Positions 1 to 64,000 of a DNA stretch of 64,000 nt are shown here, piece by piece. The position numbers were made by a program, and so were the translations under genes. Numbering within the stretch: the first letter of the stretch is position 1; the number at the start of each line of letters is the position of its first letter. Under the pieces are notes generated by a model. It was not told the origin of the DNA. It worked only from the letters and a program-made list of their open reading frames with translations, and did not search any database. Source of the stretch: Spirochaetales bacterium (GTDB lineage: Bacteria > Spirochaetota > Spirochaetia > DSM-27196 > Alkalispirochaetaceae); assembly GCA_028282545.1 (NCBI GenBank), contig JANQHT010000161.1, forward strand, positions 1 through 64,000, given 5' to 3'.

Positions 1-143
1 GGCGTGCTCACCCCGTTCCAGTCGAGGGTGCTCGTAACGAACACAAACCCCAGGGGATAGACGAAGTAGAGAACGTAGAGGACGAGAACGGGCGCGAGAA
101 AGAGTACGATACCCGTTCGGTTTTTCTGTGATTGAACGATCAT
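1..143 (-). CDS. Carbohydrate ABC transporter permease, MalF type, N-terminal fragment
   Basis: The first 47 codons of an inner-membrane permease run off the left edge of the window. After a short basic, polar N-terminus (MIVQSQKNRTG) comes a long hydrophobic helix, then a polar turn ending DWNGVS, as in the first membrane span of MalF/UgpA-type sugar permeases. The ATG at 141-143 is preceded by AAAGGTGG at a good distance. The gene follows the binding-protein gene on the same strand, with a strong stem-loop between them, so it is the second gene of an msmEFG-like importer operon. The family is clear from context and from the first helix. The substrate cannot be read from this piece. Shared regulation with the sulfatase, the isomerase and the distant transketolase operon suggests an uncommon sugar or a sulfonated or sulfated sugar. 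Confidence 0.75.
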   Translation of the reverse strand, partial: MIVQSQKNRTGIVLFLAPVLVLYVLYFVYPLGFVFVTSTLDWNGVST

Positions 144-170
144 CGGCGCACCACCTTTGACGTTATGGTA

Positions 171-201
171 ACACAAAAGAGGCGGCCCCCATGGGGCCGC
201 C
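171..201 (-). terminator. Stem-loop plus U-rich tail between binding-protein and permease genes
   Basis: Positions 181-189 and 193-201 form a perfect 9-bp GC-only stem with a 3-nt loop. Read on the minus strand it is followed by TCTTTTGTGT. This has the form of a leaky intrinsic terminator in the 84-bp gap after the binding-protein gene. Such hairpins commonly keep the binding protein in excess of the membrane subunits, by attenuation or by protecting the 3' end of the mRNA. Another hairpin sits at the same place in the second ABC operon (51498-51521). Confidence 0.7.
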
Positions 202-227
202 CCGGATCGATACAGCGTCTGTCGGGC

Positions 228-1493
228 TTACTCGTTCGCCTCGATCAGCATCTCCACAAACTCTTCCGGCGTCGCTTCACCGAGCGCCATCGCACCGAGG
301 GCCTGGCCGAACTCACGAACAACCTCGATCGGGTACTGGCTCTGAAAGTGACCGATCGCAAAGGTCGATTCGCTGGCCACGCGGACAAACTCCTGCTGGA
401 GCGGGTCCGCTTCGCCGCTGAGTTCGTACTTGATCGCAAAGAGCGACCCCGCCTGTTCGCTGATCATCTTCACGTTCTCCGGTTCGGTGAGGAACTGGAG
501 GAACTTGACGACGGCGGCGCGGCGGCGCGGGTCATCGGTATTGCCGGCGGCGAGGTTCGAGAGCAGGAAGCCGATCTGGTGACCGGAGTAGTCGCCGATT
601 TGCGGGGCAGCGGCCAGCTTGGTGACGGCGTGAACCTGAGGCGCGTCGCCGCGGATACGCCCGATGTACCAGGGACCGTTGATAAAGGACGCGGTGTTAC
701 CGGCCATGAAGTGTCCGCCGGAAACGCCGGCGTCGCCGCCGACGGCATCACGCGTCGTATTGCCGTCGCTGTAGAGCTGAAGCAGGTACTCGGCGCCCTC
801 CACGTAGAGCGGGTCCGTGAGGGGGCGATCCCACACGTCGGGTCCGCCCAGGCTGCCCATAATGTGGCTGTACCAGAGCATGCTGGTCCAGGCGTTGGAT
901 CCGCCGGTCATTTGGCTGCCCGGAACCTTACCGGACGCCTTGACGGCGGCGGCCATGGCTTCGAAGTCGTCCCACGAAGCGGGAACGTCGGAGACGCCGG
1001 CAGCGCTCAGGATATCCATGTTGTACCAGATGGGCGTGATACCGACCTCGAAGGGCACCGTTTTGGTTTGTCCGTTGATCGTGCTCTCGTCGATGTAGCT
1101 GCGAACAAAGTCGTCCCCCCAGGAACCCGCCAGTTCATCGGTCAGGTCCAGGAGCAGGTCGCTTTCATAGTACTGGAAGGTGGTAGGATCGGGGTTAAAG
1201 ACAAAGATGTCGGGGGCCCGGCCGCTGGCGAGCTGCGCGTTGATCTTGTCACGGTACCCGTCCGTATCGGGGTTCGGTTCGAGCACAACGCGGATCTCAC
1301 CGGCATTTTCGTTGTTGAACTGTTCGATAAGCGAGGCGATGGGACCCGACTTCGAGTCCTGGCCGACCCAGAAGGTCGGGAAGGTCAACATGATCTCGCC
1401 CGTTGATTCCTCCCCGGTACCGGAGGCGAAAACCCCGATAACGGGAACGATCAGGAAGATGGCGAGGACGAGGGTAGAGACAACTCGTTTCAT
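228..1493 (-). CDS. Extracellular sugar-binding protein, family 1 (ABC importer)
   Basis: A 421-aa periplasmic binding protein of the SBP_bac_1 family that captures a carbohydrate for the permease downstream. It has a hydrophobic signal peptide ending near VFASGTGEE. There is no lipobox cysteine, a pattern common in spirochaete binding proteins. The motif PDIFVFNPD near residue 95 and the stretch around PVSWDDFEAM-like PASWDDFEAM near residue 175 are typical of MalE/MsmE-like proteins. The start ATG is preceded by AAAAGGAG. The gene is divergent from the sulfatase gene, and a ROK-type palindrome (1506-1526) lies just upstream of its ribosome site. No ATPase gene is visible, which is normal where one MsiK-like ATPase serves several importers. 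The ligand is unknown. By regulon membership it should be the substrate of the isomerase/transketolase pathway. Confidence 0.88.
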   Translation of the reverse strand: MKRVVSTLVLAIFLIVPVIGVFASGTGEESTGEIMLTFPTFWVGQDSKSGPIASLIEQFNNENAGEIRVVLEPNPDTDGYRDKINAQLASGRAPDIFVFNPDPTTFQYYESDLLLDLTDELAGSWGDDFVRSYIDESTINGQTKTVPFEVGITPIWYNMDILSAAGVSDVPASWDDFEAMAAAVKASGKVPGSQMTGGSNAWTSMLWYSHIMGSLGGPDVWDRPLTDPLYVEGAEYLLQLYSDGNTTRDAVGGDAGVSGGHFMAGNTASFINGPWYIGRIRGDAPQVHAVTKLAAAPQIGDYSGHQIGFLLSNLAAGNTDDPRRRAAVVKFLQFLTEPENVKMISEQAGSLFAIKYELSGEADPLQQEFVRVASESTFAIGHFQSQYPIEVVREFGQALGAMALGEATPEEFVEMLIEANE

Positions 1494-1505
1494 TGTGAAC
1501 TCCTT

Positions 1506-1554
1506 TTAGTTTCTTTCTCTAAGTAAGTACAACATGAGTTCGACACGCTGTCAA
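1506..1554 (-). promoter_or_regulatory. Promoter and ROK-type operator of the binding-protein gene
   Basis: On the minus strand TTGACA (1549-1554), a 17-bp spacer and TGTACT (1526-1531) form a sigma-70 promoter. A 21-bp imperfect palindrome (1506-1526) begins at the last base of the -10 box. Its left arm reads TTACTTA and its right arm AAACTAA, with spacer GAGAAAG. It matches the three other sites of the set at 1604-1624, 27468-27488 and 27585-27605. A repressor bound here would cover the transcription start. Confidence 0.72.
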
Positions 1555-1570
1555 GAAGAACGGTGCGACC

Positions 1571-1624
1571 TTTACGATAGAACCGGGATAGTGTAGAGTT
1601 TATTTAGTTTCAGAAAAAAACTAT
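1571..1624 (+). promoter_or_regulatory. Promoter and ROK-type operator of the sulfatase/isomerase operon
   Basis: TTTACG (1571-1576), a 17-bp spacer and TAGAGT (1594-1599) form the promoter. Four bases later comes the palindrome TTAGTTT, spacer CAGAAAA, then AAACTAT (1604-1624). The -10 hexamer and the 4-bp distance to TTAGTT are the same as at the transketolase promoter (27571-27576). The TTAGTTT/AAACTAA arms resemble operators of XylR/ROK repressors. Confidence 0.75.
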
Positions 1625-1645
1625 TGTCCAGGGAAAGGTGGGGCC

Positions 1646-3043
1646 ATGAACATCCTCTACATCCATACCCACGACAGCGGCCGCTTCTTCGATCCCTACG
1701 GCTACGCGGTCGGCACCCCGGCAATCCAGGCGCTTGCGGAACGGGCCACGCTCTTCCGGAACGCCTTCAGCGTCGCACCGACCTGTTCGCCGAGCCGGGC
1801 GGGGCTGCTCACCGGATACAACCCGCACGCAAACGGTATGCTGGGGCTGGCCCACCGCGGGTTTGCTTTGAACGACTATTCCAGGCACATCGTCCACCAA
1901 CTGAATACCGCGGGATATGAAACGGTCCTGAGCGGAATCCAGCACGTGGCTGACCGGGCCGCAAAGATCGGGTACCGGCGTATCCTGGACGGGCTATCCG
2001 GCCACACCGTCGATGAATCGGACACCGCCGAGTTCGATTCGGTCGTCTACGACCGGCGAAGCGCCCGCCTGGCGGCGGAGTTTCTAAAAGCGCGGCGGGG
2101 CGCCCACTCACCCTTCTTTCTCTCGGTGGGCCTCTTTAACACGCACCGGGAGTTTCCCCCGGCCGCGGCGGGCGTGGATCCACGCTACCTGCGATTGCCC
2201 CCGAACGTGGGAGATACGGCTGAAAACCGGGAGGACTTTGCGCGCTTTGTGACATCCGCGCGCGTGGCCGACGGCTGCGTCGGCGAAGTCCTGGAGGCGC
2301 TTGATCGGTCGGGGCTCCGGAAGGAGACCGCCGTCATCTTCACCACGGACCACGGTATCGCCTACCCGGACCACAAGTGTACGCTCTACGACACGGGCAT
2401 CGGCGTGGCTCTGATTATCGATTACCCGGGCAATCCCCGCCGGGGTGAGGTGGTGGACGCACTGGTGTCACATCTGGACATCTACCCGACGCTCTGCGAC
2501 TTGGCTGGATTGGACAAACCGCCGTGGCTCGATGGGGTTTCTCTGCGCCCTCTGTTCGACGGAACCGCCGGCGAAGTCCGCGATGAGGTTTTCGCAGAGG
2601 TCACCTTCCATGCGGCGTACGAACCGATGCGTGCCATTCGAACCCACGGTCACAAGCTCATCCGGCGGTTCGCCACCCCGGACAAACGACAACCGGCAAA
2701 CATCGACGACAGTAGCAGCAAGGCGCAACTGGTCGAGGCGGGACTGGCCCGCCTCCCGACGGAGGAGACGCAACTGTTCGACTTGAACCTCGACCCAGGT
2801 GAGCGCAGAAACCTCGCGGCCGTGCCGGAATACGCCTCAATACGGGACGAACTTGGAGAACGACTAAAACGGTGGATGAAGGAGACGGGGGATCCACTGC
2901 TTTCCGGTCAAGTGGAGCTTCCGGCCGGCGCGTTTGTGAACCGGGACGACGCGGTATCGCCGGCGGAACGGGACTACCTGTACGGACCCGCACCCAGTTG
3001 CAACGACGAACATTCCAAGGACGCACAAAGGACTGAGACATGA
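1646..3043 (+). CDS. Cytosolic sulfatase (type I, formylglycine-dependent)
   Basis: A 465-aa alkaline-phosphatase-superfamily sulfatase that hydrolyses a sulfate ester or sulfamate. The signature C-S-P-S-R followed by AGLLTG starts at Cys47, the residue converted to formylglycine. A second metal-site motif FTTDHG lies near residue 230. The N-terminus MNILYIHTHDSGR starts directly on the first core strand and has no signal peptide, so the enzyme should act in the cytoplasm on an imported small substrate. It resembles the N-sulfoglucosamine sulfohydrolase (SGSH) branch. The ATG follows GGAAAGGTGG. It overlaps the isomerase gene by 4 bp, so both should act on one sugar. No maturase (anSME or FGE) lies in the window. 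In a sulfonate pathway its role is unexplained. It could remove an O-sulfate from a related sugar. Confidence 0.88.
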   Translation: MNILYIHTHDSGRFFDPYGYAVGTPAIQALAERATLFRNAFSVAPTCSPSRAGLLTGYNPHANGMLGLAHRGFALNDYSRHIVHQLNTAGYETVLSGIQHVADRAAKIGYRRILDGLSGHTVDESDTAEFDSVVYDRRSARLAAEFLKARRGAHSPFFLSVGLFNTHREFPPAAAGVDPRYLRLPPNVGDTAENREDFARFVTSARVADGCVGEVLEALDRSGLRKETAVIFTTDHGIAYPDHKCTLYDTGIGVALIIDYPGNPRRGEVVDALVSHLDIYPTLCDLAGLDKPPWLDGVSLRPLFDGTAGEVRDEVFAEVTFHAAYEPMRAIRTHGHKLIRRFATPDKRQPANIDDSSSKAQLVEAGLARLPTEETQLFDLNLDPGERRNLAAVPEYASIRDELGERLKRWMKETGDPLLSGQVELPAGAFVNRDDAVSPAERDYLYGPAPSCNDEHSKDAQRTET

Positions 3044-4461
3044 GCAGCAGATCGACATCGGATAACATGAGCGCGGTCTCCCGCGATGCGGGGATCATCG
3101 TGGACCCGGTGGTAGCCCTGATGGTGATGGGGCGCAAGCGTCCCGGGTTCGATCCCGACTGGGGGGCCCGGATGCGGCAGGCGATCGACGGGGCGATGGC
3201 GGCGCTGCCCTGGAGTGTCGTTACTCCTTCTGAGAATATCGCCGACGAAGCGGAACTGCGCCGCGCGGTGGAGGCGGCCCGGAGCAGCCGCGCCTCCGTC
3301 CTCGTCCTCGTTCAACCGACGATATCGGACGGACGCCTGGCGCCGCTGCTCTCCCGCATGTGGGACCGGCCCCTTGTGTTGTGGGCCACCCCGGAGAAGC
3401 CAACCGGCGCCATGATCAGCGCCAACTCGCTGGTAGGGACGCACGTCATGGCGGCGACGCTCCGACAGTTGGGACATCCCCTGGAAGTCGTCTACGGCGA
3501 CCCCGGCGCGGTGGAAACGGCGGCGGACCTGGAGCGGGCTATTCGCGCGGCACACGCAGCGGGCTCTCTGGTCAACGCAAAGGTAGGCCTCTCGGGGTAT
3601 CACGCCCCGGGGTTTGTCGACTTTCACGCGGACCCGGTCTTCCTCAACGACCGGCTGGGAGCGCAGCTCTTCCATACGGGCACTCCCGAACTGATCAACC
3701 GCGTCAACGGGTACACGGAAAAGGACATCGCCGGCGATCTGTCCGCCTTCGAGGCGCTTGACCTCCCGGGGACCGACCGTTTCCCCACCGGCAACGACGG
3801 GCACGCGGCACGGGCGATGCAGGCCCGTTACTACCGCGCCTTCCGCGACGCCTTTTCAGAGGAGCGATTCGACGCGTTCGCCTTTCGCTGTTGGCCGGAT
3901 CTCCCGAGCGAAACGGGCCATTGGCCCTACTTAGCCCTGGCGCGCCTCATGTCGGAGGGGTTTCCCATCGCGATGGAGGGAGACGTGGACGGCGCGCTCT
4001 GTTCGTTGCTCGCCGAAAGCGCGGGGATCGGCCCCGTATACCTCTCGGACTGGCTGGAACACGATCGCGAGACGATCGCGATCTGGCACACCGGGGCGGC
4101 GCCGTTCCAACTGTGCGAACCCCTTGGGTCGGAGCGGGGACCGCGTCTGGACGTCCAGTTCAACAGCAAACTCCCTACGGTTGTGGAAGCCACCATACGT
4201 CCCGGCCGGGCGCTCACCGCCTTTCGCCTCTGGCGCTTTGACGACACCTACCACATGTGTGCGATCGAGGGCGAGAGCGTCGAACCGCGCCGACACTTGA
4301 TGGCGACGAATGGACTCTTCCGGGTACACAACGTCGACGTTGTCGAGTGGTTTGACGAGATGGTGCAGCAGGGAATGCCGCACCACCTCTGCATAGTTCC
4401 CGGCCACCGCGTCGAACTGCTCCGGCGCGTGGCACGCATGACGGGGTTTGCCTGGGTTTAG
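3040..4461 (+). CDS. L-fucose/L-arabinose isomerase family sugar isomerase
   Basis: A 473-aa protein of the fucose-isomerase-like family (COG2407), which interconverts an aldose and a ketose with a divalent metal. The expected metal ligands are visible: E313 and D315 in the segment AMEGDVDGAL, and the C-terminal histidine motif MPHHLCIVPGH (H448/H449). The two N-terminal Rossmann-like domains cover about residues 20-180. It starts at an ATG overlapping the sulfatase stop (ATGA) and preceded by AAAGGA. A second in-frame ATG at 3067 is possible. Fucose-isomerase-like enzymes include, as recalled from the literature, sulfoquinovose isomerases that make 6-deoxy-6-sulfofructose. With the co-regulated transketolase and RpiB-like genes that is the leading guess. 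L-fucose or another deoxy or desulfated hexose are alternatives. Confidence 0.78.
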   Translation: MSSRSTSDNMSAVSRDAGIIVDPVVALMVMGRKRPGFDPDWGARMRQAIDGAMAALPWSVVTPSENIADEAELRRAVEAARSSRASVLVLVQPTISDGRLAPLLSRMWDRPLVLWATPEKPTGAMISANSLVGTHVMAATLRQLGHPLEVVYGDPGAVETAADLERAIRAAHAAGSLVNAKVGLSGYHAPGFVDFHADPVFLNDRLGAQLFHTGTPELINRVNGYTEKDIAGDLSAFEALDLPGTDRFPTGNDGHAARAMQARYYRAFRDAFSEERFDAFAFRCWPDLPSETGHWPYLALARLMSEGFPIAMEGDVDGALCSLLAESAGIGPVYLSDWLEHDRETIAIWHTGAAPFQLCEPLGSERGPRLDVQFNSKLPTVVEATIRPGRALTAFRLWRFDDTYHMCAIEGESVEPRRHLMATNGLFRVHNVDVVEWFDEMVQQGMPHHLCIVPGHRVELLRRVARMTGFAWV

Positions 4462-4535
4462 GCGACACGTTCTTCCCGATTTCGATTTTCACAGCGACAT
4501 CACCCGCGTTTTGCTCACGTTTGTCGAAATTTGTG

Positions 4536-4564
4536 TTGACAGATCGTTATTCTTCGGTTAGCAT
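4536..4564 (+). promoter_or_regulatory. Sigma-70 promoter of the SorC-type regulator and PTS operon
   Basis: TTGACA (4536-4541) is a perfect -35 box, followed 17 bp later by TAGCAT (4559-4564). Transcription would start near 4571, inside the first of two palindromic operators. The leader would be very short and has no Shine-Dalgarno sequence. Confidence 0.6.
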
Positions 4565-4568
4565 ATTA

Positions 4569-4602
4569 TTCACATGTGTGAATTATGATTCACACATGTG
4601 AA
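4569..4602 (+). promoter_or_regulatory. Tandem palindromic operators within a 46-bp near-perfect palindrome
   Basis: Two copies of TTCACA-NN-TGTGAA lie at 4569-4582 and 4589-4602, with centres 20 bp (about two helical turns) apart on one helix face. The whole segment 4563-4608 is an inverted repeat broken only at its centre. SorC-family regulators act as tetramers, so two dimer sites at this spacing suit cooperative autoregulation. The second site overlaps the annotated GTG start. Confidence 0.75.
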
Positions 4603-5569
4603 TAATATGAAGCGCGACCGGGCAGACATTCTGGTTCAAACGGCCCTCTGGTACTACGAAGACGGCTTGGATCAATCTGAGATCGCAACTCGACTCGGAA
4701 AATCGCGGTCCATGGTATCGAGGATGCTCACCGAGGCGCGTCAGTCCGGCATCATCGAGTTGAAGATCAGAGTCCCCATTCGGCGGAACGCCGCCGTAGA
4801 AGCGCTCGTGCGAGACACGTTCGGACTTGACGACGCGTGGATACTGGACGAGTCACCCAGCCTGACTTCCCGCACCACAAGAATGGTAAGTGAACTCGCC
4901 GGTCTCGTTCTTCAACGCCACCTCTCGGACGGCGTACGGATCGGGCTCGCCTGGTCGCGAATGCTGTACGAGGTTGTCGCCGCGTTTCCTTCAATGCACT
5001 TGAAAGACGCCACGGTTGTTCAACTCTCTGGTTCCATCGCGATAGATGACTTGCGGTTCGATGGGCCCGAGATCGTTCGTACCTTTGCTCAGAAAATCAA
5101 CGGGGACTTCCGGTACCTCATGGCGCCGCTCGTCGTCAAGAACTCGTCGATTCGCGAATCACTGGCAAAGGAACAATCCATAGCGGAAACGCTTCGCCAG
5201 GCTGCCGATGTCGACGTTGCCATGGTGGGCATCGGTTCAATTCGATTGCACGCTTCGACTCTCCGGAATTCAGGCTTGGTGGAACTGACAACGATTCAAC
5301 GTCTCCTCGAATCCGGGGTGGTGGGCGATATCATCGGCCAGCAGTTCACCGCGGAGGGACGCGAATTGAAAGATGAAATCAACAACCGCGTCGTCGGCAT
5401 CACTCTTTCCCAACTGTCGAACATTGCGACGGTAATAGCCGTGGCATCGGGGGTGGAGAAGGCGCCGGCGATCGCCGGCGGTTTGCGCGGCGGTTGGTTC
5501 AACTGCCTCGTTACCGATCTCGAGACAGCGAAGGCTGTTCTGGAGCTGGCGGAAAGGAGAATGGCCTGA
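4598..5569 (+). CDS. SorC/DeoR-type sugar-binding transcriptional regulator
   Basis: A 323-aa regulator. Residues 10-60 form an HTH (ADILVQTALWYYEDGLDQSE, then IATRLGKSRSMVSRML), and residues 65-320 form the SorC sugar-phosphate effector domain. This fold senses phosphorylated sugars or polyols. It is the first gene of the glucitol-type PTS operon and lies behind palindromes that it probably binds itself. The start shown is a GTG inside the second palindrome. An ATG three codons later (4607) is as likely. Neither has a clear ribosome site, and the promoter would give an almost leaderless mRNA. The stop overlaps the start of the GutM-like gene. The family is certain. The direction of control (repressor or activator) is not. 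Confidence 0.88.
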   Translation: MNNMKRDRADILVQTALWYYEDGLDQSEIATRLGKSRSMVSRMLTEARQSGIIELKIRVPIRRNAAVEALVRDTFGLDDAWILDESPSLTSRTTRMVSELAGLVLQRHLSDGVRIGLAWSRMLYEVVAAFPSMHLKDATVVQLSGSIAIDDLRFDGPEIVRTFAQKINGDFRYLMAPLVVKNSSIRESLAKEQSIAETLRQAADVDVAMVGIGSIRLHASTLRNSGLVELTTIQRLLESGVVGDIIGQQFTAEGRELKDEINNRVVGITLSQLSNIATVIAVASGVEKAPAIAGGLRGGWFNCLVTDLETAKAVLELAERRMA

Positions 5570-5967
5570 GAAACCCGATTGGATCGCTGTTTATCGTACT
5601 CGCACTGGCGTGGGTACTGCAGCTCGGTCTCTCATTGCTCCAGACGAGACGTTTCCACAAACGGGTGGCGGAACTCAGACGCGGCGGCAACATAACCAGC
5701 GTCGGAATGTCCGGCAGCAACTGGAAACGGAAGATCTATTGCGTTCTCGTCGTCGACGATGAACGGAACATCGTGCGTGCAGAGAAAATGAGCGGGTTCA
5801 CCGTGTTCGCAAACCTCAAACCGGTGGAGGCGTTGTCGGGGATGACACTGCGCCAACTGGAGGGCGAACCGCCCGCGGGAATGTCCAACAAGATGTGGGC
5901 GGCGTTCCAGAATGCCGCCGGCTTCATCCGCAAACGCGACGAGGCCGACGATTCGGAAGATGAATAA
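5566..5967 (+). CDS. gutM: GutM-like glucitol operon protein with probable CTG start
   Basis: A protein of about 133 aa. It has one N-terminal membrane span (NPIGSLFIVLALAWVLQLGL), then a soluble domain with RRGGNITSVGMSGS and the stretch KIYCVLVVDDERNIVRAEKMSGFTVFA split over two strands. This matches GutM, the glucitol operon activator. The frame has no ATG, GTG or TTG near its beginning. A CTG at 5566-5568 lies 6 nt after GGAAAGGAG and overlaps the stop of the regulator gene, so a CTG start by translational coupling is likely. It comes next to srlA-like genes, as in other glucitol operons. In enterobacteria GutM helps activate the operon. Here it may work with the SorC-type regulator. Confidence 0.75.
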   Translation: MRNPIGSLFIVLALAWVLQLGLSLLQTRRFHKRVAELRRGGNITSVGMSGSNWKRKIYCVLVVDDERNIVRAEKMSGFTVFANLKPVEALSGMTLRQLEGEPPAGMSNKMWAAFQNAAGFIRKRDEADDSEDE

Positions 5968-6015
5968 ATCGGTGTCGTTGACACCGAAAAATCTAAAAAG
6001 CTTCGAGGAGGAAGT

Positions 6016-6558
6016 ATGGAGGCGTTAGCACGATTTGCTGAAGGCTTCATCGGCGTATTCCAACAGGGCGGCGAAGTCTTCATGAGTCTGGTCACCGGGA
6101 TCATCCCGACACTGGTTGTACTCATGACGCTGGTCCACGCGATCATCACGTTCGTTGGACCGGAACGAGTCGAAAAGGTCGGTCTCTGGGCCGCGAGGGA
6201 TGGACTCATCTACTACCCGGTTCGTTACATCATCATGCCCTTTGTGGCGGTGTTCTTTTTCACCAACCCGATGGCATACACGATGGGGCGATTCCTGCCG
6301 GAGAAGTTCAAGCCGGCGTTCTATGACTCCGCGGTGTCGTACGTACACCCGCCGCTTGGGATATTCCCGCACATCAACCCCGGTGAAATATTCGTATGGT
6401 CCGGTATCGCAGCCGGAATCACGCAACTTGGTCTTGGTCTGGGTGACCTGGCGATGCGCTACCTGCTGGTAGGGCTCGTGGTGATCTTCATTCGCGGTAT
6501 TGTCACCGAGCGGATTACCGCCGTGATGATGGGCCGGGCCGCCGGTAAGAGCGAGTAA
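6016..6558 (+). CDS. srlA: PTS glucitol/sorbitol-type IIC component (SrlA-like)
   Basis: A 180-aa integral membrane subunit of a glucitol-family PTS transporter. It has the family segments [20 protein letters not shown] and PERVEKVG near the N-terminus, and [11 protein letters not shown] with [13 protein letters not shown] in the C-terminal half. It has full family length (E. coli SrlA is about 187 aa). The start ATG is preceded by GAGGAGGAAG. It forms the membrane channel together with the next gene, which holds the second IIC part. The substrate is a polyol, but the operon lacks sorbitol-6-phosphate dehydrogenase, so glucitol itself is not assured. Confidence 0.9.
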
Positions 6559-6569
6559 GGGGACGACAC

Positions 6570-7103
6570 ATGACGAAAGTACTTGAAAAAATAGGTCGAT
6601 CAGTAGGTTTTGTCGTTGCCGGTCTCTACCAGGCAGGACGCGAAACGATCGAACAGGTCGTGAAGAATATCCTCCCCTTCATGGCGTTTATTGCCATGAT
6701 CATCGGTATCATCCTGGCGACGGGCGTCGGCAACTGGATCGCCGAGGGACTCACCGGCCTGGCGAGCAGCGTCATTGGTCTGTTGATCCTCTCGGTGATC
6801 GTCGGCTTCCCGATCCTTTCACCCCTTCTCGGTCCCGGTGCCGTGATCGCGCAGATCATCGGTACGTTGATCGGTGTGGAAATCGGGCGTGGAAACATTC
6901 CGCCGCAGATGTCGCTTCCGGCGCTCTTTGCCATCAACCCGCAGGTTGGTTGTGACTTCATCCCGGTCGGTCTCTCCCTTGGTGAAGCGGAGCCGGAAAC
7001 GGTCGAAATCGGCGTTCCCGCGATTCTCTTTTCACGCATGATCACCGGTCCGATCGCTGTTGTGCTCGCCTGGCTCGCCAGCGCCGGTCTGTACAGCAAC
7101 TAG
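6570..7103 (+). CDS. srlE: PTS glucitol-type IIC' membrane part (C-terminal half of SrlE as a separate gene)
   Basis: A 177-aa membrane protein that aligns with the C-terminal half of Srl[59 protein letters not shown] and [14 protein letters not shown]. In E. coli this half is fused behind the IIB domain. Here the IIB domain is a separate downstream gene, so the polypeptide is split and its order is reversed. The residues before it ([18 protein letters not shown]) match the linker helix of SrlE, so the split is clean. The ATG lies 11 nt after the srlA stop behind GGGGACG. Confidence 0.9.
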
Positions 7104-7117
7104 TCGGGGAGAAATCG

Positions 7118-7627
7118 ATGGCACTATGGGACAACGTAAAAAAGGCCCTTCTGGGTGACCCTGCGAAGCACGCGGCCCAGGCCGAACAGAAACCGGCGGA
7201 AAGACCGGCGCCTGAGGCATCTGCCCCAGATCCGGCACCCGCTCCGACCGGAGACGTCGGTGACTACAAGGCGGTACGTATCGAACGTGGAAAGGGAGGA
7301 TGGGGCGGCCCCCTGGTCATTCAACCGACCACGCAACGCAACCTGATCTACTCCGTGACCGGCGGCGGCATTCACCCGCTCGCGCAGCGGATCGCGGACA
7401 TGACCGGCGCCACGCCGTTCGACGGTTTCAAATCGAAGGCCGATTTTGAGCAAATCGCCGTGGCGGTAATCGACTGCGGCGGTACGGCGCGCGTCGGCGT
7501 CTACCCGATGAAGGGAATACCGACGGTGGACATCCACAACGCGTCGCCCTCAGGGCCATTGATGAAATTCATCAACGAGACGAACTTCGTTTCGGGGGTG
7601 AAGGAAGAAAACGTGCATCCGGCGTAG
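7118..7627 (+). CDS. PTS glucitol-type IIB component as a stand-alone protein with Ala/Pro linker
   Basis: A 169-aa protein. Residues 1-14 can form an amphipathic helix, residues 15-48 are rich in Ala, Pro and Glu, and residues 50-169 form the SrlE-type IIB domain (RIERGKGGWGGPL, then AVIDCGGTARVGVYP). C120 in the IDCGG motif is the phosphorylated cysteine. The domain ends in VSGVKEEN, exactly where fused SrlE proteins continue into the membrane part. The N-terminal helix and flexible linker may tether the freed IIB to the membrane or to its partners. The ATG is preceded by GGGGAGAAA, 14 nt after the previous stop. Confidence 0.9.
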   Translation: MALWDNVKKALLGDPAKHAAQAEQKPAERPAPEASAPDPAPAPTGDVGDYKAVRIERGKGGWGGPLVIQPTTQRNLIYSVTGGGIHPLAQRIADMTGATPFDGFKSKADFEQIAVAVIDCGGTARVGVYPMKGIPTVDIHNASPSGPLMKFINETNFVSGVKEENVHPA

Positions 7628-7698
7628 AGATACGCTGCATTGTCACACCGGGGCGGTCAGTGCAGGCCGTCCCGGACTTCTACAGGGACTTACTACTC

Positions 7699-8064
7699 AT
7701 GCGAAAATTCTTTGCGCACGTTACAGGCATAGGCGAATTCGCTCAGGAGTTTATCGACGAAGGAGTACTCGTTTTCTTCGCCGACAGCGCTCCCGAGGAA
7801 CTTCAAGAACATGCGGTCGTTCACGACGACGAGGAAACCCTGCACGACGACGTCGCTGTTGGGGACAAAATTCGAATCGGCAGTGTAAAGTTGCCCGTCC
7901 TCGCCGTCGGAAAGGTTGCCAACGAAAACTTCCGCAACCTGGGGCACTTGGTCTTGAAGTTCAATGGGCTTTCCGAGCCCGAGATGGACGGCGACGTGTG
8001 CGTTCCGGAGGTTGTCGCCCCGGATATCAAACTTGGCATGGAACTGGAAGTGATGCGCGACTAG
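7699..8064 (+). CDS. srlB: PTS glucitol-type IIA component (SrlB-like)
   Basis: A 121-aa cytosolic phosphocarrier. It contains VVHDDEE with H42 at the place of the phosphorylated histidine of SrlB, and the family motifs VGKVANENFRNLGHLVLKFNG and IKLGMELEV. The length equals E. coli SrlB (123 aa). An upstream in-frame GTG (7660) would add 13 residues that do not fit the family and has no ribosome site, so the ATG at 7699 behind AGGGA is preferred. It receives phosphate from the HPr encoded 1.3 kb downstream and passes it to C120 of the IIB protein. Confidence 0.9.
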   Translation: MRKFFAHVTGIGEFAQEFIDEGVLVFFADSAPEELQEHAVVHDDEETLHDDVAVGDKIRIGSVKLPVLAVGKVANENFRNLGHLVLKFNGLSEPEMDGDVCVPEVVAPDIKLGMELEVMRD

Positions 8065-8080
8065 AACGCGGGGAGAAACG

Positions 8081-9379
8081 ATGGATCTGCACAAATCACT
8101 GCTCGAATATGAAAAGCAAGGGAAAAACGTACGCGTCGGCCTCGTCGGCGCGGGACAGATGGGCGAGGGGCTCGTCTGCCAGATGGAACTCATGAACGCA
8201 ATGCGGGCCGTGGCCGTGGCCGACGTGCTCCCGGGCCGTGCGAAGGAAGCGTTCTTGTCTGCGAACGTGGAGAGTCGTCTCATCGTCGAAACGGAGGATC
8301 CCGCCGTTGCTTCCCAGGCTGTGGAGGACGGCAAGCGTATCGCGACGACGAATCCCGCTCTTCTCTCGCTCATGGAAACGACGGACATCGTCGTGGAAGC
8401 GACCGGTGTCCCGGAAGTCGGAGCGCGGATCGCCTTCGACGCAATTCTCAATCGCAAGCACGTGCTGCAGATGAACGTCGAGACCGACGCGACCGTCGGC
8501 TACATCCTCAGGAAAATGGCAAATAGCGCCGGCGTCGTGTACACGTTGACCGCGGGGGACGAGCCGGGTTCGACTATGGAGCTCTTTGACTTCGCGCAAA
8601 CCCTCGGTTTCGAGGTCGTGTGTGCCGGTAAAGGAAAAAACAACCCTCTCGACCGGAGCGGAAACCCCGAGTCACTCGCCGAAACGGCCAAAGCGCAGCA
8701 GATGAATCCGAAGATGCTCGCCTCCTTCGTGGACGGCACCAAGACGATGGTAGAGATGACGTCATTCGGAAACGCGGTCGGTTTTGTTCCGGACGTCACC
8801 GGGATGCACGGTCCGGAGGTGACCCCCAAGACGATTGCCCAGGTATTTTGCCCCAAGAAGGACGGCGGCGTTCTTACCAAGAGCGGCGTCGTCGAATACG
8901 GATTGGGGATCGCCCCGGGGGTGTTTGTCGTCATCACGACCGATCACCCGAAAATCGCCCGGGACCTCACCTACCTGAGCATGGGTCCGGGCCCGTACTG
9001 GGCGCTCTACCGCCCCTACCACCTGACAAGCCTGGAAACGCCCATATCGATCCTCAAGGCGGTGCTCAAAAACGAATCCACGGTTGCGACGGAAATTCCC
9101 CCCGTGGCGGACACGGTCACCTATGCAAAGCGAGATTTGAAATCGGGCGAGAAGATCGACTACCTCGGCGGGTTCACCGTGTACGGAATGATTGAACGAT
9201 CCGACGCGGCGGATCGGCAAAACCTGCTCCCTCTGGGGTTGGCACCGGGATGCACGGTAAAAAACGATATTCGTGCCGGCGATCCGATCACGTACGATGA
9301 CGTCGAACTCGTGTCCGATTCGACAATCCTCGAGTTGCGACGCCTGCAGGACCAGGCGATGGGACGGAAGATGAGATGA
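8081..9379 (+). CDS. NAD(P)-dependent oxidoreductase with C-terminal SAF domain (COG4091)
   Basis: A 432-aa protein. Residues 16-150 are a Rossmann domain (VRVGLVGAGQMGEGL), related to the NAD-binding part of homoserine dehydrogenase. The middle region contains DEPGSTMELFDFAQTLGF. Residues about 350-425 form a SAF domain (YAKRDLKSGEKIDYLGG). The family (COG4091) is often found beside glucitol-type PTS genes, but I know no firmly assigned reaction. Its place between IIB/IIA and HPr makes it a catabolic dehydrogenase candidate for the imported polyol phosphate or its product. ATG behind GGGGAGAAACG. It overlaps the HPr gene by 4 bp. Confidence 0.82.
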   Translation: MDLHKSLLEYEKQGKNVRVGLVGAGQMGEGLVCQMELMNAMRAVAVADVLPGRAKEAFLSANVESRLIVETEDPAVASQAVEDGKRIATTNPALLSLMETTDIVVEATGVPEVGARIAFDAILNRKHVLQMNVETDATVGYILRKMANSAGVVYTLTAGDEPGSTMELFDFAQTLGFEVVCAGKGKNNPLDRSGNPESLAETAKAQQMNPKMLASFVDGTKTMVEMTSFGNAVGFVPDVTGMHGPEVTPKTIAQVFCPKKDGGVLTKSGVVEYGLGIAPGVFVVITTDHPKIARDLTYLSMGPGPYWALYRPYHLTSLETPISILKAVLKNESTVATEIPPVADTVTYAKRDLKSGEKIDYLGGFTVYGMIERSDAADRQNLLPLGLAPGCTVKNDIRAGDPITYDDVELVSDSTILELRRLQDQAMGRKMR

Positions 9380-9654
9380 CGAGCACCACGCTGACGGTCC
9401 AACACGCCGTGGGGCTCCACGCGCGCCCGGCGTCGCGATTTGTGAAACTCGCAAAAAGCTTCGTGAGCACTATCCGAGTGAGAAACATCACCCGCGCCGG
9501 GGAGGAAGTTGATGCCAAAAGCCTCGTGAAGGTCATCAAGATAGCTGCGGCCCAGAACCACGAAATTGCCGTCACTGCCGACGGTGGGGACGAAGAGGCC
9601 GCGATTGCTGCGATAGAGGCGTTTATCCGCGAGGTGCCAGAGGAAGAGCGGTGA
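9376..9654 (+). CDS. ptsH: Phosphocarrier protein HPr
   Basis: A 92-aa HPr. The active-site motif GLHARPAS places the phospho-histidine at H15. The regulatory-serine region reads VDAKSLVKV (S49), so HPr-kinase control is possible but not shown. It sits between the COG4091 gene and enzyme I, with 4-bp overlaps on both sides, so it is an integral part of the polyol PTS operon and not of a distant ptsHI locus. It carries phosphate from enzyme I to the IIA protein. Confidence 0.95.
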   Translation: MTSTTLTVQHAVGLHARPASRFVKLAKSFVSTIRVRNITRAGEEVDAKSLVKVIKIAAAQNHEIAVTADGGDEEAAIAAIEAFIREVPEEER

Positions 9655-11369
9655 GAACCTTCAAGGGAATCGCCGCGAGCCGAGGAATCGCCGTTGGAAC
9701 GATTGCCGTTGCGGAGGCGGAGCACGTTCAGATTCCGCAGTACGCCGTCGCCGACGTTGAGGCGGAGGTCGAACGGTACGAGGCGTGTCGGACCGCCGTC
9801 GATGCCGCCTTACAGACGCTCGCCGCGGATATCGCGAAGAGAGCGGGCGTCGAACACGGTGAGATCTTCGAGATTCAGCGGGAGTTTGTACGCGACCCGA
9901 GCTACGGCGACGAGATTGCCTCCCGTATCTCCTCGCAAAAGATCAATGCCGAGCAGGCGGTATCCCTGGTGAGCGCCGAACTGACCGCGGAGTTTAGCGA
10001 GATAGGCGACGAGTACTTCGCGCAGCGGGCCGCGGATATCCGCGACCTCTCGGACCGGATGGTTCGCGTCCTCATGGGCGTCCAGCGGCGAGGACCAGAT
10101 GTGGAGACGGCGCGAATAGTGCTTGCCCACGATCTATCGCCGAGCGATACCGCATCGATGGATCTGGAACAAACGCTTGCTCTCTGTACGGAGGTGGGCG
10201 GCAAGACGTCTCACACCGCTATTCTCTCCCGCAGTCTCGGCATTCCGTCGATCGTCGGACTGGGATCGGTGCCGGTAGAAACGGGAACGCGAGTGATCGT
10301 GGACGCGATACGGGGAGAACTCATCGTCGATCCCGATGACGAAACGGTCGCTGCGTACGGAAAACGGTCCCAGGCGTTCGCGGAGCGCAAAGAGCGACTC
10401 ATGAAAGGGGCGCACGATCCGGCGCGGACCGTGGACGGTGTTGATCTCGTCGTGGCGGCGAACATCGGAAACGTCTCGGACGCGCAGTTCGCAAAGGAGC
10501 ACGGTGCAGAGGGTTCCGGACTGCTCCGAACGGAGTTCCTCTTCCTCGACCGCGATGATTTGCCGGACGAAGAGGAGCAGTACGAGACGTATCGCCAGAT
10601 CGTGGACGTTTTCCCGGATCAAGCGGTGATCATTCGAACGCTTGACGTGGGCGGGGACAAGGAACTCCCGGCGATCGAGATGGCCCCCGAACAGAACCCC
10701 TTCCTGGGGCGCCGCGCCCTCCGTCTCGCCTTTTCGGACCCGGATCGCCTCCTGATGCCGCAGCTCCGAGCCGCGCTGCGCGCGGGGGTCGATCGATCGG
10801 TCAAACTGATGTTTCCCATGGTGGGGAGCGTGGCCGAGGTCGTGCGCATTCGAGAGTACATAAAACGGGCGCGGCGCGAGTTGACCAACGCGTCCATACC
10901 GTTTGCCGCCGATATCGAGATCGGTGTGATGATCGAAATTCCTTCGGCGGCGTTGATAGCTCGCCACCTGGCAACCTACGTCGATTTTTTCAGCATTGGA
11001 ACGAACGATCTCACGCAGTACACCCTCGCAGTGGATCGAACCAACGAAACGGTGGCGCACCTGGCGGACTATTTCCACCCGGCCGTAGTCGGCCTCATCG
11101 CCACCGTTGTGGATGGAGCGCGCGCGCACGGGCGCTGGGTGGGCATGTGTGGAGAGATGGCAGGTGACGAACTCGCCATTCCGCTCCTGATCGGTCTTGG
11201 ACTCTCGGAGTTGAGCATGGCCGGAACCGTCGTACCCGACGCCAAGGACGTGATACGCAACCTCGATGCATCCAAGTGCAAGGCGCTGGCTGACCGCGTA
11301 TTGGCCGCGCCGACAGCTGCGGAAGCGCGCGGTCTGTGCGAAACGTTCGCCCAAACGGTTCATCGATAG
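9651..11369 (+). CDS. ptsI: PTS enzyme I (phosphoenolpyruvate-protein phosphotransferase)
   Basis: A full-length enzyme I of 572 aa. It autophosphorylates from PEP and loads HPr. Domains: an N-terminal HPr-binding and phospho-His domain (residues 1-225), with the motif GGKTSHTAILSRSLGIPSIVG carrying H188, and a C-terminal PEP-binding TIM barrel (residues 255-572) with LLRTEFLF, DVGGDKELPA, FFSIGTNDLTQYTLAVDR and MCGEMAGD. The GTG start overlaps the HPr stop (GTGA). Having a complete IIA-IIB-IIC-HPr-EI chain in one operon is unusual. It may be the only sugar-phosphorylating PTS of the organism. Confidence 0.96.
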   Translation: MRTFKGIAASRGIAVGTIAVAEAEHVQIPQYAVADVEAEVERYEACRTAVDAALQTLAADIAKRAGVEHGEIFEIQREFVRDPSYGDEIASRISSQKINAEQAVSLVSAELTAEFSEIGDEYFAQRAADIRDLSDRMVRVLMGVQRRGPDVETARIVLAHDLSPSDTASMDLEQTLALCTEVGGKTSHTAILSRSLGIPSIVGLGSVPVETGTRVIVDAIRGELIVDPDDETVAAYGKRSQAFAERKERLMKGAHDPARTVDGVDLVVAANIGNVSDAQFAKEHGAEGSGLLRTEFLFLDRDDLPDEEEQYETYRQIVDVFPDQAVIIRTLDVGGDKELPAIEMAPEQNPFLGRRALRLAFSDPDRLLMPQLRAALRAGVDRSVKLMFPMVGSVAEVVRIREYIKRARRELTNASIPFAADIEIGVMIEIPSAALIARHLATYVDFFSIGTNDLTQYTLAVDRTNETVAHLADYFHPAVVGLIATVVDGARAHGRWVGMCGEMAGDELAIPLLIGLGLSELSMAGTVVPDAKDVIRNLDASKCKALADRVLAAPTAAEARGLCETFAQTVHR

Positions 11370-11382
11370 CGGGATCGGATCG

Positions 11383-12720
11383 GTGTCTGAACGACGCTTC
11401 GAATCGCTTCTGGCTGCGCTTCCGGACACCGACGCATTTTTCCAGGGCGGTACCGATGAGCTTCCGGATGTAATGGCGGAGTGGTTTCCCGGACGAGAGC
11501 CGTCCATCGTCGCCGACGAAAACACGTGGCTCGCGGCCGGTGAAAAGGTTCACGACGCGTTTGTCGCTGCAGGAGCACGGGTTGCCACTCCGTTCCGATT
11601 CCCGGGAACAAAGGTCCTTGAACCCGAGTACCGTCACGTGGAGACGCTACGCAACGCCTGGCGATCGAACGATACGATTCCCGTGGCCGTCGGCGCCGGC
11701 ACGATCAATGATCTGGTAAAACGCGCCGCCTTCGAGAGCAGCCGCCCCTACGTCGTCGTCGCGACCGCCGCGAGCATGGACGGCATCACATCATTCGGGG
11801 CCGCCCTTGTACGGAATGGATTAAAACAGACCATGTCGTGCCCCGCTCCACGGATGGTACTCGCGGATGTTTCAGTCATCAAGAACGCGCCACCGGCGAT
11901 GACGGCAGCGGGTTACGCAGACCTCGCGAGTGAACTCACCGCCGGCGCGGACTGGTTACTCGCCGATGCCGCAGGTGCCGAGCCGATTCACGAGAAAAGC
12001 TGGGCCATGATCCAGCCGCACCTCGAACAATGGTTGACAACCCCCGGACGTCTCGCCGCCGGCGATGAAACGGCATACAGGGAACTGTTCGACGGCTTGT
12101 GCATGAACGGTTTTGCGATGCAATGCATGCAGAGTTCCCGGCCTGCCTCGGGTGCCGAGCACCTCTTTAGCCACGTGTGGGAAATGGAACACCTGCAACG
12201 CGAAGGAATGCCCGTTTCACACGGTTTCAAGGTCGCTATCGGCACTCTGATCGCGACAGCGGTGTACGAGGAAGTCCTCGGAGCGGGAGTGACGCGGTTT
12301 GATCCGGAGCAAGCCGTACGTCACCGCGAACCGTGGGAAGCGCGGGCGGAGCGGGTCAAGGCGGCGTATCGCGGGTCACCGCTCATCGAGCCGATCCTCG
12401 CGATTTGTGCCGAGAAGTACGGGAGTGATGCCGCTCTTCGCGCTCGGGTTGAGCGGATCAACGAAGCGTGGCCTGTACTTTGTGAGCGGCTGTCGGGACA
12501 GATCGTGCCCTTTCGCGCGCTGCGGTCACTGTTCATCGAGGCGGGCGTGCCGGTGGAACCGGGACAGATCTCGCTCGATCTTCGGCGAGTGCGGGACACC
12601 TTCAACCGCGCCCACATGATCCGTACTCGTTACACCGTACTTGATTTCCTCTACGACACCGGATTGTTCGAACCGGTGGCAGACGCCGTCTGTTCGCCCG
12701 GCGCCTACTTCTCGGAATAG
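11383..12720 (+). CDS. AraM/glycerol-1-phosphate dehydrogenase family polyol-phosphate dehydrogenase
   Basis: A 445-aa protein of the iron-ADH-like group that includes sn-glycerol-1-phosphate dehydrogenase (AraM/EgsA). Visible features are VGAGTINDLVK for the nucleotide, ATAASMDGITSFGA, and metal-ligand histidines in SGAEHLFSHVWEMEH and MPVSHGFK. The GTG at 11383 is chosen because the longer open frame would run into the enzyme I gene. As the last gene of the PTS operon, in the absence of an SrlD-type dehydrogenase, it is a good candidate for oxidising the imported polyol phosphate to a ketose phosphate. That role is inferred. A true glycerol-1-phosphate role in lipid synthesis is less likely in this setting. 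Confidence 0.82.
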   Translation: MSERRFESLLAALPDTDAFFQGGTDELPDVMAEWFPGREPSIVADENTWLAAGEKVHDAFVAAGARVATPFRFPGTKVLEPEYRHVETLRNAWRSNDTIPVAVGAGTINDLVKRAAFESSRPYVVVATAASMDGITSFGAALVRNGLKQTMSCPAPRMVLADVSVIKNAPPAMTAAGYADLASELTAGADWLLADAAGAEPIHEKSWAMIQPHLEQWLTTPGRLAAGDETAYRELFDGLCMNGFAMQCMQSSRPASGAEHLFSHVWEMEHLQREGMPVSHGFKVAIGTLIATAVYEEVLGAGVTRFDPEQAVRHREPWEARAERVKAAYRGSPLIEPILAICAEKYGSDAALRARVERINEAWPVLCERLSGQIVPFRALRSLFIEAGVPVEPGQISLDLRRVRDTFNRAHMIRTRYTVLDFLYDTGLFEPVADAVCSPGAYFSE

Positions 12721-12732
12721 TCGCGCTTTCCG

Positions 12733-13953
12733 CTACACCACCCGCGCAACGCCCGGAACGCGGCGAAGGAGGAACGCTGCCGCGAACGATGTCGGGACGG
12801 ACAGCAACGACACCGCAACGAACTTGACGATCGGCGGTGCGGCGAAGTCCCGGAGCAGAACTGCAATGCCCACAACGATCACCACGTGCAGCACGTACAC
12901 GCCGTAACCAAGACGGGCGAGCGCCGCGGCGACGCTTTCTCCGCGCTTTCCCAAACGTTCGAGAGCGGAGATCGCCGCGACAAGAACGCCGGTGGCGAAC
13001 GTTGAGTCAAAAAGCGCGTATGCCGCTGACTGCCAGTGAGGGCCGCCCAGAGCGTTCTCCAGGACTTCGGAGAGTTCGAGCGAAAAGGGCCGGCCGCTGA
13101 AGGCCACGGGGAAGAGGACGATCACGGCGACCGCTGCAGCTACGACGCCGAACACGCCCACTCGCGCCGGAGGGTAGTCCAGCCACTGCCTTCGTCCGGC
13201 AACTACTCCAACCGCAAAAAACGCTGCGTACTGCGGCAGGTAGGCGAGGGAGGGAAATCCAAACACGTCGCGCCCCAGGGGTATCCAGAGGCGCCAGAGA
13301 AAGGAAAGCGCCCCCAGGCCCACCACGAAAAGGGGTACCGCGGACCACACCGGTACCGTCCAACTGCGCTCGCCATTCGATGCGGCGGCACCCGCCGTGG
13401 GTGCGTCCCCCGCGGGTGCACCCGACCGGAACGCTGCGTGCAACGACGCGTACAAGGTGTCGAAAACAAGCAGCAGCAGTGCGAACCACATTGGCCCGAT
13501 CCCGACGAAATGGAAGTACAGACTCCACGTAAACCGGCCGGTGATCCCGGTCAATTCGGTCGGCATGGCGTAGATTCCAAGACCGGCGAGCGGATTGAGA
13601 ACAAAAGTGAAGAACAGGAGGGGAACTCCCAGGCGAACCACCCTACCCCGGAGAAACATTCCCGTACCCTTCCGGTCCACGGAACCGGGAACCAGGATCC
13701 CGGAGATGAAGAAAAAGGCCCCCATGAACCACGCCTGATTCACAAGGATAAACACGAGGAGTGCGCGGTACGTTCCGTGGTACCCAAAGGGCGGTTCCGT
13801 GTAATAGAAGGGTGCCCCGGCACCGTACACGAGGGCGACGTGGTGGAGGACAACGAGTGTCGCCAGGCCGGCCCGCAGCCAGTCAAGGCAGGCGCGGCGA
13901 TGAGTCGTCACATCTGTCGTATTCGACGGCGTGATAGCCGTTACAGTGTTCAT
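12733..13953 (-). CDS. Membrane acyltransferase, acyltransferase-3/OafA-OpgC type
   Basis: A 406-aa integral membrane protein with about ten hydrophobic segments. The N-terminal motif RRACLDWLRAGLATLVVLHH contains the R/D-x-LR...H pattern of acyltransferase-3 proteins, and a basic loop (FLRGRVVRLGVPLL) follows the third span. Such enzymes O-acylate extracytoplasmic glycans or lipids, as OpgC succinylates glucans. A hydrophilic insert rich in Ala and Gly (residues 186-206) separates two membrane bundles. ATG behind TGGAGA. It is transcribed from a consensus sigma-54 promoter and is divergent from a sigma-54 activator gene. The acceptor is unknown. The gene converges with the PTS operon with only 12 bp between stops. 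Confidence 0.85.
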   Translation of the reverse strand: MNTVTAITPSNTTDVTTHRRACLDWLRAGLATLVVLHHVALVYGAGAPFYYTEPPFGYHGTYRALLVFILVNQAWFMGAFFFISGILVPGSVDRKGTGMFLRGRVVRLGVPLLFFTFVLNPLAGLGIYAMPTELTGITGRFTWSLYFHFVGIGPMWFALLLLVFDTLYASLHAAFRSGAPAGDAPTAGAAASNGERSWTVPVWSAVPLFVVGLGALSFLWRLWIPLGRDVFGFPSLAYLPQYAAFFAVGVVAGRRQWLDYPPARVGVFGVVAAAVAVIVLFPVAFSGRPFSLELSEVLENALGGPHWQSAAYALFDSTFATGVLVAAISALERLGKRGESVAAALARLGYGVYVLHVVIVVGIAVLLRDFAAPPIVKFVAVSLLSVPTSFAAAFLLRRVPGVARVV

Positions 13954-14018
13954 TCTTGTCTCCAGAAGCGGGTTTGGATACGCAAGCGGTGAAATTACCG
14001 TCCCCTACGCCCATTATC

Positions 14019-14035
14019 AGCAATCGCCGTGCCAA
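14019..14035 (-). promoter_or_regulatory. Consensus sigma-54 (-24/-12) promoter for the acyltransferase gene
   Basis: The minus strand reads TTGGCACG, then GCGA, then TTGCT, which matches the RpoN consensus YTGGCACG-N4-TTGCW at every position. Transcription would begin near 14008, giving a leader of about 55 nt before the ATG at 13953. The divergent gene starting at 14080 encodes the enhancer-binding protein expected to act here. Confidence 0.85.
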
Positions 14036-14079
14036 CCGGGTCGCGTATCCGCTGGACGGGGCGCCGACGATGTCCCACA

Positions 14080-15597
14080 ATGGGTACAATGCAGGACGAT
14101 GTCTTCTTTCGACAAGCTACGGTCCTCATCTGCGGCAACCTCGAAATCCAAGAGGCGATGGCAGCGTTCATTGCGTTTGTAAATGACTACGTGCCGGCGG
14201 ACCGCCTCTTTATGGAACACATCAACGAGTCCACCGGAACGTTGCGGTTTATCGTCGACGCCACGTCCACGGAAGGGCGCCGGTCCAAGGTAGAGTTCCC
14301 GCTCCCGCCGAAAACGCTCGCGTCGATTACAGAACGGGCAAAAAGCGGAAACCCTCCGGAAGCGTACATCCTCCAGGAACCGCATAAAAATGAACTGGCC
14401 GGAGAGTTGCTCAGACTGTTCAACCAACCGGCCCAATCGCTCATGGTCATTCCATTGGATTCGCCGCACGGGTACATCGGGGATGTCATCTTCGTTTCCC
14501 AGGCGCGACGTTTCGATGACGAGCACCTGCGCGCGATGTGTCTCCTCCGCGGACCGCTGTCCGTCGCCATGACCAACGGCCTTCAGCACGCCGATCTGGT
14601 CCGGCTCAAGGAGCGCCTCGCAGACGACAACCGCTACCTCAACGACGAACTGCGACGCATCATCGGTGACAGGGTTGTAGGGCACGACCACGGTCTCAAG
14701 GACGTAATGGAGAAGGTCCGACGGGTAGCGGTGTTCGACAGTCCCGTTCTTCTTACCGGCGAAACGGGTGTCGGCAAGGACGTGATCGCAAACGCCGTCC
14801 ACGCAACCTCGAATCGCAGCGAAGGACCCTTCGTGAGCGTGAACTGCGGGGCGATCCCGGAGGCGCTGGTGGACAGTGAGCTCTTCGGCCACGAAAAGGG
14901 TGCCTTTACCGGCGCCCTGGCGCGGCGGCGGGGACGCTTTGAACGGGCCAACGGCGGCACCATCTTCTTGGACGAGATCGGCGAACTGCCGGCGGCGGCG
15001 CAGGTACGCCTCCTACGCGTTCTGCAGAATCGCGAAATCGAGCGCGTCGGGGGTACGGAAACGATCACGCTGGATTTGCGCGTGATCGCCGCCACGAACC
15101 GCGATCTGGAAACGATGGTGGCCGAGGGTGGGTTTCGTGAAGACCTCTACTTCCGGCTGAACGTCTTTCCCATCCACATACCGCCGCTGCGGGACCGGAC
15201 CGTAGACTTCCCGGACCTGGTGATGCACTTCGTCGAAGCGAAGGCGCGGGAACTCAAACTCGAAGCAACCCCGGTCGTCTCACCGGCCGCCATGGATCTG
15301 CTTATCGCCTACGAGTGGCCCGGCAACGTACGGGAACTGCAGAACGTCGTCGAACGGGAGATGATCCTGAACCCCTACGGACCTCTGACGTTCGACGATA
15401 TCCGTCCCAGCCGCGGGGTCACTCCCGTGGCAGACGGCGCCATCAAGGAACTGGACCAACTCGTTGCGGACCATATCCGGTTGGCCTTGTCGCTCGCCGA
15501 TGGGCGCGTTCACGGTGAAGGGGGCGCAGCCCGGATGCTCGGCCTGAACCCGAGCACGCTGCGCGGAAAAATGGCCAAACTGGGGATCGAACGGTAG
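14080..15597 (+). CDS. Sigma-54-dependent activator with N-terminal GAF-like sensor domain
   Basis: A protein of about 505 aa. Residues 1-175 form a GAF-like sensory region. Residues 195-425 form the AAA+ domain, with Walker A GETGVGKDV, the sigma-54 contact loop GAFTGA, Walker B TIFLDEIGELP and the arginine-finger region FREDLYFRLNVFPIHIPPLRDR split over two stretches. The C-terminal Fis-type HTH contains AARMLGLNPSTLRGKM. The architecture is NorR/FhlA-like. Two in-frame ATGs (14080 and 14089) are possible and neither has a strong ribosome site. The neighbouring consensus sigma-54 promoter points at the acyltransferase. A GAF-less paralogue lies at 19446-20573. Confidence 0.92.
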   Translation: MGTMQDDVFFRQATVLICGNLEIQEAMAAFIAFVNDYVPADRLFMEHINESTGTLRFIVDATSTEGRRSKVEFPLPPKTLASITERAKSGNPPEAYILQEPHKNELAGELLRLFNQPAQSLMVIPLDSPHGYIGDVIFVSQARRFDDEHLRAMCLLRGPLSVAMTNGLQHADLVRLKERLADDNRYLNDELRRIIGDRVVGHDHGLKDVMEKVRRVAVFDSPVLLTGETGVGKDVIANAVHATSNRSEGPFVSVNCGAIPEALVDSELFGHEKGAFTGALARRRGRFERANGGTIFLDEIGELPAAAQVRLLRVLQNREIERVGGTETITLDLRVIAATNRDLETMVAEGGFREDLYFRLNVFPIHIPPLRDRTVDFPDLVMHFVEAKARELKLEATPVVSPAAMDLLIAYEWPGNVRELQNVVEREMILNPYGPLTFDDIRPSRGVTPVADGAIKELDQLVADHIRLALSLADGRVHGEGGAARMLGLNPSTLRGKMAKLGIER

Positions 15598-15605
15598 CGG
15601 GGCTG

Positions 15606-15670
15606 TTGACAGGTACCGCGTCGTCCCCTAGGGTGCGACGCAGAGGAGAATGAAACGAATGAAGAGCTGA
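15606..15670 (+). promoter_or_regulatory. Promoter and possible leader peptide ahead of the ABC-F gene
   Basis: TTGACA (15606-15611), a 17-bp spacer and TAGGGT (15629-15634) form a plausible promoter. The leader holds AGGAG (15644-15648) followed by a tiny reading frame, ATG at 15650 or 15659, ending at TGA 15668-15670 (MKRMKS or MKS). ABC-F ribosome-protection genes are often controlled by such uORFs. The evidence here is positional only. Confidence 0.4.
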
Positions 15671-15700
15671 CGCCCATTCCAGACCCACAAGGAGGCCCGC

Positions 15701-17200
15701 GTGCAGCAACTTCACGTTTCCAATCTTACCTTCACCTACGATTCGCTGACATCCACACTGATCGATTGCCTCTCGTTCACAGCGCCCCGCGGCTGGACCG
15801 GGATTGTCGGACCCAACGGAAGCGGCAAGACGACCCTCCTTCGTCTTGTGTCCGGAGATATCAAACCGCACGCGGGAACGATCGATCGCCCGAAGCCGGT
15901 TCTATCCTGCGACCAGCGCACCGACCTCCCTCCGGCGGGCCTGGACGAACTGCTCGCGATACCCGACGCCGACGCGGGCCGCCTTGTCTCGATCCTTGAT
16001 CTCGGGGGCGACTGGCCGTACCGATGGGATACGCTGAGCCACGGCGAGCGCAAGCGAGCCCAAGTTGCTCTGGCGCTCTGGCACCGTCCGGCGACGCTCG
16101 TTCTGGATGAACCGACCAACCATCTGGACGCCCACAGTCGTTCCCTCGTCGCAGAGGGACTGGAACGCTTTGACGGCGTAGGCCTGATCGTAAGCCATGA
16201 TCGGGCGCTCCTCGATCGGATCTGTAACCAGTGCCTCTTCCTGGATACCGACCACCCGCCGGTCATGCGCCCCGGGGGTGTGTCACACGGAATGGAAGCG
16301 GCCGAGCGTGAGCGGCTCGAAGCGCAAAGGACCTTTGATACTCTTCGCCGCCAACAGAAAGCGATCGAACGGGAAGCGTCGCGGAGAGTGCAAAAAGCTT
16401 CGGTACAGGACAGGCGCCGCAGCAAGCGCGGTCTCGATCGCAAAGACTCCGACGGTCGCGAAAAGATCGACCGTGCGCGGGTGGCCGGTGCGGACGGCAA
16501 GGCGGGGCGTTTGGTCCGGCAGCTCGACGGTCGGCGGGAGCGGGCCGCACGGGCGCTGAGCGAACAGCAGCGCCCGGCCCGAGGCGCAACGGGGATCACC
16601 GTTCACGGCGCTCCCTCCCGGCGGGACCGGTTGCTCTTCCGGCAGGGAGGTGCACTCGCCCTCCCCGAGGGCTCACGCGTTTTTCACCCGGACCTTACTG
16701 TTTCGCCGTCGGACCGCATTGGCATCGTGGGACCAAACGGCGCCGGTAAGAGCACACTCGTTCGATCGCTGATTGACGAGTCGCCCCTGGCACCGGAGTT
16801 TCTCATCATCCCGCAGGAGGTATCCGCCCGGGAGGCGACGGCGCTGGTAGAGGCGGCGCGGGAGCTTCCGGGCACCACGCTCGGAGAGGTGGCATCCGCC
16901 GTAGCACGGCTCGGTTCAAAAACAGAGCGTCTTTTCGAAACGGGCATCCCCAGTCCGGGCGAGACGCGAAAACTGGCGCTGGCCCTGGGGCTTCTCGAAC
17001 GTCCGTCGCTGGTCATCATGGACGAGCCGACAAACCACCTCGATCTCGTCTCGATTGCGTGTATCGAGGAAGCGCTGTCCGGGTATAACGGCGCGCTGCT
17101 GCTCGTGAGCCACGACCTCCCCTTCCTGAAGGCGTTCGTGGACACGTGGTGGGAGTTCGACGGCGAGGGCGCGTTGAGAATACGAGCGGAAGCGCCGTGA
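15701..17200 (+). CDS. ABC-F family ATPase
   Basis: A 499-aa soluble protein with two ABC ATPase domains and no membrane span. The first domain (residues 1-190) has Walker A GPNGSGKTT, signature LSHGERKR and Walker B VLDEPTNHLDA. A basic, Arg/Lys-rich linker covers about residues 200-290. The second domain has GPNGAGKST, the variant signature SPGETRK and IMDEPTNHLD. The duplicated DEPTNHLD and the charged linker mark ABC-F translation factors, which bind the ribosomal E site and include antibiotic-resistance proteins. The GTG start lies behind AAGGAGG. A possible leader peptide in the 5' region would suit a resistance-type member, but a housekeeping EttA-like role cannot be excluded. Confidence 0.9.
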   Translation: MQQLHVSNLTFTYDSLTSTLIDCLSFTAPRGWTGIVGPNGSGKTTLLRLVSGDIKPHAGTIDRPKPVLSCDQRTDLPPAGLDELLAIPDADAGRLVSILDLGGDWPYRWDTLSHGERKRAQVALALWHRPATLVLDEPTNHLDAHSRSLVAEGLERFDGVGLIVSHDRALLDRICNQCLFLDTDHPPVMRPGGVSHGMEAAERERLEAQRTFDTLRRQQKAIEREASRRVQKASVQDRRRSKRGLDRKDSDGREKIDRARVAGADGKAGRLVRQLDGRRERAARALSEQQRPARGATGITVHGAPSRRDRLLFRQGGALALPEGSRVFHPDLTVSPSDRIGIVGPNGAGKSTLVRSLIDESPLAPEFLIIPQEVSAREATALVEAARELPGTTLGEVASAVARLGSKTERLFETGIPSPGETRKLALALGLLERPSLVIMDEPTNHLDLVSIACIEEALSGYNGALLLVSHDLPFLKAFVDTWWEFDGEGALRIRAEAP

Positions 17201-17336
17201 CCCTGAGGGACCGCGTCGCGGTCTCGTATATGGCGGGCGCTTCAAAAAACTCCTTGAAATCGTCTCTTCCCGTGCACAATCGGACCGTTCGCGGTGTTTC
17301 AATTGCGGATCGGGAACCAACAGAGGAGACGGATCA

Positions 17337-19268
17337 TTGAAACGAGCGGACAAATTGAAGATCGGACGGATCATGGTGGCAGTGCTATTCCTTGGCGGCA
17401 CCACCTATCTTCCGGCGAGCGACACTCAGCCGAACCCAACCGTCCGGCCACGGCTGGTAGCCGCACCAATCGAGATCGTGGATGCGCTACGGCCGGGCAT
17501 CGATGCGTACAACGAAGCACACGCGCTTATGCGCGATGGACGCCAGGGGGAAGCGATCGAACGCGGCACCGAGGCGATCGAGTACTTCGAAAAAATTGTG
17601 CGGGAGACGGAGAGCCCGGAAAAACGGCGGGTCGCCTACTACTATCTGGCGCATACGTACCTCGACATCATCGTAGACATGAACACGTGGCTGCGCTTCA
17701 ACGGCGACTACGAACGGGTTCGTGCCATCCTGACCGCGTATGAGAGTGAAGAGGACTACCGCTTTGTGGAAGGCAAACGGTACGCGCAGTACCCGCCGGA
17801 GGCGGGTGGTGACGCACAGGCTGCTCTTGCCATGTTCGATGGTGTTTCGGAGCGGTACGAACTCAGCTACTACCGGGCTATTGCCATGCTCGAGTTGGGC
17901 GACATCGGCGGAGCGATCGAAGTACTGTCCGGCGAATCCAACCTGACGGCGGCGGGAGAGTCGCTTCTCCGGCGAATCGAAGTGGAACAGATGGAGCCCC
18001 GCGTCACGTCGATCTCTCTCCCCGGCGCAATTCGAACCCGCTCGCGCGTACTCGACCGTGCCATGGCGATCGAGGTCGGCGCTCCCTTGGGAAGCGACCA
18101 TGCGGCGACAACGGTTACCCGACTGCAGGACCTCCCCGCAGTCGCCGCCGTTGAGCTGGAGTACGACTTTGATCCGCGTCGGAACGAGGTGGACGTGACG
18201 GTAAACGTCCGCGAGGGGAAGCAGCGAATGGCCGGTGTGCTTGCGTACGCCGCCTACGTCCGGGAGGCGGACGGACTTGCGCCGGACACGGAAAACTCTG
18301 CCGCAATACCCCTGTTGTTGTTCAACGACCGGAACCTCTTTGGTCGCATGGTGCAGCTACATGTCGTCACCGCCGGAGTGTACTGGCAGGCGGGTCTCGG
18401 TTTCCCGGGCGCCTTTGGATCACCGGTTACGATCGAGACCGGTCTGGAGTCGATGGTGCTTCCCATGGAAACGATGGAGTTCGCGGACCTCTCGGTAGAC
18501 AAAGGCGAGCAGGCGGCATGGATCGGCGCCAACGCGGACCTTGGTCCCGTAACAGCCGACATCGAGTACCGATCGGGGTTCTCGCTCTACGATGAGGAAA
18601 CGATCGTATCCGGCGTCGATGTCCCTCGGGACGTTCGTCACTCCGTCGCCGCGCGCGCCGCAGCGGACATGCGGTCCGACATCGCCGGGGGTGCCTCCCG
18701 GGAAGGGTTTGCCGTTGCGCTGCACGGGGCGTTCACAACGTTTTCCCGCTTCGATACGTGGGGAACGGAATCGGTTCGATTCCGCGCGCCCGACGGCCCC
18801 GGCACCTGGACGTACGGTATTGAAGTAGATGCGGGGTGGCGAGTCGGCAGACGGGGTGACGTGGGCCTCGAAGTCGGCGCATACGGCGGATCCAGATTCT
18901 TCACACGCGCCTTGTACGACGTCGCATCTCCCGGTCCCGGGTCCGACTCAGCGCTCTGGATACGCGGCTACCCGACGGGCACGCAGGCGGAACGCGTCGC
19001 GGTGGCCCATGGCCGCGTCGGGTTTGAAGTCATTCCCGGTAGCGTACACGTCGGTGCATTTCACGACGTCGCGGCTGTGGACGTACCCACCTGGGCACCG
19101 GAGCCGGAAGGGCTCGCACACACCGGCGGCGTTGTACTGTCGTTCTCACTCCCCTGGTCGATCCAGATGCGCGTCTCCTACGCCCACTCGTACACGTCGC
19201 TTGACGGCATATCGGACGGTGGACGGGACGTGGTGGAAGTGACAATGATGCGGATAACGGCGTTTTGA
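17337..19268 (+). CDS. Outer-membrane protein with TPR-like N-terminus, one POTRA-like domain and a beta-barrel
   Basis: A 643-aa exported protein starting at TTG behind AGAGGAGACGG. Residues 1-28 form a signal peptide. Residues about 45-220 are helical, TPR-like repeats (NEAHALMRDGRQGEAIERGT and YYRAIAMLELGDIGGAIEVL). Residues about 228-300 resemble a single POTRA domain (ISLPGAIRTRSRVL, then VDVTVNVREGKQR). Residues 305-643 have alternating beta-strand pattern and end in aromatic MRITAF, the C-terminal signal of BAM substrates. The layout suggests an Omp85/TamA-like or TPS-like outer-membrane pore with a periplasmic helical repeat domain. No partner is encoded next to it. Family assignment is tentative, but location in the outer membrane is well supported. 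Confidence 0.7.
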   Translation: MKRADKLKIGRIMVAVLFLGGTTYLPASDTQPNPTVRPRLVAAPIEIVDALRPGIDAYNEAHALMRDGRQGEAIERGTEAIEYFEKIVRETESPEKRRVAYYYLAHTYLDIIVDMNTWLRFNGDYERVRAILTAYESEEDYRFVEGKRYAQYPPEAGGDAQAALAMFDGVSERYELSYYRAIAMLELGDIGGAIEVLSGESNLTAAGESLLRRIEVEQMEPRVTSISLPGAIRTRSRVLDRAMAIEVGAPLGSDHAATTVTRLQDLPAVAAVELEYDFDPRRNEVDVTVNVREGKQRMAGVLAYAAYVREADGLAPDTENSAAIPLLLFNDRNLFGRMVQLHVVTAGVYWQAGLGFPGAFGSPVTIETGLESMVLPMETMEFADLSVDKGEQAAWIGANADLGPVTADIEYRSGFSLYDEETIVSGVDVPRDVRHSVAARAAADMRSDIAGGASREGFAVALHGAFTTFSRFDTWGTESVRFRAPDGPGTWTYGIEVDAGWRVGRRGDVGLEVGAYGGSRFFTRALYDVASPGPGSDSALWIRGYPTGTQAERVAVAHGRVGFEVIPGSVHVGAFHDVAAVDVPTWAPEPEGLAHTGGVVLSFSLPWSIQMRVSYAHSYTSLDGISDGGRDVVEVTMMRITAF

Positions 19269-19290
19269 CGCCCGGGAGAAGGAGCGAACC

Positions 19291-19578
19291 ATAAAAATCA
19301 GAAGGGCTGCGATCATCGGCGTTCTATCTGCCGCGGTCTTGGTGGCAAACGGATGCGTCACCGGCCCCGATGCGGAGGATACGGCGTATACACCGCCCAT
19401 CACCGACGACTCGGGGGACGTGGTTCCGGGCAGTATCGCCTGGAGCTATCGCCTAGATCTGACGCCGAGCCGTTTCATTCGATGCCGCAGCGTGCTCGGG
19501 TTCACCTTCAGGAGGTCCGCGGCACCACCGGATCCCTCGACGCGGCCCTTGGTAACTTCAAGGCAGCGTACGATGTGA
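19291..19578 (+). pseudogene. Decayed small lipoprotein gene (ATA in place of start codon, overrun by an opposing gene)
   Basis: Behind a perfect ribosome site GGAGAAGGAG (19275-19284), the frame begins with ATA where a start codon is expected. It then encodes a lipoprotein signal (KIRRAAIIGVLSAAVLVANG and then Cys at the lipobox). About 35 further residues follow (TGPDAEDTAYTPPITDD and so on) before the frame runs antisense into the end of the sigma-54 regulator gene from 19446 and stops at 19578. A G-to-A change of ATG to ATA plus loss of the 3' part by rearrangement explains the pattern. It was probably co-transcribed with the outer-membrane protein gene ending 22 bp upstream. ATA initiation cannot be excluded. 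Confidence 0.55.
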
Positions 19579-20573
19579 CGCTTCATCGCGTCGTCAAGTC
19601 CCCATTCTGAAACACTACCCATCGTCCGCTCGGATCCGTCCGGGCCCGAATCGGAATTATCCGCGGTCTTGGGCAGCAGCTCCGTGAAGTTGATCGGGCC
19701 CGCGGGGTTGAGGATCAAGGCCCGCTCAACGATGTTACCGAGTTCTCGTACATTGCCGGGCCATTGGTACGTACTGAGTGCTTCTATCGAATCGTGGCTG
19801 AGTTCAGGTACGGCCGGTAATTTGAGATCCCGTGTCTTGGTTCGCAAAAAGTGCCGGGTCAGTTCCGGAATGTCCGTCACGCGATCGCGCAACGGCGGAA
19901 CGTGAATAGGAAACACGTTGAGTCGAAACCAGAGGTCCTCCCGGAACCGTTGTTCGCGAACCATACCGGACAAGTCCCGATTGGACGCCGCGATCACCCG
20001 GATATCGAGGTACGTTGTTTTGGAAGCGCCGACACGCTCAACTTCATTGCTCTGCAGCACCCGCAAGAGACGCACCTGGAGGTGCGGCGGCAGTTCACCA
20101 ATCTCGTCGAGGAATATTGTTCCGTTGTTTGCACGTTCAAAACGACCGCGTTTCGTTGTGAGCGCACCGGTGAAGGCGCCTTTCTCATGTCCAAAAAGTT
20201 CGCTTTCAACGAGGCTTTCGGCGATCGCACCGCAATTGACAGCAATGAACGGGCCATCGCGCCGTGCCGAGATGGCATGAATCGCCTTCGCAATGACGTC
20301 CTTCCCCACTCCGGTTTCTCCGAGCAGGAGAACCGGGGCGTCCGTGGCCGCTACTTTGAACACCTGCTCCATCACGGGGCGAAGACCGAAGTCGGCACCG
20401 ACAATGGAGTCACCACCTGACCTGGACAACTCCCTCTGCAGAACGCGGATACGATCCGCCAACTCCGCCTCGAAGCGGGTGACGAGATACAACCCCCGGC
20501 GCGCGTCGTCAGGATCGGCGATCGGCACGGCGGTCAATGTGTCGGCTTTCGCCAGACGCTGAGTCATGGCCAT
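19446..20573 (-). CDS. GAF-less sigma-54-dependent activator
   Basis: A 375-aa enhancer-binding protein consisting of a 55-aa N-terminal stub, an AAA+ domain (Walker A GETGVGKDVIAKAIH, GAFTGA loop, Walker B TIFLDEIGELP) and a C-terminal Fis HTH (GGAADLLKVNPSTLRHRMKR). It is closely similar to the activator at 14080-15597. Its first residues (MAMTQRLAKAD) align with the last helix of that protein's GAF domain (VAMTNGLQHAD), so the sensor domain is missing. A strong ribosome site (ATAGGAGGAGACA) before the ATG shows the short form is a real gene product. It could be constitutive or controlled by a partner. It is divergent from the RND operon, which has a sigma-54-like promoter. Confidence 0.9.
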   Translation of the reverse strand: MAMTQRLAKADTLTAVPIADPDDARRGLYLVTRFEAELADRIRVLQRELSRSGGDSIVGADFGLRPVMEQVFKVAATDAPVLLLGETGVGKDVIAKAIHAISARRDGPFIAVNCGAIAESLVESELFGHEKGAFTGALTTKRGRFERANNGTIFLDEIGELPPHLQVRLLRVLQSNEVERVGASKTTYLDIRVIAASNRDLSGMVREQRFREDLWFRLNVFPIHVPPLRDRVTDIPELTRHFLRTKTRDLKLPAVPELSHDSIEALSTYQWPGNVRELGNIVERALILNPAGPINFTELLPKTADNSDSGPDGSERTMGSVSEWGLDDAMKRHIVRCLEVTKGRVEGSGGAADLLKVNPSTLRHRMKRLGVRSRR

Positions 20574-20643
20574 TGTCTCCTCCTATCACCCTGTCATCGA
20601 AACCTGTGCCGAATGGCAATTTCGGTCAGGCATTTTCCGCATA

Positions 20644-20681
20644 TTGTACTAATATACTAATACAACAGAACTTTAGTACAA
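20644..20681. promoter_or_regulatory. AT-rich inverted repeat in the long intergenic region
   Basis: TTGTACTAA (20644-20652) is repeated in inverse orientation as TTAGTACAA (20673-20681), with a further half-site ACTAATACAA between them. It stands out against the GC-rich surroundings and looks like an operator for a dimeric regulator, or a bend. The rest of the 412-bp gap (20574-20985) holds a direct repeat ACGGTCTTCC (20744-20753 and 20783-20792) and the sigma-54-like promoter. No open frame in it is convincing. Confidence 0.45.
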
Positions 20682-20891
20682 CCCGGAAATACCGTCAAGA
20701 GACATTCCTCCGGAAATGCACACGGTTTCATCCGTCAAATACGACGGTCTTCCTAAGAGAAGTGCCAAATGGAGCGATCAAAACGGTCTTCCACCGTTGG
20801 TACGGGCAATCTCTGGGGCAAATCGGGCGAATTTCCACCGGTTTTGCCACGATTTTGGCGGTTCCGGATGCGAAATCGCTTCCGTCACACT

Positions 20892-20907
20892 TGGCACACT
20901 TCTGGCA
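20892..20907 (+). promoter_or_regulatory. Sigma-54-type promoter of the RND exporter operon
   Basis: TGGCAC, five bases ACTTC, then TGGCA. The invariant GG and GC dinucleotides are separated by the required 10 bp. The only key mismatch is TGGC for TTGC at -12. It lies 78 bp before the exporter ATG and 320 bp from the divergent activator gene. The upstream half of the gap gives room for activator binding and looping. Confidence 0.65.
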
Positions 20908-20985
20908 AAGGTACATGTGAGAACACACGTGGCGGAGTCGCCCGACGCGGGCGTGACAGCCACCAACGGTACCAAGGAGAAAACG

Positions 20986-23736
20986 ATGGAACTGGAACAC
21001 AGAATCATGGACGGTCTCGGCCGGTTTGTCATTCGATACAAGAAGGTCATCCCGATCCTCGCGGTCGCTCTGGTGGTGCTGTCCCTGGCGGCGGCCAACC
21101 AGATAGTCGTGAAGACGCAGGTCAAGGACCTGTTGCCGGAAGACAACCCCATGATCGCGAGTTGGGATGAGATCTCTTCCGAGTTCGACGGCGGCGAGTC
21201 GATCTTTGTCATGGTTGAGGGACCGGACAAGGCGTCGATGGCCGAAGGCGCGCGCCTCTTTGCCGCGGAACTGGAAGCGCGTCCCGAGGCGATGCAATAC
21301 GTCACGGCGGTGAACCTGGAGATGGACCGGGAGTTCATAACGAAATGGGGCCTCCTGTTGCAGGACACGGACGACCTGGAGAAGTCCTTTGACCTTTTAG
21401 AGGAGACCAACCTCCTCCCGCTGATCCGGTCGATGAACGACAACTTTGAGAGCACCTACAGCTCCGACTCCGCCGAGGAGGAGTTGTCGAACACGAAGCA
21501 GGAGAACGACACCGTGGTGCTCTACCAGCAGATGGAGAGCTTCTTCACTTCGCTGACAGCGTACCTAAAGGAGCCGGGGGCGACGCCGGTGGACGAACGC
21601 GGTCGCGAACTGGCGGAGATCTTCCTCCTGGGCGATTCCATGCAGTACGCCTGGGACAACTCGATGATGATCTTCACAATCGTTCCGGGGATCTCTTCGC
21701 TGGACTTCGACGAACTCGTTTCACTGATGGACGACATCCGCGATATCCAGCGAATCGTCGAAGCGGAACTGCCGGGAGTAACGGTGTCGGTCACGGGGAG
21801 CATTCCGATCCAGGCGGACGAACAGGAAGCGATGGGATTCGACATGGTGATACCGGCTCTGATCGCGCTCCTGGTGATTCTGGTGCTCTTCCTCTTTTCC
21901 TTTGAACAGATCCGGACGATCGTGATGACACTTCTGGTCCTGGTGATGGGAATCATCTTTAACTACGGCTTTTTGGGAATCACGATCCGCGAGATCAACA
22001 TGATGACCAGCTTCATGAGTACGCTCCTCATCGGCCTGGGCATCGACTACGGTATCCAGATCGTCACCAACTTCCAGGCGATGCGCGCCGAAGGGCACGA
22101 TCCTGAAGAGTCCATCATGCTCACCTTCCACAAGGCGGGGATGGGTACGATGCTCGCCGCGTTCACCACGGCGATCGCCTTTTTCGTGATGGCCCTTACC
22201 GGCAGCAAGGCCTTTGCCCAGTTCGGCTTTACCGCTGCGAGCGGCATTGTCCTCTGTTTCCTGTCGATGGTCACCGTTTTGCCGAGCCTGCTCCTGCTCT
22301 TCGGCCGCAAGAAGGCAAAAAAGGCGCGTCTGCCCAAGATCGACTACAGCTTTCTCGGCGGCTTCGCCGAGTGGGCCGGGAGGAATCGCGTCGCTGTTTT
22401 GATCGCGGGCGTGGTATTGACGGGCGCTCTAGGATGGGCCGCATTGGGTATGCGGGTGGAGTACAACTTCATGAACCTGGAACCGCCCGACATGCCTTCC
22501 ATCGTGGCCTATAACGAACTATCCGACCGGATGGGTATCACTCCGAGCCAAACGATGGTCATTGCAGATTCGATTGAAGAGGCGCACGAACTGACGGAGC
22601 GCCTCGAGGAAGAGCCGATGATCGCGGACGTGAGTTCCGTGGCGTACCTCATTCCACGACCCGCGGACGCGCAGGAGCGCCTCGAGGTAATCGCCGCCAA
22701 CCGCGATTCGGTGGGGGCCACCTCCAACATCGAGTACGCCGGTATGGACCTGGAGGACCTCCTCTACGAAATCCAGCGCGTCGAATGGAACCTCATCGAG
22801 ATCGCTGACCTTTCGGTAGCCGGCCTGGGCGAGGAGAACAAGATCCTGAGGAAGCGCAATGCCATGATCCGCGAGATCTTCGGCGCCGAGGTGGGCGAAC
22901 CGGGAGACGAGGTCTTCCAGGAATTGATTGCCCTGATCGAAAGCGACCCCGCGTACTACGGCTCACTCCTCACGGAACTGGACGCCTCCTTTGCGCCGGC
23001 CGCCGCGGGAATCGCCCGGGAGATGGTAGCCGGGGACCGCCAGATCACGGTTGCGGACCTCCCTCAGAACTACCGGGACGCCCTCCTGTCGGGCAAGGGC
23101 GAACGCAACCTGGTAACCGCCTACCCGCAGCGGGGCATGTACGAGAGCCTACCCATGATGGAGCGGTTTACCGAGGATATGAGCCGCGTCGATCCCAGCA
23201 TGACCGGCTCGATTCAGCTCGGACTCGAATGGACGAGGGAGAGTTTCGCCAGTTCCACCCGGGCGGGGATCTTCATCCTGATCGTCGTGGTGGCCGCGCT
23301 CCTGATTGAGTTTCGCAGCATTCGGTGGGCCGCGGCGGCGGCGTTCCCGCTGGTATTCGGCATGATCTGGATGCTCGGCCTCTACCCGGCGCTGGGCATG
23401 AAAATCAATCCGATCAACCTGGCCATGGTGCCCCTGGTGATCGGCATGGCGGTGGACTTCGGCATCCACCTGGTGCACCGCTACCGGGAGGAGCGCGACT
23501 TACGCGTCACCTATAACCACACCGGCAAAGCGGTACTGTTGTCGGCCTTTACTACGATGGTGGGGTTTGGAAGTCTGGCCCTGGTGGGCGAGTTCAAGTC
23601 GATCGCGCTCATCGGTGCAATCCTCTTCCTGGGAATAGCCAGCGCTTTTGTGGTGAGCCTGGTCTTCCTGCCGGCGCTGTTGAAGGAACGAGCAAAACCA
23701 ACTACCGGAGATGCGCCGGCTTCACGCCGAGGCTGA
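20986..23736 (+). CDS. RND-superfamily exporter (MMPL/HpnN-like, COG1033)
   Basis: A 916-aa inner-membrane exporter with the twelve-span RND layout: one span (residues 20-40), a large periplasmic loop, five spans (about 285-440), then the same again (second loop about 475-760, spans to about 905). Each half keeps the SSD-like segment with GLGIDYGIQIVTNF and GMAVDFGIHLVHRY, whose acidic residues carry the proton path. Proteins of this branch move lipids or hydrophobic molecules to the outer membrane. The ATG is chosen because AAGGAGA precedes it. The longer open frame has no ribosome site and would start upstream of the sigma-54 promoter. LolA-like and beta-barrel genes follow in the operon. 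Confidence 0.92.
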   Translation: MELEHRIMDGLGRFVIRYKKVIPILAVALVVLSLAAANQIVVKTQVKDLLPEDNPMIASWDEISSEFDGGESIFVMVEGPDKASMAEGARLFAAELEARPEAMQYVTAVNLEMDREFITKWGLLLQDTDDLEKSFDLLEETNLLPLIRSMNDNFESTYSSDSAEEELSNTKQENDTVVLYQQMESFFTSLTAYLKEPGATPVDERGRELAEIFLLGDSMQYAWDNSMMIFTIVPGISSLDFDELVSLMDDIRDIQRIVEAELPGVTVSVTGSIPIQADEQEAMGFDMVIPALIALLVILVLFLFSFEQIRTIVMTLLVLVMGIIFNYGFLGITIREINMMTSFMSTLLIGLGIDYGIQIVTNFQAMRAEGHDPEESIMLTFHKAGMGTMLAAFTTAIAFFVMALTGSKAFAQFGFTAASGIVLCFLSMVTVLPSLLLLFGRKKAKKARLPKIDYSFLGGFAEWAGRNRVAVLIAGVVLTGALGWAALGMRVEYNFMNLEPPDMPSIVAYNELSDRMGITPSQTMVIADSIEEAHELTERLEEEPMIADVSSVAYLIPRPADAQERLEVIAANRDSVGATSNIEYAGMDLEDLLYEIQRVEWNLIEIADLSVAGLGEENKILRKRNAMIREIFGAEVGEPGDEVFQELIALIESDPAYYGSLLTELDASFAPAAAGIAREMVAGDRQITVADLPQNYRDALLSGKGERNLVTAYPQRGMYESLPMMERFTEDMSRVDPSMTGSIQLGLEWTRESFASSTRAGIFILIVVVAALLIEFRSIRWAAAAAFPLVFGMIWMLGLYPALGMKINPINLAMVPLVIGMAVDFGIHLVHRYREERDLRVTYNHTGKAVLLSAFTTMVGFGSLALVGEFKSIALIGAILFLGIASAFVVSLVFLPALLKERAKPTTGDAPASRRG

Positions 23737-23762
23737 TCGGGTTGGCACGGAAGGAGAGAGAG

Positions 23763-24545
23763 ATGACAGACAGAAACAACCAAAGAGTACAGAAACCGAT
23801 AGTCGCCCGTGCAATCAAGGACGGTATCGCCCTGGCCGCACTGGTATTGCTGGCCGTCGCGGCCAAAGCCCAGGACGCTACCGAGGTAATGCGCCGCGTC
23901 AGCGAGGCGCAAGACGCCGACACCGCGGCGATGCGGATCAGCATGCACATCTTCGATTCACTTGAAACGAACGAGAGCCGGGATCTCTTCATCGAGAGTT
24001 ACGGCCGCGGCGAAACAGAGAGCTACATGGAGTTCGTGGCACCCCGGAGTATCGCGGGCTTACGTATCCAGGACCTGGACGGTGAGATCCGCGTCTTCTT
24101 CCCCAGCACGGGGCGCGTCCGGCGCATCGCGAGCGGCCAGAAGAGCGGCTCCGTCGGCGGCGTTGGCGGAGACTTCAGCTACGAGGACATGGGCGGCGGA
24201 GAATTGCTGGACGAGTACACCTTCTCCATGGCCAGCGAGGGCGCGGACACGTACGTGATCCGCGGCGTCCCGACCGACCCGGACAGCTCCTACGATCACC
24301 TGGTCTACACGATCGACAAGCAGCGCCTGGTGGCGACGCGGATCGAGTACCACACGGAGGACCACGGACACGAGAAAACGATGACCGCCGATACGTTCCA
24401 GACGATCCAAGGGCGCTTGCTTGCCACGGAACTCACCATGATGAACCTTCGCAAGCAGCGCCGGACGGTGTTGCGAATCCACCAGGCTGCGTTTGACGTC
24501 CCCATGGACGAACGCCTGTTCAACCCCAACCGGTTCTACAGGTAG
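23763..24545 (+). CDS. Outer-membrane lipoprotein-sorting (LolA-like) periplasmic protein
   Basis: A 260-aa exported protein with a long signal peptide (cleavage near AAKAQDA). The mature part is a LolA/COG2834-type half-barrel with repeated beta-strands and the motifs IAGLRIQDLDGEIRVFFPS (interrupted after R) and DHLVYTIDKQRLVATRIEY. It ends in FNPNRFYR, typical of this family. Such proteins accompany MMPL-type exporters and probably carry the lipid across the periplasm. The start ATG follows GGAAGGAGAGAGAG, 26 nt after the exporter stop, so it belongs to the same operon. Cargo unknown. Confidence 0.85.
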   Translation: MTDRNNQRVQKPIVARAIKDGIALAALVLLAVAAKAQDATEVMRRVSEAQDADTAAMRISMHIFDSLETNESRDLFIESYGRGETESYMEFVAPRSIAGLRIQDLDGEIRVFFPSTGRVRRIASGQKSGSVGGVGGDFSYEDMGGGELLDEYTFSMASEGADTYVIRGVPTDPDSSYDHLVYTIDKQRLVATRIEYHTEDHGHEKTMTADTFQTIQGRLLATELTMMNLRKQRRTVLRIHQAAFDVPMDERLFNPNRFYR

Positions 24546-24552
24546 CCGAACG

Positions 24553-26016
24553 ATGAGAGACAGGATTGTTACGATCGGAGCCGTCCTGCTGATCGCGGCG
24601 GCGCTTTTTGCCGAAGCGCAGGACTCACCCTGGGGCGACGAACCGTGGCCCCCCGTTGACGGTGGCGGCGCCCGGGAGGGCGACAGCTTCGAAGATGGCG
24701 TGGATTCGCCGCGGCCCGGCGATGCCGCACGCGATACCGGGTCGCCCTGGCCCGGAGACGCGGCGGGTAGCACCCCATCGTACGCCGACTTTGGTTCGCT
24801 GGGCGCGTTTTCTCTCTACGGCTACCTGGCAACCACCGCGCAGGCGTTCTTCGGAGACACCGGTGACGGTGCGGTGTCCGGGGACGACGCTGCAGTGGGG
24901 GTCCAAACGCGCCTCCGTTTGAAGGGCGACTGGGAACCGGATGAGAACGTCCTGGTCCACCTGGAAATTGAGTCCAAACACCAACGAGGCGTTTCCAACG
25001 GCTACGCGTTGATGCAGTCCACCGGCCTTGACGGTGGATCGCTCGCGGCCGTGCAAGCGGCGAGTCCACAGGACGACTTTCGAAACGTTCTATACGTGGA
25101 CCAGGCGTGGGCGCAGCTACGGTTCGATCGCGTGGACTACCAGATGGGGCGCGTCCCGATCGCCTGGGGCACCGGATACGCCTTCAACCCAACGGCACGA
25201 ACCAACCCGATCGGCGGACTGACGGAGATCGGCGAGGAAGAGACCAGGGGGACCGCGGCGGTCACGGCGGCCATAGCGCTGCCGATGCAGGCGAGCATCG
25301 AGGGATACGTGGCGTTCGAGGACCGCCTGCACACCGCGGTGACGGTCGCGGAAGAAGTTGAGTACTGGAACGTACCCTGGGGTGCCCGGCTGCGGGCCCT
25401 CGTCGGTTCCTTTGACGTCGCCGTCGGTGCGGTCCACGAAGTTGCGAGCGCCCGGGCCGGATCGGGATTTGAGCGATACCTCCACGCCACCGGCGAAACG
25501 GTCGGTTCCATCGGTGATCTGGGGATGTACGCGGAAGCGCGTCTCACAACGCCGCAATTCGACGGCGAACCGGACGATTCGGAGGAGTGGGATCCGGGAA
25601 GGGCCCTCGTTTCAACGGTGGGAGTGGAGTACCTCTTTCCCGGCGACATCGACGCGAAAGTTGAGTACTACCGCCAGGGCGCCGGCGCAACCGACACCGA
25701 CGCCTACGACCTTGCGCCGGTCCTGAGCGGACACGCCGACGGTATGGCCCGCGACTACGGCTTCATCCTGCTGCAGCGCACGTTCATGGACTACCTGGAC
25801 GTGAGCGCCGCGGCGCTGGTCAACCTCAACGACGGGAGCGGCGCCGCCCTACCCGGCGCCGAGTACGCCGTCTCCGACGCGATATCGGTGTCGGCGACGG
25901 TGATCGTGCCGTGGGGATCGTCCGATTCGGAGTTCGGCGGTTCAAGCGATACCGCCGGTGTATCGGTTCGACTCGTACGGCCCGCAGCGATCGTCCAGGC
26001 CAAGGTGTCCTTTTGA
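24553..26016 (+). CDS. Outer-membrane beta-barrel protein
   Basis: A 487-aa protein with a signal peptide (cleavage near FAEAQ). Residues 24-75 form a Pro/Gly/Asp-rich, low-complexity segment with repeats of the form SPWGDE, SPRPGDAA and SPWPGDAA. The rest is a barrel with many alternating strands and a closing AAIVQAKVSF that ends in phenylalanine. It starts 7 nt after the LolA-like gene. With the exporter and the carrier it would complete an envelope-spanning lipid or hydrophobe export route, similar in layout to RND plus DUF1329/DUF1302 gene sets. Porin family not certain. Confidence 0.75.
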   Translation: MRDRIVTIGAVLLIAAALFAEAQDSPWGDEPWPPVDGGGAREGDSFEDGVDSPRPGDAARDTGSPWPGDAAGSTPSYADFGSLGAFSLYGYLATTAQAFFGDTGDGAVSGDDAAVGVQTRLRLKGDWEPDENVLVHLEIESKHQRGVSNGYALMQSTGLDGGSLAAVQAASPQDDFRNVLYVDQAWAQLRFDRVDYQMGRVPIAWGTGYAFNPTARTNPIGGLTEIGEEETRGTAAVTAAIALPMQASIEGYVAFEDRLHTAVTVAEEVEYWNVPWGARLRALVGSFDVAVGAVHEVASARAGSGFERYLHATGETVGSIGDLGMYAEARLTTPQFDGEPDDSEEWDPGRALVSTVGVEYLFPGDIDAKVEYYRQGAGATDTDAYDLAPVLSGHADGMARDYGFILLQRTFMDYLDVSAAALVNLNDGSGAALPGAEYAVSDAISVSATVIVPWGSSDSEFGGSSDTAGVSVRLVRPAAIVQAKVSF

Positions 26017-26029
26017 GAACGGAGTCACA

Positions 26030-26305
26030 ATGAATCCCCCATCCAAGTGGATCGAAGTCATCGATGTGCGATCGCCGCAGGGAGCGGCCGACACGGTAGA
26101 GACGCTCCTCCGGGAACTCGTCTCAGACGCCACCGGCGACCGCGTGGATGTGTTCCGCCGCGTCTCGCTGGACGGCGACTTCCTGGTGGAACTGCGACAC
26201 GACGCCGGCCCCGTAGACGCCCGTGGATCAGATGTCGGCGTGCGCATCGCTTCCGCACTCCGGGAGCGCGGCCTGGTCAACCACACCGTCTGGGTAGAGG
26301 AGTAA
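26030..26305 (+). CDS. Small conserved-looking hypothetical protein
   Basis: A 91-aa soluble, acidic protein starting at ATG behind ACGGAG, 13 nt after the beta-barrel gene, so it should be the last gene of the exporter operon. Predicted alternation of strands and helices (KWIEVIDVRS, then AADTVETLLRELV, then FLVELRHD, then VGVRIASALRERGLV) suggests a small alpha/beta sandwich of ferredoxin-like type. I do not recognise the family. It converges with the ROK gene 16 bp away. Confidence 0.65.
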   Translation: MNPPSKWIEVIDVRSPQGAADTVETLLRELVSDATGDRVDVFRRVSLDGDFLVELRHDAGPVDARGSDVGVRIASALRERGLVNHTVWVEE

Positions 26306-26321
26306 CGATCGATCCGGGGTA

Positions 26322-27467
26322 TTACGCCGCCGGATCGGTCAGTCCAAAGAAGTGCTGGAAGACCAGGTCAGTGGCACCGTAACACGCTTCTACCGGATCA
26401 TACACGGATGAGATAACGCGCACTCCCGGAAGCGCTGCCCGCGCTGCGGACCCTAGGACCTCCGCGATAATCGGAAAACGCGATATCAGTAGCACCGCCT
26501 CCGGGTGGAAAATATGGTTCAGGTTGGTCACCGCCGTGGCAAGCATCCGGCACGCGTCGGTGAGCACCCGGGACACCTCATCGCAGGAAAGACGGCCCTG
26601 CACTTCCTCCCAGGAACGAACACCAAAGGTCTCGCTCAGAACGGCGAGCATGGGCTGCTCCGCCACCACCGACTCCAGGGTGTGCGCCGCCGGGCCCAGC
26701 GTGGTCCGACCGATTTCAAGCGCCGTATCGGTCCCGTTGATGAAGAGGCGGCCATGGTTCACCAGGGCACCGCCGACACCGGACCGTACAAGGATCGCCA
26801 GGAGGCTCTTTTCGTTCCGAGCGGCACCGTAGTGGTACGCGCTCGCGGCAATTACCGAGGCGTTGTTGTGGACATAGACCGGAACGGCGAAACGATCCTC
26901 GAAGTGCTCCTTCATGGCGTATCCGGCGAGCCCGCCGATACGCGCGTATTCGACGACCCGACCGGTAACGGTGTTCACCACACCGGGGGAGGCAATGCCG
27001 ATCCCCATCATCCGCTCCGGGGGAAGCGAAACCGCGCCGGTCGCGCCGCGAATGAGGGCTTCGATGGTCTCAAGAACCTGAGCCCGGTGCACTCCCGGCG
27101 GAAACGCCTCCGTTGCCTGGTGGATAACGTGATTGGCGAAATCGACGGCGATCACCGACGCCGCCAAGCTCGAGAAATCCACGCCCACGGCGTAGTGTGC
27201 GTCCGGGTTCACGCAGTAGAAACTGGGACGACGCCCCTTACGTTCCATCGTTTCGCCGTTTGGTTCTTCACCGCCCTCCGCGGGGCACTGCCGGATATAC
27301 CCCTCCTCCTCCAGCTTGGCGAATATCCGGAACACCGTGGGAGCCTTGAGCCCCGTTTCCTGCACCACCTGTGACTGCGCCGCCGTGCCGATACGAAAGA
27401 TGATGTTGAGTACGAGTTTCTCGTTTCGAATTCGCACGTCGTCGCCGCGCAATGGTGTTCGGTTCAT
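26322..27467 (-). CDS. ROK-family transcriptional repressor without the zinc motif
   Basis: A 381-aa ROK regulator. Residues 8-60 form a winged HTH (GTAAQSQVVQETGLKAPTVF) and residues 85-380 form the sugar-kinase-like effector domain (AVGVDFSSLAASVIAVDFAN and MGIGIASPGVVNT). The usual ROK motif of His plus a CxCGxxGC cysteine cluster is absent: the matching stretch reads ALEIGRTTLGPAAHTLESVV. The gene is divergent from the transketolase operon. Its own promoter carries a 21-bp palindrome of the set also found before the sulfatase and ABC importer genes, so it probably represses all four units and itself. The effector is presumably the pathway sugar. Confidence 0.92.
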   Translation of the reverse strand: MNRTPLRGDDVRIRNEKLVLNIIFRIGTAAQSQVVQETGLKAPTVFRIFAKLEEEGYIRQCPAEGGEEPNGETMERKGRRPSFYCVNPDAHYAVGVDFSSLAASVIAVDFANHVIHQATEAFPPGVHRAQVLETIEALIRGATGAVSLPPERMMGIGIASPGVVNTVTGRVVEYARIGGLAGYAMKEHFEDRFAVPVYVHNNASVIAASAYHYGAARNEKSLLAILVRSGVGGALVNHGRLFINGTDTALEIGRTTLGPAAHTLESVVAEQPMLAVLSETFGVRSWEEVQGRLSCDEVSRVLTDACRMLATAVTNLNHIFHPEAVLLISRFPIIAEVLGSAARAALPGVRVISSVYDPVEACYGATDLVFQHFFGLTDPAA

Positions 27468-27523
27468 TTCTTTTCTTTCTGTAACTAACTAACAATCGTA
27501 TCAGCTCGGCCGGCGGCTGTCCA
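27468..27523 (-). promoter_or_regulatory. ROK gene promoter and operator
   Basis: On the minus strand TGGACA (27518-27523), 17 bp and TACGAT (27495-27500) form the promoter. The operator of the 21-bp set follows at 27468-27488: TTAGTTA, spacer CAGAAAG, AAAAGAA. It abuts the ATG, so it also covers the ribosome-binding region. Confidence 0.75.
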
Positions 27524-27547
27524 TGGAAAATGAGAGTTGCCGGGCGC

Positions 27548-27605
27548 TGGACACGCCTTTTTTAGCGTGATAGAGTCGCATTAGTTATTTTCAGTAAGAA
27601 ACTAA
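27548..27605 (+). promoter_or_regulatory. Transketolase operon promoter and ROK-type operator
   Basis: TGGACA (27548-27553), 17 bp and TAGAGT (27571-27576) form the promoter. Four bases later begins TTAGTTA, and the 21-bp frame of the shared palindrome is 27585-27605: TTATTTT, spacer CAGTAAG, AAACTAA. The promoter design is the same as at 1571-1624. Confidence 0.75.
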
Positions 27606-27634
27606 TTGTTTTTGTTTCGGGAGTACATATTGAC

Positions 27635-28501
27635 ATGAATTCGGAGGAACTTCGAACACTCCAGCGGAAAGCGATCGAGATTCGCCGCGTGACGCTGGAC
27701 GAGATCGCCCACCTTGGTGTTGGACACGTGGGCGGGTCCATGTCGGTTGTCGAGGTGCTGGTTCTCCTCTACTACAAGGTGTTGAAGATTGATCCGGCCG
27801 ACCCCGCGTGGGAGGGGCGAGACAAGTTCGTGATGTCCAAGGGGCACGCGGGGCCTTCCCTCTACGCGATCCTGGCGGACCGGGGGTTCTTCGACCGTTC
27901 CTGGCTGCACACGTTGAACGTGGGCGGCACCAGCCTGCCGAGCCACTGCGATCGGACACGAACACCGGGGATCGACATGTCTACCGGTTCACTGGGACAG
28001 GGTCTGTCGGTTGCGGTCGGGATGGCCCTGGGCCACCGAATGCAGGGCCTGCCGGGACGGGTATACGCGCTCGTTGGCGATGGGGACACCAACGAGGGGC
28101 AGACCTGGGAGGCGGCGATGTCCGCGGGCATGTTCGGCCTCTCCAATCTGGTGGCGTTTACCGACTACAACAGGATGCAGATCGACGGCCCCAGTGAGGA
28201 GATCATGTCGCTGGTGGACCTCGCCGGGAGATGGAAAACGTTCGGGTGGGACGTTCAGCAGGTGGACGGTCATGACCTGTCGGCTATCGACGAGGCTGTG
28301 AAAGCCGCGGTAGCTGCGCAAAACGCCCGCCCCCGCCCAGCGATGATCATCCTGGAGACGGTCAAGGGCAAGGGAATCAGTTTCGCCGAAGGCGACTACA
28401 AGAATCACAATATGCCCGTTTCCAGGGACCAGGCGGCGGAAGCGGATCGTATCCTGGCGGCGCGGCTGGAAGCACTGGAGACCCAGGGGGTGACGACGTG
28501 A
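27635..28501 (+). CDS. Transketolase, N-terminal (ThDP-binding) subunit, sulfo-TK candidate
   Basis: A 288-aa subunit of a split transketolase. Thiamine-diphosphate motif GDGDTNEGQTWEA with the following N in AFTDYNRMQIDG, histidines in GVGHVGGS and SKGHAG, and MSTGSLGQGLS near residue 112. It transfers a two-carbon ketol unit together with the next gene product. All six genes of this operon are coupled, and a ROK operator precedes them, so this is a catabolic enzyme and not the housekeeping transketolase. In the known sulfo-TK pathway a split enzyme cuts 6-deoxy-6-sulfofructose and then 4-deoxy-4-sulfoerythrulose. That assignment is inferred from the neighbours. Start ATG behind a weak site in the leader. 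Confidence 0.9.
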   Translation: MNSEELRTLQRKAIEIRRVTLDEIAHLGVGHVGGSMSVVEVLVLLYYKVLKIDPADPAWEGRDKFVMSKGHAGPSLYAILADRGFFDRSWLHTLNVGGTSLPSHCDRTRTPGIDMSTGSLGQGLSVAVGMALGHRMQGLPGRVYALVGDGDTNEGQTWEAAMSAGMFGLSNLVAFTDYNRMQIDGPSEEIMSLVDLAGRWKTFGWDVQQVDGHDLSAIDEAVKAAVAAQNARPRPAMIILETVKGKGISFAEGDYKNHNMPVSRDQAAEADRILAARLEALETQGVTT

Positions 28502-29496
28502 CGTTTGTAGCGCCCCGTGCACTGGCCACGGCGGGAGCGGACGCTCCGGAAATGCGCGCGGTATACTCGCAGACGTTGATGGACCTCGCCGCGGAAGACC
28601 CCAGGATCGTGGTCATCGACGCGGACCTGGCAAGAGCCAACGCAACGGACAAATTCAGAGACGCCTACCCGGAACGGCACGTCGATGTGGGCGTGGCCGA
28701 GGCAAACATGGTTGGGATCGCTGCGGGTCTCTCGACCACCGGTATGATTCCCTTTCCAGGCACGTTCAGCTGTTTCGCGGGCCGCCGTGTGTTTGACCAG
28801 TTCTTCATCTCTGCGGCGTACGCCAAGCTCAACGTGAAACTCACCGGGAGCGATCCTGGCGTCGCCGCCACCTACAACGGCGGAACGCACATGGCCTTTG
28901 AGGACATCGGCGTGATGCGTACGGTGCCGGGTCTCACCATCTACGAACCGAGCGACCCGGTGACGCTCAGGGCACTCCTGCGCGAATCGGCCGCAACGTA
29001 CGGAAGCAGCTACCTCCGCCTCCACCGAAAGTACATCGCTCCGATGTACGACGAGTCATTCGAGGCGGAACTTGGAAAAGGTATCGTGGTGACCGAAGGA
29101 AGCGATGTGACCCTCATTGCGACCGGTGCCGTGATGGTTCCCGAGGCTATCACCGCGGCGGAGACCCTCGAGGCGAGCGGTATCAACGCCGCGGTGATCG
29201 ACATGCACACGGTCAAACCAATTGACAGGGAACTCGTTGTCCGTTTCGCCCGGGCAACCGGTGCAATCGTCACCTGCGAGAATCACCAGGTAAACAGCGG
29301 TCTGGGGGCGGCGGTAGCGGAAGTTCTCGTGGAAGAGTGGCCCGTTCCGATGCGACGCATCGGTGTGCACGACGAGTTCGGTGAGGTGGGCACGTTGGAC
29401 TACCTAAAAGAGCGCTATGGACTCACCGCACAATCGATCGTTGCCGCGGCGGAAGCGGTGATCGAGCAGAAGAGAACGATGGAGAGAGCACAATGA
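28498..29496 (+). CDS. Transketolase, C-terminal (pyrimidine-binding) subunit, sulfo-TK candidate
   Basis: A 332-aa subunit with the pyrimidine-binding domain (residues 15-190), carrying the activating glutamate in DVGVAEANMVGIAAG, and the C-terminal transketolase domain (residues 200-325; GSDVTLIATGAVM and VIDMHTVKPID). GTG start overlapping the N-subunit stop. It forms an alpha2beta2 enzyme with the preceding protein. The paralogous pair at 55918-57716 has the same split, so the two modules can be compared for substrate-pocket differences. Confidence 0.9.
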   Translation: MTFVAPRALATAGADAPEMRAVYSQTLMDLAAEDPRIVVIDADLARANATDKFRDAYPERHVDVGVAEANMVGIAAGLSTTGMIPFPGTFSCFAGRRVFDQFFISAAYAKLNVKLTGSDPGVAATYNGGTHMAFEDIGVMRTVPGLTIYEPSDPVTLRALLRESAATYGSSYLRLHRKYIAPMYDESFEAELGKGIVVTEGSDVTLIATGAVMVPEAITAAETLEASGINAAVIDMHTVKPIDRELVVRFARATGAIVTCENHQVNSGLGAAVAEVLVEEWPVPMRRIGVHDEFGEVGTLDYLKERYGLTAQSIVAAAEAVIEQKRTMERAQ

Positions 29497-29978
29497 ACAA
29501 GCGGGTTGTAGCGATAGCCAGTGACAAGTCCGGCTTCCCCCTGAAGGCGGCGGTTGTGGATTACCTGCAGGATCGCGGAGATATCGAGGTCCGCGACTTT
29601 GGCCTGGGCAGCCTGGACGAGAACGAGCCCTACGACGGACAGGCCCCCAAGGTTGCACGCATGGTTCAACGCGGTGAAACCGATCGGGGCATCCTCATCT
29701 GCGGCACCGGCCAGGGCATGGCGATTGTCGCCAACAAGTTTCGGGGCGTATACGCCGTGGTGGCGGACACCGTCTTTGCCGCGGAGCGGGGGCGTATCAT
29801 CAACAACGCAAACGTCCTTACCATGGGCGGTTGGATCACCGCACCGCGGCTCGGGATTGAGATCGTTGACGCCTGGCTCGCCGTCGAGTTCACGCAGAAG
29901 ATGGAGGATCGCGCCGAGTGGCTCAAGGCCGCGTACGGGCGCGTTCAGACGATCGAAGCGTCGAACTTCGAGACGTAG
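29493..29978 (+). CDS. RpiB/LacAB-family isomerase with altered active site
   Basis: A 161-aa sugar isomerase of the ribose-5-phosphate isomerase B fold. The catalytic-cysteine loop ILICGTGQGMAIVANKF (C70) and the NANVL motif are kept. Compared with E. coli RpiB (from memory), the ring-opening histidine (H99) is Ile103, the DH pair near the N-terminus is D11-K12, and the phosphate-binding R-H near the C-terminus is replaced by K-M. Such changes fit a substrate that cannot form a ring and carries no phosphate, such as 4-deoxy-4-sulfoerythrose in the sulfo-TK route, where an RpiB-family enzyme does this step. The ATG overlaps the transketolase stop. A GTG-started acyl-CoA synthetase gene follows 17 bp on. 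Confidence 0.85.
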   Translation: MNKRVVAIASDKSGFPLKAAVVDYLQDRGDIEVRDFGLGSLDENEPYDGQAPKVARMVQRGETDRGILICGTGQGMAIVANKFRGVYAVVADTVFAAERGRIINNANVLTMGGWITAPRLGIEIVDAWLAVEFTQKMEDRAEWLKAAYGRVQTIEASNFET

Positions 29979-29995
29979 CCGGCGCGGAGGCGCGT

Positions 29996-31165
29996 GTGAA
30001 ACTCTTTGAGTACCAGGCAAAACGGGTTTTTACCGAGGCGGGCATTACCGTACCGCGGTCCACGCTGGTGGAAACATCGGGGCCCGCCCGAGCCGCGGTC
30101 ACGGCAGCGGTGGCAGACGCCGTGACCGCCTACAACGACGCGGCGGTCATCAAGGCGCAGGTTCTCATGGGAGGCCGTGGAAAACGCGGCCTCGTACGAA
30201 AGGCGACCGCGGCGGACGCCGCGGAAACGACGGAGGCGATCCTCGATGCGGACGTTCCCGTACCGTCGCTCTTGGTGGAAGAACTCGTTGCGGCCGAACG
30301 CGAACTCTACCTGGCGATAACGATCGACGCCCCGGGGTCAAAGGCACTCGTTCTGGCCTCTGCCGAGGGCGGTATCGATATCGAGGAACTCGCGGCGACG
30401 CGGCCGGAAGCGATCGTCCGGTTTCCCGTGGATCTTCGGCGGGGGCTCCTCGGATACGAGGCGCGGTCGATCGCCTACCAAATGGGGCTGGAGGGCCGCG
30501 ATGCAAAGGGCGTCGCCTCCGTCCTCATATCACTGTGGCGCGTCTTTCGCGAACGCGACGCCGAGCTGGTAGAGATCAATCCGCTCTTTGTAACGGCCGA
30601 CGGCGTTGTTGCCGGTGACGGCAAGGTATCGATCGACGACAACAGCCTCTTCCGGCAGCCGGGCTACGCCCCCACTCGCGATCACTTCGAAAGCGACGCC
30701 GAGTTCGAGGCGGCCCGGGAGGGGATCCCCTACCTCCAGTTCGACGGCGACATCTCGCTTATGTGCGCCGGTGCGGGCCTCACGACAACGGTGTTTGACC
30801 TAGTTCACTACGAGGGTGGCACGGTGGCCAACTACCTCGAGTTCGGCGGCCCCAACTATCGGCGGGCAAAACGGGCGATGGAACTGTGCCTCCGGAACGA
30901 GAGCGCCGTCATTCTCATCGTCACCTTCGGTACGATCGCCCGGGCGGACGTGATGGCGGAGGGCGTCGTTGAAGCGATCCGGGAACTCAAACCGGACCGT
31001 CCCATCGTGACCTGTATCCGCGGAACCAACGAGGAGGGTGCCGTAGAGACACTCAAGGCCGCGGGGATCGAGCCGCTCTTCGATACCGAGGAGGCGGTCC
31101 GCCGCGCCGTGGCGATCGCGGCCGAGCGAGGCGGCGCTGCCGGGCTCTCCGGAGGTGCGTCGTGA
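29996..31165 (+). CDS. ADP-forming acyl-CoA synthetase, beta subunit (SucC-like)
   Basis: A 389-aa protein with an ATP-grasp domain (MKLFEYQAKRVF..., then MGGRGKRGLV) and a C-terminal CoA-ligase domain (LMCAGAGLTTTVFDL, NYLEFGG and IVTFGTIARADVMAEG). The GTG start is chosen because GCGGAGG precedes it and family alignment begins there. Length equals E. coli SucC. It lies in a catabolic operon and not beside TCA-cycle genes. Its likely task is to make ATP or GTP from an acyl-CoA. In the sulfoacetate variant of sulfo-TK a SucCD-like pair turns sulfoacetyl-CoA into sulfoacetate. The acyl group is inferred, not seen. Confidence 0.85.
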   Translation: MKLFEYQAKRVFTEAGITVPRSTLVETSGPARAAVTAAVADAVTAYNDAAVIKAQVLMGGRGKRGLVRKATAADAAETTEAILDADVPVPSLLVEELVAAERELYLAITIDAPGSKALVLASAEGGIDIEELAATRPEAIVRFPVDLRRGLLGYEARSIAYQMGLEGRDAKGVASVLISLWRVFRERDAELVEINPLFVTADGVVAGDGKVSIDDNSLFRQPGYAPTRDHFESDAEFEAAREGIPYLQFDGDISLMCAGAGLTTTVFDLVHYEGGTVANYLEFGGPNYRRAKRAMELCLRNESAVILIVTFGTIARADVMAEGVVEAIRELKPDRPIVTCIRGTNEEGAVETLKAAGIEPLFDTEEAVRRAVAIAAERGGAAGLSGGAS

Positions 31166-32058
31166 GCGTATTCGTCGACACCGACACGCGTATCGTCGTG
31201 CAAGGCGCCACCGGCAAGGAGGGGAGCTTCTGGACCAACCACATGATCGAGATGGGGGCTTCCGTCGTTGCCGGCGTAACACCCGGCAAGGAGGGCCAAC
31301 GCGTCCACGGGGTGCCCGTCTATCACACCGTCGCCCGCGCCCTGGAGCGCCACCGGGCGGACGCGGCGATGCTCTTTGTCCCGCCCCGTTTCACCAAGGA
31401 GGCGGTCTTCGAAGCACTCGACGGGGGTATCAAGACGATCGTCACCATCGCCGACGGAATCCCGCTCCACGACCAGGTGGAGATCCGCGCCGCGGCGCGG
31501 GGCAAAGGTGCCCGCGTCGTCGGCGGCAACACCTCCGGCGTGATCTCGCCGGGTAGGTCGATGATGGGGATTTTCCCCTATTGGATCGAACGCGTATACA
31601 AACCGGGCCGCATCGGCGTCATGACGCGCAGCGGCTCCCTCACGAACGAGGTTACCTCCATGGTGGTTCGCGCCGGGTTCGGCGTCTCGAGCCTGATCGG
31701 CGTAGGCGGGGACCCGGTACCGGGGACGCGCTTTGCAGAGATGCTGCCGGACTACGAGGCGGACCCCGGGACGGACGCCGTGGTGGTAATCGGTGAGCTT
31801 GGAGGAACCATGGAAGAGGAGTGCGCCCAGGCGATCACCTCCGGTGTATACACCAAACCGCTGGTTGCCTTTATCGGCGGACGAACGGCGCCGAAAGGCA
31901 AGCGGATGGGGCACGCCGGTGCCATCGTCACCGGGGGAACGGGATCTGTGGAAGAGAAGGTGCGCGCCCTCGAGGCCGCGGGCGCCTCCGTGGCGGACCG
32001 CCCCAGCCAGGTGGGAACGCTCCTCGCCGCTGCCCTGGAGGAGCACCGCCGTGGGTAG
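31162..32058 (+). CDS. ADP-forming acyl-CoA synthetase, alpha subunit (SucD-like)
   Basis: A 298-aa subunit. CoA-binding Rossmann domain (VVQGATGKEGSFWT), phosphorylated histidine in KRMGHAGA (H251) and the partner glutamate in IGELGG (E212). The loop that reads GPNCPG in succinyl-CoA synthetases is GGNTSG (residues 121-126), so the cysteine and proline at the acyl/CoA site are lost. This points to an acid other than succinate. GTG start overlapping the beta-subunit stop. It overlaps the transporter gene by 8 bp. Confidence 0.87.
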   Translation: MSVFVDTDTRIVVQGATGKEGSFWTNHMIEMGASVVAGVTPGKEGQRVHGVPVYHTVARALERHRADAAMLFVPPRFTKEAVFEALDGGIKTIVTIADGIPLHDQVEIRAAARGKGARVVGGNTSGVISPGRSMMGIFPYWIERVYKPGRIGVMTRSGSLTNEVTSMVVRAGFGVSSLIGVGGDPVPGTRFAEMLPDYEADPGTDAVVVIGELGGTMEEECAQAITSGVYTKPLVAFIGGRTAPKGKRMGHAGAIVTGGTGSVEEKVRALEAAGASVADRPSQVGTLLAAALEEHRRG

Positions 32059-33562
32059 TAATCCGACCGGGGGCGTGTCTGCGCCCGGCTCCGCCCCCGC
32101 ACCATCACCCAAACGGGAGCTCTCCGACCGCGCACGATGGCTCGTCCTCATCGCCGCCCTAACGGTTGCCTTCCTGGGGCGCCTCCTTCCCCTGCCGGAA
32201 GCGGCCCGCACAATCGGAACGGTGACACTCACCCCCACCGGGCAGGCAGCGATGGGGGTCCTGCTCTTTGCGCTGATCCTCTGGATGACCGAGGCGATCC
32301 CCTTCCACATCACGGGCCTCCTGGGGGTCTTTCTACTGGCGCTCTTCCGCGTGGATTCGTTCAAGGAGGTAGTGTCCGTCGGGTTCGGGAACCACATCTT
32401 CATCTTCTTTGTGGGCGTCCTGATCCTCTCGAGTTTTATCACCCGCTCCGGCCTGGGCAATCGAATTTCCGTGTTCCTGCTTTCCAGGACGGGAAACTCT
32501 ACAGCCGTCATCATCCTTGGATTCCTCGTGGTGGGGACGCTGCTTTCGATGTGGATCACCAACACCGCCGTCGCCGCAATGCTCATGCCGCTCGGCGTGG
32601 CCATCCTCCGCGAAGAGGGCGTCACGCCGAAAGAGAGCAACTTCGGTCGCGCCCTGATGATCGCCTGTGCATGGGGTCCCATCATCGGGGGCATCATGGC
32701 GCCCTCCGGTGCCGGACCCAATCCGTTGGCGATCGGATTTCTCAAGGAGATGGCCGGCATCGATCTGACCTTTGTGGGCTGGATGACCTACGGCGTCCCG
32801 GCGGGGCTTCTGATCCTCGTTCCAACGTGGCTGGTGCTGATGCTCTTCTTCAGACCGGAGATCACGCACCTCACCAAGACCAGGGAAGAGCTGCGCCAGG
32901 ACTACGAACGCCTGCCCACGATGGGCCGGGTAGAACGGGTTACGCTCGTGATCTTTCTGCTCACCGTGACGCTCTGGCTAACCACGCCCCTCCTGGAACG
33001 CGCCCTTGGAATCGCCATCCCGATCTCCATGCCCGTCCTGCTCACGGGTAGTCTCTTCTTCTTCCCCGGCATCGGCCGGATCCCCTGGAAGGAGGTGGAA
33101 GAGGAGATGAGCTGGAGCAGCATCGTCCTGATCGTCTCCGGCATATCCCTGGGCATGATGCTCTACCGGACGGGAGCCGCCGGGTGGATGGCCGTCGCCT
33201 TTCTGGGCGGGATCGGTACGATGCCGGCCTTTGTGCAGGTCCTTCTTGTGGTCGTCATCGTGAGCTTTCTCAAGATCTTCCTCTCGAGCAATACCGTCAC
33301 GGCCACGATCATCATACCGATCATGATCACCCTGGCGGATTCTACGGGCATCGCGCCCCTGTCAATCACAGTGCCGGCGGCGCTCACCACCAGCATGGCC
33401 TTTATCCTGGTAACGAGCACGCCCACAAACGTGATCCCCTATTCGGCGGGGTACTTCTCAATCAAGGATATGGCGGTAGCGGGGACGGTCATGACACTCG
33501 TAGCGGCACCAATCGTCGCGGCGGTGATCTTCGTCGTGGGGCGCTTCACCGGTATCTACTGA
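32051..33562 (+). CDS. DASS (SLC13-type) sodium/anion transporter
   Basis: A 503-aa membrane protein with about twelve spans. Both divalent-anion:sodium symporter motifs are present: MWITNTAVAAMLMPL near residue 170 and FLSSNTVTATIIIP near residue 410, followed by TSTPTNVIPYS. A GTG behind TGGAGGAG is taken as the start. The longer open frame would overlap the synthetase gene in full. Family members move sulfate, sulfonates, succinate and other dicarboxylates. As the last gene of the pathway operon it could export the acid end product (for example sulfoacetate) or import a substrate. The convergent kinase gene ends 15 bp away. Confidence 0.88.
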   Translation: MGSNPTGGVSAPGSAPAPSPKRELSDRARWLVLIAALTVAFLGRLLPLPEAARTIGTVTLTPTGQAAMGVLLFALILWMTEAIPFHITGLLGVFLLALFRVDSFKEVVSVGFGNHIFIFFVGVLILSSFITRSGLGNRISVFLLSRTGNSTAVIILGFLVVGTLLSMWITNTAVAAMLMPLGVAILREEGVTPKESNFGRALMIACAWGPIIGGIMAPSGAGPNPLAIGFLKEMAGIDLTFVGWMTYGVPAGLLILVPTWLVLMLFFRPEITHLTKTREELRQDYERLPTMGRVERVTLVIFLLTVTLWLTTPLLERALGIAIPISMPVLLTGSLFFFPGIGRIPWKEVEEEMSWSSIVLIVSGISLGMMLYRTGAAGWMAVAFLGGIGTMPAFVQVLLVVVIVSFLKIFLSSNTVTATIIIPIMITLADSTGIAPLSITVPAALTTSMAFILVTSTPTNVIPYSAGYFSIKDMAVAGTVMTLVAAPIVAAVIFVVGRFTGIY

Positions 33563-33577
33563 CGCGCACCGCTCTCA

Positions 33578-34627
33578 TCAGCGAGGAAACGAAATCGTTG
33601 TCACGGCACCGTTGTCATTGGTTCGTTCTACCGTCCCGCCAAGCTGGCCCACCAGAGCGTCTACCACCATGTGACCAAAGCCTCCGGAATCGCCGTCCAC
33701 GATCGCCGCGGGAAATCCCGGCCCGCTGTCTCGCTGTACGTACTGAACGTGATGATCCTGCACCCGGAGGGTGAGTTCCAGCGCGATGCCGTCTGACTCT
33801 CCGCCGGCGTACTTGAACGAGTTCGTCACCACTTCGGCGATGCAGATGCTGAGCGGCACCGCTATTCGACGGGGAACCAACCGCTCGTCGAGAGCGAGGC
33901 GAAGGTCGACCTCCCCGCGACCGTACCCGTCGGCGAGCTGACCCACCAGTTTCGCGAGAGTGTCGCTTAGGTGAACGTACTGCACGTCCTCAGACCGGTA
34001 GAGAGAATCGTAGATCTTGCTCATGAGGTGCACGCGATCGTGCGCTTCCCGCAAGGCGATCTCACCCTCTTCCGATTCGATCCGTTCCGCGTGCAGCGAA
34101 AGCAGCGAAGAGACGATCGCCATGTCGTTTCTGATCCGGTGGTGAACTTCCTTGAGGATCGTCTCTTTCTCGGCGAGGAGGCGCGCAGTCTCCGCCGCGG
34201 CCCGGCGGTTCCTCTCGAAGGCGCGAATCGTCACAACAGCGGCGCCAACGAGGAAGACACATAGGAGGATTGCGGCCCCGAGGGACCACGCATCGGGCGT
34301 GCCATGAAAATACCCACCGTTGCCGTTCACGGAGGCCATCGCGATTCCATGCGTTCCCGCAACGTCCCCCGGTGTGGCCACGGCGGCGCGAATCACCGGC
34401 TTGATCGGGCGTTCGATCTGTCCGTTCTCGATGTTCAGGTCCGGGCCGAGCGACTCCACCTGGCTCTCGATGTACGCCCGCTCGCTGGTTTCAACTATGT
34501 CGCGACTGAGCTGTAGATCGACGCTGAGGACCCAGAGGGTCGCCCCGACGAGCACCAAAAGCAGGGGGAGAAAGACCCCCGCGGCAAGAAGTGCGGCAGT
34601 CTGCGCCCCGGCACGTGTTTTTCTCAT
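33578..34627 (-). CDS. Sensor histidine kinase, HisKA_2/HWE type
   Basis: A 349-aa membrane kinase. It has a short cytoplasmic N-terminus, a span (residues 12-34), an extracytoplasmic loop of about 80 residues, a second span (residues 115-136), then a dimerisation/phospho-acceptor region with KEVHHRIRNDMAIVSSLL typical of HisKA_2, and an ATPase domain (ICIAEVVTNSFKYA, then DSGPGFPAA). It starts 9 bp after the lipoate ligase stop and no response regulator is adjacent, so it is an orphan in the gcvH-ligase transcription unit. The input signal is unknown. Confidence 0.88.
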   Translation of the reverse strand: MRKTRAGAQTAALLAAGVFLPLLLVLVGATLWVLSVDLQLSRDIVETSERAYIESQVESLGPDLNIENGQIERPIKPVIRAAVATPGDVAGTHGIAMASVNGNGGYFHGTPDAWSLGAAILLCVFLVGAAVVTIRAFERNRRAAAETARLLAEKETILKEVHHRIRNDMAIVSSLLSLHAERIESEEGEIALREAHDRVHLMSKIYDSLYRSEDVQYVHLSDTLAKLVGQLADGYGRGEVDLRLALDERLVPRRIAVPLSICIAEVVTNSFKYAGGESDGIALELTLRVQDHHVQYVQRDSGPGFPAAIVDGDSGGFGHMVVDALVGQLGGTVERTNDNGAVTTISFPR

Positions 34628-34636
34628 AAAAAAAGT

Positions 34637-35461
34637 CTATTGCATCTGTTCCCGTGTTGCACGACGGGAACGCGCAAAGGTCCAGGAATCGGCGGTGTAG
34701 ATGTCGCGCTCCAGGCGTTCTGCGGCGCGTTGTTCCCGAGCCGTGAGCGGGAGAGGAGTGAGCGCTCCGCCCGCCACGGTCTCGGAGAACGCCTGCACGA
34801 GCAGCGCCGCCAGTTCATCACGGGGGCGGGTCGCGCCCAGTGCTTCGAGACTGGTGAGGTCCCCGGCCGCCGGCAGTTCATCGGGAGGGAACAGGCGGCG
34901 CAACCCCTCCCAGTTCAAGGTGATCGGTATCGAACCGTGCTGGAAAATCGTCGACTTGAAGCGCCGTTGCGCGTTCCCGCCGATCTTCCGGCCGTTGATC
35001 ACGACGTCGTAGAGCTCCTTGCCAGCGTAGCAGACAGCCCTGCGTTGGCCCAGAGTGCCGGCGGTTTCCTCCGGGAGCGCGTCAACGGCGAAGCGGGCCT
35101 CCCATCCGAGGAGGGCGTAGAACTCGATGAGGAACGCACAGAGCAGGCGAAACGACTCCTTCACATGGGCCGTCCCGAGGTCATCCCGCCGCATCACGAC
35201 GGAATAGGTCAACTCGCCGCCGTGAAGGATCGCGCCGCCACCGGTGATTCTCCGCACCACGGGAAACGGGGCCCCCCGGAACGCGTCGGCATCCACATCC
35301 TGGAACCGGCCCAGTGATACCGTCCAGGCGTCCCACCCGTAGATGCGGAGGATCGGCGCGTCTTCCACCGCTCCAATGAGCGCCTCATCGACGGCCATGT
35401 TCCAGGACCCACGGGCCGGCTCGTGGGTCACGAGGCGCCACGTTCTACTCTTCTGAGGCAA
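34637..35461 (-). CDS. Lipoate/octanoate-protein ligase A family protein
   Basis: A protein of about 274 aa with the biotin/lipoate A/B ligase fold: GSWNMAVDEAL, RRITGGGAILHGGELTYSV, and KIGGNAQRRFKSTIFQHGSI with the catalytic-region lysine. It attaches lipoate or octanoate to lipoyl domains. The frame has no early ATG that fits the family. The TTG at 35459-35461 gives the usual N-terminus (TWRLVTHEPARGSWNM) and overlaps the gcvH end. A GTG slightly downstream is an alternative. Its likely substrate is the GcvH-like protein encoded just before it. Confidence 0.83.
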   Translation of the reverse strand: MPQKSRTWRLVTHEPARGSWNMAVDEALIGAVEDAPILRIYGWDAWTVSLGRFQDVDADAFRGAPFPVVRRITGGGAILHGGELTYSVVMRRDDLGTAHVKESFRLLCAFLIEFYALLGWEARFAVDALPEETAGTLGQRRAVCYAGKELYDVVINGRKIGGNAQRRFKSTIFQHGSIPITLNWEGLRRLFPPDELPAAGDLTSLEALGATRPRDELAALLVQAFSETVAGGALTPLPLTAREQRAAERLERDIYTADSWTFARSRRATREQMQ

Positions 35462-35810
35462 AGTTCTTGTAGGCCGATTCATCCATGAGGGATGTGACCT
35501 CCGTCGGGACGGTAAGTTCAACGGTTGCAATCCACGTTTCGTCGGCGCGTTCACCGAGCAGATGCGGTTCCGAGGCGAGGGCGGTGTTCACCGCCGTCAC
35601 CGTTCCGCTCATCGGTGCGAAGAGATCCACCGCCGCCTTGACGGACTCGATGGTGCACAGCGTATCGCCCTGCGCAACTGTGTTACCTACCTCGGGGAGC
35701 TCCACGAAGGTTACTTCTCCGAGTTTCGCTGCCCCCTCCGGGGTAATCCCGATCGTTCCCTTGGACCCGGATACATCGATCCACTCGTCACTGGTGTCGA
35801 AATAGCGCAC
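35445..35810 (-). CDS. gcvH: Glycine cleavage system H protein (lipoyl carrier)
   Basis: A 121-aa lipoyl carrier. The lipoylation motif TIESVKAAVDL places the modified lysine at K58. MRYFDTSDEWIDV and GITPEGAAKLGEV match GcvH. The GTG behind AAGGAGAAGG is chosen over a longer frame. No gcvT or gcvP genes are nearby, so it either serves a distant glycine cleavage system or acts as a carrier for lipoate assembly with the neighbouring ligase. Confidence 0.9.
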   Translation of the reverse strand: MRYFDTSDEWIDVSGSKGTIGITPEGAAKLGEVTFVELPEVGNTVAQGDTLCTIESVKAAVDLFAPMSGTVTAVNTALASEPHLLGERADETWIATVELTVPTEVTSLMDESAYKNFASEE

Positions 35811-35920
35811 GCCCTTCTCCTTCCGCGGGTATTCCCGTTCGGCCCAGTGTACACAAACGGGTGCAAACGTGCCCACGGCTACGCAGCAGGTCTCATGGTG
35901 GAGGTCAGAATTATTGACGA

Positions 35921-36571
35921 CTACGTCAGCCGATTCCGCCGTTTCGAGAAAGCAAGCAGTGCACCGAGGACGATGGAAAGCAGAGCCGCCGCTACAACGC
36001 GATACACCGGCGGAAGCAGGAACGTGATCGTGTGAGCGGGGATCCAGAAGAGAGGAATCGTCCGCAAGAGCACAAATCCAACGAGCCCGTGCCAGTCAAC
36101 GGCGTCCACGACCGCCGTGACCGAGGCACCACCGGAGTCGCCAAAGGCGATATCGATCCACGTGTCGCTGAGTCGATGGCCCACCATGAGGACCGGGCCG
36201 AAGGTCAGATTCATGATGACGCTGGTCTGCAAGGCAAAGAGAAAGCCGCCAGGTTCGCCCGGGAGAGCGCCGGCGGCCTGCGCCGCTGCAACACCACCGG
36301 CAAAGAACGCGAATACAAAAGTGATCACCACACCGATACCGCCCCAGACCGCGACGCGGAGCGGTACAGCCACCGGCAGTTTCCACCGGCCGGCGACAAT
36401 CCGAATTGCCAGCAGTTCCCCCATGGTGGCAAGGAGTGCAAACTTGGCGAACCCCATGAGATAGGGAAAACCTCCGGTGACGCGAACGAAGAGGGCCTGC
36501 GTGTCCGGGAGCACCAGGAGAACCAGCAGCGCGGCGAAGCTGCCCACCCAGGCCAGATCGGTTCTTTGCAT
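35921..36571 (-). CDS. Integral membrane protein of unknown function
   Basis: A 216-aa protein with about five hydrophobic helices and a basic C-terminus (SKRRNRLT). Notable segments are YLMGFAKFALLATMGELLAI and MNLTFGPVLMVGHRLSD. I do not recognise the family with confidence. There is a faint likeness to Mpv17-type proteins. The ATG has no Shine-Dalgarno sequence. TAGAAT ends 5 nt before it, which suggests a leaderless or nearly leaderless mRNA. It is divergent from the lactate-permease-like gene and ends about 110 bp before gcvH. Confidence 0.72.
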   Translation of the reverse strand: MQRTDLAWVGSFAALLVLLVLPDTQALFVRVTGGFPYLMGFAKFALLATMGELLAIRIVAGRWKLPVAVPLRVAVWGGIGVVITFVFAFFAGGVAAAQAAGALPGEPGGFLFALQTSVIMNLTFGPVLMVGHRLSDTWIDIAFGDSGGASVTAVVDAVDWHGLVGFVLLRTIPLFWIPAHTITFLLPPVYRVVAAALLSIVLGALLAFSKRRNRLT

Positions 36572-36576
36572 GGTTC

Positions 36577-36582
36577 ATTCTA
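36577..36582 (-). promoter_or_regulatory. -10 box directly before the ATG (possible leaderless start)
   Basis: On the minus strand TAGAAT is followed by GAACC and the ATG at 36571. There is no ribosome-binding site in between. It has the same arrangement as sites at 41774-41779, 49188-49193 and 54832-54837. Confidence 0.45.
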
Positions 36583-36638
36583 CGTCGCGAATTGACCCGC
36601 GTCACCAACGTACCGTAGATTCGATCCGGAGGAATACC

Positions 36639-38309
36639 GTGTTCGCACTGCTCGCTTCGCTCCCTATTGTCCTGGTCATCGTTCTGATGGTCGGGTTTGA
36701 CTGGCCTGCACGCCGGGTAATGCCCGTTGGATGGTTGCTGGCGCTGGTCCTGGCGGGATTCGTCTGGCGGATGCCGCCGGCGTGGCTCGCGGGCGCTTCC
36801 GTTGCCGGCGCGTTGAGCGCCTTGAATATCCTGGTTATCGTTTTTGGTGCAATCCTCTTGATGAATACCCTCGAGGGTAGCGGCGCCGTTGCCGTAATTA
36901 ACGGCACGTTTCGCGGTATCAGTGCGGACCGCCGGATCCAGGCGATCGTCATCGCGTTCCTCTTCGTTTCCTTCGTCGAGGGCGCCGCCGGGTTCGGCAC
37001 GCCGGCGGCACTGGCCGGTCCCCTGCTCGTCAGCCTCGGATTTCCACCGTTGGCGGCGGTCATCCTATCACTCATCGGAGACAGCACGGCGGTGAGTTTC
37101 GGCGCGGTGGGCACACCGATCACCGGCGGCGTGGCGCGCATCCTGGACTCCGATGCGGTCCGGGCGTCGCTGGCCCAGTACGGATGGTCCTGGGAGATCT
37201 TTGTCAGGCAGGTGGGGCTGTGGTCCGCGATCTCCCACGCCGTCATGGGAACGCTGATTCCGCTGGTGATCGTCTTTGTCATGACACTTCTCTTCGGGCG
37301 GGGCAACGCCATTCGCGACACGGCACGGGTCGCGCCGTTCGCGATTTTCGCCGGCTTGGCATTCACCATTCCCTACGTCGGTATCGCCGCCTTCCTAGGG
37401 CCGGAACTCCCCGGTCTCCTGGGTGCGTTGATCGCGTTGACATTGACGATCGCCGCGGCGCGGCGAGGGTTCCTGGTACCGGCCGAAGTGTGGCGTTTCC
37501 CCTCCGAGGAGAAGAGACCGGAGGCCGTGCAGCCGGATGAAATGCCGCCAAAAGGGGAACGGAACCTCGGACCGTTTGCCGCATGGCTCCCCTATACCCT
37601 GGTCGCGATCCTCCTGGTAATCACCCGGGTGCAGCAGTTCGGACTCAAGCGTCTGTTGACCGCGCCGGGGGTTACCCTCGCCTGGGAACAGATTCTGGGA
37701 ACCTCCCTTTCGTACCGGTTGCAACCCCTCTACCTGCCCGGAATCGTTCCATTTATCGCCGTGGCGATTGCAGCCATCCCCATCCTGAAGATGGAACGAC
37801 GAGTCGTTCGCGAGGCGTGGATCCGGAGCGTACGACAGATCGTACCGGCGATGATTGCCCTGGTGTTTGCCGTTGCGATGGTCAACGTGATGCGCTTCTC
37901 CGGTAACAACGCCTCGGGAACCGTGGATATGCTCAAGTCGCTCTCGCTGGCAGCTGCGGCGGTTCTCAGCCCGGTCTGGCCAATGGTGGCGCCTTTCGTC
38001 GGGGTTCTCGGTACCTTCATGACCGGAAGCAATACGGTTTCGAACGTTCTATTCAGCGGGTTCCAGTACGAAGTCGCCGCCACGGCCGGGATCTCGCGCG
38101 TGGTTGTCCTTGGTCTCCAGGTGGCCGGGGGCGCCGCCGGAAATATGATCTGCGTTCACAACGTTGTCGCAGCGAGCACGACGGTGGGCGTGGTTGGAGA
38201 GGAAGGGCGAATCATCCGGACAAACGCCGTTCCCGCGGCTGTCTACGCGCTGATCGTCGGCGCGATCGGGTCGCTGGCCGTGTACGTCCTGGTTCCGGGA
38301 CTCTACTGA
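36639..38309 (+). CDS. L-lactate permease family (LctP) transporter
   Basis: A 556-aa membrane transporter with about thirteen spans. Family hallmarks are FVEGAAGFGTPAALAGPLLVS (split here at the conserved FGTP), DSTAVSFGAVGTPITGG, FMTGSNTVSN and GAAGNMICVHNVVAAS. The GTG start lies behind CGGAGGAA. LctP carriers exchange lactate or glycolate with protons. In a fermenting spirochaete it could take up or release lactate, but some members carry other 2-hydroxy acids. The region about 285-330 contains a charged cytoplasmic loop. The gene is divergent from the membrane-protein gene. Confidence 0.92.
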   Translation: MFALLASLPIVLVIVLMVGFDWPARRVMPVGWLLALVLAGFVWRMPPAWLAGASVAGALSALNILVIVFGAILLMNTLEGSGAVAVINGTFRGISADRRIQAIVIAFLFVSFVEGAAGFGTPAALAGPLLVSLGFPPLAAVILSLIGDSTAVSFGAVGTPITGGVARILDSDAVRASLAQYGWSWEIFVRQVGLWSAISHAVMGTLIPLVIVFVMTLLFGRGNAIRDTARVAPFAIFAGLAFTIPYVGIAAFLGPELPGLLGALIALTLTIAAARRGFLVPAEVWRFPSEEKRPEAVQPDEMPPKGERNLGPFAAWLPYTLVAILLVITRVQQFGLKRLLTAPGVTLAWEQILGTSLSYRLQPLYLPGIVPFIAVAIAAIPILKMERRVVREAWIRSVRQIVPAMIALVFAVAMVNVMRFSGNNASGTVDMLKSLSLAAAAVLSPVWPMVAPFVGVLGTFMTGSNTVSNVLFSGFQYEVAATAGISRVVVLGLQVAGGAAGNMICVHNVVAASTTVGVVGEEGRIIRTNAVPAAVYALIVGAIGSLAVYVLVPGLY

Positions 38310-38311
38310 CG

Positions 38312-40555
38312 CTATAGACTCGCTTCACCCCGGAGCGCCTCCTCCAGTGTCCTCAGGAGTTGGTGCTCCCGTATCGGCTTGGAAACAAACCCTACCATTC
38401 CGACTTCTCGGGCACGGTCGCGCTCCCGTTGAAAGGCGTGGGCGGTCAGCGCGACCACCGGTATCGACCGCGTGTGTTCATCCGCCTTCAACGCTCGGGT
38501 CACGTGGTAGCCGTCTTTTCGCGGCAGCCCCACGTCCATGAGGATACAATCGGGCCCGTCCCGGGCGGCTTTTTCCGCCGATTCCGCGTCCGCTACCGCC
38601 ACGACGCCGTACCCATGCTGCCGCAGCAGTCCTTCAATGTAAAGGCGGTTTATCGCCTCATCCTCGACAACCAGGATCGTCGTGTCTCCCGGCACACCCG
38701 AGAGCTCTTCAACAACATCATCGGCCGGAGACTCAAGGACGGCGACCTCGGCGCGTTCCACGACCAAGGCGACCGAAAAGACCGTCCCCTGTGGACCCGT
38801 ATGGAGAACCTCTAGGGAGCCGCCGAGCAGTTTCGTCAGGCTGCGCGCAATTGACAAACCCAGGCCGATTCCCGGTTTCGCCTTGGACGGGCTGAGGTCA
38901 CCCTGGACAAACTCAACAAAAATATCGTGCCGAACGTGTTCCGGTATGCCGGGCCCCGTGTCCTCCACGTCGATACGAAGGGCCACGGTTCCGTCGCTAG
39001 ACAAATCGTCAGCGACCGACCCACGCAGTGCGACGGATCCGCGTTCGGTGAACTTGGCGGCATTGGTCAGCAGGTTTCCCAGAACCTGCGCCAGGCGGAT
39101 GGCGTCGGTACGTACCACCGTTTCGGGCGGTATGTTGATGTCCACTACGAAACGAAGCCCCGCATCTTCCACCTGTACACGGTGCAGGTCCGCGATGTCG
39201 CAGAGGAGCGTGTTCACGTCCACCGGCGAAGGATTGATTGTTAAGTGTCCCCGATCCGCGGCGGCGTAGTCCAGCAGGTCGTCGACGATCCGCTCGAGGT
39301 TGCCCGAAGCCAGGGATTGGAGACGCAGCAGATCCTCCGCCGTGCGCATGCCTTCCGGGAGCGGCCGGGAGAGCGTCCGATTGATACCGATGATGGCGTT
39401 GAGAGGGGTTCGAATCTCGTGGCTGACGTTCGCGAGCAGCAGGTCCTTGGCATCATTGGCCGTCTCAGCAACCCGGCGGGCCGTCTTGAGATCGACCTCA
39501 CGCTCCTTGAGGCGGCGTGCCATGGCGTGGACGCTCTCCGCAATGAGCGCCGTTTCAATGTAGCGGGCCGAGTCGATTCGGTGAGCGTAGTTGCCTTCCG
39601 CGTATTCACGGAGCGTGTCGAGAATTGGGTCCAGGAGGTTCCGCACCCATCGAAAGACGAGGAATGTGGTGATCACGCCGGCTACGAGTATTACGGCAAT
39701 GAACCCGATGACCCGAATGACCTGGCGTCGCATCTCCAAACCCACCTGGGCTTCGGTCCGGTACACGACGACTGCCCACTCCAATCCCGGGACCTTCCGT
39801 CCAGCGAGAAACGTGCGGTCTCCATCGACAAACGTCTCGGTTTCAAAGAGGGCTCCAACGCCTACCGCCTGGATCTGCGGGAAAAACTGCTCGTACTGAC
39901 GCTCTTCAACACGTGACTGATCGGTGTGCAGAACAAAGAGCCCGTTCGCCGCAACGACACCGACCTCAATATCGGCGATGTTTTCTACGACCCGGAGCGG
40001 AGACCGCGTCTCCGGGACAACGACGGCGATCTCCAGGTACATCCGCCCAACGGGAACGACGACGCGCGTTGCCAAGTAGTCGCCCTCGGGGATATATTCC
40101 GGTGCTCCCCATACGCTCCCGGTAGCTCCGCGGGCGAACCGAAACGCCCGGGCGCCAGATCGATCGGTGCCCTCGATTTCCTCGTCGGCCGGCGACGTCA
40201 AAAGGACCGTTCCCCGCGCATCCAGGAGGTTGATACGGGTGACGATCGCCGAAAATTCGACGCTCGCATCCAGTATGGCCTGCACCCGTGCCGTCCCGAC
40301 GGAGGTGGATAGATCGCTCGCGACAATGGCCACGCCGATGTCGCGCCCAGCGTCCGCGACCGGGAGGAACGTCCCGGTGAGAACCGCTTCCACGGCGTCC
40401 AGAACAAACCGAGTCTCCTCCCGCTCCCGCTCCTTGGCCTCGGAAACCTGCGACAAAACGAGAACCAGGGCCAATGGGAGCAGGATAAAGACCGTAAATA
40501 CCGCATGATGCACAAAGGCCGCGCGCCTGATCAGGCTCGGCATCAACGTCGCCAC
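38312..40555 (-). CDS. Hybrid sensor histidine kinase with extracytoplasmic Cache-like domain and receiver
   Basis: A 747-aa protein. Span 1 (residues 14-34), a periplasmic Cache-like domain (about 40-280), span 2 (285-305), a HAMP-like region (LLDPILDTLREYAEGNYAHRID), HisKA with NVSHEIRTPLNAIIGI near residue 375, an ATPase domain (VLGNLLTNAAKFTERG; GLGLSIARSLTKLLGG), and a C-terminal receiver (TILVVEDEAINRLY; phospho-acceptor aspartate in CILMDVGLPRKDG; FVSKPI). Start GTG at 40555; an ATG lies 12 nt further in. The gene begins 2 bp after the stop of a periplasmic binding-protein gene, which suggests the binding protein feeds a ligand signal to the kinase. No output regulator is adjacent. Confidence 0.9.
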   Translation of the reverse strand: MATLMPSLIRRAAFVHHAVFTVFILLPLALVLVLSQVSEAKEREREETRFVLDAVEAVLTGTFLPVADAGRDIGVAIVASDLSTSVGTARVQAILDASVEFSAIVTRINLLDARGTVLLTSPADEEIEGTDRSGARAFRFARGATGSVWGAPEYIPEGDYLATRVVVPVGRMYLEIAVVVPETRSPLRVVENIADIEVGVVAANGLFVLHTDQSRVEERQYEQFFPQIQAVGVGALFETETFVDGDRTFLAGRKVPGLEWAVVVYRTEAQVGLEMRRQVIRVIGFIAVILVAGVITTFLVFRWVRNLLDPILDTLREYAEGNYAHRIDSARYIETALIAESVHAMARRLKEREVDLKTARRVAETANDAKDLLLANVSHEIRTPLNAIIGINRTLSRPLPEGMRTAEDLLRLQSLASGNLERIVDDLLDYAAADRGHLTINPSPVDVNTLLCDIADLHRVQVEDAGLRFVVDINIPPETVVRTDAIRLAQVLGNLLTNAAKFTERGSVALRGSVADDLSSDGTVALRIDVEDTGPGIPEHVRHDIFVEFVQGDLSPSKAKPGIGLGLSIARSLTKLLGGSLEVLHTGPQGTVFSVALVVERAEVAVLESPADDVVEELSGVPGDTTILVVEDEAINRLYIEGLLRQHGYGVVAVADAESAEKAARDGPDCILMDVGLPRKDGYHVTRALKADEHTRSIPVVALTAHAFQRERDRAREVGMVGFVSKPIREHQLLRTLEEALRGEASL

Positions 40556-40557
40556 GC

Positions 40558-41643
40558 TTACTTCCCGACCCCGAGCGGTTTCACGGTCAACGTCCTGTGG
40601 GCGTCACCGTAACGATCTATCTCAACCCGGCCCACGATCGATTCATGCGATCGACCTACGATCGCGGCGGCAATCTCTTCCGGATTCAAAGAACCGGTAC
40701 GTTCCATGGCCCGGAGGGTGATCGCGGCGGCGTCGTAGGCGAGGTACGCGCCGAAACGCGGCGTATCACCGTAACGACGCTCGTATTCGCGAGCAAATGA
40801 AGCCGCTCGTTCCCCCGCGTCCCGGTTCGGCTCAAGCGTTACCATGGACAGACCACGGACCGAACGGCCGCCCTCGGGAACAAGGTTCGATCCGTCCGTC
40901 CAGATCGATCCGTAGAGAGCCATATCGGATCCGCGTTTCCAGATCTGTTGTGCAATCGCGGCGAGTTCCATCGAAGACACAACAAACAGGAGCGCGGCGG
41001 CGTCGGAATCGATGATATCGTTCACGATTTCGATATGATCGTGCTCCTCCACCGTGGATACGACGATTGTTGTGACAACGACGCCACCGTGATCCTCGTA
41101 AAAGCGCTTGAAGTGCTCCGCCACCTCGTAGGTATAGGTGCTGTTGGATGAGTCGACGATGATCGCCGTTTTCAGGTGGCCGTCACCGGTGATCCGTGCG
41201 GCGAGCAGGGCCGATTCAACGTCGTTGGTGGGAATCATCCGAATCACGTTGTCTTCCCGCCCCGTCAGGCGGGACGTGGTCATGGTGGGGCTCACGATGA
41301 GGTATGGCGCGTCCTCATGGTCCATGACGGCGTCGGCCATGACGCTCAAGGCAGGGCCAAACACGACCGGGACGTCAGATTCACGCAAATCCTGTAGATG
41401 GGCAGCGGTTTGAGACGGAACGCCCCCGTTGTCGAAGACGGAAAGAACGATCCGGGCACCGCCAACGTCCGAATCGCGGTTGAACTCATCCACGGCAATA
41501 GAAAGCGCGTTCCGGCTCTCGATACCCAGGTGCGACAGCCGGCCGGTTATCGGCAGAATCGCCGCAACATCGACGCGTTTCTCCCGGGTGCAACCCGTTA
41601 GGAGAGACACTGCCAGGATGAGGGCGAGACCGGTGTGTTTCAT
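40558..41643 (-). CDS. Periplasmic binding lipoprotein, LivK/Peripla_BP_6 type
   Basis: A 361-aa lipoprotein: signal peptide with lipobox LLTGC (lipidated Cys18), then a type I periplasmic-binding fold of the branched-chain amino-acid family (VAAILPITGRLSHLG; DAPYLIVSPTMTTSRL; YGSIWTDGSN; FGAYLAYDAAAITLRAM). No permease or ATPase genes are near, and the next gene in the unit is a hybrid kinase, so it more likely acts as a sensor subunit than in uptake. A -10-like TATACT lies about 17 nt before the ATG. Ligand unknown. Confidence 0.87.
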   Translation of the reverse strand: MKHTGLALILAVSLLTGCTREKRVDVAAILPITGRLSHLGIESRNALSIAVDEFNRDSDVGGARIVLSVFDNGGVPSQTAAHLQDLRESDVPVVFGPALSVMADAVMDHEDAPYLIVSPTMTTSRLTGREDNVIRMIPTNDVESALLAARITGDGHLKTAIIVDSSNSTYTYEVAEHFKRFYEDHGGVVVTTIVVSTVEEHDHIEIVNDIIDSDAAALLFVVSSMELAAIAQQIWKRGSDMALYGSIWTDGSNLVPEGGRSVRGLSMVTLEPNRDAGERAASFAREYERRYGDTPRFGAYLAYDAAAITLRAMERTGSLNPEEIAAAIVGRSHESIVGRVEIDRYGDAHRTLTVKPLGVGK

Positions 41644-41773
41644 ACGGTACTACCACTCTCAGTATAATGAATCACGCGTATCTGCAATCGTTACGGTCGC
41701 GAGGTCCGCCACCTCCCGGCAAAACCGGGGGGCGGAAAACGAGCCCTGTATCGCCCCTCCATGTGCGTCATGG

Positions 41774-41779
41774 TACACT
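41774..41779 (+). promoter_or_regulatory. -10 box seven bases before the ATG of the MFS gene
   Basis: TACACT is followed by seven bases and the ATG at 41787, so transcription should start at or next to the start codon. There is no Shine-Dalgarno sequence. A GC-rich inverted repeat of unclear role (about 41707-41735) lies upstream. Confidence 0.45.
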
Positions 41780-41786
41780 CGGCGCG

Positions 41787-42953
41787 ATGAATCTCACTAG
41801 ACGCGCCTACCTTTACCTATCGTTGGTCATACTGGGCGCCGGCTACCTAGCGGGAGAAACAGCGGTGGTACTGCCGCGCCTGATGGTCGAAATGGCGCTT
41901 TCGCCGTCCCGGGCAAGCCTGCTCGTCTCGATTCGGTTCGCCGGAGGGATACTCACGGGGATCGCGATGTTCCTGATCGGCGATCGCTATTCCTTCCGCC
42001 GGATCTTCGCCTTCTCTTCGATCCTTGTGGTGGTGAGCGCTATTCTGTTGCCCCTGGCGGAGTCGTTTCCGCTCGTCCTCGCCGTTTCCGCCCTTCGCGG
42101 CCCGACGCTAACGATGTACATAGTGACCGCAAACGGTGCCCTGGCGTCGTGGTTTCGTCGCCACCCCGGCGCGTGGGCGTCACGCGTTCATTCGCTCTTT
42201 GGCATCGGTCTGATCCTATCGCCGATTGTCGCATTCCTTGCAGCGCGCCTGTCATTGGACTGGCGTGTTGTGTGGGAATTCCCGGGAGTACTCGTGGTCC
42301 CGCTGATAGCGCTGGCTGGTAGAATCCCGGAGGGTCGCAAACAGCGCGGTCGAACGGAGCCGGAGGTACCGGAGAGACGCGCCGACGATCAACCACTGCC
42401 GGCTACCACGTGGCTGCTGGTGATCCTCTTTGCGGGCATCACGGTCGGCACGGAAGCGGTGATCATCGGCTGGACGCCGTCGTACGCCGCCCTTGTCGGG
42501 AGTGGACGATTGCCGTCGGAGGCGTTTGGGCTCTTTGTGGCCTTCGGGATCTTCCTGGGACGCCGAATCACCTCCCGGGTGACGGTGTCGGTCGGCCCGT
42601 ACCGTGCACACACGCTGGCCATCGCCTTTGTCGGTACCCTGGGGTTGATTATGGCGTTTGTCCCCTTCGCGCGGTTCCCGGCGGCCACGCTCCTCGGGTT
42701 CGCAATGAGCGCGATGTATCCCCTGCTGATTGCTCGGATCGGCGCGTTCGCCGGCCGATCCGGCGGCAAACTCTACCCGGTGGTGGAACTCGCCGCCAGC
42801 GCCGGGGGAACGATCATCCCCGCCGCGGTCGGCGTGGCGAGCGAACGCTGGCACGTGACGGCGTATCCGCTCTTTCTCACAGGGGCGGCGGTTGGCCTCG
42901 TGTTCCTCTCCCGGTGGCTGAGCGACGTTATTGTGCGGTCACGGTCACGGTGA
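41787..42953 (+). CDS. Major facilitator superfamily transporter
   Basis: A 388-aa protein with twelve predicted spans in two bundles joined by a charged loop (about residues 170-200, GRIPEGRKQRGRTEPEVPER). The loop between spans 2 and 3 reads FLIGDRYSFRRIFAFSS, an MFS motif A variant. Substrate not identifiable. The ATG at 41787 fits the first span (TRRAYLYLSLVILGAGYL). Longer starts have no support. The 3' end overlaps the end of the convergent fimbrial gene by 26 bp. Confidence 0.85.
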   Translation: MNLTRRAYLYLSLVILGAGYLAGETAVVLPRLMVEMALSPSRASLLVSIRFAGGILTGIAMFLIGDRYSFRRIFAFSSILVVVSAILLPLAESFPLVLAVSALRGPTLTMYIVTANGALASWFRRHPGAWASRVHSLFGIGLILSPIVAFLAARLSLDWRVVWEFPGVLVVPLIALAGRIPEGRKQRGRTEPEVPERRADDQPLPATTWLLVILFAGITVGTEAVIIGWTPSYAALVGSGRLPSEAFGLFVAFGIFLGRRITSRVTVSVGPYRAHTLAIAFVGTLGLIMAFVPFARFPAATLLGFAMSAMYPLLIARIGAFAGRSGGKLYPVVELAASAGGTIIPAAVGVASERWHVTAYPLFLTGAAVGLVFLSRWLSDVIVRSRSR

Positions 42954-43854
42954 GAACGTCTTCGTACGCGCCGGCCGACGCCCCGCCGAGCGATCCGATC
43001 GTGAAGACCACGGCGTAGCGGTTCCCTCCCAGCGGGGTTGGACCCACGTCGGACACGACGTTCACCGGACCGGCCGAAAGATCAACCGGAGAAGCGTCTA
43101 CCGTCATTTGGTACGGCACGGTGCTCGGGTCCCCGATGTCGATGTTGGACAGAGACCCCAGGTTGGCGGATTCCACGTCCACGCCGAAGTTGACGTTGGC
43201 GCGGACCAGGACCTCCATGTCGCGCTGCCCCCCCTGGGCAAGCGCGCCGAAGTCGAGCGTCATCGTATCGAGAGCGGGATCAAAGGCACCGCCGGTCGTC
43301 ACGAGGGACAGCGTCACAAACGCGGGGACGTCCACGGATATACCCATGGGCGCCGTCTCCTTCAGGCCGTCTACACCGTTGGCACCCTCGTAGAGCAGAA
43401 CGGTTACCGAATCCTGATAGAGGCCGGGCGGAACCATTTGCGACTGGAGCACCGCAACTTCAAAGGGCACGTCGGTTCCGCCGATGATAGCCGTCCCGGT
43501 AATGAGTTCCGAAGCGTCCGGACTCGCGACCAGATCCTTGAGAACGAGCCGGTCAACGGCGTTGTCGAAAATCTGGTAGTCCATCGTGACGCTACCGGGA
43601 CCGATCAGGGTCCGGGCGGCAAAATCTCCCGACGCTCCCTCGCTGAAGCCGAGCGCGTAGCGGCCGGTGATGCCTCCGCTCACGCCGACGGTAACGATCT
43701 CCGGAAGAACCAGTTCCGTGTCAACGTCGTACGTTCCGCTCACGGTGGCGGGGGACGCCTGAATCGATACTTCGGCCGTCCCAATGGCGGATACAGCTAC
43801 CGTCGCGAGGCCCATCAAGGACAACACAGCTATCCATCGTCGCGTACCGTTCAT
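42928..43854 (-). CDS. Fimbrial tip or minor subunit, spore-coat-U/CsuE-like
   Basis: A 308-aa exported protein with a signal peptide (cleavage near VSAIGTAEVS). It has two beta-rich immunoglobulin-like halves, each ending in a strand of pilin type. The second half has TVPYQMTVDASPVDLSAGP, and the C-terminus is EDVLTVTVTAQ, alike in form to the major subunit's end. Two-domain SCPU/CsuE-like proteins form the tip of archaic chaperone-usher pili. The ATG overlaps the usher stop by 4 bp, as the last gene of the pilus operon. Confidence 0.72.
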   Translation of the reverse strand: MNGTRRWIAVLSLMGLATVAVSAIGTAEVSIQASPATVSGTYDVDTELVLPEIVTVGVSGGITGRYALGFSEGASGDFAARTLIGPGSVTMDYQIFDNAVDRLVLKDLVASPDASELITGTAIIGGTDVPFEVAVLQSQMVPPGLYQDSVTVLLYEGANGVDGLKETAPMGISVDVPAFVTLSLVTTGGAFDPALDTMTLDFGALAQGGQRDMEVLVRANVNFGVDVESANLGSLSNIDIGDPSTVPYQMTVDASPVDLSAGPVNVVSDVGPTPLGGNRYAVVFTIGSLGGASAGAYEDVLTVTVTAQ

Positions 43855-46292
43855 TCGTATACCTCCACGGTGCCTATTTCGACAAAACGCTCTTCCGTCT
43901 CTTCGAGATCAAATAGACTCGACCGTTCTTCGCTTCCCTTCACCATGATCTGGTATCGGCCCGGCACCAAGCCGTAGATCTCGAACACGCCGTTTTCGTC
44001 CGTGAACGACCACCCACCCACGGCGGTCTCGCTCTCATCGATCTCCGGTTCGAAGAGGGGAACCACCAGGAGACCCGAAAGAGCTACCGGCGCACCCTCC
44101 GCATTCAACAGCGTCCCCCGTACGTACACGCGGCGTGATCCGGCAATGGTGACCCCAACGCCGGAACGGTAGCGGGGATAGTACAGGAAACTGGTATTGC
44201 CGATCGAGTAGTCGGCGGGCAGCCCCGTGAGTTGCGCCTGCAGCGCTTTGGGGGAGTATGCGGAGTAGGCGGTGGACGTAGCGGCTCCGAGAAAACTCGA
44301 TCGGCCGTCCACGACGCCGCCGCTTTCATTCACTACGACGCGGTTCTTCGGCATCGCGGGGTCGGCGCGTACCACGGCAAAACTGTTCCGGGCGGCGCGC
44401 CCAAAACCGAAGACGCGATCCGCGTAATAGAGGCCGGTACCGCCCCGGACACCGTAGCGCACGAGGTCGTACTGCTGGTCCCCGATCGAACCCTCCCCCA
44501 CCAGCCGAACGTTCCCAAAGAGAGCCGTACTAAAGGCGGGACCGGTGAAGCGCGCGGATCCGCCAACTCCGCCGAGCCCCCCGTCGGTCAATCGAAAGTT
44601 CTGGATGTTGGCGTCGCCGCTTACCTGATACCGGCCAAGGTCGGTACCGGCGGTCCCGACGATATCGACCTCCCGTTCCGGCGTGTTGATCGTGGTACTC
44701 GCACTCCCGACACCGCCGAATCGCATGTTGAAGGTGATCTGCACGCCCCAGTTGTCATCGGTCTTGAGAAAATCGTACTCACCCACGATCCGAACACTGC
44801 CGTTGCGCCCCACCCGGCGACCGAGGTTGACGTAGGCCAGACCGCTCCTGTCTTCCCCGGCGTGGTAGAGGCGCTGGGAAAAGCCCACCGCCAGCGCCAG
44901 ATCCCAGGGCATGGGCTGGATCAGGGTGAACGTATTGGTCCACTTTGTCCGGCCCACGTCGGAGACGGTTTCGGAGGGCCGGAATCCCGGGTTGCGATAC
45001 TGCACCGAGGTGCTGACGGTCGGAAGCCAGGGGTAACGGGCGCGTGGAAGGGCAAACCGGTAGGTCAAACGATTGGCAAATCCCGTCCGCCCCCACTCCT
45101 TTGTTGATAGCGCGACGTCGCCGCTGACGGTTCCGACGGGAGTTGCGTATATCGCGTCGAGCGACGAAAGCAAGTAGTGGCGGCCGAGCTGAAGCGTCGT
45201 CCCCGCGGTGATCGCCTCTGTCACGCCCCGGCGCAGGTATCCGGTCAAAAATGGGAGCGCCACGTCCCAGGGTTCAACACCCGCCGCCAGGGCGAAGTCG
45301 TACGCTCCGGGGAGGAGGAGCTGCCGTGCATACGGGATGGTTCGCCCCACCGTCTCGACATCGCCGAACTCGTCGATGACATCGATTCTGATGTCGTTCA
45401 AACCGGGCGAGAGCGGAAACTCCTCCAACCGGTAGATACCCGGCTCGAGGGGAATGGATCGGATGAGACGATCGTTGATGATGACGTTCGCGGTCGACTT
45501 CGCGTCTAGGACGATCTGCTGGGAGTAGAGTCCGCTTCCGGCGGCAGATGCCGGTGAAAAGCGTTGGGGTACCACGCTTACACCCGCCAGGGCCCGCGTC
45601 GACTGGAAGCCGCGAGCCGCCGGTTGCAACTGGCCGGCAGAGAGGCGAAGGCCCCACGGCTCATAATCGTATACGACGCGCGTGTCCTGGACGCTCGTGT
45701 TCGTTTCGTCACCGGAGCGCTCCAGCGTGATCTGGCTCTCGAGGACGACGTCGTACACGCTGATGCCGGGCCGGAAGATCGCCTCTGCGCCGTACCCCGT
45801 AGTCTCGGCGATGCGCGTGCGGACCGCGTTGAACTCGAGGTTGACCGGCAGGCCCACGGCGAAGAGGGACGGGTAGAGGGCGCGATACGGCGGAAGCGGA
45901 TTTGATCCGGCTACTTCGATGACCGACTCCGCCATGAGATCCACCGGTACGGTCACGGCCGCGGCGAGGTCGGCGGTGTCGAATCGGGCGGTCATGCCGA
46001 TCGTCGTCAGTTCTCCCGTGCTCAGCCACCCGTCGATGGAAGCCTCTTCCAGGAGGAGGGCCACTTCCGCTGCCACGATATCCCGCAGCATTTCCACAAT
46101 CGGCGCTGCCTGGAGGGAACGAAGGTCCATTTCCGACGTGATCCGTGCGTCAAGAACGATTATCCGGCTGCGGCCGGGGGTTTCCAGGCGAACCGGGATC
46201 GGTACGGTCGATTGCTGGGAATCCGTGGTCTGTGCCGTTGCCGATACGGTGAGGAGAAGAGCCGCCAGAACAAAAGCCGCGCGGCGGGTCAT
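43851..46292 (-). CDS. Fimbrial outer-membrane usher protein
   Basis: An 813-aa protein with a signal peptide (cleavage near ATAQT). An N-terminal chaperone-binding region (residues 30-170) is followed by a barrel of many beta-strands with a plug-like segment (LPGAYDFALAAGVE region, about residues 330-350). The C-terminal domain (RGTLLNAEGAPVAL; DENGVFEIYGLVPGRYQIMV) is characteristic of ushers of the PapC/CsuD group, in which the last domain resembles a carboxypeptidase-regulatory fold. It threads and secretes pilus subunits. It sits 4 bp after the chaperone gene. Sequence divergence from classical FimD is large, as for archaic systems. Confidence 0.82.
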   Translation of the reverse strand: MTRRAAFVLAALLLTVSATAQTTDSQQSTVPIPVRLETPGRSRIIVLDARITSEMDLRSLQAAPIVEMLRDIVAAEVALLLEEASIDGWLSTGELTTIGMTARFDTADLAAAVTVPVDLMAESVIEVAGSNPLPPYRALYPSLFAVGLPVNLEFNAVRTRIAETTGYGAEAIFRPGISVYDVVLESQITLERSGDETNTSVQDTRVVYDYEPWGLRLSAGQLQPAARGFQSTRALAGVSVVPQRFSPASAAGSGLYSQQIVLDAKSTANVIINDRLIRSIPLEPGIYRLEEFPLSPGLNDIRIDVIDEFGDVETVGRTIPYARQLLLPGAYDFALAAGVEPWDVALPFLTGYLRRGVTEAITAGTTLQLGRHYLLSSLDAIYATPVGTVSGDVALSTKEWGRTGFANRLTYRFALPRARYPWLPTVSTSVQYRNPGFRPSETVSDVGRTKWTNTFTLIQPMPWDLALAVGFSQRLYHAGEDRSGLAYVNLGRRVGRNGSVRIVGEYDFLKTDDNWGVQITFNMRFGGVGSASTTINTPEREVDIVGTAGTDLGRYQVSGDANIQNFRLTDGGLGGVGGSARFTGPAFSTALFGNVRLVGEGSIGDQQYDLVRYGVRGGTGLYYADRVFGFGRAARNSFAVVRADPAMPKNRVVVNESGGVVDGRSSFLGAATSTAYSAYSPKALQAQLTGLPADYSIGNTSFLYYPRYRSGVGVTIAGSRRVYVRGTLLNAEGAPVALSGLLVVPLFEPEIDESETAVGGWSFTDENGVFEIYGLVPGRYQIMVKGSEERSSLFDLEETEERFVEIGTVEVYE

Positions 46293-46296
46293 GGCG

Positions 46297-47046
46297 CTAT
46301 TGAATGATCCGGTACCGAACCGTGGGTTCCACGCGACCGAGTTTCCAATGAGATGGGATATCGACCACCTGCGTACGGCCGGTTCCGGCGAGGAAGTTGA
46401 TCCCGTAGAACGCGGGAAGTTCCTCGGGACCGAGTTCGACCGATTCGGTCAACCCGGTCTGCTCCTCGTGATATTCGAGCCGAATAAAGAGGTCGTCCGG
46501 GATACCGTGAGCGTTGCCGCGGTTTTCCATGCGAAGACGCATGCCGGTCAGTTCGGTGTCGTTGAACTCGCGAACGGCCTCGGCAAGAACGAGATCGGGT
46601 TTGGCCCCGGGGGGCGTCACGTAAACGGAACCGATGTACCGGAAGATGACGGTGATATCCACACCGCCGGTAGACTGATCCTGGAAATCGACGGGAACCT
46701 GTTCAACCACGATCCGGTACGACAGCTCGGTATCGATCTCCTCCGATCCGAGCCATTGAACGCGGATCGCCTGGCCGGTGCCGGACGGTAACGTGAGAGT
46801 CGAAGGAAATACGAGGAACTCGCCGGAGGCATCACCCCGCACCTCTGCGCCCGAATCATCAACCGACCGCGTCAGCATACGAACGCGCACGGCGATCTGC
46901 TCACCCTGCGTGTTGACCACGCGGAACGTCCGAATTCGACCCGCCTGGGTGGGGATGAAGGTCTGGTTGAGGGGCTCAAGGGAGAGCCCCCCCAGTGTGG
47001 AGATACCCGCAAGGGCAACCGCGACAAACGCCGCAAACCGTTTCAT
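46297..47046 (-). CDS. Periplasmic fimbrial chaperone (PapD/CsuC-like)
   Basis: A 249-aa protein with a signal peptide and the two-domain immunoglobulin-like chaperone fold: LNQTFIPTQAGRIRTFRVVN, VFPSTLTLPSGTGQAIRVQW (the conserved edge strand) and SYRIVVEQVPVDF in domain 1, then ENRGNAHGIPDDLFIRLEY in domain 2. It holds subunits by donor-strand complementation and delivers them to the usher. The gene lies between the major subunit and the usher genes, and its order pilin-chaperone-usher-tip matches archaic (Csu-like) operons. Confidence 0.88.
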   Translation of the reverse strand: MKRFAAFVAVALAGISTLGGLSLEPLNQTFIPTQAGRIRTFRVVNTQGEQIAVRVRMLTRSVDDSGAEVRGDASGEFLVFPSTLTLPSGTGQAIRVQWLGSEEIDTELSYRIVVEQVPVDFQDQSTGGVDITVIFRYIGSVYVTPPGAKPDLVLAEAVREFNDTELTGMRLRMENRGNAHGIPDDLFIRLEYHEEQTGLTESVELGPEELPAFYGINFLAGTGRTQVVDIPSHWKLGRVEPTVRYRIIQ

Positions 47047-47071
47047 GGTTGGTTGCCCGATGGTAGTCCCC

Positions 47072-47566
47072 CTACTTACCGGTGATGGTAAAGGTGAGGG
47101 TATCCGAGTAGGACCCGTTAGGGAGCGTTACGGAGCTACCCGCGTAGCTGATGGCGAGCGCCTTGTCTAAACCGGCCGGACTCGAAGAGGGTCCGAAGGC
47201 ATCGGTCACCAGGGCTGATGCTCCGCCGAACGCAACCGCTACACCGCCGTAGGTGACGGAGTAGTCCAGCGAGGTGGTGCCGCTGGTCAAAGCCGCACCC
47301 GCACCGTTCGCCGTGGCAAACGCCGATTCAAGGGTAACCGTGTACCCGGCGGCAACGTTGCTGTACTCGTTCACCGTGGCAACGGTGAGATCGGTCACGT
47401 CGATCAAAAGATCCAGAGAGTTGTGCCCGGCCGCAGGACTAATGGTGATATTCACCAGCGGAGTTACGGTACCGGTGAGGGTGATGCTGGCGGTGTCGGT
47501 CTGGGCGGCCGCAAAACCGGAAACAAGAACGACAAGCGCTGCAAGAATAAGGATTCGCTTCTTCAT
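47072..47566 (-). CDS. Major fimbrial subunit (SCPU/DUF4402-like pilin)
   Basis: A 164-aa exported protein. Signal peptide MKKRILILAALVVLVSGFAA, then a short beta-rich domain with TASITLTGTVTPLVNITISP at the start (a donor-strand-like segment) and DTLTFTITGK at the C-terminus. The start ATG lies 8 nt after GAGGAG. The longer open frame would add 14 residues before the signal peptide. As the first gene of the pilus operon it should be the shaft subunit. A sigma-54-like element lies about 32 bp before it. Confidence 0.8.
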   Translation of the reverse strand: MKKRILILAALVVLVSGFAAAQTDTASITLTGTVTPLVNITISPAAGHNSLDLLIDVTDLTVATVNEYSNVAAGYTVTLESAFATANGAGAALTSGTTSLDYSVTYGGVAVAFGGASALVTDAFGPSSSPAGLDKALAISYAGSSVTLPNGSYSDTLTFTITGK

Positions 47567-47609
47567 TTTTTTACTCCTCGGCGACGTATCGCCATGTTTA
47601 TTACTCATT

Positions 47610-47626
47610 AGTAAGTTTCATGCCAA
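47610..47626 (-). promoter_or_regulatory. Sigma-54-like element before the pilus operon
   Basis: The minus strand reads TTGGCATG, AAAC, TTACT. The -24 box is good (one mismatch), but the -12 box has TTAC in place of the near-invariant TTGC. The spacing and the distance to the pilin start suit an RpoN promoter, and an NtrC-type regulator gene lies immediately upstream. Confidence 0.4.
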
Positions 47627-47750
47627 ACATCGCATATGGTCAAGCGTTTTGATCATGAAATGGTAAATTGTTTCAAAATAACGACTTATCTGCCTCCACC
47701 TGGGCAACGGGCCGCCGGGTACACGCAAAAGATACCACGCCGGGCGGTGT

Positions 47751-47792
47751 AATTCGCCCTGGAGGGCGAAAAATCGCCCCCTTGGGCGAATT
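47751..47792 (-). terminator. Double palindrome and intrinsic terminator after the NtrC-type regulator
   Basis: Two hairpins with the same stem TCGCCC/GGGCGA (47754-47769 and 47774-47789) are nested in a larger palindrome with AATTCGCCC at one end and GGGCGAATT at the other. Read on the minus strand, the first hairpin is followed by TTTTT, so it terminates the regulator transcript. The symmetry could also allow a second, longer stem. Confidence 0.65.
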
Positions 47793-47797
47793 CTACC

Positions 47798-49165
47798 TCA
47801 AAAGGGGTTATCGATGCCGAGTCGCTCCATCCGTGACCGGAGCCTCCGTTCCGTAATCTGGAGAATCGACGCCGCCCGCGACTGATGCCCTTCCGTGGAC
47901 TTGAGGGCTTCCAGGATCAGTTTGCGCTCCAGCGCCTGGACCTGGGCGTCCAGGGAGGTCCCCGGGGCGTCTCCGTTCCCCGTTCCGGCAACGAAATTCG
48001 GGAGGTCCCGTTCGGTGATCATCGGCCCCGGAGTCAGGACCACCGCACGTTCCATGATGTTTTCCAGTTCGCGGATGTTCCCGGGGAAATCGTAGCGGAT
48101 AAGCGTGTTGAGCGCCCTCTGCGATATTCCCGAGAGGGATCGCTTGTTGCGTTCCGCGAAACGGCGGACAAATTCCTCTACCAGGAGGGGGATGTCCTGC
48201 TTGCGCTCCCGGAGCGGCGGAATTTCGATCGTTACCACATTGAGCCGGTAGTAGAGGTCTTCCCGGAATTCGCCGGAGGTGACCATGGCGTCCAGGTCGC
48301 GGTTGGTAGCGGTAATGATGCGTACATCCAGCGTTCGCGGCTTCTCATGACCGAGCGGGTGGATCTCCCGGAACTGGGTCACCCGCAACAGCTTCACCTG
48401 CACGTTGAGGGGAATGTCACCAAGCTCGTCGATGAAGAGCGTTCCCCCTCCGGCGCGCTCGAAAAACCCCACCCGGTCTGCCGTAGCCCCGGTGAAGGCA
48501 CCTTTGGCGTGGCCGAACAACTCCGCCTCCACCAGGGTGGCGGGAATCGCCGCGACGTTCACGGCTATAAAGGGGCCGGTCGCGCGGGCGCTGTTGGCGT
48601 GGATCCGGCGGGCCATGACTTCCTTGCCCGTTCCGCTTTCGCCACGGAGAAGAACCGATACGTCGCTCCCGGCCGCACGGGCGGCGAGCGTAAGCGCCTC
48701 CTTCATGGCGACCGACGCCGACTGACCGGTTTGCGGCGGTCCAGGTACGGCCTCCGCGCTCTGAAACGCCTCGACCTCGGACTCCCGTTCGTGCCATTCC
48801 AGCATATTGATCAGGAGCTTCTGGATGTCCGCGGGACGGAGCGGTTTGACGATATAGTCACGGGCACCCTGCTTCAGGAGGTTGACCGCGTCTTCAACCG
48901 ACTCGAAGGCGGTGATCACCACGATCGGCACCAATGGGTTGACCGCAATGCTCCGCGACACAATGTCGTGGGCGGAGCCGTCGGGCATCCGCTGATCCGT
49001 GATCACCATGTCGACGGCACGCGCCTCTAACACCTCCGTCGCCTCGGTAACGTTTGAAGCGAGAACGACGTCGATCGACGGGAATTCAAGCTTCTCCGCA
49101 GCGGTCCGGATCATGTCGAGCTGAACCGGGTCATCGTCAACGGCGAGCACAGTGGGACGAACCAT
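47798..49165 (-). CDS. NtrC-family response regulator
   Basis: A protein of about 455 aa. Receiver domain (residues 1-120; VLAVDDDP, phospho-aspartate in MVITDQRMPDG, VKPLRP), AAA+ domain (residues 145-375; GESGTGKEVMARRIH, GAFTGA, TLFIDELGDIP) and Fis HTH (HQSRAASILQITERRLRSRM). The ATG at 49165 is preferred; an in-frame GTG at 49198 would add 11 residues. No cognate kinase is adjacent, and candidates among orphans in this window are the kinases at 33578 and 38312. Its neighbour is the pilus operon with a sigma-54-like promoter, so control of piliation is likely. Confidence 0.9.
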   Translation of the reverse strand: MVRPTVLAVDDDPVQLDMIRTAAEKLEFPSIDVVLASNVTEATEVLEARAVDMVITDQRMPDGSAHDIVSRSIAVNPLVPIVVITAFESVEDAVNLLKQGARDYIVKPLRPADIQKLLINMLEWHERESEVEAFQSAEAVPGPPQTGQSASVAMKEALTLAARAAGSDVSVLLRGESGTGKEVMARRIHANSARATGPFIAVNVAAIPATLVEAELFGHAKGAFTGATADRVGFFERAGGGTLFIDELGDIPLNVQVKLLRVTQFREIHPLGHEKPRTLDVRIITATNRDLDAMVTSGEFREDLYYRLNVVTIEIPPLRERKQDIPLLVEEFVRRFAERNKRSLSGISQRALNTLIRYDFPGNIRELENIMERAVVLTPGPMITERDLPNFVAGTGNGDAPGTSLDAQVQALERKLILEALKSTEGHQSRAASILQITERRLRSRMERLGIDNPF

Positions 49166-49187
49166 TTCGTTCTTAACTATCGGCTGG

Positions 49188-49193
49188 TATACT
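49188..49193 (+). promoter_or_regulatory. -10 box seven bases before the ATG of the ArsC-like gene
   Basis: TATACT is followed by seven bases and the ATG at 49201. The transcript should begin at the start codon. No ribosome site is present. Confidence 0.5.
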
Positions 49194-49200
49194 CGCACTC

Positions 49201-49536
49201 ATGACACCACAGGTGTACGGGACGAAAAAGTCGAACGCCACCCGGCGCGTGGAGCGTTACCTCAAGGAGAGGCGCATCGACTACCATTTTGTTGACCTAA
49301 CTCAGCGAGGTCCAAGCGCCGGCGAGTTGACGGCGATTGTACGAGCCGTCGGTGACGTAGACTCACTGATTGATACACAATCGCGAGAGTACCGGCGCCG
49401 GAACCTGGAACATCTCGATTTCGATCCGATTGAAGAGATCGAGTCGACGCCGGGGATTCTCCGGCAACCCATCGTCCGGACCGAGAAAGGCGTACGGGTG
49501 GACCCCGCCGACTCTGAACTATCGGAGATTCTCTAG
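49201..49536 (+). CDS. ArsC/Spx-like protein lacking the catalytic cysteine
   Basis: A 111-aa thioredoxin-fold protein of the ArsC/YffB/Spx group: VYGTKKSNATRRVERYLKER, then DYHFVDLTQRGPS, and the conserved cis-proline region GILRQPIVRT. Where active members have a cysteine (YGxxxC), this one has Ser11, and the protein contains no cysteine at all. It cannot work as a thiol reductase, so it may bind a partner, as Spx binds RNA polymerase. The mRNA appears leaderless. It is divergent from the NtrC-type gene. Confidence 0.8.
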   Translation: MTPQVYGTKKSNATRRVERYLKERRIDYHFVDLTQRGPSAGELTAIVRAVGDVDSLIDTQSREYRRRNLEHLDFDPIEEIESTPGILRQPIVRTEKGVRVDPADSELSEIL

Positions 49537-49539
49537 TCA

Positions 49540-49690
49540 GCAGGCTGCTGAAAAACCACCCGATATGTTCCGAGCAATCACCCTCCCCGCCGTGGGCCGT
49601 CCCTCGATTTCGCCTGAGCAGTTGTTGCGATCGGTGGTGCTACAGATCCTCTACTCGGTTCGCAGCGAGCGGATGCGAGAAGCAAATCCG
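49540..49690 (+). mobile_element. Remnant of an IS5-like insertion sequence
   Basis: After an end-like sequence CAGCAGGCTGCTGAAAAACC (49540-49559), an ATG at 49565 opens a frame reading AVGRPSISPEQLLRSVVLQI and LYSVRSERM. This is the N-terminal pattern of IS5-family transposases (GRPSIPPE-LL-A-LL--LYSIRSER). The following LFRWF region and the rest of the enzyme are missing. The piece lies between the ArsC-like gene and the end of an ABC permease gene. It is dead, with no second end recognised. Confidence 0.7.
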
Positions 49691-49704
49691 TCCGAAGCGG
49701 AACG

Positions 49705-50538
49705 TCAGCCTTTCAATGCGCCCTTGGTAAGGCCCTTGATGAAGTAGCGGGACAAGAGCAGGTAGAAAGTCATTACCGGCAGCGACGCCAGCGACAAGAC
49801 GGCGAACACCATGCCAAAGTTTGTCTCGAACTGCCCGAACAGCAGCGCAGTCGCCAGAGGAACGGGCCGAACTTCATTTGATCGGATCAGGATCAGCGGA
49901 AACCAGAAATCGTTCCAGACCGGGATGAAGTTGACTATGGCCACCGTTGCCAAAGCGGGCTGTGACAACGGCACGACAATCCTCCGAAAGATCATGTGTT
50001 CGTTGCAACCGTCGATACGCGCCGAGTGGCTCAACTCCTCGGGTATCATCCTGATGAAGTCGTAGAGGATAAACACGCCCAGGGGAATGCCCATCGCTAC
50101 AAACACGATGACGAGCGACCATATGGTGTCGAAGAGCGTCAGGCCGATCATCGTTTTCAATATCCCTATCGTCCCGAGCCTGATCGGGACGATGAGTCCG
50201 AGCACAAAATAGACGTAGATCGCCGTTTTTCCGCGGAATTCGTACTTGGCGAGTGCGTACGACGCCAGCGCCGACAGAAAGACGATGAGCGCCAGCGCGC
50301 ACAACGTTATCACGGTGCTGTTTTTGAAGTAGATACCGTAGTGGGCAACGGTGAACACCCGCAGATACCCGCCAAACTCAATCGGGTTCGGAAACGCAAA
50401 GGGGCGCGTGAATATCTGCCGGTTGTCCTTCAACGAAGTAATCAGCATCAGGTAGAGCGGGAAGAGAATCACCGCTGCGTAAAAGACCATGAGCCCGTAT
50501 GACACAAGACGCGCCCAACGGCGATGGATCGTGATCAT
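49705..50538 (-). CDS. Carbohydrate ABC transporter permease, MalG type
   Basis: A 277-aa membrane protein with six spans. The EAA loop that contacts the ATPase reads EELSHSARIDGCNEHMIFRR about 85 residues from the C-terminus. Start ATG overlaps the stop of the preceding permease (ATGA); the longer frame would overlap that gene. Last gene of the second importer operon. Substrate not inferable from sequence. Confidence 0.92.
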   Translation of the reverse strand: MITIHRRWARLVSYGLMVFYAAVILFPLYLMLITSLKDNRQIFTRPFAFPNPIEFGGYLRVFTVAHYGIYFKNSTVITLCALALIVFLSALASYALAKYEFRGKTAIYVYFVLGLIVPIRLGTIGILKTMIGLTLFDTIWSLVIVFVAMGIPLGVFILYDFIRMIPEELSHSARIDGCNEHMIFRRIVVPLSQPALATVAIVNFIPVWNDFWFPLILIRSNEVRPVPLATALLFGQFETNFGMVFAVLSLASLPVMTFYLLLSRYFIKGLTKGALKG

Positions 50539-51455
50539 GAGAGTTTCGACCTCCTCCGATTGAAGAAGATCAGGAAGAGGCCAACTCCAACAAAGACAAA
50601 GACGAACATGATCGTTGCGACGGCGGCACCCATTCCCATACCCCATCCGCCCCGTTCGGGCGAAGAGAATGCCGTTCGGTAAAAGAGCGAACCGAAGATA
50701 TCGGTGCTGTACCCGGGGTTCCCCATCGACGTGGACATCGCGTAGATGATGTCGAACTGGGTGAAATCACCAACGAATATCAGAATCGTAACGATGCCGA
50801 CGACGGGAAGGATCGATGGGAGAATGATGTGCCAGATCTCGGAGAAAAACCCGGCACCGTCGATTCGCGCTGCCTCCAGCATCTCGTCGTCTATGGCATC
50901 GATACCGGCGGTGTAGAAGATGATCGACTCACCGAAAAACTGCCAGCTGACCACCATACTGACGATCGGCAGGGCGGTAAGGCGATCGCCGAGCCACGGG
51001 CGAATAAGCGATTCGAGCCCGAGGACGCGAAGAATCTGGTCGAAAACGCCCCAGACCGGGTTGAAAATCATCGAAAAAAGGAACCCCACAACCAGGACCG
51101 AGAGCGTGGTGGGGATAAAGCTGAGTTTCCGTAGAAAGGCCGAGAAGCGAAGGCCCCGGGTTAGCAGGACCGCCATCAGGAAACCGAGTATGTTCTGGTA
51201 CAACGTCACCATCACAAAAAACTTGATGTTGTTAAAAAACGCGTTCCAGAAGCGTTCGTTGAACGGATACTCCGCAAACAGTTTGATGTAGTTGTCGAAT
51301 CCGACGAACTCATTCGGAATGAGACCGTCGCCGCTGAAAAAACTCAGCCGCATGGAGTTGATGATCGGGACGAGCATAAACGCCGTATACACGACCAGCG
51401 CGGGCAGAATGTACCAGACGAGAAACCAACGCCGTTTTCCTTCTTGCCTCAACAC
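50535..51455 (-). CDS. Carbohydrate ABC transporter permease, MalF type
   Basis: A 306-aa membrane protein with six spans. The N-terminal segment WYILPALVVYTAFMLVPIIN is typical, and the EAA loop reads DDEMLEAARIDGAGFFSEIW. GTG start with GGAGAGG upstream. It pairs with the MalG-type protein. A stem-loop separates it from the binding-protein gene. No ATPase gene is in the operon. Confidence 0.92.
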   Translation of the reverse strand: MLRQEGKRRWFLVWYILPALVVYTAFMLVPIINSMRLSFFSGDGLIPNEFVGFDNYIKLFAEYPFNERFWNAFFNNIKFFVMVTLYQNILGFLMAVLLTRGLRFSAFLRKLSFIPTTLSVLVVGFLFSMIFNPVWGVFDQILRVLGLESLIRPWLGDRLTALPIVSMVVSWQFFGESIIFYTAGIDAIDDEMLEAARIDGAGFFSEIWHIILPSILPVVGIVTILIFVGDFTQFDIIYAMSTSMGNPGYSTDIFGSLFYRTAFSSPERGGWGMGMGAAVATIMFVFVFVGVGLFLIFFNRRRSKLS

Positions 51456-51497
51456 GATCGGTCGCCTCTCCCCGTAAATTTGCTCAGGTAGATGAAC

Positions 51498-51521
51498 GCC
51501 CCGGATCGTTGGATCCGGGGC
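51498..51521 (-). terminator. Strong stem-loop between binding-protein and permease genes
   Basis: A perfect 10-bp stem (GCCCCGGATC with its complement) closes a 4-nt loop in the 90-bp gap after the binding-protein gene. No U-run follows, so mRNA protection or partial attenuation is more likely than full termination. It matches the layout of 181-201. Confidence 0.6.
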
Positions 51522-51545
51522 GCGATTGGGATCAGATCAACCACC

Positions 51546-52811
51546 CTATGGTCGATACCACGTATCCAGCCCGCGTTGCACGTGGGCGGCCGCTTCGGCC
51601 GGAGTCTTTATGCCGTTGTACATGTCGATGAGTGCTTCCCACATAAGCGTGTTACCGCTCGGAGACTGGGCGCTCATCTTTTCCCAAACGGTCCGAACGG
51701 TGACGTCCGCACCTTCGACCGCCGCAATCATGTCGTTCGCCAGCGAGTTGGAGAGCGAATATGAACCGGGCGTGTAGGCGAAGAATCCAGGGAGCTCTTC
51801 CATGAAGAGTTGTGCAAACTCCGGTGACGATGCCCACTCGATATAGCGCTTGGCGGCATCGAGGTTCTCCGACTCGGCGTTGATGCCGATGCCGGCGTCC
51901 ACGTGGAAACAGTAGCTGAGCCGGTCGCCCCGGTTTTCGACCGGCGGCGGGAAAAACCCGATCTCGCTCTGTCCGCTTCCAAGATCTTCGAAGATTCCGA
52001 TCTCCCAACTCCCGCCGATGAACATAGCCGCCTGCCCGGTACCGAACATCTGCTGCATGCTGACGTAGTCGATCGCTTCGTATCCTGCCGGGAAGAAGGG
52101 CTGCAGCTCGTTGAGCGTCTCAAACGCACGGACAAACTGCGGATCGGTCAGTTTTACCGCTCCGGCCATGAGGTCCTGTCGAGCCTGTTCACCACCGTAG
52201 AAGTTGGCTCCCAATCCGCTGAAGATGACCTCGTAGAGCGGCCAGCCTTCCTTGGTCCCTTGCGCGAATACCGTCTCGCCGTTTGCGTCGAGCCTCTCAC
52301 AGACCGAAATAAACTCATCCCACGTTTCCGGAACTTCGAGGCCGTACTTGTCGAATATCGCCTTCTGATAGTAGACGCCGTGCGTAACGCCGACGAACGG
52401 AACCGCGTACAGATCGTCTTCGGGGCTAGACCAAGCTCCTCGCGCGGAGCCCGGAAAATCGGCGAGCGCCGGCACCACGTCGTTGAGGGGAAGGAGTATC
52501 CCTGTGTCCCAAATCTGCAATCCCGCGTCGTAGGAGCGCAAGAAGACGATATCGGCGGCGACGCCGGTCTCGAGCGACGACTTGAGTTGAGCGTCGTATT
52601 CCGTGTCCTTGATCGGTTGAAACTCGACGACGATGTCGGGGTTCTCATCCATGAAGACCTGATTGATACGGTTCATCCGTTCGATGTCTTCCGTTCGCCA
52701 GCTTGTGAAGACGAGCTTGGTCGTCCCTTCGGCCTCTCTTCCGCCGCCAGCCATCGAGATCCCCGCGACCAGAGTCAGAAGAACCAGCGCCAATACTGCC
52801 GTTTTTCGCAT
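51546..52811 (-). CDS. Extracellular sugar-binding protein, family 1 (second ABC importer)
   Basis: A 421-aa exported protein: signal peptide ending SMAGGGREAE without a lipobox cysteine, then the SBP_bac_1 fold (VVEFQPIKDTEYDAQLKSSL; ADIVFLRSYD; GVTHGVYYQKAIFDKYGLEV; VSMQQMFGTGQAAMFIGGSW). ATG behind CGAGGAGGATGGT. It is preceded by a two-component system on the same strand, a common arrangement for ligand-induced sugar uptake. A near-perfect 17-bp palindrome (52873-52889) 62 bp upstream could be the regulator's target. It is only distantly like the first importer's binding protein. Confidence 0.92.
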   Translation of the reverse strand: MRKTAVLALVLLTLVAGISMAGGGREAEGTTKLVFTSWRTEDIERMNRINQVFMDENPDIVVEFQPIKDTEYDAQLKSSLETGVAADIVFLRSYDAGLQIWDTGILLPLNDVVPALADFPGSARGAWSSPEDDLYAVPFVGVTHGVYYQKAIFDKYGLEVPETWDEFISVCERLDANGETVFAQGTKEGWPLYEVIFSGLGANFYGGEQARQDLMAGAVKLTDPQFVRAFETLNELQPFFPAGYEAIDYVSMQQMFGTGQAAMFIGGSWEIGIFEDLGSGQSEIGFFPPPVENRGDRLSYCFHVDAGIGINAESENLDAAKRYIEWASSPEFAQLFMEELPGFFAYTPGSYSLSNSLANDMIAAVEGADVTVRTVWEKMSAQSPSGNTLMWEALIDMYNGIKTPAEAAAHVQRGLDTWYRP

Positions 52812-52872
52812 ACCATCCTCCTCGTTCGATGTGCGTTGTTGGATTCATTTTGAACGGTTAGCCGTCCCGCGC

Positions 52873-52889
52873 CAGTTACCGCGGTACTG
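52873..52889 (-). promoter_or_regulatory. Candidate operator upstream of the second importer
   Basis: CAGTTACCGCGGTACTG is a palindrome with one offset base. It lies in the 110-bp gap between the response-regulator gene and the binding-protein gene. NarL-type regulators bind such short inverted repeats. Support is positional only. Confidence 0.35.
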
Positions 52890-52894
52890 AAAAG

Positions 52895-52913
52895 GGTACC
52901 GGATTTCGGTACC
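52895..52913 (-). terminator. Hairpin after the NarL-type regulator gene
   Basis: GGTACCG and CGGTACC form a 7-bp stem with a 5-nt loop. On the minus strand CTTTTC follows. It is a weak intrinsic terminator between the regulator and the ABC operon. Confidence 0.45.
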
Positions 52914-52921
52914 GGTTGCCG

Positions 52922-53596
52922 TTACAGAAGCCTGAGGTCCACACCAAGGTCCTGCACCAGTTTGACCGCGTCCATTCGGTCTTTTGTACCGAGTTTGTCG
53001 TAGATCTGACTCACGTAGTTTTTGACCGTTTGGAGCGCGAGGTTCAAACGGGCCGCGATTTCGTGGTTGTCGAGGCCGGTGGCCATCAACTGAAGGATCT
53101 CCTTTTCGCGGTGAGTCAGGAACCGAAGCCAATCGGGGCGCTCGTCGGGGCGCAACTCGCGGACGGCATCACTCCGGTAGTGAGCGACCAGGTTGGGCAC
53201 GAGATCCGGAGATATCTGAACGACGCCCCTACTTGCCGCGACTATCGTAGCGATCAGGTCTTCGATCGGAGTGTTCTTCAGAACGTAGCCAACAGCTCCG
53301 TGTTCGAGAGACCGGTAGACAAAGGTGTCGTCCTGAAACGTTGTGAGCATCACGATCCGCGTTGTCGGTTTCTCGGTCATGATGCGGCGTGTCGCTTCAA
53401 CACCGTTCATTTCCGGCATGCGAACGTCCATGAGCACGACGTCAACGTCGTGCTCGGCAACCCATGCAACCGCTTCGCGGCCGTTCTCGACGACGCCGAT
53501 GACGGTGAGTTCTTCTGCGCGTGAATCGAGAACCGTTTTCAGACTCTCTGCGAAGAGTGCCTGGTCATCCGCGATCAAGATACGAATCCGTTTCAC
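52922..53596 (-). CDS. NarL/LuxR-type response regulator
   Basis: A 224-aa regulator. Receiver domain (residues 1-120; ILIADDQALF, phospho-aspartate in VVLMDVRMPEMNG, VLKNTP) and C-terminal LuxR HTH (LTHREKEILQLMATGLDNHE, then IAARLNLALQTVKNYVSQIYDKLG with a break after T). GTG start overlapping the kinase stop (GTGA); the longer frame would run inside the kinase gene. It is the partner of the next kinase and probably controls the adjacent importer. Confidence 0.93.
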   Translation of the reverse strand: MKRIRILIADDQALFAESLKTVLDSRAEELTVIGVVENGREAVAWVAEHDVDVVLMDVRMPEMNGVEATRRIMTEKPTTRIVMLTTFQDDTFVYRSLEHGAVGYVLKNTPIEDLIATIVAASRGVVQISPDLVPNLVAHYRSDAVRELRPDERPDWLRFLTHREKEILQLMATGLDNHEIAARLNLALQTVKNYVSQIYDKLGTKDRMDAVKLVQDLGVDLRLL

Positions 53597-54825
53597 CTGG
53601 TCACCTCGTTCCCGTTCAGAGGGAGACGCGCCGTCACAAGGAAACCGTTGCGCATCGTCTGCGTTGTCACCGAACCGCCGAACGCATCCAGTCGCTCCTT
53701 CATCCCGGAGATCCCGATGCCCTCGATTATCTGGTCCGCGCCCACACCGTTGTCCGCGATGCTCGCCACGAGGGCGTCGCCTTCCCGACGAAAGGCGATA
53801 CGAATTTCGGTTGCGTTTCCGTGAGAGAGTGCGTTGCTCATTCCCTCCTGTACAAACCGGTACAGCGCGCTCTCCTCCGGAGACGCCATGTGCCACGGGA
53901 TTTCACCCCAGTGAACGGATACGACAACCCCGGTCGTAGACGAAAAAAGATCGATGATCGCCTTGAGGCCGGGTACGCCGGCCGGTATCTCAGTCTCGTG
54001 GCCCCGCAGAAGGTACAGTGCATCCCGCACTTCGCCGTAGCCGCTGTTTACGATCTGCAGCGCGTTCTCCAGTTGGATCTCAAGTTTCATCGGCGAGTTG
54101 GCGATCATATCCTTGCCCGCTTCGAGCATCATCCGTAAGGTCGTCATCGTATACCCGACGACGTCGTGGATCTCGCGCGTGATCGCGAGGCGCTCGCCTT
54201 TCCTGGCACTCTCTTCGGCGTTGGTTGCGTACTTCTGGAAGGCGTAGTTGGCGTTCGTCAATTTGACGATGTTCATCTTGAGGTTGTTCACGAGTAGTTC
54301 CTGCTCGCCGAATCGATCGATGAGAAAACGAAGCGAGGTCACGAGTGCGATGACTGCCAACCCAAAGAGCGAGATGACAACGATCTCGCGCGCGGGAGCG
54401 GGAGGAACCTGTACGCCCCAGGCCGTCACGAGTCGATTCGAACACAGCATCACCGCCTCAAGCGGCAACGCGATCGCAAGAAGGACGGTCGGCGTGGCAA
54501 AGACCCCCAACTGGAAGACGAGTGGTATAAACCAAAAGAGCCGTCCCCATACGAACGTTTCCGACAGGAACGACGCGAGGAGGAGGAGGACAACCTCGAT
54601 CGTGAACGCCGCCCACCTGACCGGTTCGGCCCGGATTCCATGGACGACTCCGGCGCAACCGACAGCCGCGAGGGCGGAAATCGTCACTTGGTGCGCGCCG
54701 CGGACCGGAAAGGGGAGTCCCGTGATCACGCGACGGTAGATGATCAAACCGACGGCCAACAACACGACGGAAAAGGCAAGCGACAGCACTCTGTACGACT
54801 CGTTCAACCGCCGCCAGCTCGTCAT
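53593..54825 (-). CDS. Sensor histidine kinase, HisKA_3 (NarX/DesK-like)
   Basis: A 410-aa membrane kinase with about six hydrophobic helices (residues 10-185) and almost no periplasmic loops, then the HisKA_3 region (LAITREIHDVVGYTMTTLRM) and an ATPase domain (YRFVQEGMSNALSHG; DNGVGADQIIEGIGISGMKE). The ATG at 54825 is preferred because TATACT ends 6 nt before it, suggesting a leaderless transcript. A GTG at 54870 would add 15 residues. The multi-span sensor resembles kinases that sense membrane state or work with a transporter. Confidence 0.9.
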   Translation of the reverse strand: MTSWRRLNESYRVLSLAFSVVLLAVGLIIYRRVITGLPFPVRGAHQVTISALAAVGCAGVVHGIRAEPVRWAAFTIEVVLLLLASFLSETFVWGRLFWFIPLVFQLGVFATPTVLLAIALPLEAVMLCSNRLVTAWGVQVPPAPAREIVVISLFGLAVIALVTSLRFLIDRFGEQELLVNNLKMNIVKLTNANYAFQKYATNAEESARKGERLAITREIHDVVGYTMTTLRMMLEAGKDMIANSPMKLEIQLENALQIVNSGYGEVRDALYLLRGHETEIPAGVPGLKAIIDLFSSTTGVVVSVHWGEIPWHMASPEESALYRFVQEGMSNALSHGNATEIRIAFRREGDALVASIADNGVGADQIIEGIGISGMKERLDAFGGSVTTQTMRNGFLVTARLPLNGNEVTR

Positions 54826-54827
54826 CG

Positions 54828-55109
54828 CTGGAGTATACCACGCACCCCGAGGCGGAGTTCGTCGCTTCACTCGATCGGATCAACGCGAGGTTTTCTCCGA
54901 CGCTTCAACGCCTTGTAAACGAAATCGAGGGACCGGACCCGAACGGCACGCTGTACGGCTTGATGAGGCAATTTGCCCAGTCGAAAGTGGGCAAACGCGA
55001 GCTTGCGACGTTGTTTCGCGATTTGTCGTCCGGTGTTCGGCAGCAGTGGCGCCGGGGTGCAATCGCACCAGCTATCGGACGTGACCGGATCCTACCGGTT
55101 TCCAGTTGA
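54828..55109 (+). other. Unassigned open frame with coding character but no standard start
   Basis: A frame of 93 codons ending at TGA 55107-55109. It reads LEYTTHPEAEFVASLDRINA, then RFSPTLQRLVNEIEGPDPNG, LYGLMRQFAQSKVGKRELAT and LFRDLSSGVRQQW. Third codon positions are GC-rich as in real genes, and the composition is that of a helical soluble protein. There is no ATG, GTG or TTG at its beginning; only a CTG (54828) is available and no ribosome site. It is either a small gene with an unusual start or the 3' remnant of a lost gene. It fills most of the gap between the kinase and SDR genes. I do not recognise the family. Confidence 0.4.
54832..54837 (-). promoter_or_regulatory. -10 box six bases before the ATG of the kinase gene
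   Basis: On the minus strand TATACT is followed by CCAGCG and the ATG at 54825, the same layout as at 49188-49193. Confidence 0.45.
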
Positions 55110-55136
55110 CACAGAAAGATGATATCGGATATCCTA
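55106..55136 (+). promoter_or_regulatory. Promoter with GGATATCC palindrome for the SDR-transketolase operon
   Basis: TTGACA (55106-55111), 18 bp and TATCCT (55130-55135) form the promoter. The -10 box lies inside GGATATCCTA (55127-55136), a sequence also found at 62460-62469 in the FCD regulator region. Binding there would block RNA polymerase. Confidence 0.65.
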
Positions 55137-55178
55137 CATTTGACGCAAGGGCGTCGATGCATTTGAACGGAGGGCATC

Positions 55179-55940
55179 GTGTTCGAATTACATAACAGAG
55201 CGGCGATTGTAACCGGAGCCGGGTCGCCACGTGGTATCGGCCGGTCAATAGCATTGGCACTTGCATCTCAAGGAGCCAGGGTTGCGGTTTGCGACCTGGA
55301 TTCCGACGGGACATCCGCTGTCGCAAGCGAAATCGAAGCAGACGGGGGCCATGCCCTCGGGTTCCAGGTCGATGTCACCGACCCGAGTTCGATCGAGCGC
55401 GTCATCCAGGCAACCGTCGATGCTTGGGGACGGATCGACATCCTGGTGAACAACGCGGGGATTACGCAACCGGTCCGTGTTGAAAACATGTCACTCGATG
55501 ATTGGAACCGCATATTTGCCGTCAACGCAACTGGTACATTCCTGTTTTCGAAAGCGGTGATCCCAGCAATGGCCGCAAACAACTACGGACGCATCGTCAA
55601 CATGAGTTCAGTATCGGGCAAGCGTGGGGGCGGTGTCTTTGGTGGTGCCCATTATTCCGGCGCCAAAGCGGCGATTCTCGGATTCGGGAAGGCGCTTGCA
55701 CGGGAGGTCGCAGCGGCGGGAATCACGGTAAATGCTGTCGCACCGGGACTGGTACTGACGGACATTCGTGGCGGTGTGGAATCGGAAGGCAATCAACGCG
55801 AAATGACGGCCGATATTCCCGTTGCCAGAATGGCAACTCCGGAAGAGGTAGGTGCGCTTGTCTGTTTTCTCGCTTCCGAAGAGGCGGGATACATCACAGG
55901 AGAAGAGGTGGACATTAATGGCGGCGCACACATCGACTGA
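55179..55940 (+). CDS. Short-chain dehydrogenase/reductase (KduD/FabG-like)
   Basis: A 253-aa classical SDR. Cofactor motif TGAGSPRGIGRS (residues 12-23), DILVNNAG, catalytic serine in NMSSVSG, YSGAK with the catalytic Tyr/Lys pair, and a C-terminal VDINGGAHI. It should oxidise or reduce a secondary alcohol of a sugar acid or polyol with NAD(P). GTG start behind GGAGGGCATC. First gene of an operon with a split transketolase; oxidation of the substrate to a 2-keto compound would create a transketolase substrate. Exact substrate unknown. Confidence 0.9.
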   Translation: MFELHNRAAIVTGAGSPRGIGRSIALALASQGARVAVCDLDSDGTSAVASEIEADGGHALGFQVDVTDPSSIERVIQATVDAWGRIDILVNNAGITQPVRVENMSLDDWNRIFAVNATGTFLFSKAVIPAMAANNYGRIVNMSSVSGKRGGGVFGGAHYSGAKAAILGFGKALAREVAAAGITVNAVAPGLVLTDIRGGVESEGNQREMTADIPVARMATPEEVGALVCFLASEEAGYITGEEVDINGGAHID

Positions 55941-56769
55941 TACCAAACTGGTCACAGACCTATCGCAAAAGGCAAGGGAAATTCGCCTAAACGTGCTCGA
56001 TATGGTTTACACCGTTCAATCTGGGCATATTGGCGGCTCCTTCTCGGAAGCGGAATTGATTGCCGCGCTCTATTTTCACATTCTTCGTCTCCGCCCGGAC
56101 AACCCCAAGTGGCCCGATCGGGACCGCTTTATCCTTTCGAAAGGGCACGCGTGTCCCGCACTTTATGCAGCGCTCGCAATGCGAGGGTTTTACGCACTCG
56201 ATGAACTCAAGACACTCCGACAGTTCGGGAGCATCCTCCAAGGGCATCCGGTAATCAAAACGCCCGGCATTGACATGACCACCGGTTCCCTCGGTATCGG
56301 GATGGCAATAGCGGTGGGTATGGCAATCGATGCAAAACGAATCTCACGCAAGGGGTTTGATGTTTTCACGCTGCTTGGTGATGGCGAGATCAACGAAGGT
56401 GTCGTGTGGGAGGCCGCGCAAACGGCCAACAAGTACGCACTCGACAACCTGGTCGCTATCGTTGATAGAAACAGAATCCAGAATGACGGTTTCTCGGACG
56501 ACATAATGCCGGTTGAACCGATAGACAAGAAGTTCGAAGCCTTTGGGTGGCACGTGTTGAAGATCGACGGGCACGACATGGGGGAGGTGGTTGGAGCGCT
56601 TGAATCGGCTCGGGACTTCCGCGGAAAGCCGGTATGCATCGTTGCGTACACAACCAAGGGCAAGGGCGTTTCGTTCATGGAGGACGATCACTACTGGCAC
56701 GGGAAAGCCCCGTCCGAAGAGCAGTATGCCCGCGCCCGCTCAGAGTTGATGAAAGGAGCAATCCAATGA
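55918..56769 (+). CDS. Transketolase, N-terminal subunit (second copy)
   Basis: A 283-aa ThDP-binding subunit with QSGHIGGSFS, SKGHACPALYAAL, MTTGSLGIGM and GDGEINEGVVWEAAQTANKY, then AIVDRNRIQNDG. The ATG is chosen because the SDR gene overlaps the longer frame; the overlap is then 23 bp. It belongs to a catabolic operon under the FCD-type palindrome. Compare with 27635-28501: the catalytic histidines are kept, the donor-site loop differs (STGSLGQG versus TTGSLGIG). Confidence 0.9.
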   Translation: MAAHTSTDTKLVTDLSQKAREIRLNVLDMVYTVQSGHIGGSFSEAELIAALYFHILRLRPDNPKWPDRDRFILSKGHACPALYAALAMRGFYALDELKTLRQFGSILQGHPVIKTPGIDMTTGSLGIGMAIAVGMAIDAKRISRKGFDVFTLLGDGEINEGVVWEAAQTANKYALDNLVAIVDRNRIQNDGFSDDIMPVEPIDKKFEAFGWHVLKIDGHDMGEVVGALESARDFRGKPVCIVAYTTKGKGVSFMEDDHYWHGKAPSEEQYARARSELMKGAIQ

Positions 56770-57716
56770 CCCTGACAAAGGCACCCAGCCCTACTCGGCG
56801 GGCATTCAGCGAATGTCTCGTTGATCTGGGCGATCAAGACAAGGAATTTGTCGTCTTTGAAACCGATATCGGATACTCCACGTACACCCACCTTTTTGGT
56901 GACAGGTATCCCGAGCGCTATTTCAACGTCGGGATTGCGGAACTCGGGATGTTTGCCCAGGCAGCCGGCGTTGCTGCATCGGGAAGAACTGTGTTCTGTG
57001 GCGGCTACGGTGTTTTCATCACGATGCGAGCCATCGAGGTGATCCGGTCCTTTGTCTGTTATCCAAACCTGAACGTCAAAATCCTTTCGTCCCACGGCGG
57101 GGTGACCGCCGCCATAGACGGCGTAACCCACCAAGCGACGGAAGACATCGCCACGATGGCCACCCTCCCCAACATGACGGTCATGTGCCCATGCGATTCT
57201 CGTTCGGCACGGGTGGTCGCAAATCTCGCTCTGACGACTCCAGGACCCGTATTTGTACGCCTCATGCGTGACGCGCTGTACGACATCTACGACGAGAACG
57301 ACGATTTCGTTGTAGGCGGCAGCAAGACGATTCGAGCCGGCCACGACGTCACGCTTATTTCGTACGGCGACATCGTATTCCAGGCGCTTGCAGCCGCGGA
57401 TTCACTCGCCGCCGACGGTGTCGAAGCAGAGGTCATCGATCTCTACTCAATCAAACCGTACGATCGCGACGCGGTTCTCGAATCGGTTCGCCGCACCGGC
57501 GCACTCGTCGTGGCAGAAAACCACCAGGCCAAAAACGGAATCGGATACGAGCTGGCTGCCCTTCTCATGAAGGAAGACCTACACGTGCCGTTCGAGGGCC
57601 TGGGCCTCCAGGATACGTTTGCTGAGAGCGGTGCGTACAACAAGATTCTCGACAAGTACGGCATTTCTGCTACGGCAATCAGAAGCGCGGTACAAAACGT
57701 ACTGGATCGAAAGTAG
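56766..57716 (+). CDS. Transketolase, C-terminal subunit (second copy)
   Basis: A 316-aa subunit: pyrimidine domain with the activating glutamate in NVGIAELGMFAQAAG, then VIDLYSIKPYDRDAV and VVAENHQAKNGIG in the C-terminal domain. The ATG overlaps the N-subunit stop (ATGA) and is preceded by AAAGGAGCAA. A strong intrinsic terminator follows 31 bp after the stop, so the operon has three genes: SDR, tkN, tkC. Confidence 0.92.
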   Translation: MTLTKAPSPTRRAFSECLVDLGDQDKEFVVFETDIGYSTYTHLFGDRYPERYFNVGIAELGMFAQAAGVAASGRTVFCGGYGVFITMRAIEVIRSFVCYPNLNVKILSSHGGVTAAIDGVTHQATEDIATMATLPNMTVMCPCDSRSARVVANLALTTPGPVFVRLMRDALYDIYDENDDFVVGGSKTIRAGHDVTLISYGDIVFQALAAADSLAADGVEAEVIDLYSIKPYDRDAVLESVRRTGALVVAENHQAKNGIGYELAALLMKEDLHVPFEGLGLQDTFAESGAYNKILDKYGISATAIRSAVQNVLDRK

Positions 57717-57747
57717 GTCGGGTAGCGGCGATTTCTCGACACGAAAC

Positions 57748-57776
57748 GTTGTCGCCCCGGGGCGACAACTTTTTTT
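57748..57776 (+). terminator. Intrinsic terminator of the SDR-transketolase operon
   Basis: A perfect 11-bp stem (GTTGTCGCCCC with its complement, 57748-57769) followed by seven T residues. The T-run is only on this strand, so it does not serve the convergent TRAP operon. Confidence 0.92.
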
Positions 57777-57810
57777 CGCCGCCGCCGCCAACGACCTGTA
57801 GGCCCGGCTT

Positions 57811-59094
57811 TTACATCCCCAGGGCGTCCGGTAGAAACAGTACCATTTGCGGCCAGTAGGTGATTGCCAGCAAGACCACCAACCCAACAAGAAAAAACCA
57901 TCCCGAGTGTTTGATTGAATGAAAAAGGCTGCACTTGGCTATCTTGCTGGCCAGATTGAGGCACAAACCAACGGGCGGCGTTACCAACCCCAGACAGAGA
58001 TTGAACACAATCACAACACCAAAGTGGACAGGATCAATACCGAGCTTGGTGACCAGCGGATAGAGGATGGGAACAAAGATGACGATCGCCGCGTTTGCTT
58101 CGACAAACATCCCGACGATGATGATAAATACGTTGATCAGGAGGAGAACCGCAAACGGGTTCGTGGTGATCGAAAAGATAAAATTACTGAGCAGATCGGG
58201 GACACGATTGATGACGAGGAGCCACGAGTAGAGCTTCGCGGTCCCGATCAGGATCATGATCGATCCGACTAGGACGACCGATGATTCAAGAATCCTGAAG
58301 AACTTCTGATAACTGTCAATTCCCTTGTAGATAAACAGACCGGCGAAGATCGAATAGACTGCCGCCACCGCCGCCGATTCGGTCACGGTGAACACGCCGG
58401 TCAATATACCGCCAACGACGATAACCGGCATCAGGAGTGCCCAAACCACATCTCGGAGGCTCGCCACTTTTTCGCGAAGCGTGAGTTTGGGCGGACGGGG
58501 ATAGTCGTGGCGCGTTGCAATGTAGGCAACTGCCGCCATCAGTCCCAACCCGTAGATGATGCCCGGTATAGCGCCGGCAATGAATAGACGCCGTATCGAG
58601 CGCCCCGTGGTAATCCCGTAGACAACCATGGTGATGCTCGGCGGAATAATCGGTCCAAGAGCACTCGAAAAAGCGGTAATCGAGGCCGAAAAGCCACGAT
58701 CGTACTTTTCCTGGATCATCGACGGAATCATGATCCCGCCGATAGACGAGGTGTCGGCGACGGCCGACCCCGATATCCCCCCAAAGAACATGCTTGCCAA
58801 TACGTTGATGTGCGCCAGGCCACCGCGCGCTCGGCCGACAATCGCGTTGCTGAACCGCACAATCCGCGACGTCGTACCTCCGACGTTCATCGCGTTCCCC
58901 GCCAGCACAAAGAGGGGGATTGCCATGAGTGGAAATGAATCAATGCCGGAAAAGACGCGTTGGACAATGACCGCGATGCTCACATCTTGGATCACCAGGA
59001 GAACGAACATGCTCGTGATTCCGAGCGATGCGGCGATCGGTAACCCAAGCGCTGCGAGACCGATGAACATTACCAGGAGAATTGCAAGGATCAT
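57811..59094 (-). CDS. TRAP transporter large membrane subunit (DctM-like)
   Basis: A 427-aa protein with about twelve spans. It shows family features such as FPLMAIPLFVLAGNAMNVGG, ASMFFGGISGSAVADTSSIG, IPPSITMVVYGITTGRSIRR and the C-terminal FNLCLGLVTPPVGLCLNLAS. It is the ion-coupled translocator of a DctPQM system for organic acids, sulfonates or sugar acids. Last gene of the minus-strand operon that begins with the FCD regulator. Confidence 0.95.
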   Translation of the reverse strand: MILAILLVMFIGLAALGLPIAASLGITSMFVLLVIQDVSIAVIVQRVFSGIDSFPLMAIPLFVLAGNAMNVGGTTSRIVRFSNAIVGRARGGLAHINVLASMFFGGISGSAVADTSSIGGIMIPSMIQEKYDRGFSASITAFSSALGPIIPPSITMVVYGITTGRSIRRLFIAGAIPGIIYGLGLMAAVAYIATRHDYPRPPKLTLREKVASLRDVVWALLMPVIVVGGILTGVFTVTESAAVAAVYSIFAGLFIYKGIDSYQKFFRILESSVVLVGSIMILIGTAKLYSWLLVINRVPDLLSNFIFSITTNPFAVLLLINVFIIIVGMFVEANAAIVIFVPILYPLVTKLGIDPVHFGVVIVFNLCLGLVTPPVGLCLNLASKIAKCSLFHSIKHSGWFFLVGLVVLLAITYWPQMVLFLPDALGM

Positions 59095-59098
59095 GCAG

Positions 59099-59590
59099 TT
59101 ATTCCTCTGAGAGCGATGCCGGATTACCTACGAACACGTCGTAGATGCGTTCGAACAGGAACGGCAGAGCGAGGACCGGCCCGAATACGAATCCCCAGAT
59201 CACGTAGGACAGTGGAACCTGCAAGCCGGTTATCATCTGCGTTCTCGCGGTTGGCAGAAGCCGGATCGCCGAGACAACGAGGATAACGATAAATGCAACC
59301 TCCAGCGCCAACAGAAAGATGCCGAGGACCTTGGCCGGAACACCTCTCTGCGCCAGGTAGTGTTCCAGGATATCGACCCGGATCTCTTCGAATCGGCGAA
59401 TCACGACCCCCTGGGTCAACAACGTGAGCCAGACGATCGAATACCGGGCGAGTTCCTCCGACCACGGTGTTGACGAGTCGAGAACGTACCGTGTGAATAC
59501 CTGGATTGAGAGCACAACGGTTACCAAAACCAGAAGGAACGACGTGGCGGCTATGGACGCGCGTTCCAAAGCATTGAGGAGTCGTCTCAT
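59099..59590 (-). CDS. TRAP transporter small membrane subunit (DctQ-like)
   Basis: A 163-aa protein with four spans; QVFTRYVLDSSTPWSEELARY is the conserved DctQ segment. It pairs with the large subunit, whose gene starts 4 bp downstream. It starts directly after the zinc dehydrogenase stop, so the dehydrogenase gene is inserted between dctP and dctQ. Confidence 0.93.
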   Translation of the reverse strand: MRRLLNALERASIAATSFLLVLVTVVLSIQVFTRYVLDSSTPWSEELARYSIVWLTLLTQGVVIRRFEEIRVDILEHYLAQRGVPAKVLGIFLLALEVAFIVILVVSAIRLLPTARTQMITGLQVPLSYVIWGFVFGPVLALPFLFERIYDVFVGNPASLSEE

Positions 59591-60625
59591 TTATTCTCCA
59601 AACGAGGTGATTATTGTTTTTATATTATCCGGTTTCCGACCGTTCGCAAGGTCGTCAATTTCCGCAGGTGCCTGGTCAAGAGAAATCGTATTAGAGATAA
59701 GGGTTTGAAATCCGGCGGTGCCCTGCGCCAAGTGTTCAATCGACAGTAACCAGTCGGTGCGGTTGTACATGGCGGTCCCGGTCACCGTCCGTTCAAACTG
59801 TTGGATCTTGTGCGTGTCGATGGCGATGGGCTCGCCGAGCGTTGCGATCAGCACCAATCGTCCCTGGCGTTTGCACATCGACAACGCCTGATCGATACCT
59901 GTTGCGTTGGGAACAGCGATAAACACGACGTCGAGCCCGTTTGGTTCAACGGCAGCCACCTCGGCTACGACGTCTGCCTTTACCGCATGTATCGCTACGT
60001 CGGCACCAATCGCGCGGGCCGTTTCGAGCTTTCGGTCGCTCACATCGGTAACCACGATTCGTCCGTGGTTCCCCTTCTTCACGGCCAACAGCGTCATGAG
60101 ACCAATCGTGCCGGTTCCGACAACTCCCACGCTCTCGCCCGGCTGGATATCGCCGCGCCGAACGGCGTGTACACCGACGTTGTACGGCTCTAGGAGCGCC
60201 CCGATCTCAAACGGGACGTCGTCGGGAATCCTGTAACACATCGAGTCTTCAAGAACGATGTACTCGGCAAAACCACCGACCCACTCGCCCACGCCGATGA
60301 GTCCCTTGTCGGTGCACTGCTGGTATTCGCCAATGGCGCAATAGTGACACTCACCACATCCGACGTGCGGCTCCACAGCGACTCGATCACCGACACGAAG
60401 ATCACGAACGCCGTAGGCCACTTCGACAACTGTACCGACGCATTCATGGCCGGTCACCAGTGGCGGCTTGCGGTACGGGTGAGTGCTCTTGTACGCCATT
60501 ATATCGCTCGCGCAGATTCCGCACGCTTCGACCTTGAGGATCAACTGGCGAGCGCCCCGGATCTCGGGGCGGGGTATGTCAACGACGTTTGCCTCATACG
60601 CCTTCGGGAACTGGAGCGCTCGCAC
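59591..60625 (-). CDS. Zinc-dependent medium-chain dehydrogenase (sorbitol/threonine dehydrogenase type)
   Basis: A 344-aa MDR enzyme. Catalytic zinc ligands C and H-E in EACGICASDI and GHECVG, structural zinc cysteines in CGECHYCAIGEYQQC, and the Rossmann motif VGVVGTGTIGLM near residue 168. It oxidises a secondary alcohol of a polyol or sugar acid with NAD(P). GTG start. The placing within the TRAP genes shows it handles the imported compound. With the SDR of the facing operon it could form an oxidation/isomerisation pair. Confidence 0.92.
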   Translation of the reverse strand: MRALQFPKAYEANVVDIPRPEIRGARQLILKVEACGICASDIMAYKSTHPYRKPPLVTGHECVGTVVEVAYGVRDLRVGDRVAVEPHVGCGECHYCAIGEYQQCTDKGLIGVGEWVGGFAEYIVLEDSMCYRIPDDVPFEIGALLEPYNVGVHAVRRGDIQPGESVGVVGTGTIGLMTLLAVKKGNHGRIVVTDVSDRKLETARAIGADVAIHAVKADVVAEVAAVEPNGLDVVFIAVPNATGIDQALSMCKRQGRLVLIATLGEPIAIDTHKIQQFERTVTGTAMYNRTDWLLSIEHLAQGTAGFQTLISNTISLDQAPAEIDDLANGRKPDNIKTIITSFGE

Positions 60626-60644
60626 GTGTCAAATTCCCGTTTTG

Positions 60645-61655
60645 CTACTGAGCCGCGCGGACAGCCGCGAGGAACTCGGAGAGTTCGGGATACTCGTCGT
60701 GTACGGGACGAACCGCGTCGGCCCAGCGTTGCTTCTCCGATTCAGAGATTCGAAAGAGTTCGACGTCGGGATCCGCTTCCAGCTTCTCGACAATCTCGTT
60801 TTCGTTGTCCGCCTGGAGCGAGTTGTAGAGAACTGATGCCGCATCGGCTCCCTTCATCACCGCTGCCTGAACGTTCTGCGGCCACGAGTTGAACGTTTCC
60901 GCCCAAACCTGGAAGTTGAATGCGCCGTAGACGTGTTCCGTGAACGTGATGTACGGAGCAACTTCGTACATGCTGTCGTTCCAGATTACGTTAAAGGGAT
61001 TCTCCTGGGCATCGATAACCTTCTGCTGGAGCGCCCCGAAAACTTCCGGAAACGCCATCGCCTGCGGATTTGCGCCAATCGCGGTCCATCCGGCCAGAGC
61101 AGATTCCGCGCCTGGAACGCGAATCTTCAGACCCGCTGCGTCTTCGAGTTTCTCGACGGGGCGGACTGCAGTCAGATTTCGCGCACCGCGATACATACTT
61201 CCGAGCAGCATGAAGCCGGTAGCTTTTTCGAAGTCGTCGAGCAAGATGTTCTTGATGTCACTGTTCCAAACGTTTTCCCAGTGTTCTTTGCTTGAATAAA
61301 CGAACGGCATGAACCCGAGAGCTGCCATATCTGAATACCGTTGCAACGTGCCGATATCCTCGATGACAAAATCGACGGTTCCAATCTGCAAACCTTCCTG
61401 CATTTCACGCCAGTCGCCGAGCGTTGACGCGGGGAAGATTTCGATGACGACTTGGCCGTCGGTTTCAGCTTCGACAACGCGCTTGAACTCTTCAGACGCA
61501 ATCTGACGCAGGTCCTCGGTTGTGCCGCCGTGACCCAACTTGAGGGCAATCGTCTCCATCCCGTCGCTTTCGGCTTCACCAGACGCAAAGGCGAATCCGC
61601 CAACTACGCACAGAGAAAGCAGAACGACTACCGCAAACCGAACGTTCCTTTTCAT
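60645..61655 (-). CDS. TRAP transporter solute-binding protein (DctP-like)
   Basis: A 336-aa exported protein, signal peptide ending FAFASGEAES without lipobox cysteine. DctP fold with LKLGHGGTTEDLRQIASEEF, VEIFPAS-like VIEIFPASTLGDWREM, and the carboxylate-binding arginine in GLKIRVPGAESAL, followed by FPEVFGALQQKVIDAQENP. The arginine implies an acidic ligand (carboxylate or possibly sulfonate). A 7-bp stem-loop (61701-61718) lies between it and the FCD gene. Confidence 0.94.
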   Translation of the reverse strand: MKRNVRFAVVVLLSLCVVGGFAFASGEAESDGMETIALKLGHGGTTEDLRQIASEEFKRVVEAETDGQVVIEIFPASTLGDWREMQEGLQIGTVDFVIEDIGTLQRYSDMAALGFMPFVYSSKEHWENVWNSDIKNILLDDFEKATGFMLLGSMYRGARNLTAVRPVEKLEDAAGLKIRVPGAESALAGWTAIGANPQAMAFPEVFGALQQKVIDAQENPFNVIWNDSMYEVAPYITFTEHVYGAFNFQVWAETFNSWPQNVQAAVMKGADAASVLYNSLQADNENEIVEKLEADPDVELFRISESEKQRWADAVRPVHDEYPELSEFLAAVRAAQ

Positions 61656-61700
61656 ACTCCATCTCCTTTTGCCGACTACGTCGGTATTGTGTTGTATGTG

Positions 61701-61718
61701 ATCACCGAAGACGGTGAT
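61701..61718 (-). terminator. Intercistronic stem-loop between FCD regulator and dctP
   Basis: ATCACCG and CGGTGAT form a 7-bp stem with a 4-nt loop and no following U-run. It could set mRNA stability so that the binding protein is made in excess of the regulator. Confidence 0.35.
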
Positions 61719-61724
61719 ACATCC

Positions 61725-62429
61725 TTACGATACGTCGATGAAACGCTTCCACTCTTCGAAAGCAGCCACAATGCTCCGCCGAGCTTGGTCGCGATCCCGC
61801 GTCGTGATCGCTTCAAAAACCGACCGATGGTGAGAGGCCGAAACCTCGAAGCCTTCCGGACTTGTCAAGTGAGCCTTCATCGAAGGTTGAAACAGTTTCA
61901 TTACGAGTTTCGACAGCTCTACCAAGGCTGAGTTGCCGGTCAATTCCGCGAGGCAGGTGTGAAACTCGACATCACGCTGCACTACTTCGTCGACGTCGAA
62001 GTCATCGCGCGCGCCGGCGCGTTCAAACGCATTCAGCTTTGCTTCGAGTCTGTCAAAACTTGAAACGCACGCTTTCTCGATCACCAATTCCGTAACGCCA
62101 AGCTCAATCACGCGCCGAAGTTCGACAAGATCCTGGGAAGTCCCGATCTTCGACAGGAGCGGGAACAGCATCCAGTCGAACGGCATTTTGTACGACTCGG
62201 CAACGTAACTACCGTTGCCCTGATGTCTTTCCAAAATTCCCAGTGTCTGGAGAACCTTCAGCGCTTCCCGAACGGAATTGCGCCCCACCCCGAGCCGGCC
62301 GGCAAGATCGCTCTCGCCGGGCAGCTTCTCACCGGACCGCAGTTTTCCGGTAATCATCAGGTCAAGGAGCTGGTCAATTACCACGTCGGCTACGTGTTGT
62401 CGTTCGATGCGCTCAAGCTCAACAGCCAC
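61725..62429 (-). CDS. GntR-family transcriptional regulator, FCD subgroup
   Basis: A 234-aa regulator. The wHTH covers residues 10-75 (GEKLPGESDLAGRLGVGRNS and VREALKVLQTLGILERHQGN). The FCD effector domain covers residues 90-230, with metal-ligand histidines in VEFHTCLAELTGN and SASHHRSVF. GTG start. It is the first gene of the TRAP operon and divergent from the iron-ADH/acylating-dehydrogenase operon. The palindrome TAGGATATCCTA between them, repeated before the SDR operon, is its likely operator. Confidence 0.92.
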   Translation of the reverse strand: MAVELERIERQHVADVVIDQLLDLMITGKLRSGEKLPGESDLAGRLGVGRNSVREALKVLQTLGILERHQGNGSYVAESYKMPFDWMLFPLLSKIGTSQDLVELRRVIELGVTELVIEKACVSSFDRLEAKLNAFERAGARDDFDVDEVVQRDVEFHTCLAELTGNSALVELSKLVMKLFQPSMKAHLTSPEGFEVSASHHRSVFEAITTRDRDQARRSIVAAFEEWKRFIDVS

Positions 62430-62439
62430 AAAAACCTTC

Positions 62440-62487
62440 TTGTCTGATATTTAATTGTAGGATATCCTAAATACTACGATTGCGCAA
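62440..62487. promoter_or_regulatory. Overlapping divergent promoters around TAGGATATCCTA
   Basis: The perfect 12-bp palindrome 62458-62469 contains a TATCCT -10 box on each strand. To the right, TTGTCT (62440-62445) lies 17 bp before it. To the left, TTGCGC (minus strand, 62482-62487) lies 17 bp before the other. One repressor dimer would close both promoters. Confidence 0.68.
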
Positions 62488-62578
62488 CAAGAATTTTGAA
62501 TGGGTCGTGAACAAACGCCGCGGCAGCCAGGTGGCGGTCGGTATAATCGGCGTCCCTTCGTACCCGGGAGGTTTCAAA

Positions 62579-63751
62579 TTGCAGACAAAGGTAACGATGA
62601 ACCGAGTTCCGCAGATCGAGTTTGGGAACGGATCATCATCGACGATAGGTGAAGTGTGTCGCGCGAGTGGCTATCGGCGCGTTGCCGTGATCTGTGACGG
62701 CCTACTACGGGAAACGGGGATTTTGAAGGAGCCCTTGTCCTCTCTCGAGATCGAACAGATTGATTGCGAGGTTTTTGACCGAATTGAGCCGGAACCACCG
62801 GCAGCGCTCGTTGACGAGTACGCCAAACAGATACGAGAGAGCAGCTTCGACGCCATCGTTGGAATTGGTGGCGGGAGTTCACTCGATGTAGCGAAAGGCG
62901 TCGCAGTCATGGCGCATAACACCGGATCAATTGCCGATTTCGCTGGAGTTGGAAAGGTCAGGAACAACGGTCTCTCGCTCGTTCTCCTTCCCACTACTGC
63001 CGGGACCGGGTCGGAAGTCACAAACGTCGCCGTGTTCAGCGACTTGAACCACAATAAGTTCGGCGTTGTCACACCGTTCAACATTCCCGATGTCGCGATT
63101 CTTGATCCTGGGCTGACGGTGGGCCTGCCTCCGATCCAGACCGCGTTTACCGGCCTCGACGCGTTTTCTCACGCTCTCGAATCGTACGTTGGTCGGTTCA
63201 ATTCATTTCTGACCGAACCGTTCGCGCTTCAGGGAATCGAATACGCTGCCAACTACCTTCAACGAGCGTACCGCAACGGATCGGATATCGAGGCGCGAGA
63301 GTATATGTTGCGTGCCGCCATGTTCGGCGGCCTTAGTTTCACCAACACACAAACGGGAGGAGCCCACGCGTGCGCAATGGCCCTTGGGGTTGCTGCGAAG
63401 TTGCCGCATGGCCTCGCAGTCACACTTATGCTCCCGGAGGTGATGAGATACAACGCGGAGGCCGTACCAGCCAAATTCGCCCGGGTGGCGTCTATCATCG
63501 ATCCAGGCTTGGTGACGGGCAACGAAACATCGGACGCTGCGAACGCCATCATCGCCTTCAAGGAATTGGCGCGTTCGGTTGGAATCGAATTCGGCCTCCG
63601 CCGCCACGGTGTCACCGAGAACGTTGTACCGAAAATTGCCGAACTGGCTCTCAGGAATACACGCATTTGGGTGAACAACCCCCGCAATCCGAGCCGCGAG
63701 GACGTTGAGACGATCATCAGAAATTCGTTAGACGCGGAGGACGAAGCATGA
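62579..63751 (+). CDS. Iron-containing (group III) alcohol dehydrogenase
   Basis: A protein of about 390 aa of the Fe-ADH family: IEFGNGSSSTIG, VGIGGGSSLDVAKGVAVMA, PTTAGTGSEVTNVAVF, metal ligands D and H in GLDAFSHALES, and GGAHACAMALG with LPHG. The TTG at 62579 lies 7 nt after GGGAGG. An ATG at 62597 behind AAAGGTAACG is an alternative, giving 384 aa. It reduces an aldehyde to an alcohol. Fe-ADHs of this kind include sulfoacetaldehyde reductases as well as lactaldehyde and 1,3-propanediol enzymes. It overlaps the acylating dehydrogenase gene by 4 bp, so the two share an aldehyde. Confidence 0.9.
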   Translation: MQTKVTMNRVPQIEFGNGSSSTIGEVCRASGYRRVAVICDGLLRETGILKEPLSSLEIEQIDCEVFDRIEPEPPAALVDEYAKQIRESSFDAIVGIGGGSSLDVAKGVAVMAHNTGSIADFAGVGKVRNNGLSLVLLPTTAGTGSEVTNVAVFSDLNHNKFGVVTPFNIPDVAILDPGLTVGLPPIQTAFTGLDAFSHALESYVGRFNSFLTEPFALQGIEYAANYLQRAYRNGSDIEAREYMLRAAMFGGLSFTNTQTGGAHACAMALGVAAKLPHGLAVTLMLPEVMRYNAEAVPAKFARVASIIDPGLVTGNETSDAANAIIAFKELARSVGIEFGLRRHGVTENVVPKIAELALRNTRIWVNNPRNPSREDVETIIRNSLDAEDEA

Positions 63752-64000
63752 GCGGATCGTATGTTGCCGATTTGGTACAACGCGCCCGGGAGGCGTTCAA
63801 AGAGTACGAGTTTGTCGACCAGGAACGCGTGGATTACATCTGCGCTAGAGCCGCATGGGCGGGGTGCCGCGAATCGTTTGCGCGCGAGATTGCCGAACTC
63901 ACGTTCGAGCAGACCGGTATCGGCAATGTCGAAGCAAAATACCTGAAGATGCGGAACAAGGTCAAAGCGATCTACGCGGACATGAAGGATAGCAGGACCG
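63748..64000 (+). CDS. CoA-acylating aldehyde dehydrogenase, N-terminal fragment
   Basis: The first 84 codons of a gene cut by the window edge: ATG overlapping the Fe-ADH stop, then VADLVQRAREAFKEYEFVDQ, RVDYICARAAWAG, AELTFEQTGIGNVEAKYLKM and KVKAIYADMKDSRT. This is the N-terminal pattern of acylating aldehyde dehydrogenases (EutE, AdhE, SqwD-like), in which AR-AQKE-----Q--VD-I and E-TG-G-VE-K--K are conserved. It would convert an aldehyde, CoA and NAD to acyl-CoA. Catalytic cysteine beyond the window. In the sulfo-TK variant an enzyme of this family acts on sulfoacetaldehyde before the SucCD-like ligase. Confidence 0.85.
   Translation, partial: MSGSYVADLVQRAREAFKEYEFVDQERVDYICARAAWAGCRESFAREIAELTFEQTGIGNVEAKYLKMRNKVKAIYADMKDSRT

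Follow-up and report, generated by a model that had tools for sequence, protein, structure and literature searches.

The sulfoglycolytic transketolase (sulfo-TK) pathway, its isomerase SqwI and a sulfoacetate variant with SqwD and SqwKL have been described previously, with Spirochaetes among the carriers and an oxidative branch of the pathway reported in this group (PMC12890257, PMC11659671), and sulfoquinovose-degrading Sphaerochaetaceae are known to transcribe sqwG, sqwH and sqwI (PMC13219744). Sulfoquinovose, the sugar of the plant sulfolipid, is among the very abundant organosulfur compounds, and SqwI provides a required step when it is broken down anaerobically. Within the RpiB family, Arg113 of M. 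tuberculosis RpiB is a phosphate ligand (PMC3755991), and EryI is a D-erythrose-4-phosphate isomerase (PMC5992420). In C. immitis RpiB, Ser109 and Arg105 share in phosphate binding, and its authors pointed out that the ring-opening His is lost and suspected that the substrates have shorter chains (PMC3212906). Considering that both the SqwI enzyme and the sulfo-TK pathway are already known, the gene described here is an additional family member, and the useful part of the finding is its residue signature. No analysis of the SqwI active site was found in the open literature searched, in which this signature appears to be undescribed.

Gene neighborhood of sqwI and its predicted substrate

One gene in the window (the whole stretch of 64,000 nucleotides that was analyzed) is very probably sqwI of a sulfo-TK operon, an assignment made by homology (Table 1). 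It starts with ATG, shares 4 bp with the 3' end of the preceding transketolase gene and lies directly beside the split transketolase SqwGH, the operon order being sqwG-sqwH-sqwI-sqwK-sqwL-transporter. The product matches Pfam LacAB_rpiB (E = 3.3e-39), and the closest solved structure to its AlphaFold2 model (monomer, mean pLDDT 92) is RpiB 3he8 (E 2.8e-15, TM 0.78-0.85), with Thermotoga RpiB 1o1x giving TM 0.80/0.89. Among the PDB sequence matches to the window protein none was named SqwI, and a tblastn search of plasmid records returned only matches below 60% identity, the top one (~41%) being annotated rpiB.

The best 80 loci of a scan of named genomes, mainly from Spirochaetota and Chloroflexota and none labeled Bacillota, encode homologues with 58-74% identity and share the gene order, which rules out a chance ORF or a wrong frame for sqwI. 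Together with the window sequence they form a single clade with 100/100 support and a long stem. Neighbors over these 81 loci (80 plus the window) include SqwH (77), SqwG (74), SqwK (41), SauS (38), SftI/SqvD (34) and YihQ (32), and in 66 of the 77 homologous loci with enough flank the split transketolase genes end <400 bp before sqwI. Downstream, the 71 loci with enough flank carry sulfoacetaldehyde dehydrogenase and SqwK (34), SqwK alone (5) or an iron alcohol dehydrogenase (18), the last being the arrangement expected for the isethionate branch. A complete cluster in a closed genome (L037 in G012) comprises an ABC transporter, an SftI-family isomerase, the split transketolase, SqwI, a SauS-like acylating sulfoacetaldehyde dehydrogenase, SqwKL, DASS, TauE and YihQ; the SftI/SqvD homologue of the window is 61% identical to the copy in this cluster.

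Table 1. Coordinates of the sqwI locus, its active-site codons and associated genes in the window
Feature	Position	Strand	Basis or remark
sqwI, RpiB-family 4-deoxy-4-sulfoerythrose isomerase (predicted)	29493..29978	+	161 aa
Lys12 codon, at site of phosphate-contacting His10 in E. coli RpiB	29526..29528	+	alignment, conservation
Catalytic Cys70 codon (E. coli Cys66)	29700..29702	+	HMMER alignment, conservation
Arg99 codon, proposed new anion contact	29787..29789	+	alignments; Arg105 in C. immitis
Ile103 codon, replaces ring-opening His99 of E. coli RpiB	29799..29801	+	alignments, conservation
Trp114 codon, at the site of E. coli Arg110 (Arg113 in M. tuberculosis RpiB, a phosphate ligand)	29832..29834	+	alignment
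Codons 136-140 (KMEDR), RpiB R-H phosphate/base pair region	29898..29912	+	alignments, conservation
sqwG, transketolase N-terminal half	27635..28501	+	profile match, neighborhoods
sqwH, transketolase C-terminal half	28498..29496	+	profile match, neighborhoods
sqwK, SucC-like ADP-forming acyl-CoA ligase beta subunit, start codon probably GTG	29996..31165	+	
sqwL, SucD-like acyl-CoA ligase alpha subunit	31162..32058	+	
DASS-family anion transporter, possible sulfoacetate exporter, approximate start	32132..33562	+	
ROK-family regulator, divergent, upstream of operon	26322..27467	-	adjoins operon in relatives too
SftI/SqvD sulfoquinovose isomerase homologue	3040..4461	+	NF048012, 136 bits, cut-off 700 not reached
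ABC transporter sugar-binding protein	228..1493	-	53% identity to counterpart in L037 sulfo-TK cluster

The sulfo-TK steps themselves have been published, and we place them on this operon by homology. With 6-deoxy-6-sulfofructose as donor and glyceraldehyde 3-phosphate as acceptor, SqwGH would transfer a C2 unit and leave 4-deoxy-4-sulfoerythrose, which SqwI would convert to 4-deoxy-4-sulfoerythrulose. A second cleavage by SqwGH would then release sulfoacetaldehyde, from which SqwD and SqwKL would form sulfoacetate and ATP. The partner genes are dispersed, with SqwKL in the operon, the SftI homologue elsewhere in the window and a SauS-like SqwD on another contig (C151), SqwD being absent from the operon itself. 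On C151 (L035), intact SauS-like, sqwK, sqwL and DASS genes follow a decayed second sqwI (4493-4945), which is frameshifted and has lost the catalytic Cys loop. Because the window operon has intact SqwGHI but no SqwD, the two loci seem complementary, and the functional pathway appears to be split over them. The SauS-like gene that lies outside the window with the second sqwK, sqwL and DASS genes matches NF047625 (527 bits), and a YihQ homologue scores above its cut-off.

The initial annotation had proposed 4-deoxy-4-sulfoerythrose as the substrate, and the homologues of SqwGH, SqwKL, SauS, SftI and YihQ found around sqwI genes agree with this. The assignment is supported mainly by the operon context and by relatives. 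There is only a slim chance that what the operon degrades does not derive from sulfoquinovose but is a different sulfosugar or a related acyclic acid with four carbons: a formylglycine-type sulfatase gene overlaps the SftI homologue of the window, which itself diverges from the curated family (136 bits), but in relatives homologues of YihQ, SftI and SauS are repeatedly found near sqwI, and spirochaete sqwGHI genes are transcribed in sulfoquinovose degradation (PMC13219744).

Several other genes of the window deserve mention. The sulfatase (PF00884; 1646-3043, + strand) carries the formylglycine motif CSPSR but no obvious signal peptide. Its gene shares 4 bp with the start of the SftI/SqvD homologue, which suggests that the two are co-translated, although sulfoquinovose is a sulfonate rather than a sulfate ester. 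A DRL/SAF-domain oxidoreductase (8081-9379, + strand) is followed downstream by a PTS enzyme I-like protein (9651-11369) and an iron-ADH/glycerol-1-phosphate dehydrogenase-like protein (11266-12720). A second cluster, extending from 55179-63751 in the window on to contig position 67960 (L201), contains an SDR, a split transketolase, a TRAP transporter, a zinc ADH, an iron ADH (SarD-like, 286 bits), a SauS-like acylating aldehyde dehydrogenase and an HMGL-like protein, and possibly represents another C2 or sulfonate pathway.

Active-site residues

Residues were paired by HMMER alignment with E. coli RpiB (1nn4; 2vvr is its H99N mutant), and counts refer to the 80 homologues plus the window protein, from Spirochaetota, Chloroflexota and Verrucomicrobiota. 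The cysteine loop is intact, as the initial annotation had stated: Cys70, in a CGTG loop, pairs with E. coli Cys66 and is conserved in every readable one of the 81 sequences. Asp11 and Thr72 are also common to SqwI and RpiB. The replacement of the ring-opening His by Ile103, likewise claimed there, was recovered in the alignment with E. coli His99, and the position is Ile in 53/81, Val in 28/81 and His in 0/81. A substitute His for ring opening, at this position or another, is ruled out, the 161-aa window protein containing zero histidines.

It had further been claimed that the phosphate-binding residues are lost, with Asp-His changed to Asp-Lys near the N-terminus and Arg-His to Lys-Met near the C-terminus. 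The first change holds for the window protein, whose D11-K12 pairs with D9-H10 of E. coli RpiB, but not as a family trait, because position 12 is Leu in 67 sequences, Lys in 10 and Arg in 4, K12 belonging to the subgroup of the window; Lys12 as a family-wide sulfonate ligand is ruled out by the same counts. As for the second, RpiB R133-H134 pairs with K136-M137 (HMMER) or with M137-E138 (MAFFT, one gap shifted), so that the Arg-His pair is absent under both alignments but Lys-Met appears under only one; M137 and E138 are invariant. Judging from the alignments, the phosphate site is remodeled and not merely lost: the Arg-His pair has gone and Arg110 has given way to an invariant Trp114, but position 140 is Arg or Lys in 81/81 sequences and Arg99 is new. 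Both the change to Trp114 and the gain of Arg99 had been overlooked.

Beyond Cys70, the mechanism is one that we infer. Cys70 itself may shift a proton between C2 and C1 via a cis-enediolate in the manner of RpiB. 4-Deoxy-4-sulfoerythrose carries its sulfonate on C4 and hence has no C4 hydroxyl for furanose closure, so that a ring-opening acid would be unnecessary in SqwI, and Ile or Val might occupy the space vacated by His99. The anion would be met by a remodeled site consisting of Arg99, the retained basic residue 140 and, where RpiB has Arg, Trp114, as deduced from the alignment and a monomer model of an active site that in RpiB lies between two subunits. Glu138, which is invariant, may take over the O1/O2 proton shuttling that His134 performs.

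Loss of the ring-opening His and non-cyclizing substrates

Position 99 is Arg in 79 and Lys in 2 of the SqwI sequences, whereas RpiB has Leu, Met, Tyr or a comparable residue there. Arg is also found there in 9/9 isomerases that have Ser at position 103 (the Ser103 group), including C. immitis RpiB and Brucella 5ifz. Close plasmid homologues of the latter sit in ery-type operons (L204, L206), beside genes for a carbohydrate kinase, a glycerol-3-phosphate dehydrogenase and a triose-phosphate isomerase homologue. In 137 sequences the coupling of positions 99 and 103 is perfect, the His being absent from all 90 that have Arg/Lys and the Arg from all 47 that have His. On the tree, however, this comes down to no more than one or two independent changes, for which no significance can be claimed.

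Furanose closure is impossible for erythrose 4-phosphate too, so that loss of the His would track a non-cyclizing C4 substrate with or without phosphate. Because EryI-type isomerases lack this His and still use a phosphate substrate, its loss alone is not indicative of a sulfonate. In the earlier suggestion that a substrate with neither ring nor phosphate explains all changes, the argument from non-cyclization is sound, but only the operon identifies the substrate as a sulfonate. Considering that the tree holds only one or two losses and that SqwI and the Ser103 group as one clade were not rejected (AU test, p = 0.62), the tie between His loss and a non-cyclizing C4 substrate would be a pattern and not a statistical proof. 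It offers a testable rule, namely that an RpiB-type fold drops a catalytic residue once its substrate no longer forms a ring. It may be that loss of the His, coupled to the gain of an Arg one helical turn before it (four positions), generally marks RpiB-family isomerases of non-cyclizing C4 substrates, and that SqwI, whether descended from an erythrose-4-phosphate isomerase or convergent with one, later reshaped its anion site for sulfonate (Trp114, Met137, Glu138); we regard the case for and against this proposal as evenly balanced.

It appears very unlikely that the window protein is instead of the EryI/DerI type and isomerizes D-erythrose 4-phosphate or D-erythrulose 4-phosphate, which are also non-cyclizing C4 compounds. 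The two types have in common the Arg99/non-His103 pair and the missing His12, a joint clade is compatible with the AU test, and there is a weak match to NF051858 (108 bits against a cut-off of 240). However, SqwI forms a separate clade on a long stem and has neither the R-S motif nor the Arg114 found in EryI, sqwI operons contain SqwGH, SqwKL and SauS and not erythritol kinase or dehydrogenase genes, and a separate Ser103 isomerase is encoded in a kinase/aldolase locus of the same genome. An ordinary ribose-5-phosphate isomerase B with odd residues is the least probable reading, since, although the fold is shared and identity to RpiB is ~40%, His99, Arg110, Arg133 and His134 are all substituted, the H99N change lowers kcat 26-fold in the E. 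coli enzyme and the Leishmania H102N enzyme is inactive (PMC4783025), and RpiA is encoded in the same genome. This rpiA gene is truncated at a contig end, and its product is predicted to be what covers ribose 5-phosphate isomerization.

Two further kinds of RpiB-family gene were observed in this genome. The Ser103-group isomerase (L002 1468-1920, contig C1), with Pro at 12 and Arg at 99, lies in a locus with DhaK/DhaL-like and aldolase genes and is likely a tetrulose-phosphate isomerase. An RpiB-like protein encoded between aldehyde dehydrogenase and DeoC-like genes on contig C37 (L001 1435-1944) has Asp for the catalytic Cys and Ala for Thr72 but keeps His103, and the RpiB-like proteins of L181 and L182 show the same residues.

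Comparison with known systems

The SqwI signature distinguishes this enzyme from RpiB, with which automatic annotation confuses it (the window SqwI scores as an RpiB-family protein), and sulfo-TK pathways may thus be recognizable from one gene. Compared by description and gene context, the window SqwI resembles the published SqwI of Clostridium sp. MSTE9 and of the sulfoacetate variant in Acholeplasma in its position by SqwGH, its SqwKL branch and its RpiB fold, and the operon differs from the published sulfo-TK system in lacking SqwD. EryI/DerI isomerases (Brucella 5ifz homologues; Coccidioides 3qd5/3sdw) are similar in the lost His, the Arg gained four residues before it and a non-cyclizing C4 substrate, but they have Ser at 103 where SqwI has Ile/Val in 81/81, a C-terminal R-S motif, a phosphate substrate and another operon, of the erythritol/threitol-type ery kind (L204, L206) and not sulfo-TK. 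RpiB of E. coli, C. thermocellum and T. maritima shares with SqwI the fold, the Cys loop, Asp11 and Thr72, whereas His99, His10, Arg110 and the R133-H134 pair are replaced in SqwI and Arg99 is gained. LacAB galactose-6-phosphate isomerase belongs to the same family and also uses Cys-based isomerization, although the window SqwI scores far below the LacA and LacB profile cut-offs; LacAB is a heteromer with a ring-opening His96 (LacA) and three Arg on the phosphate (PMC3755991), whereas SqwI is encoded by a single gene and has no such His.
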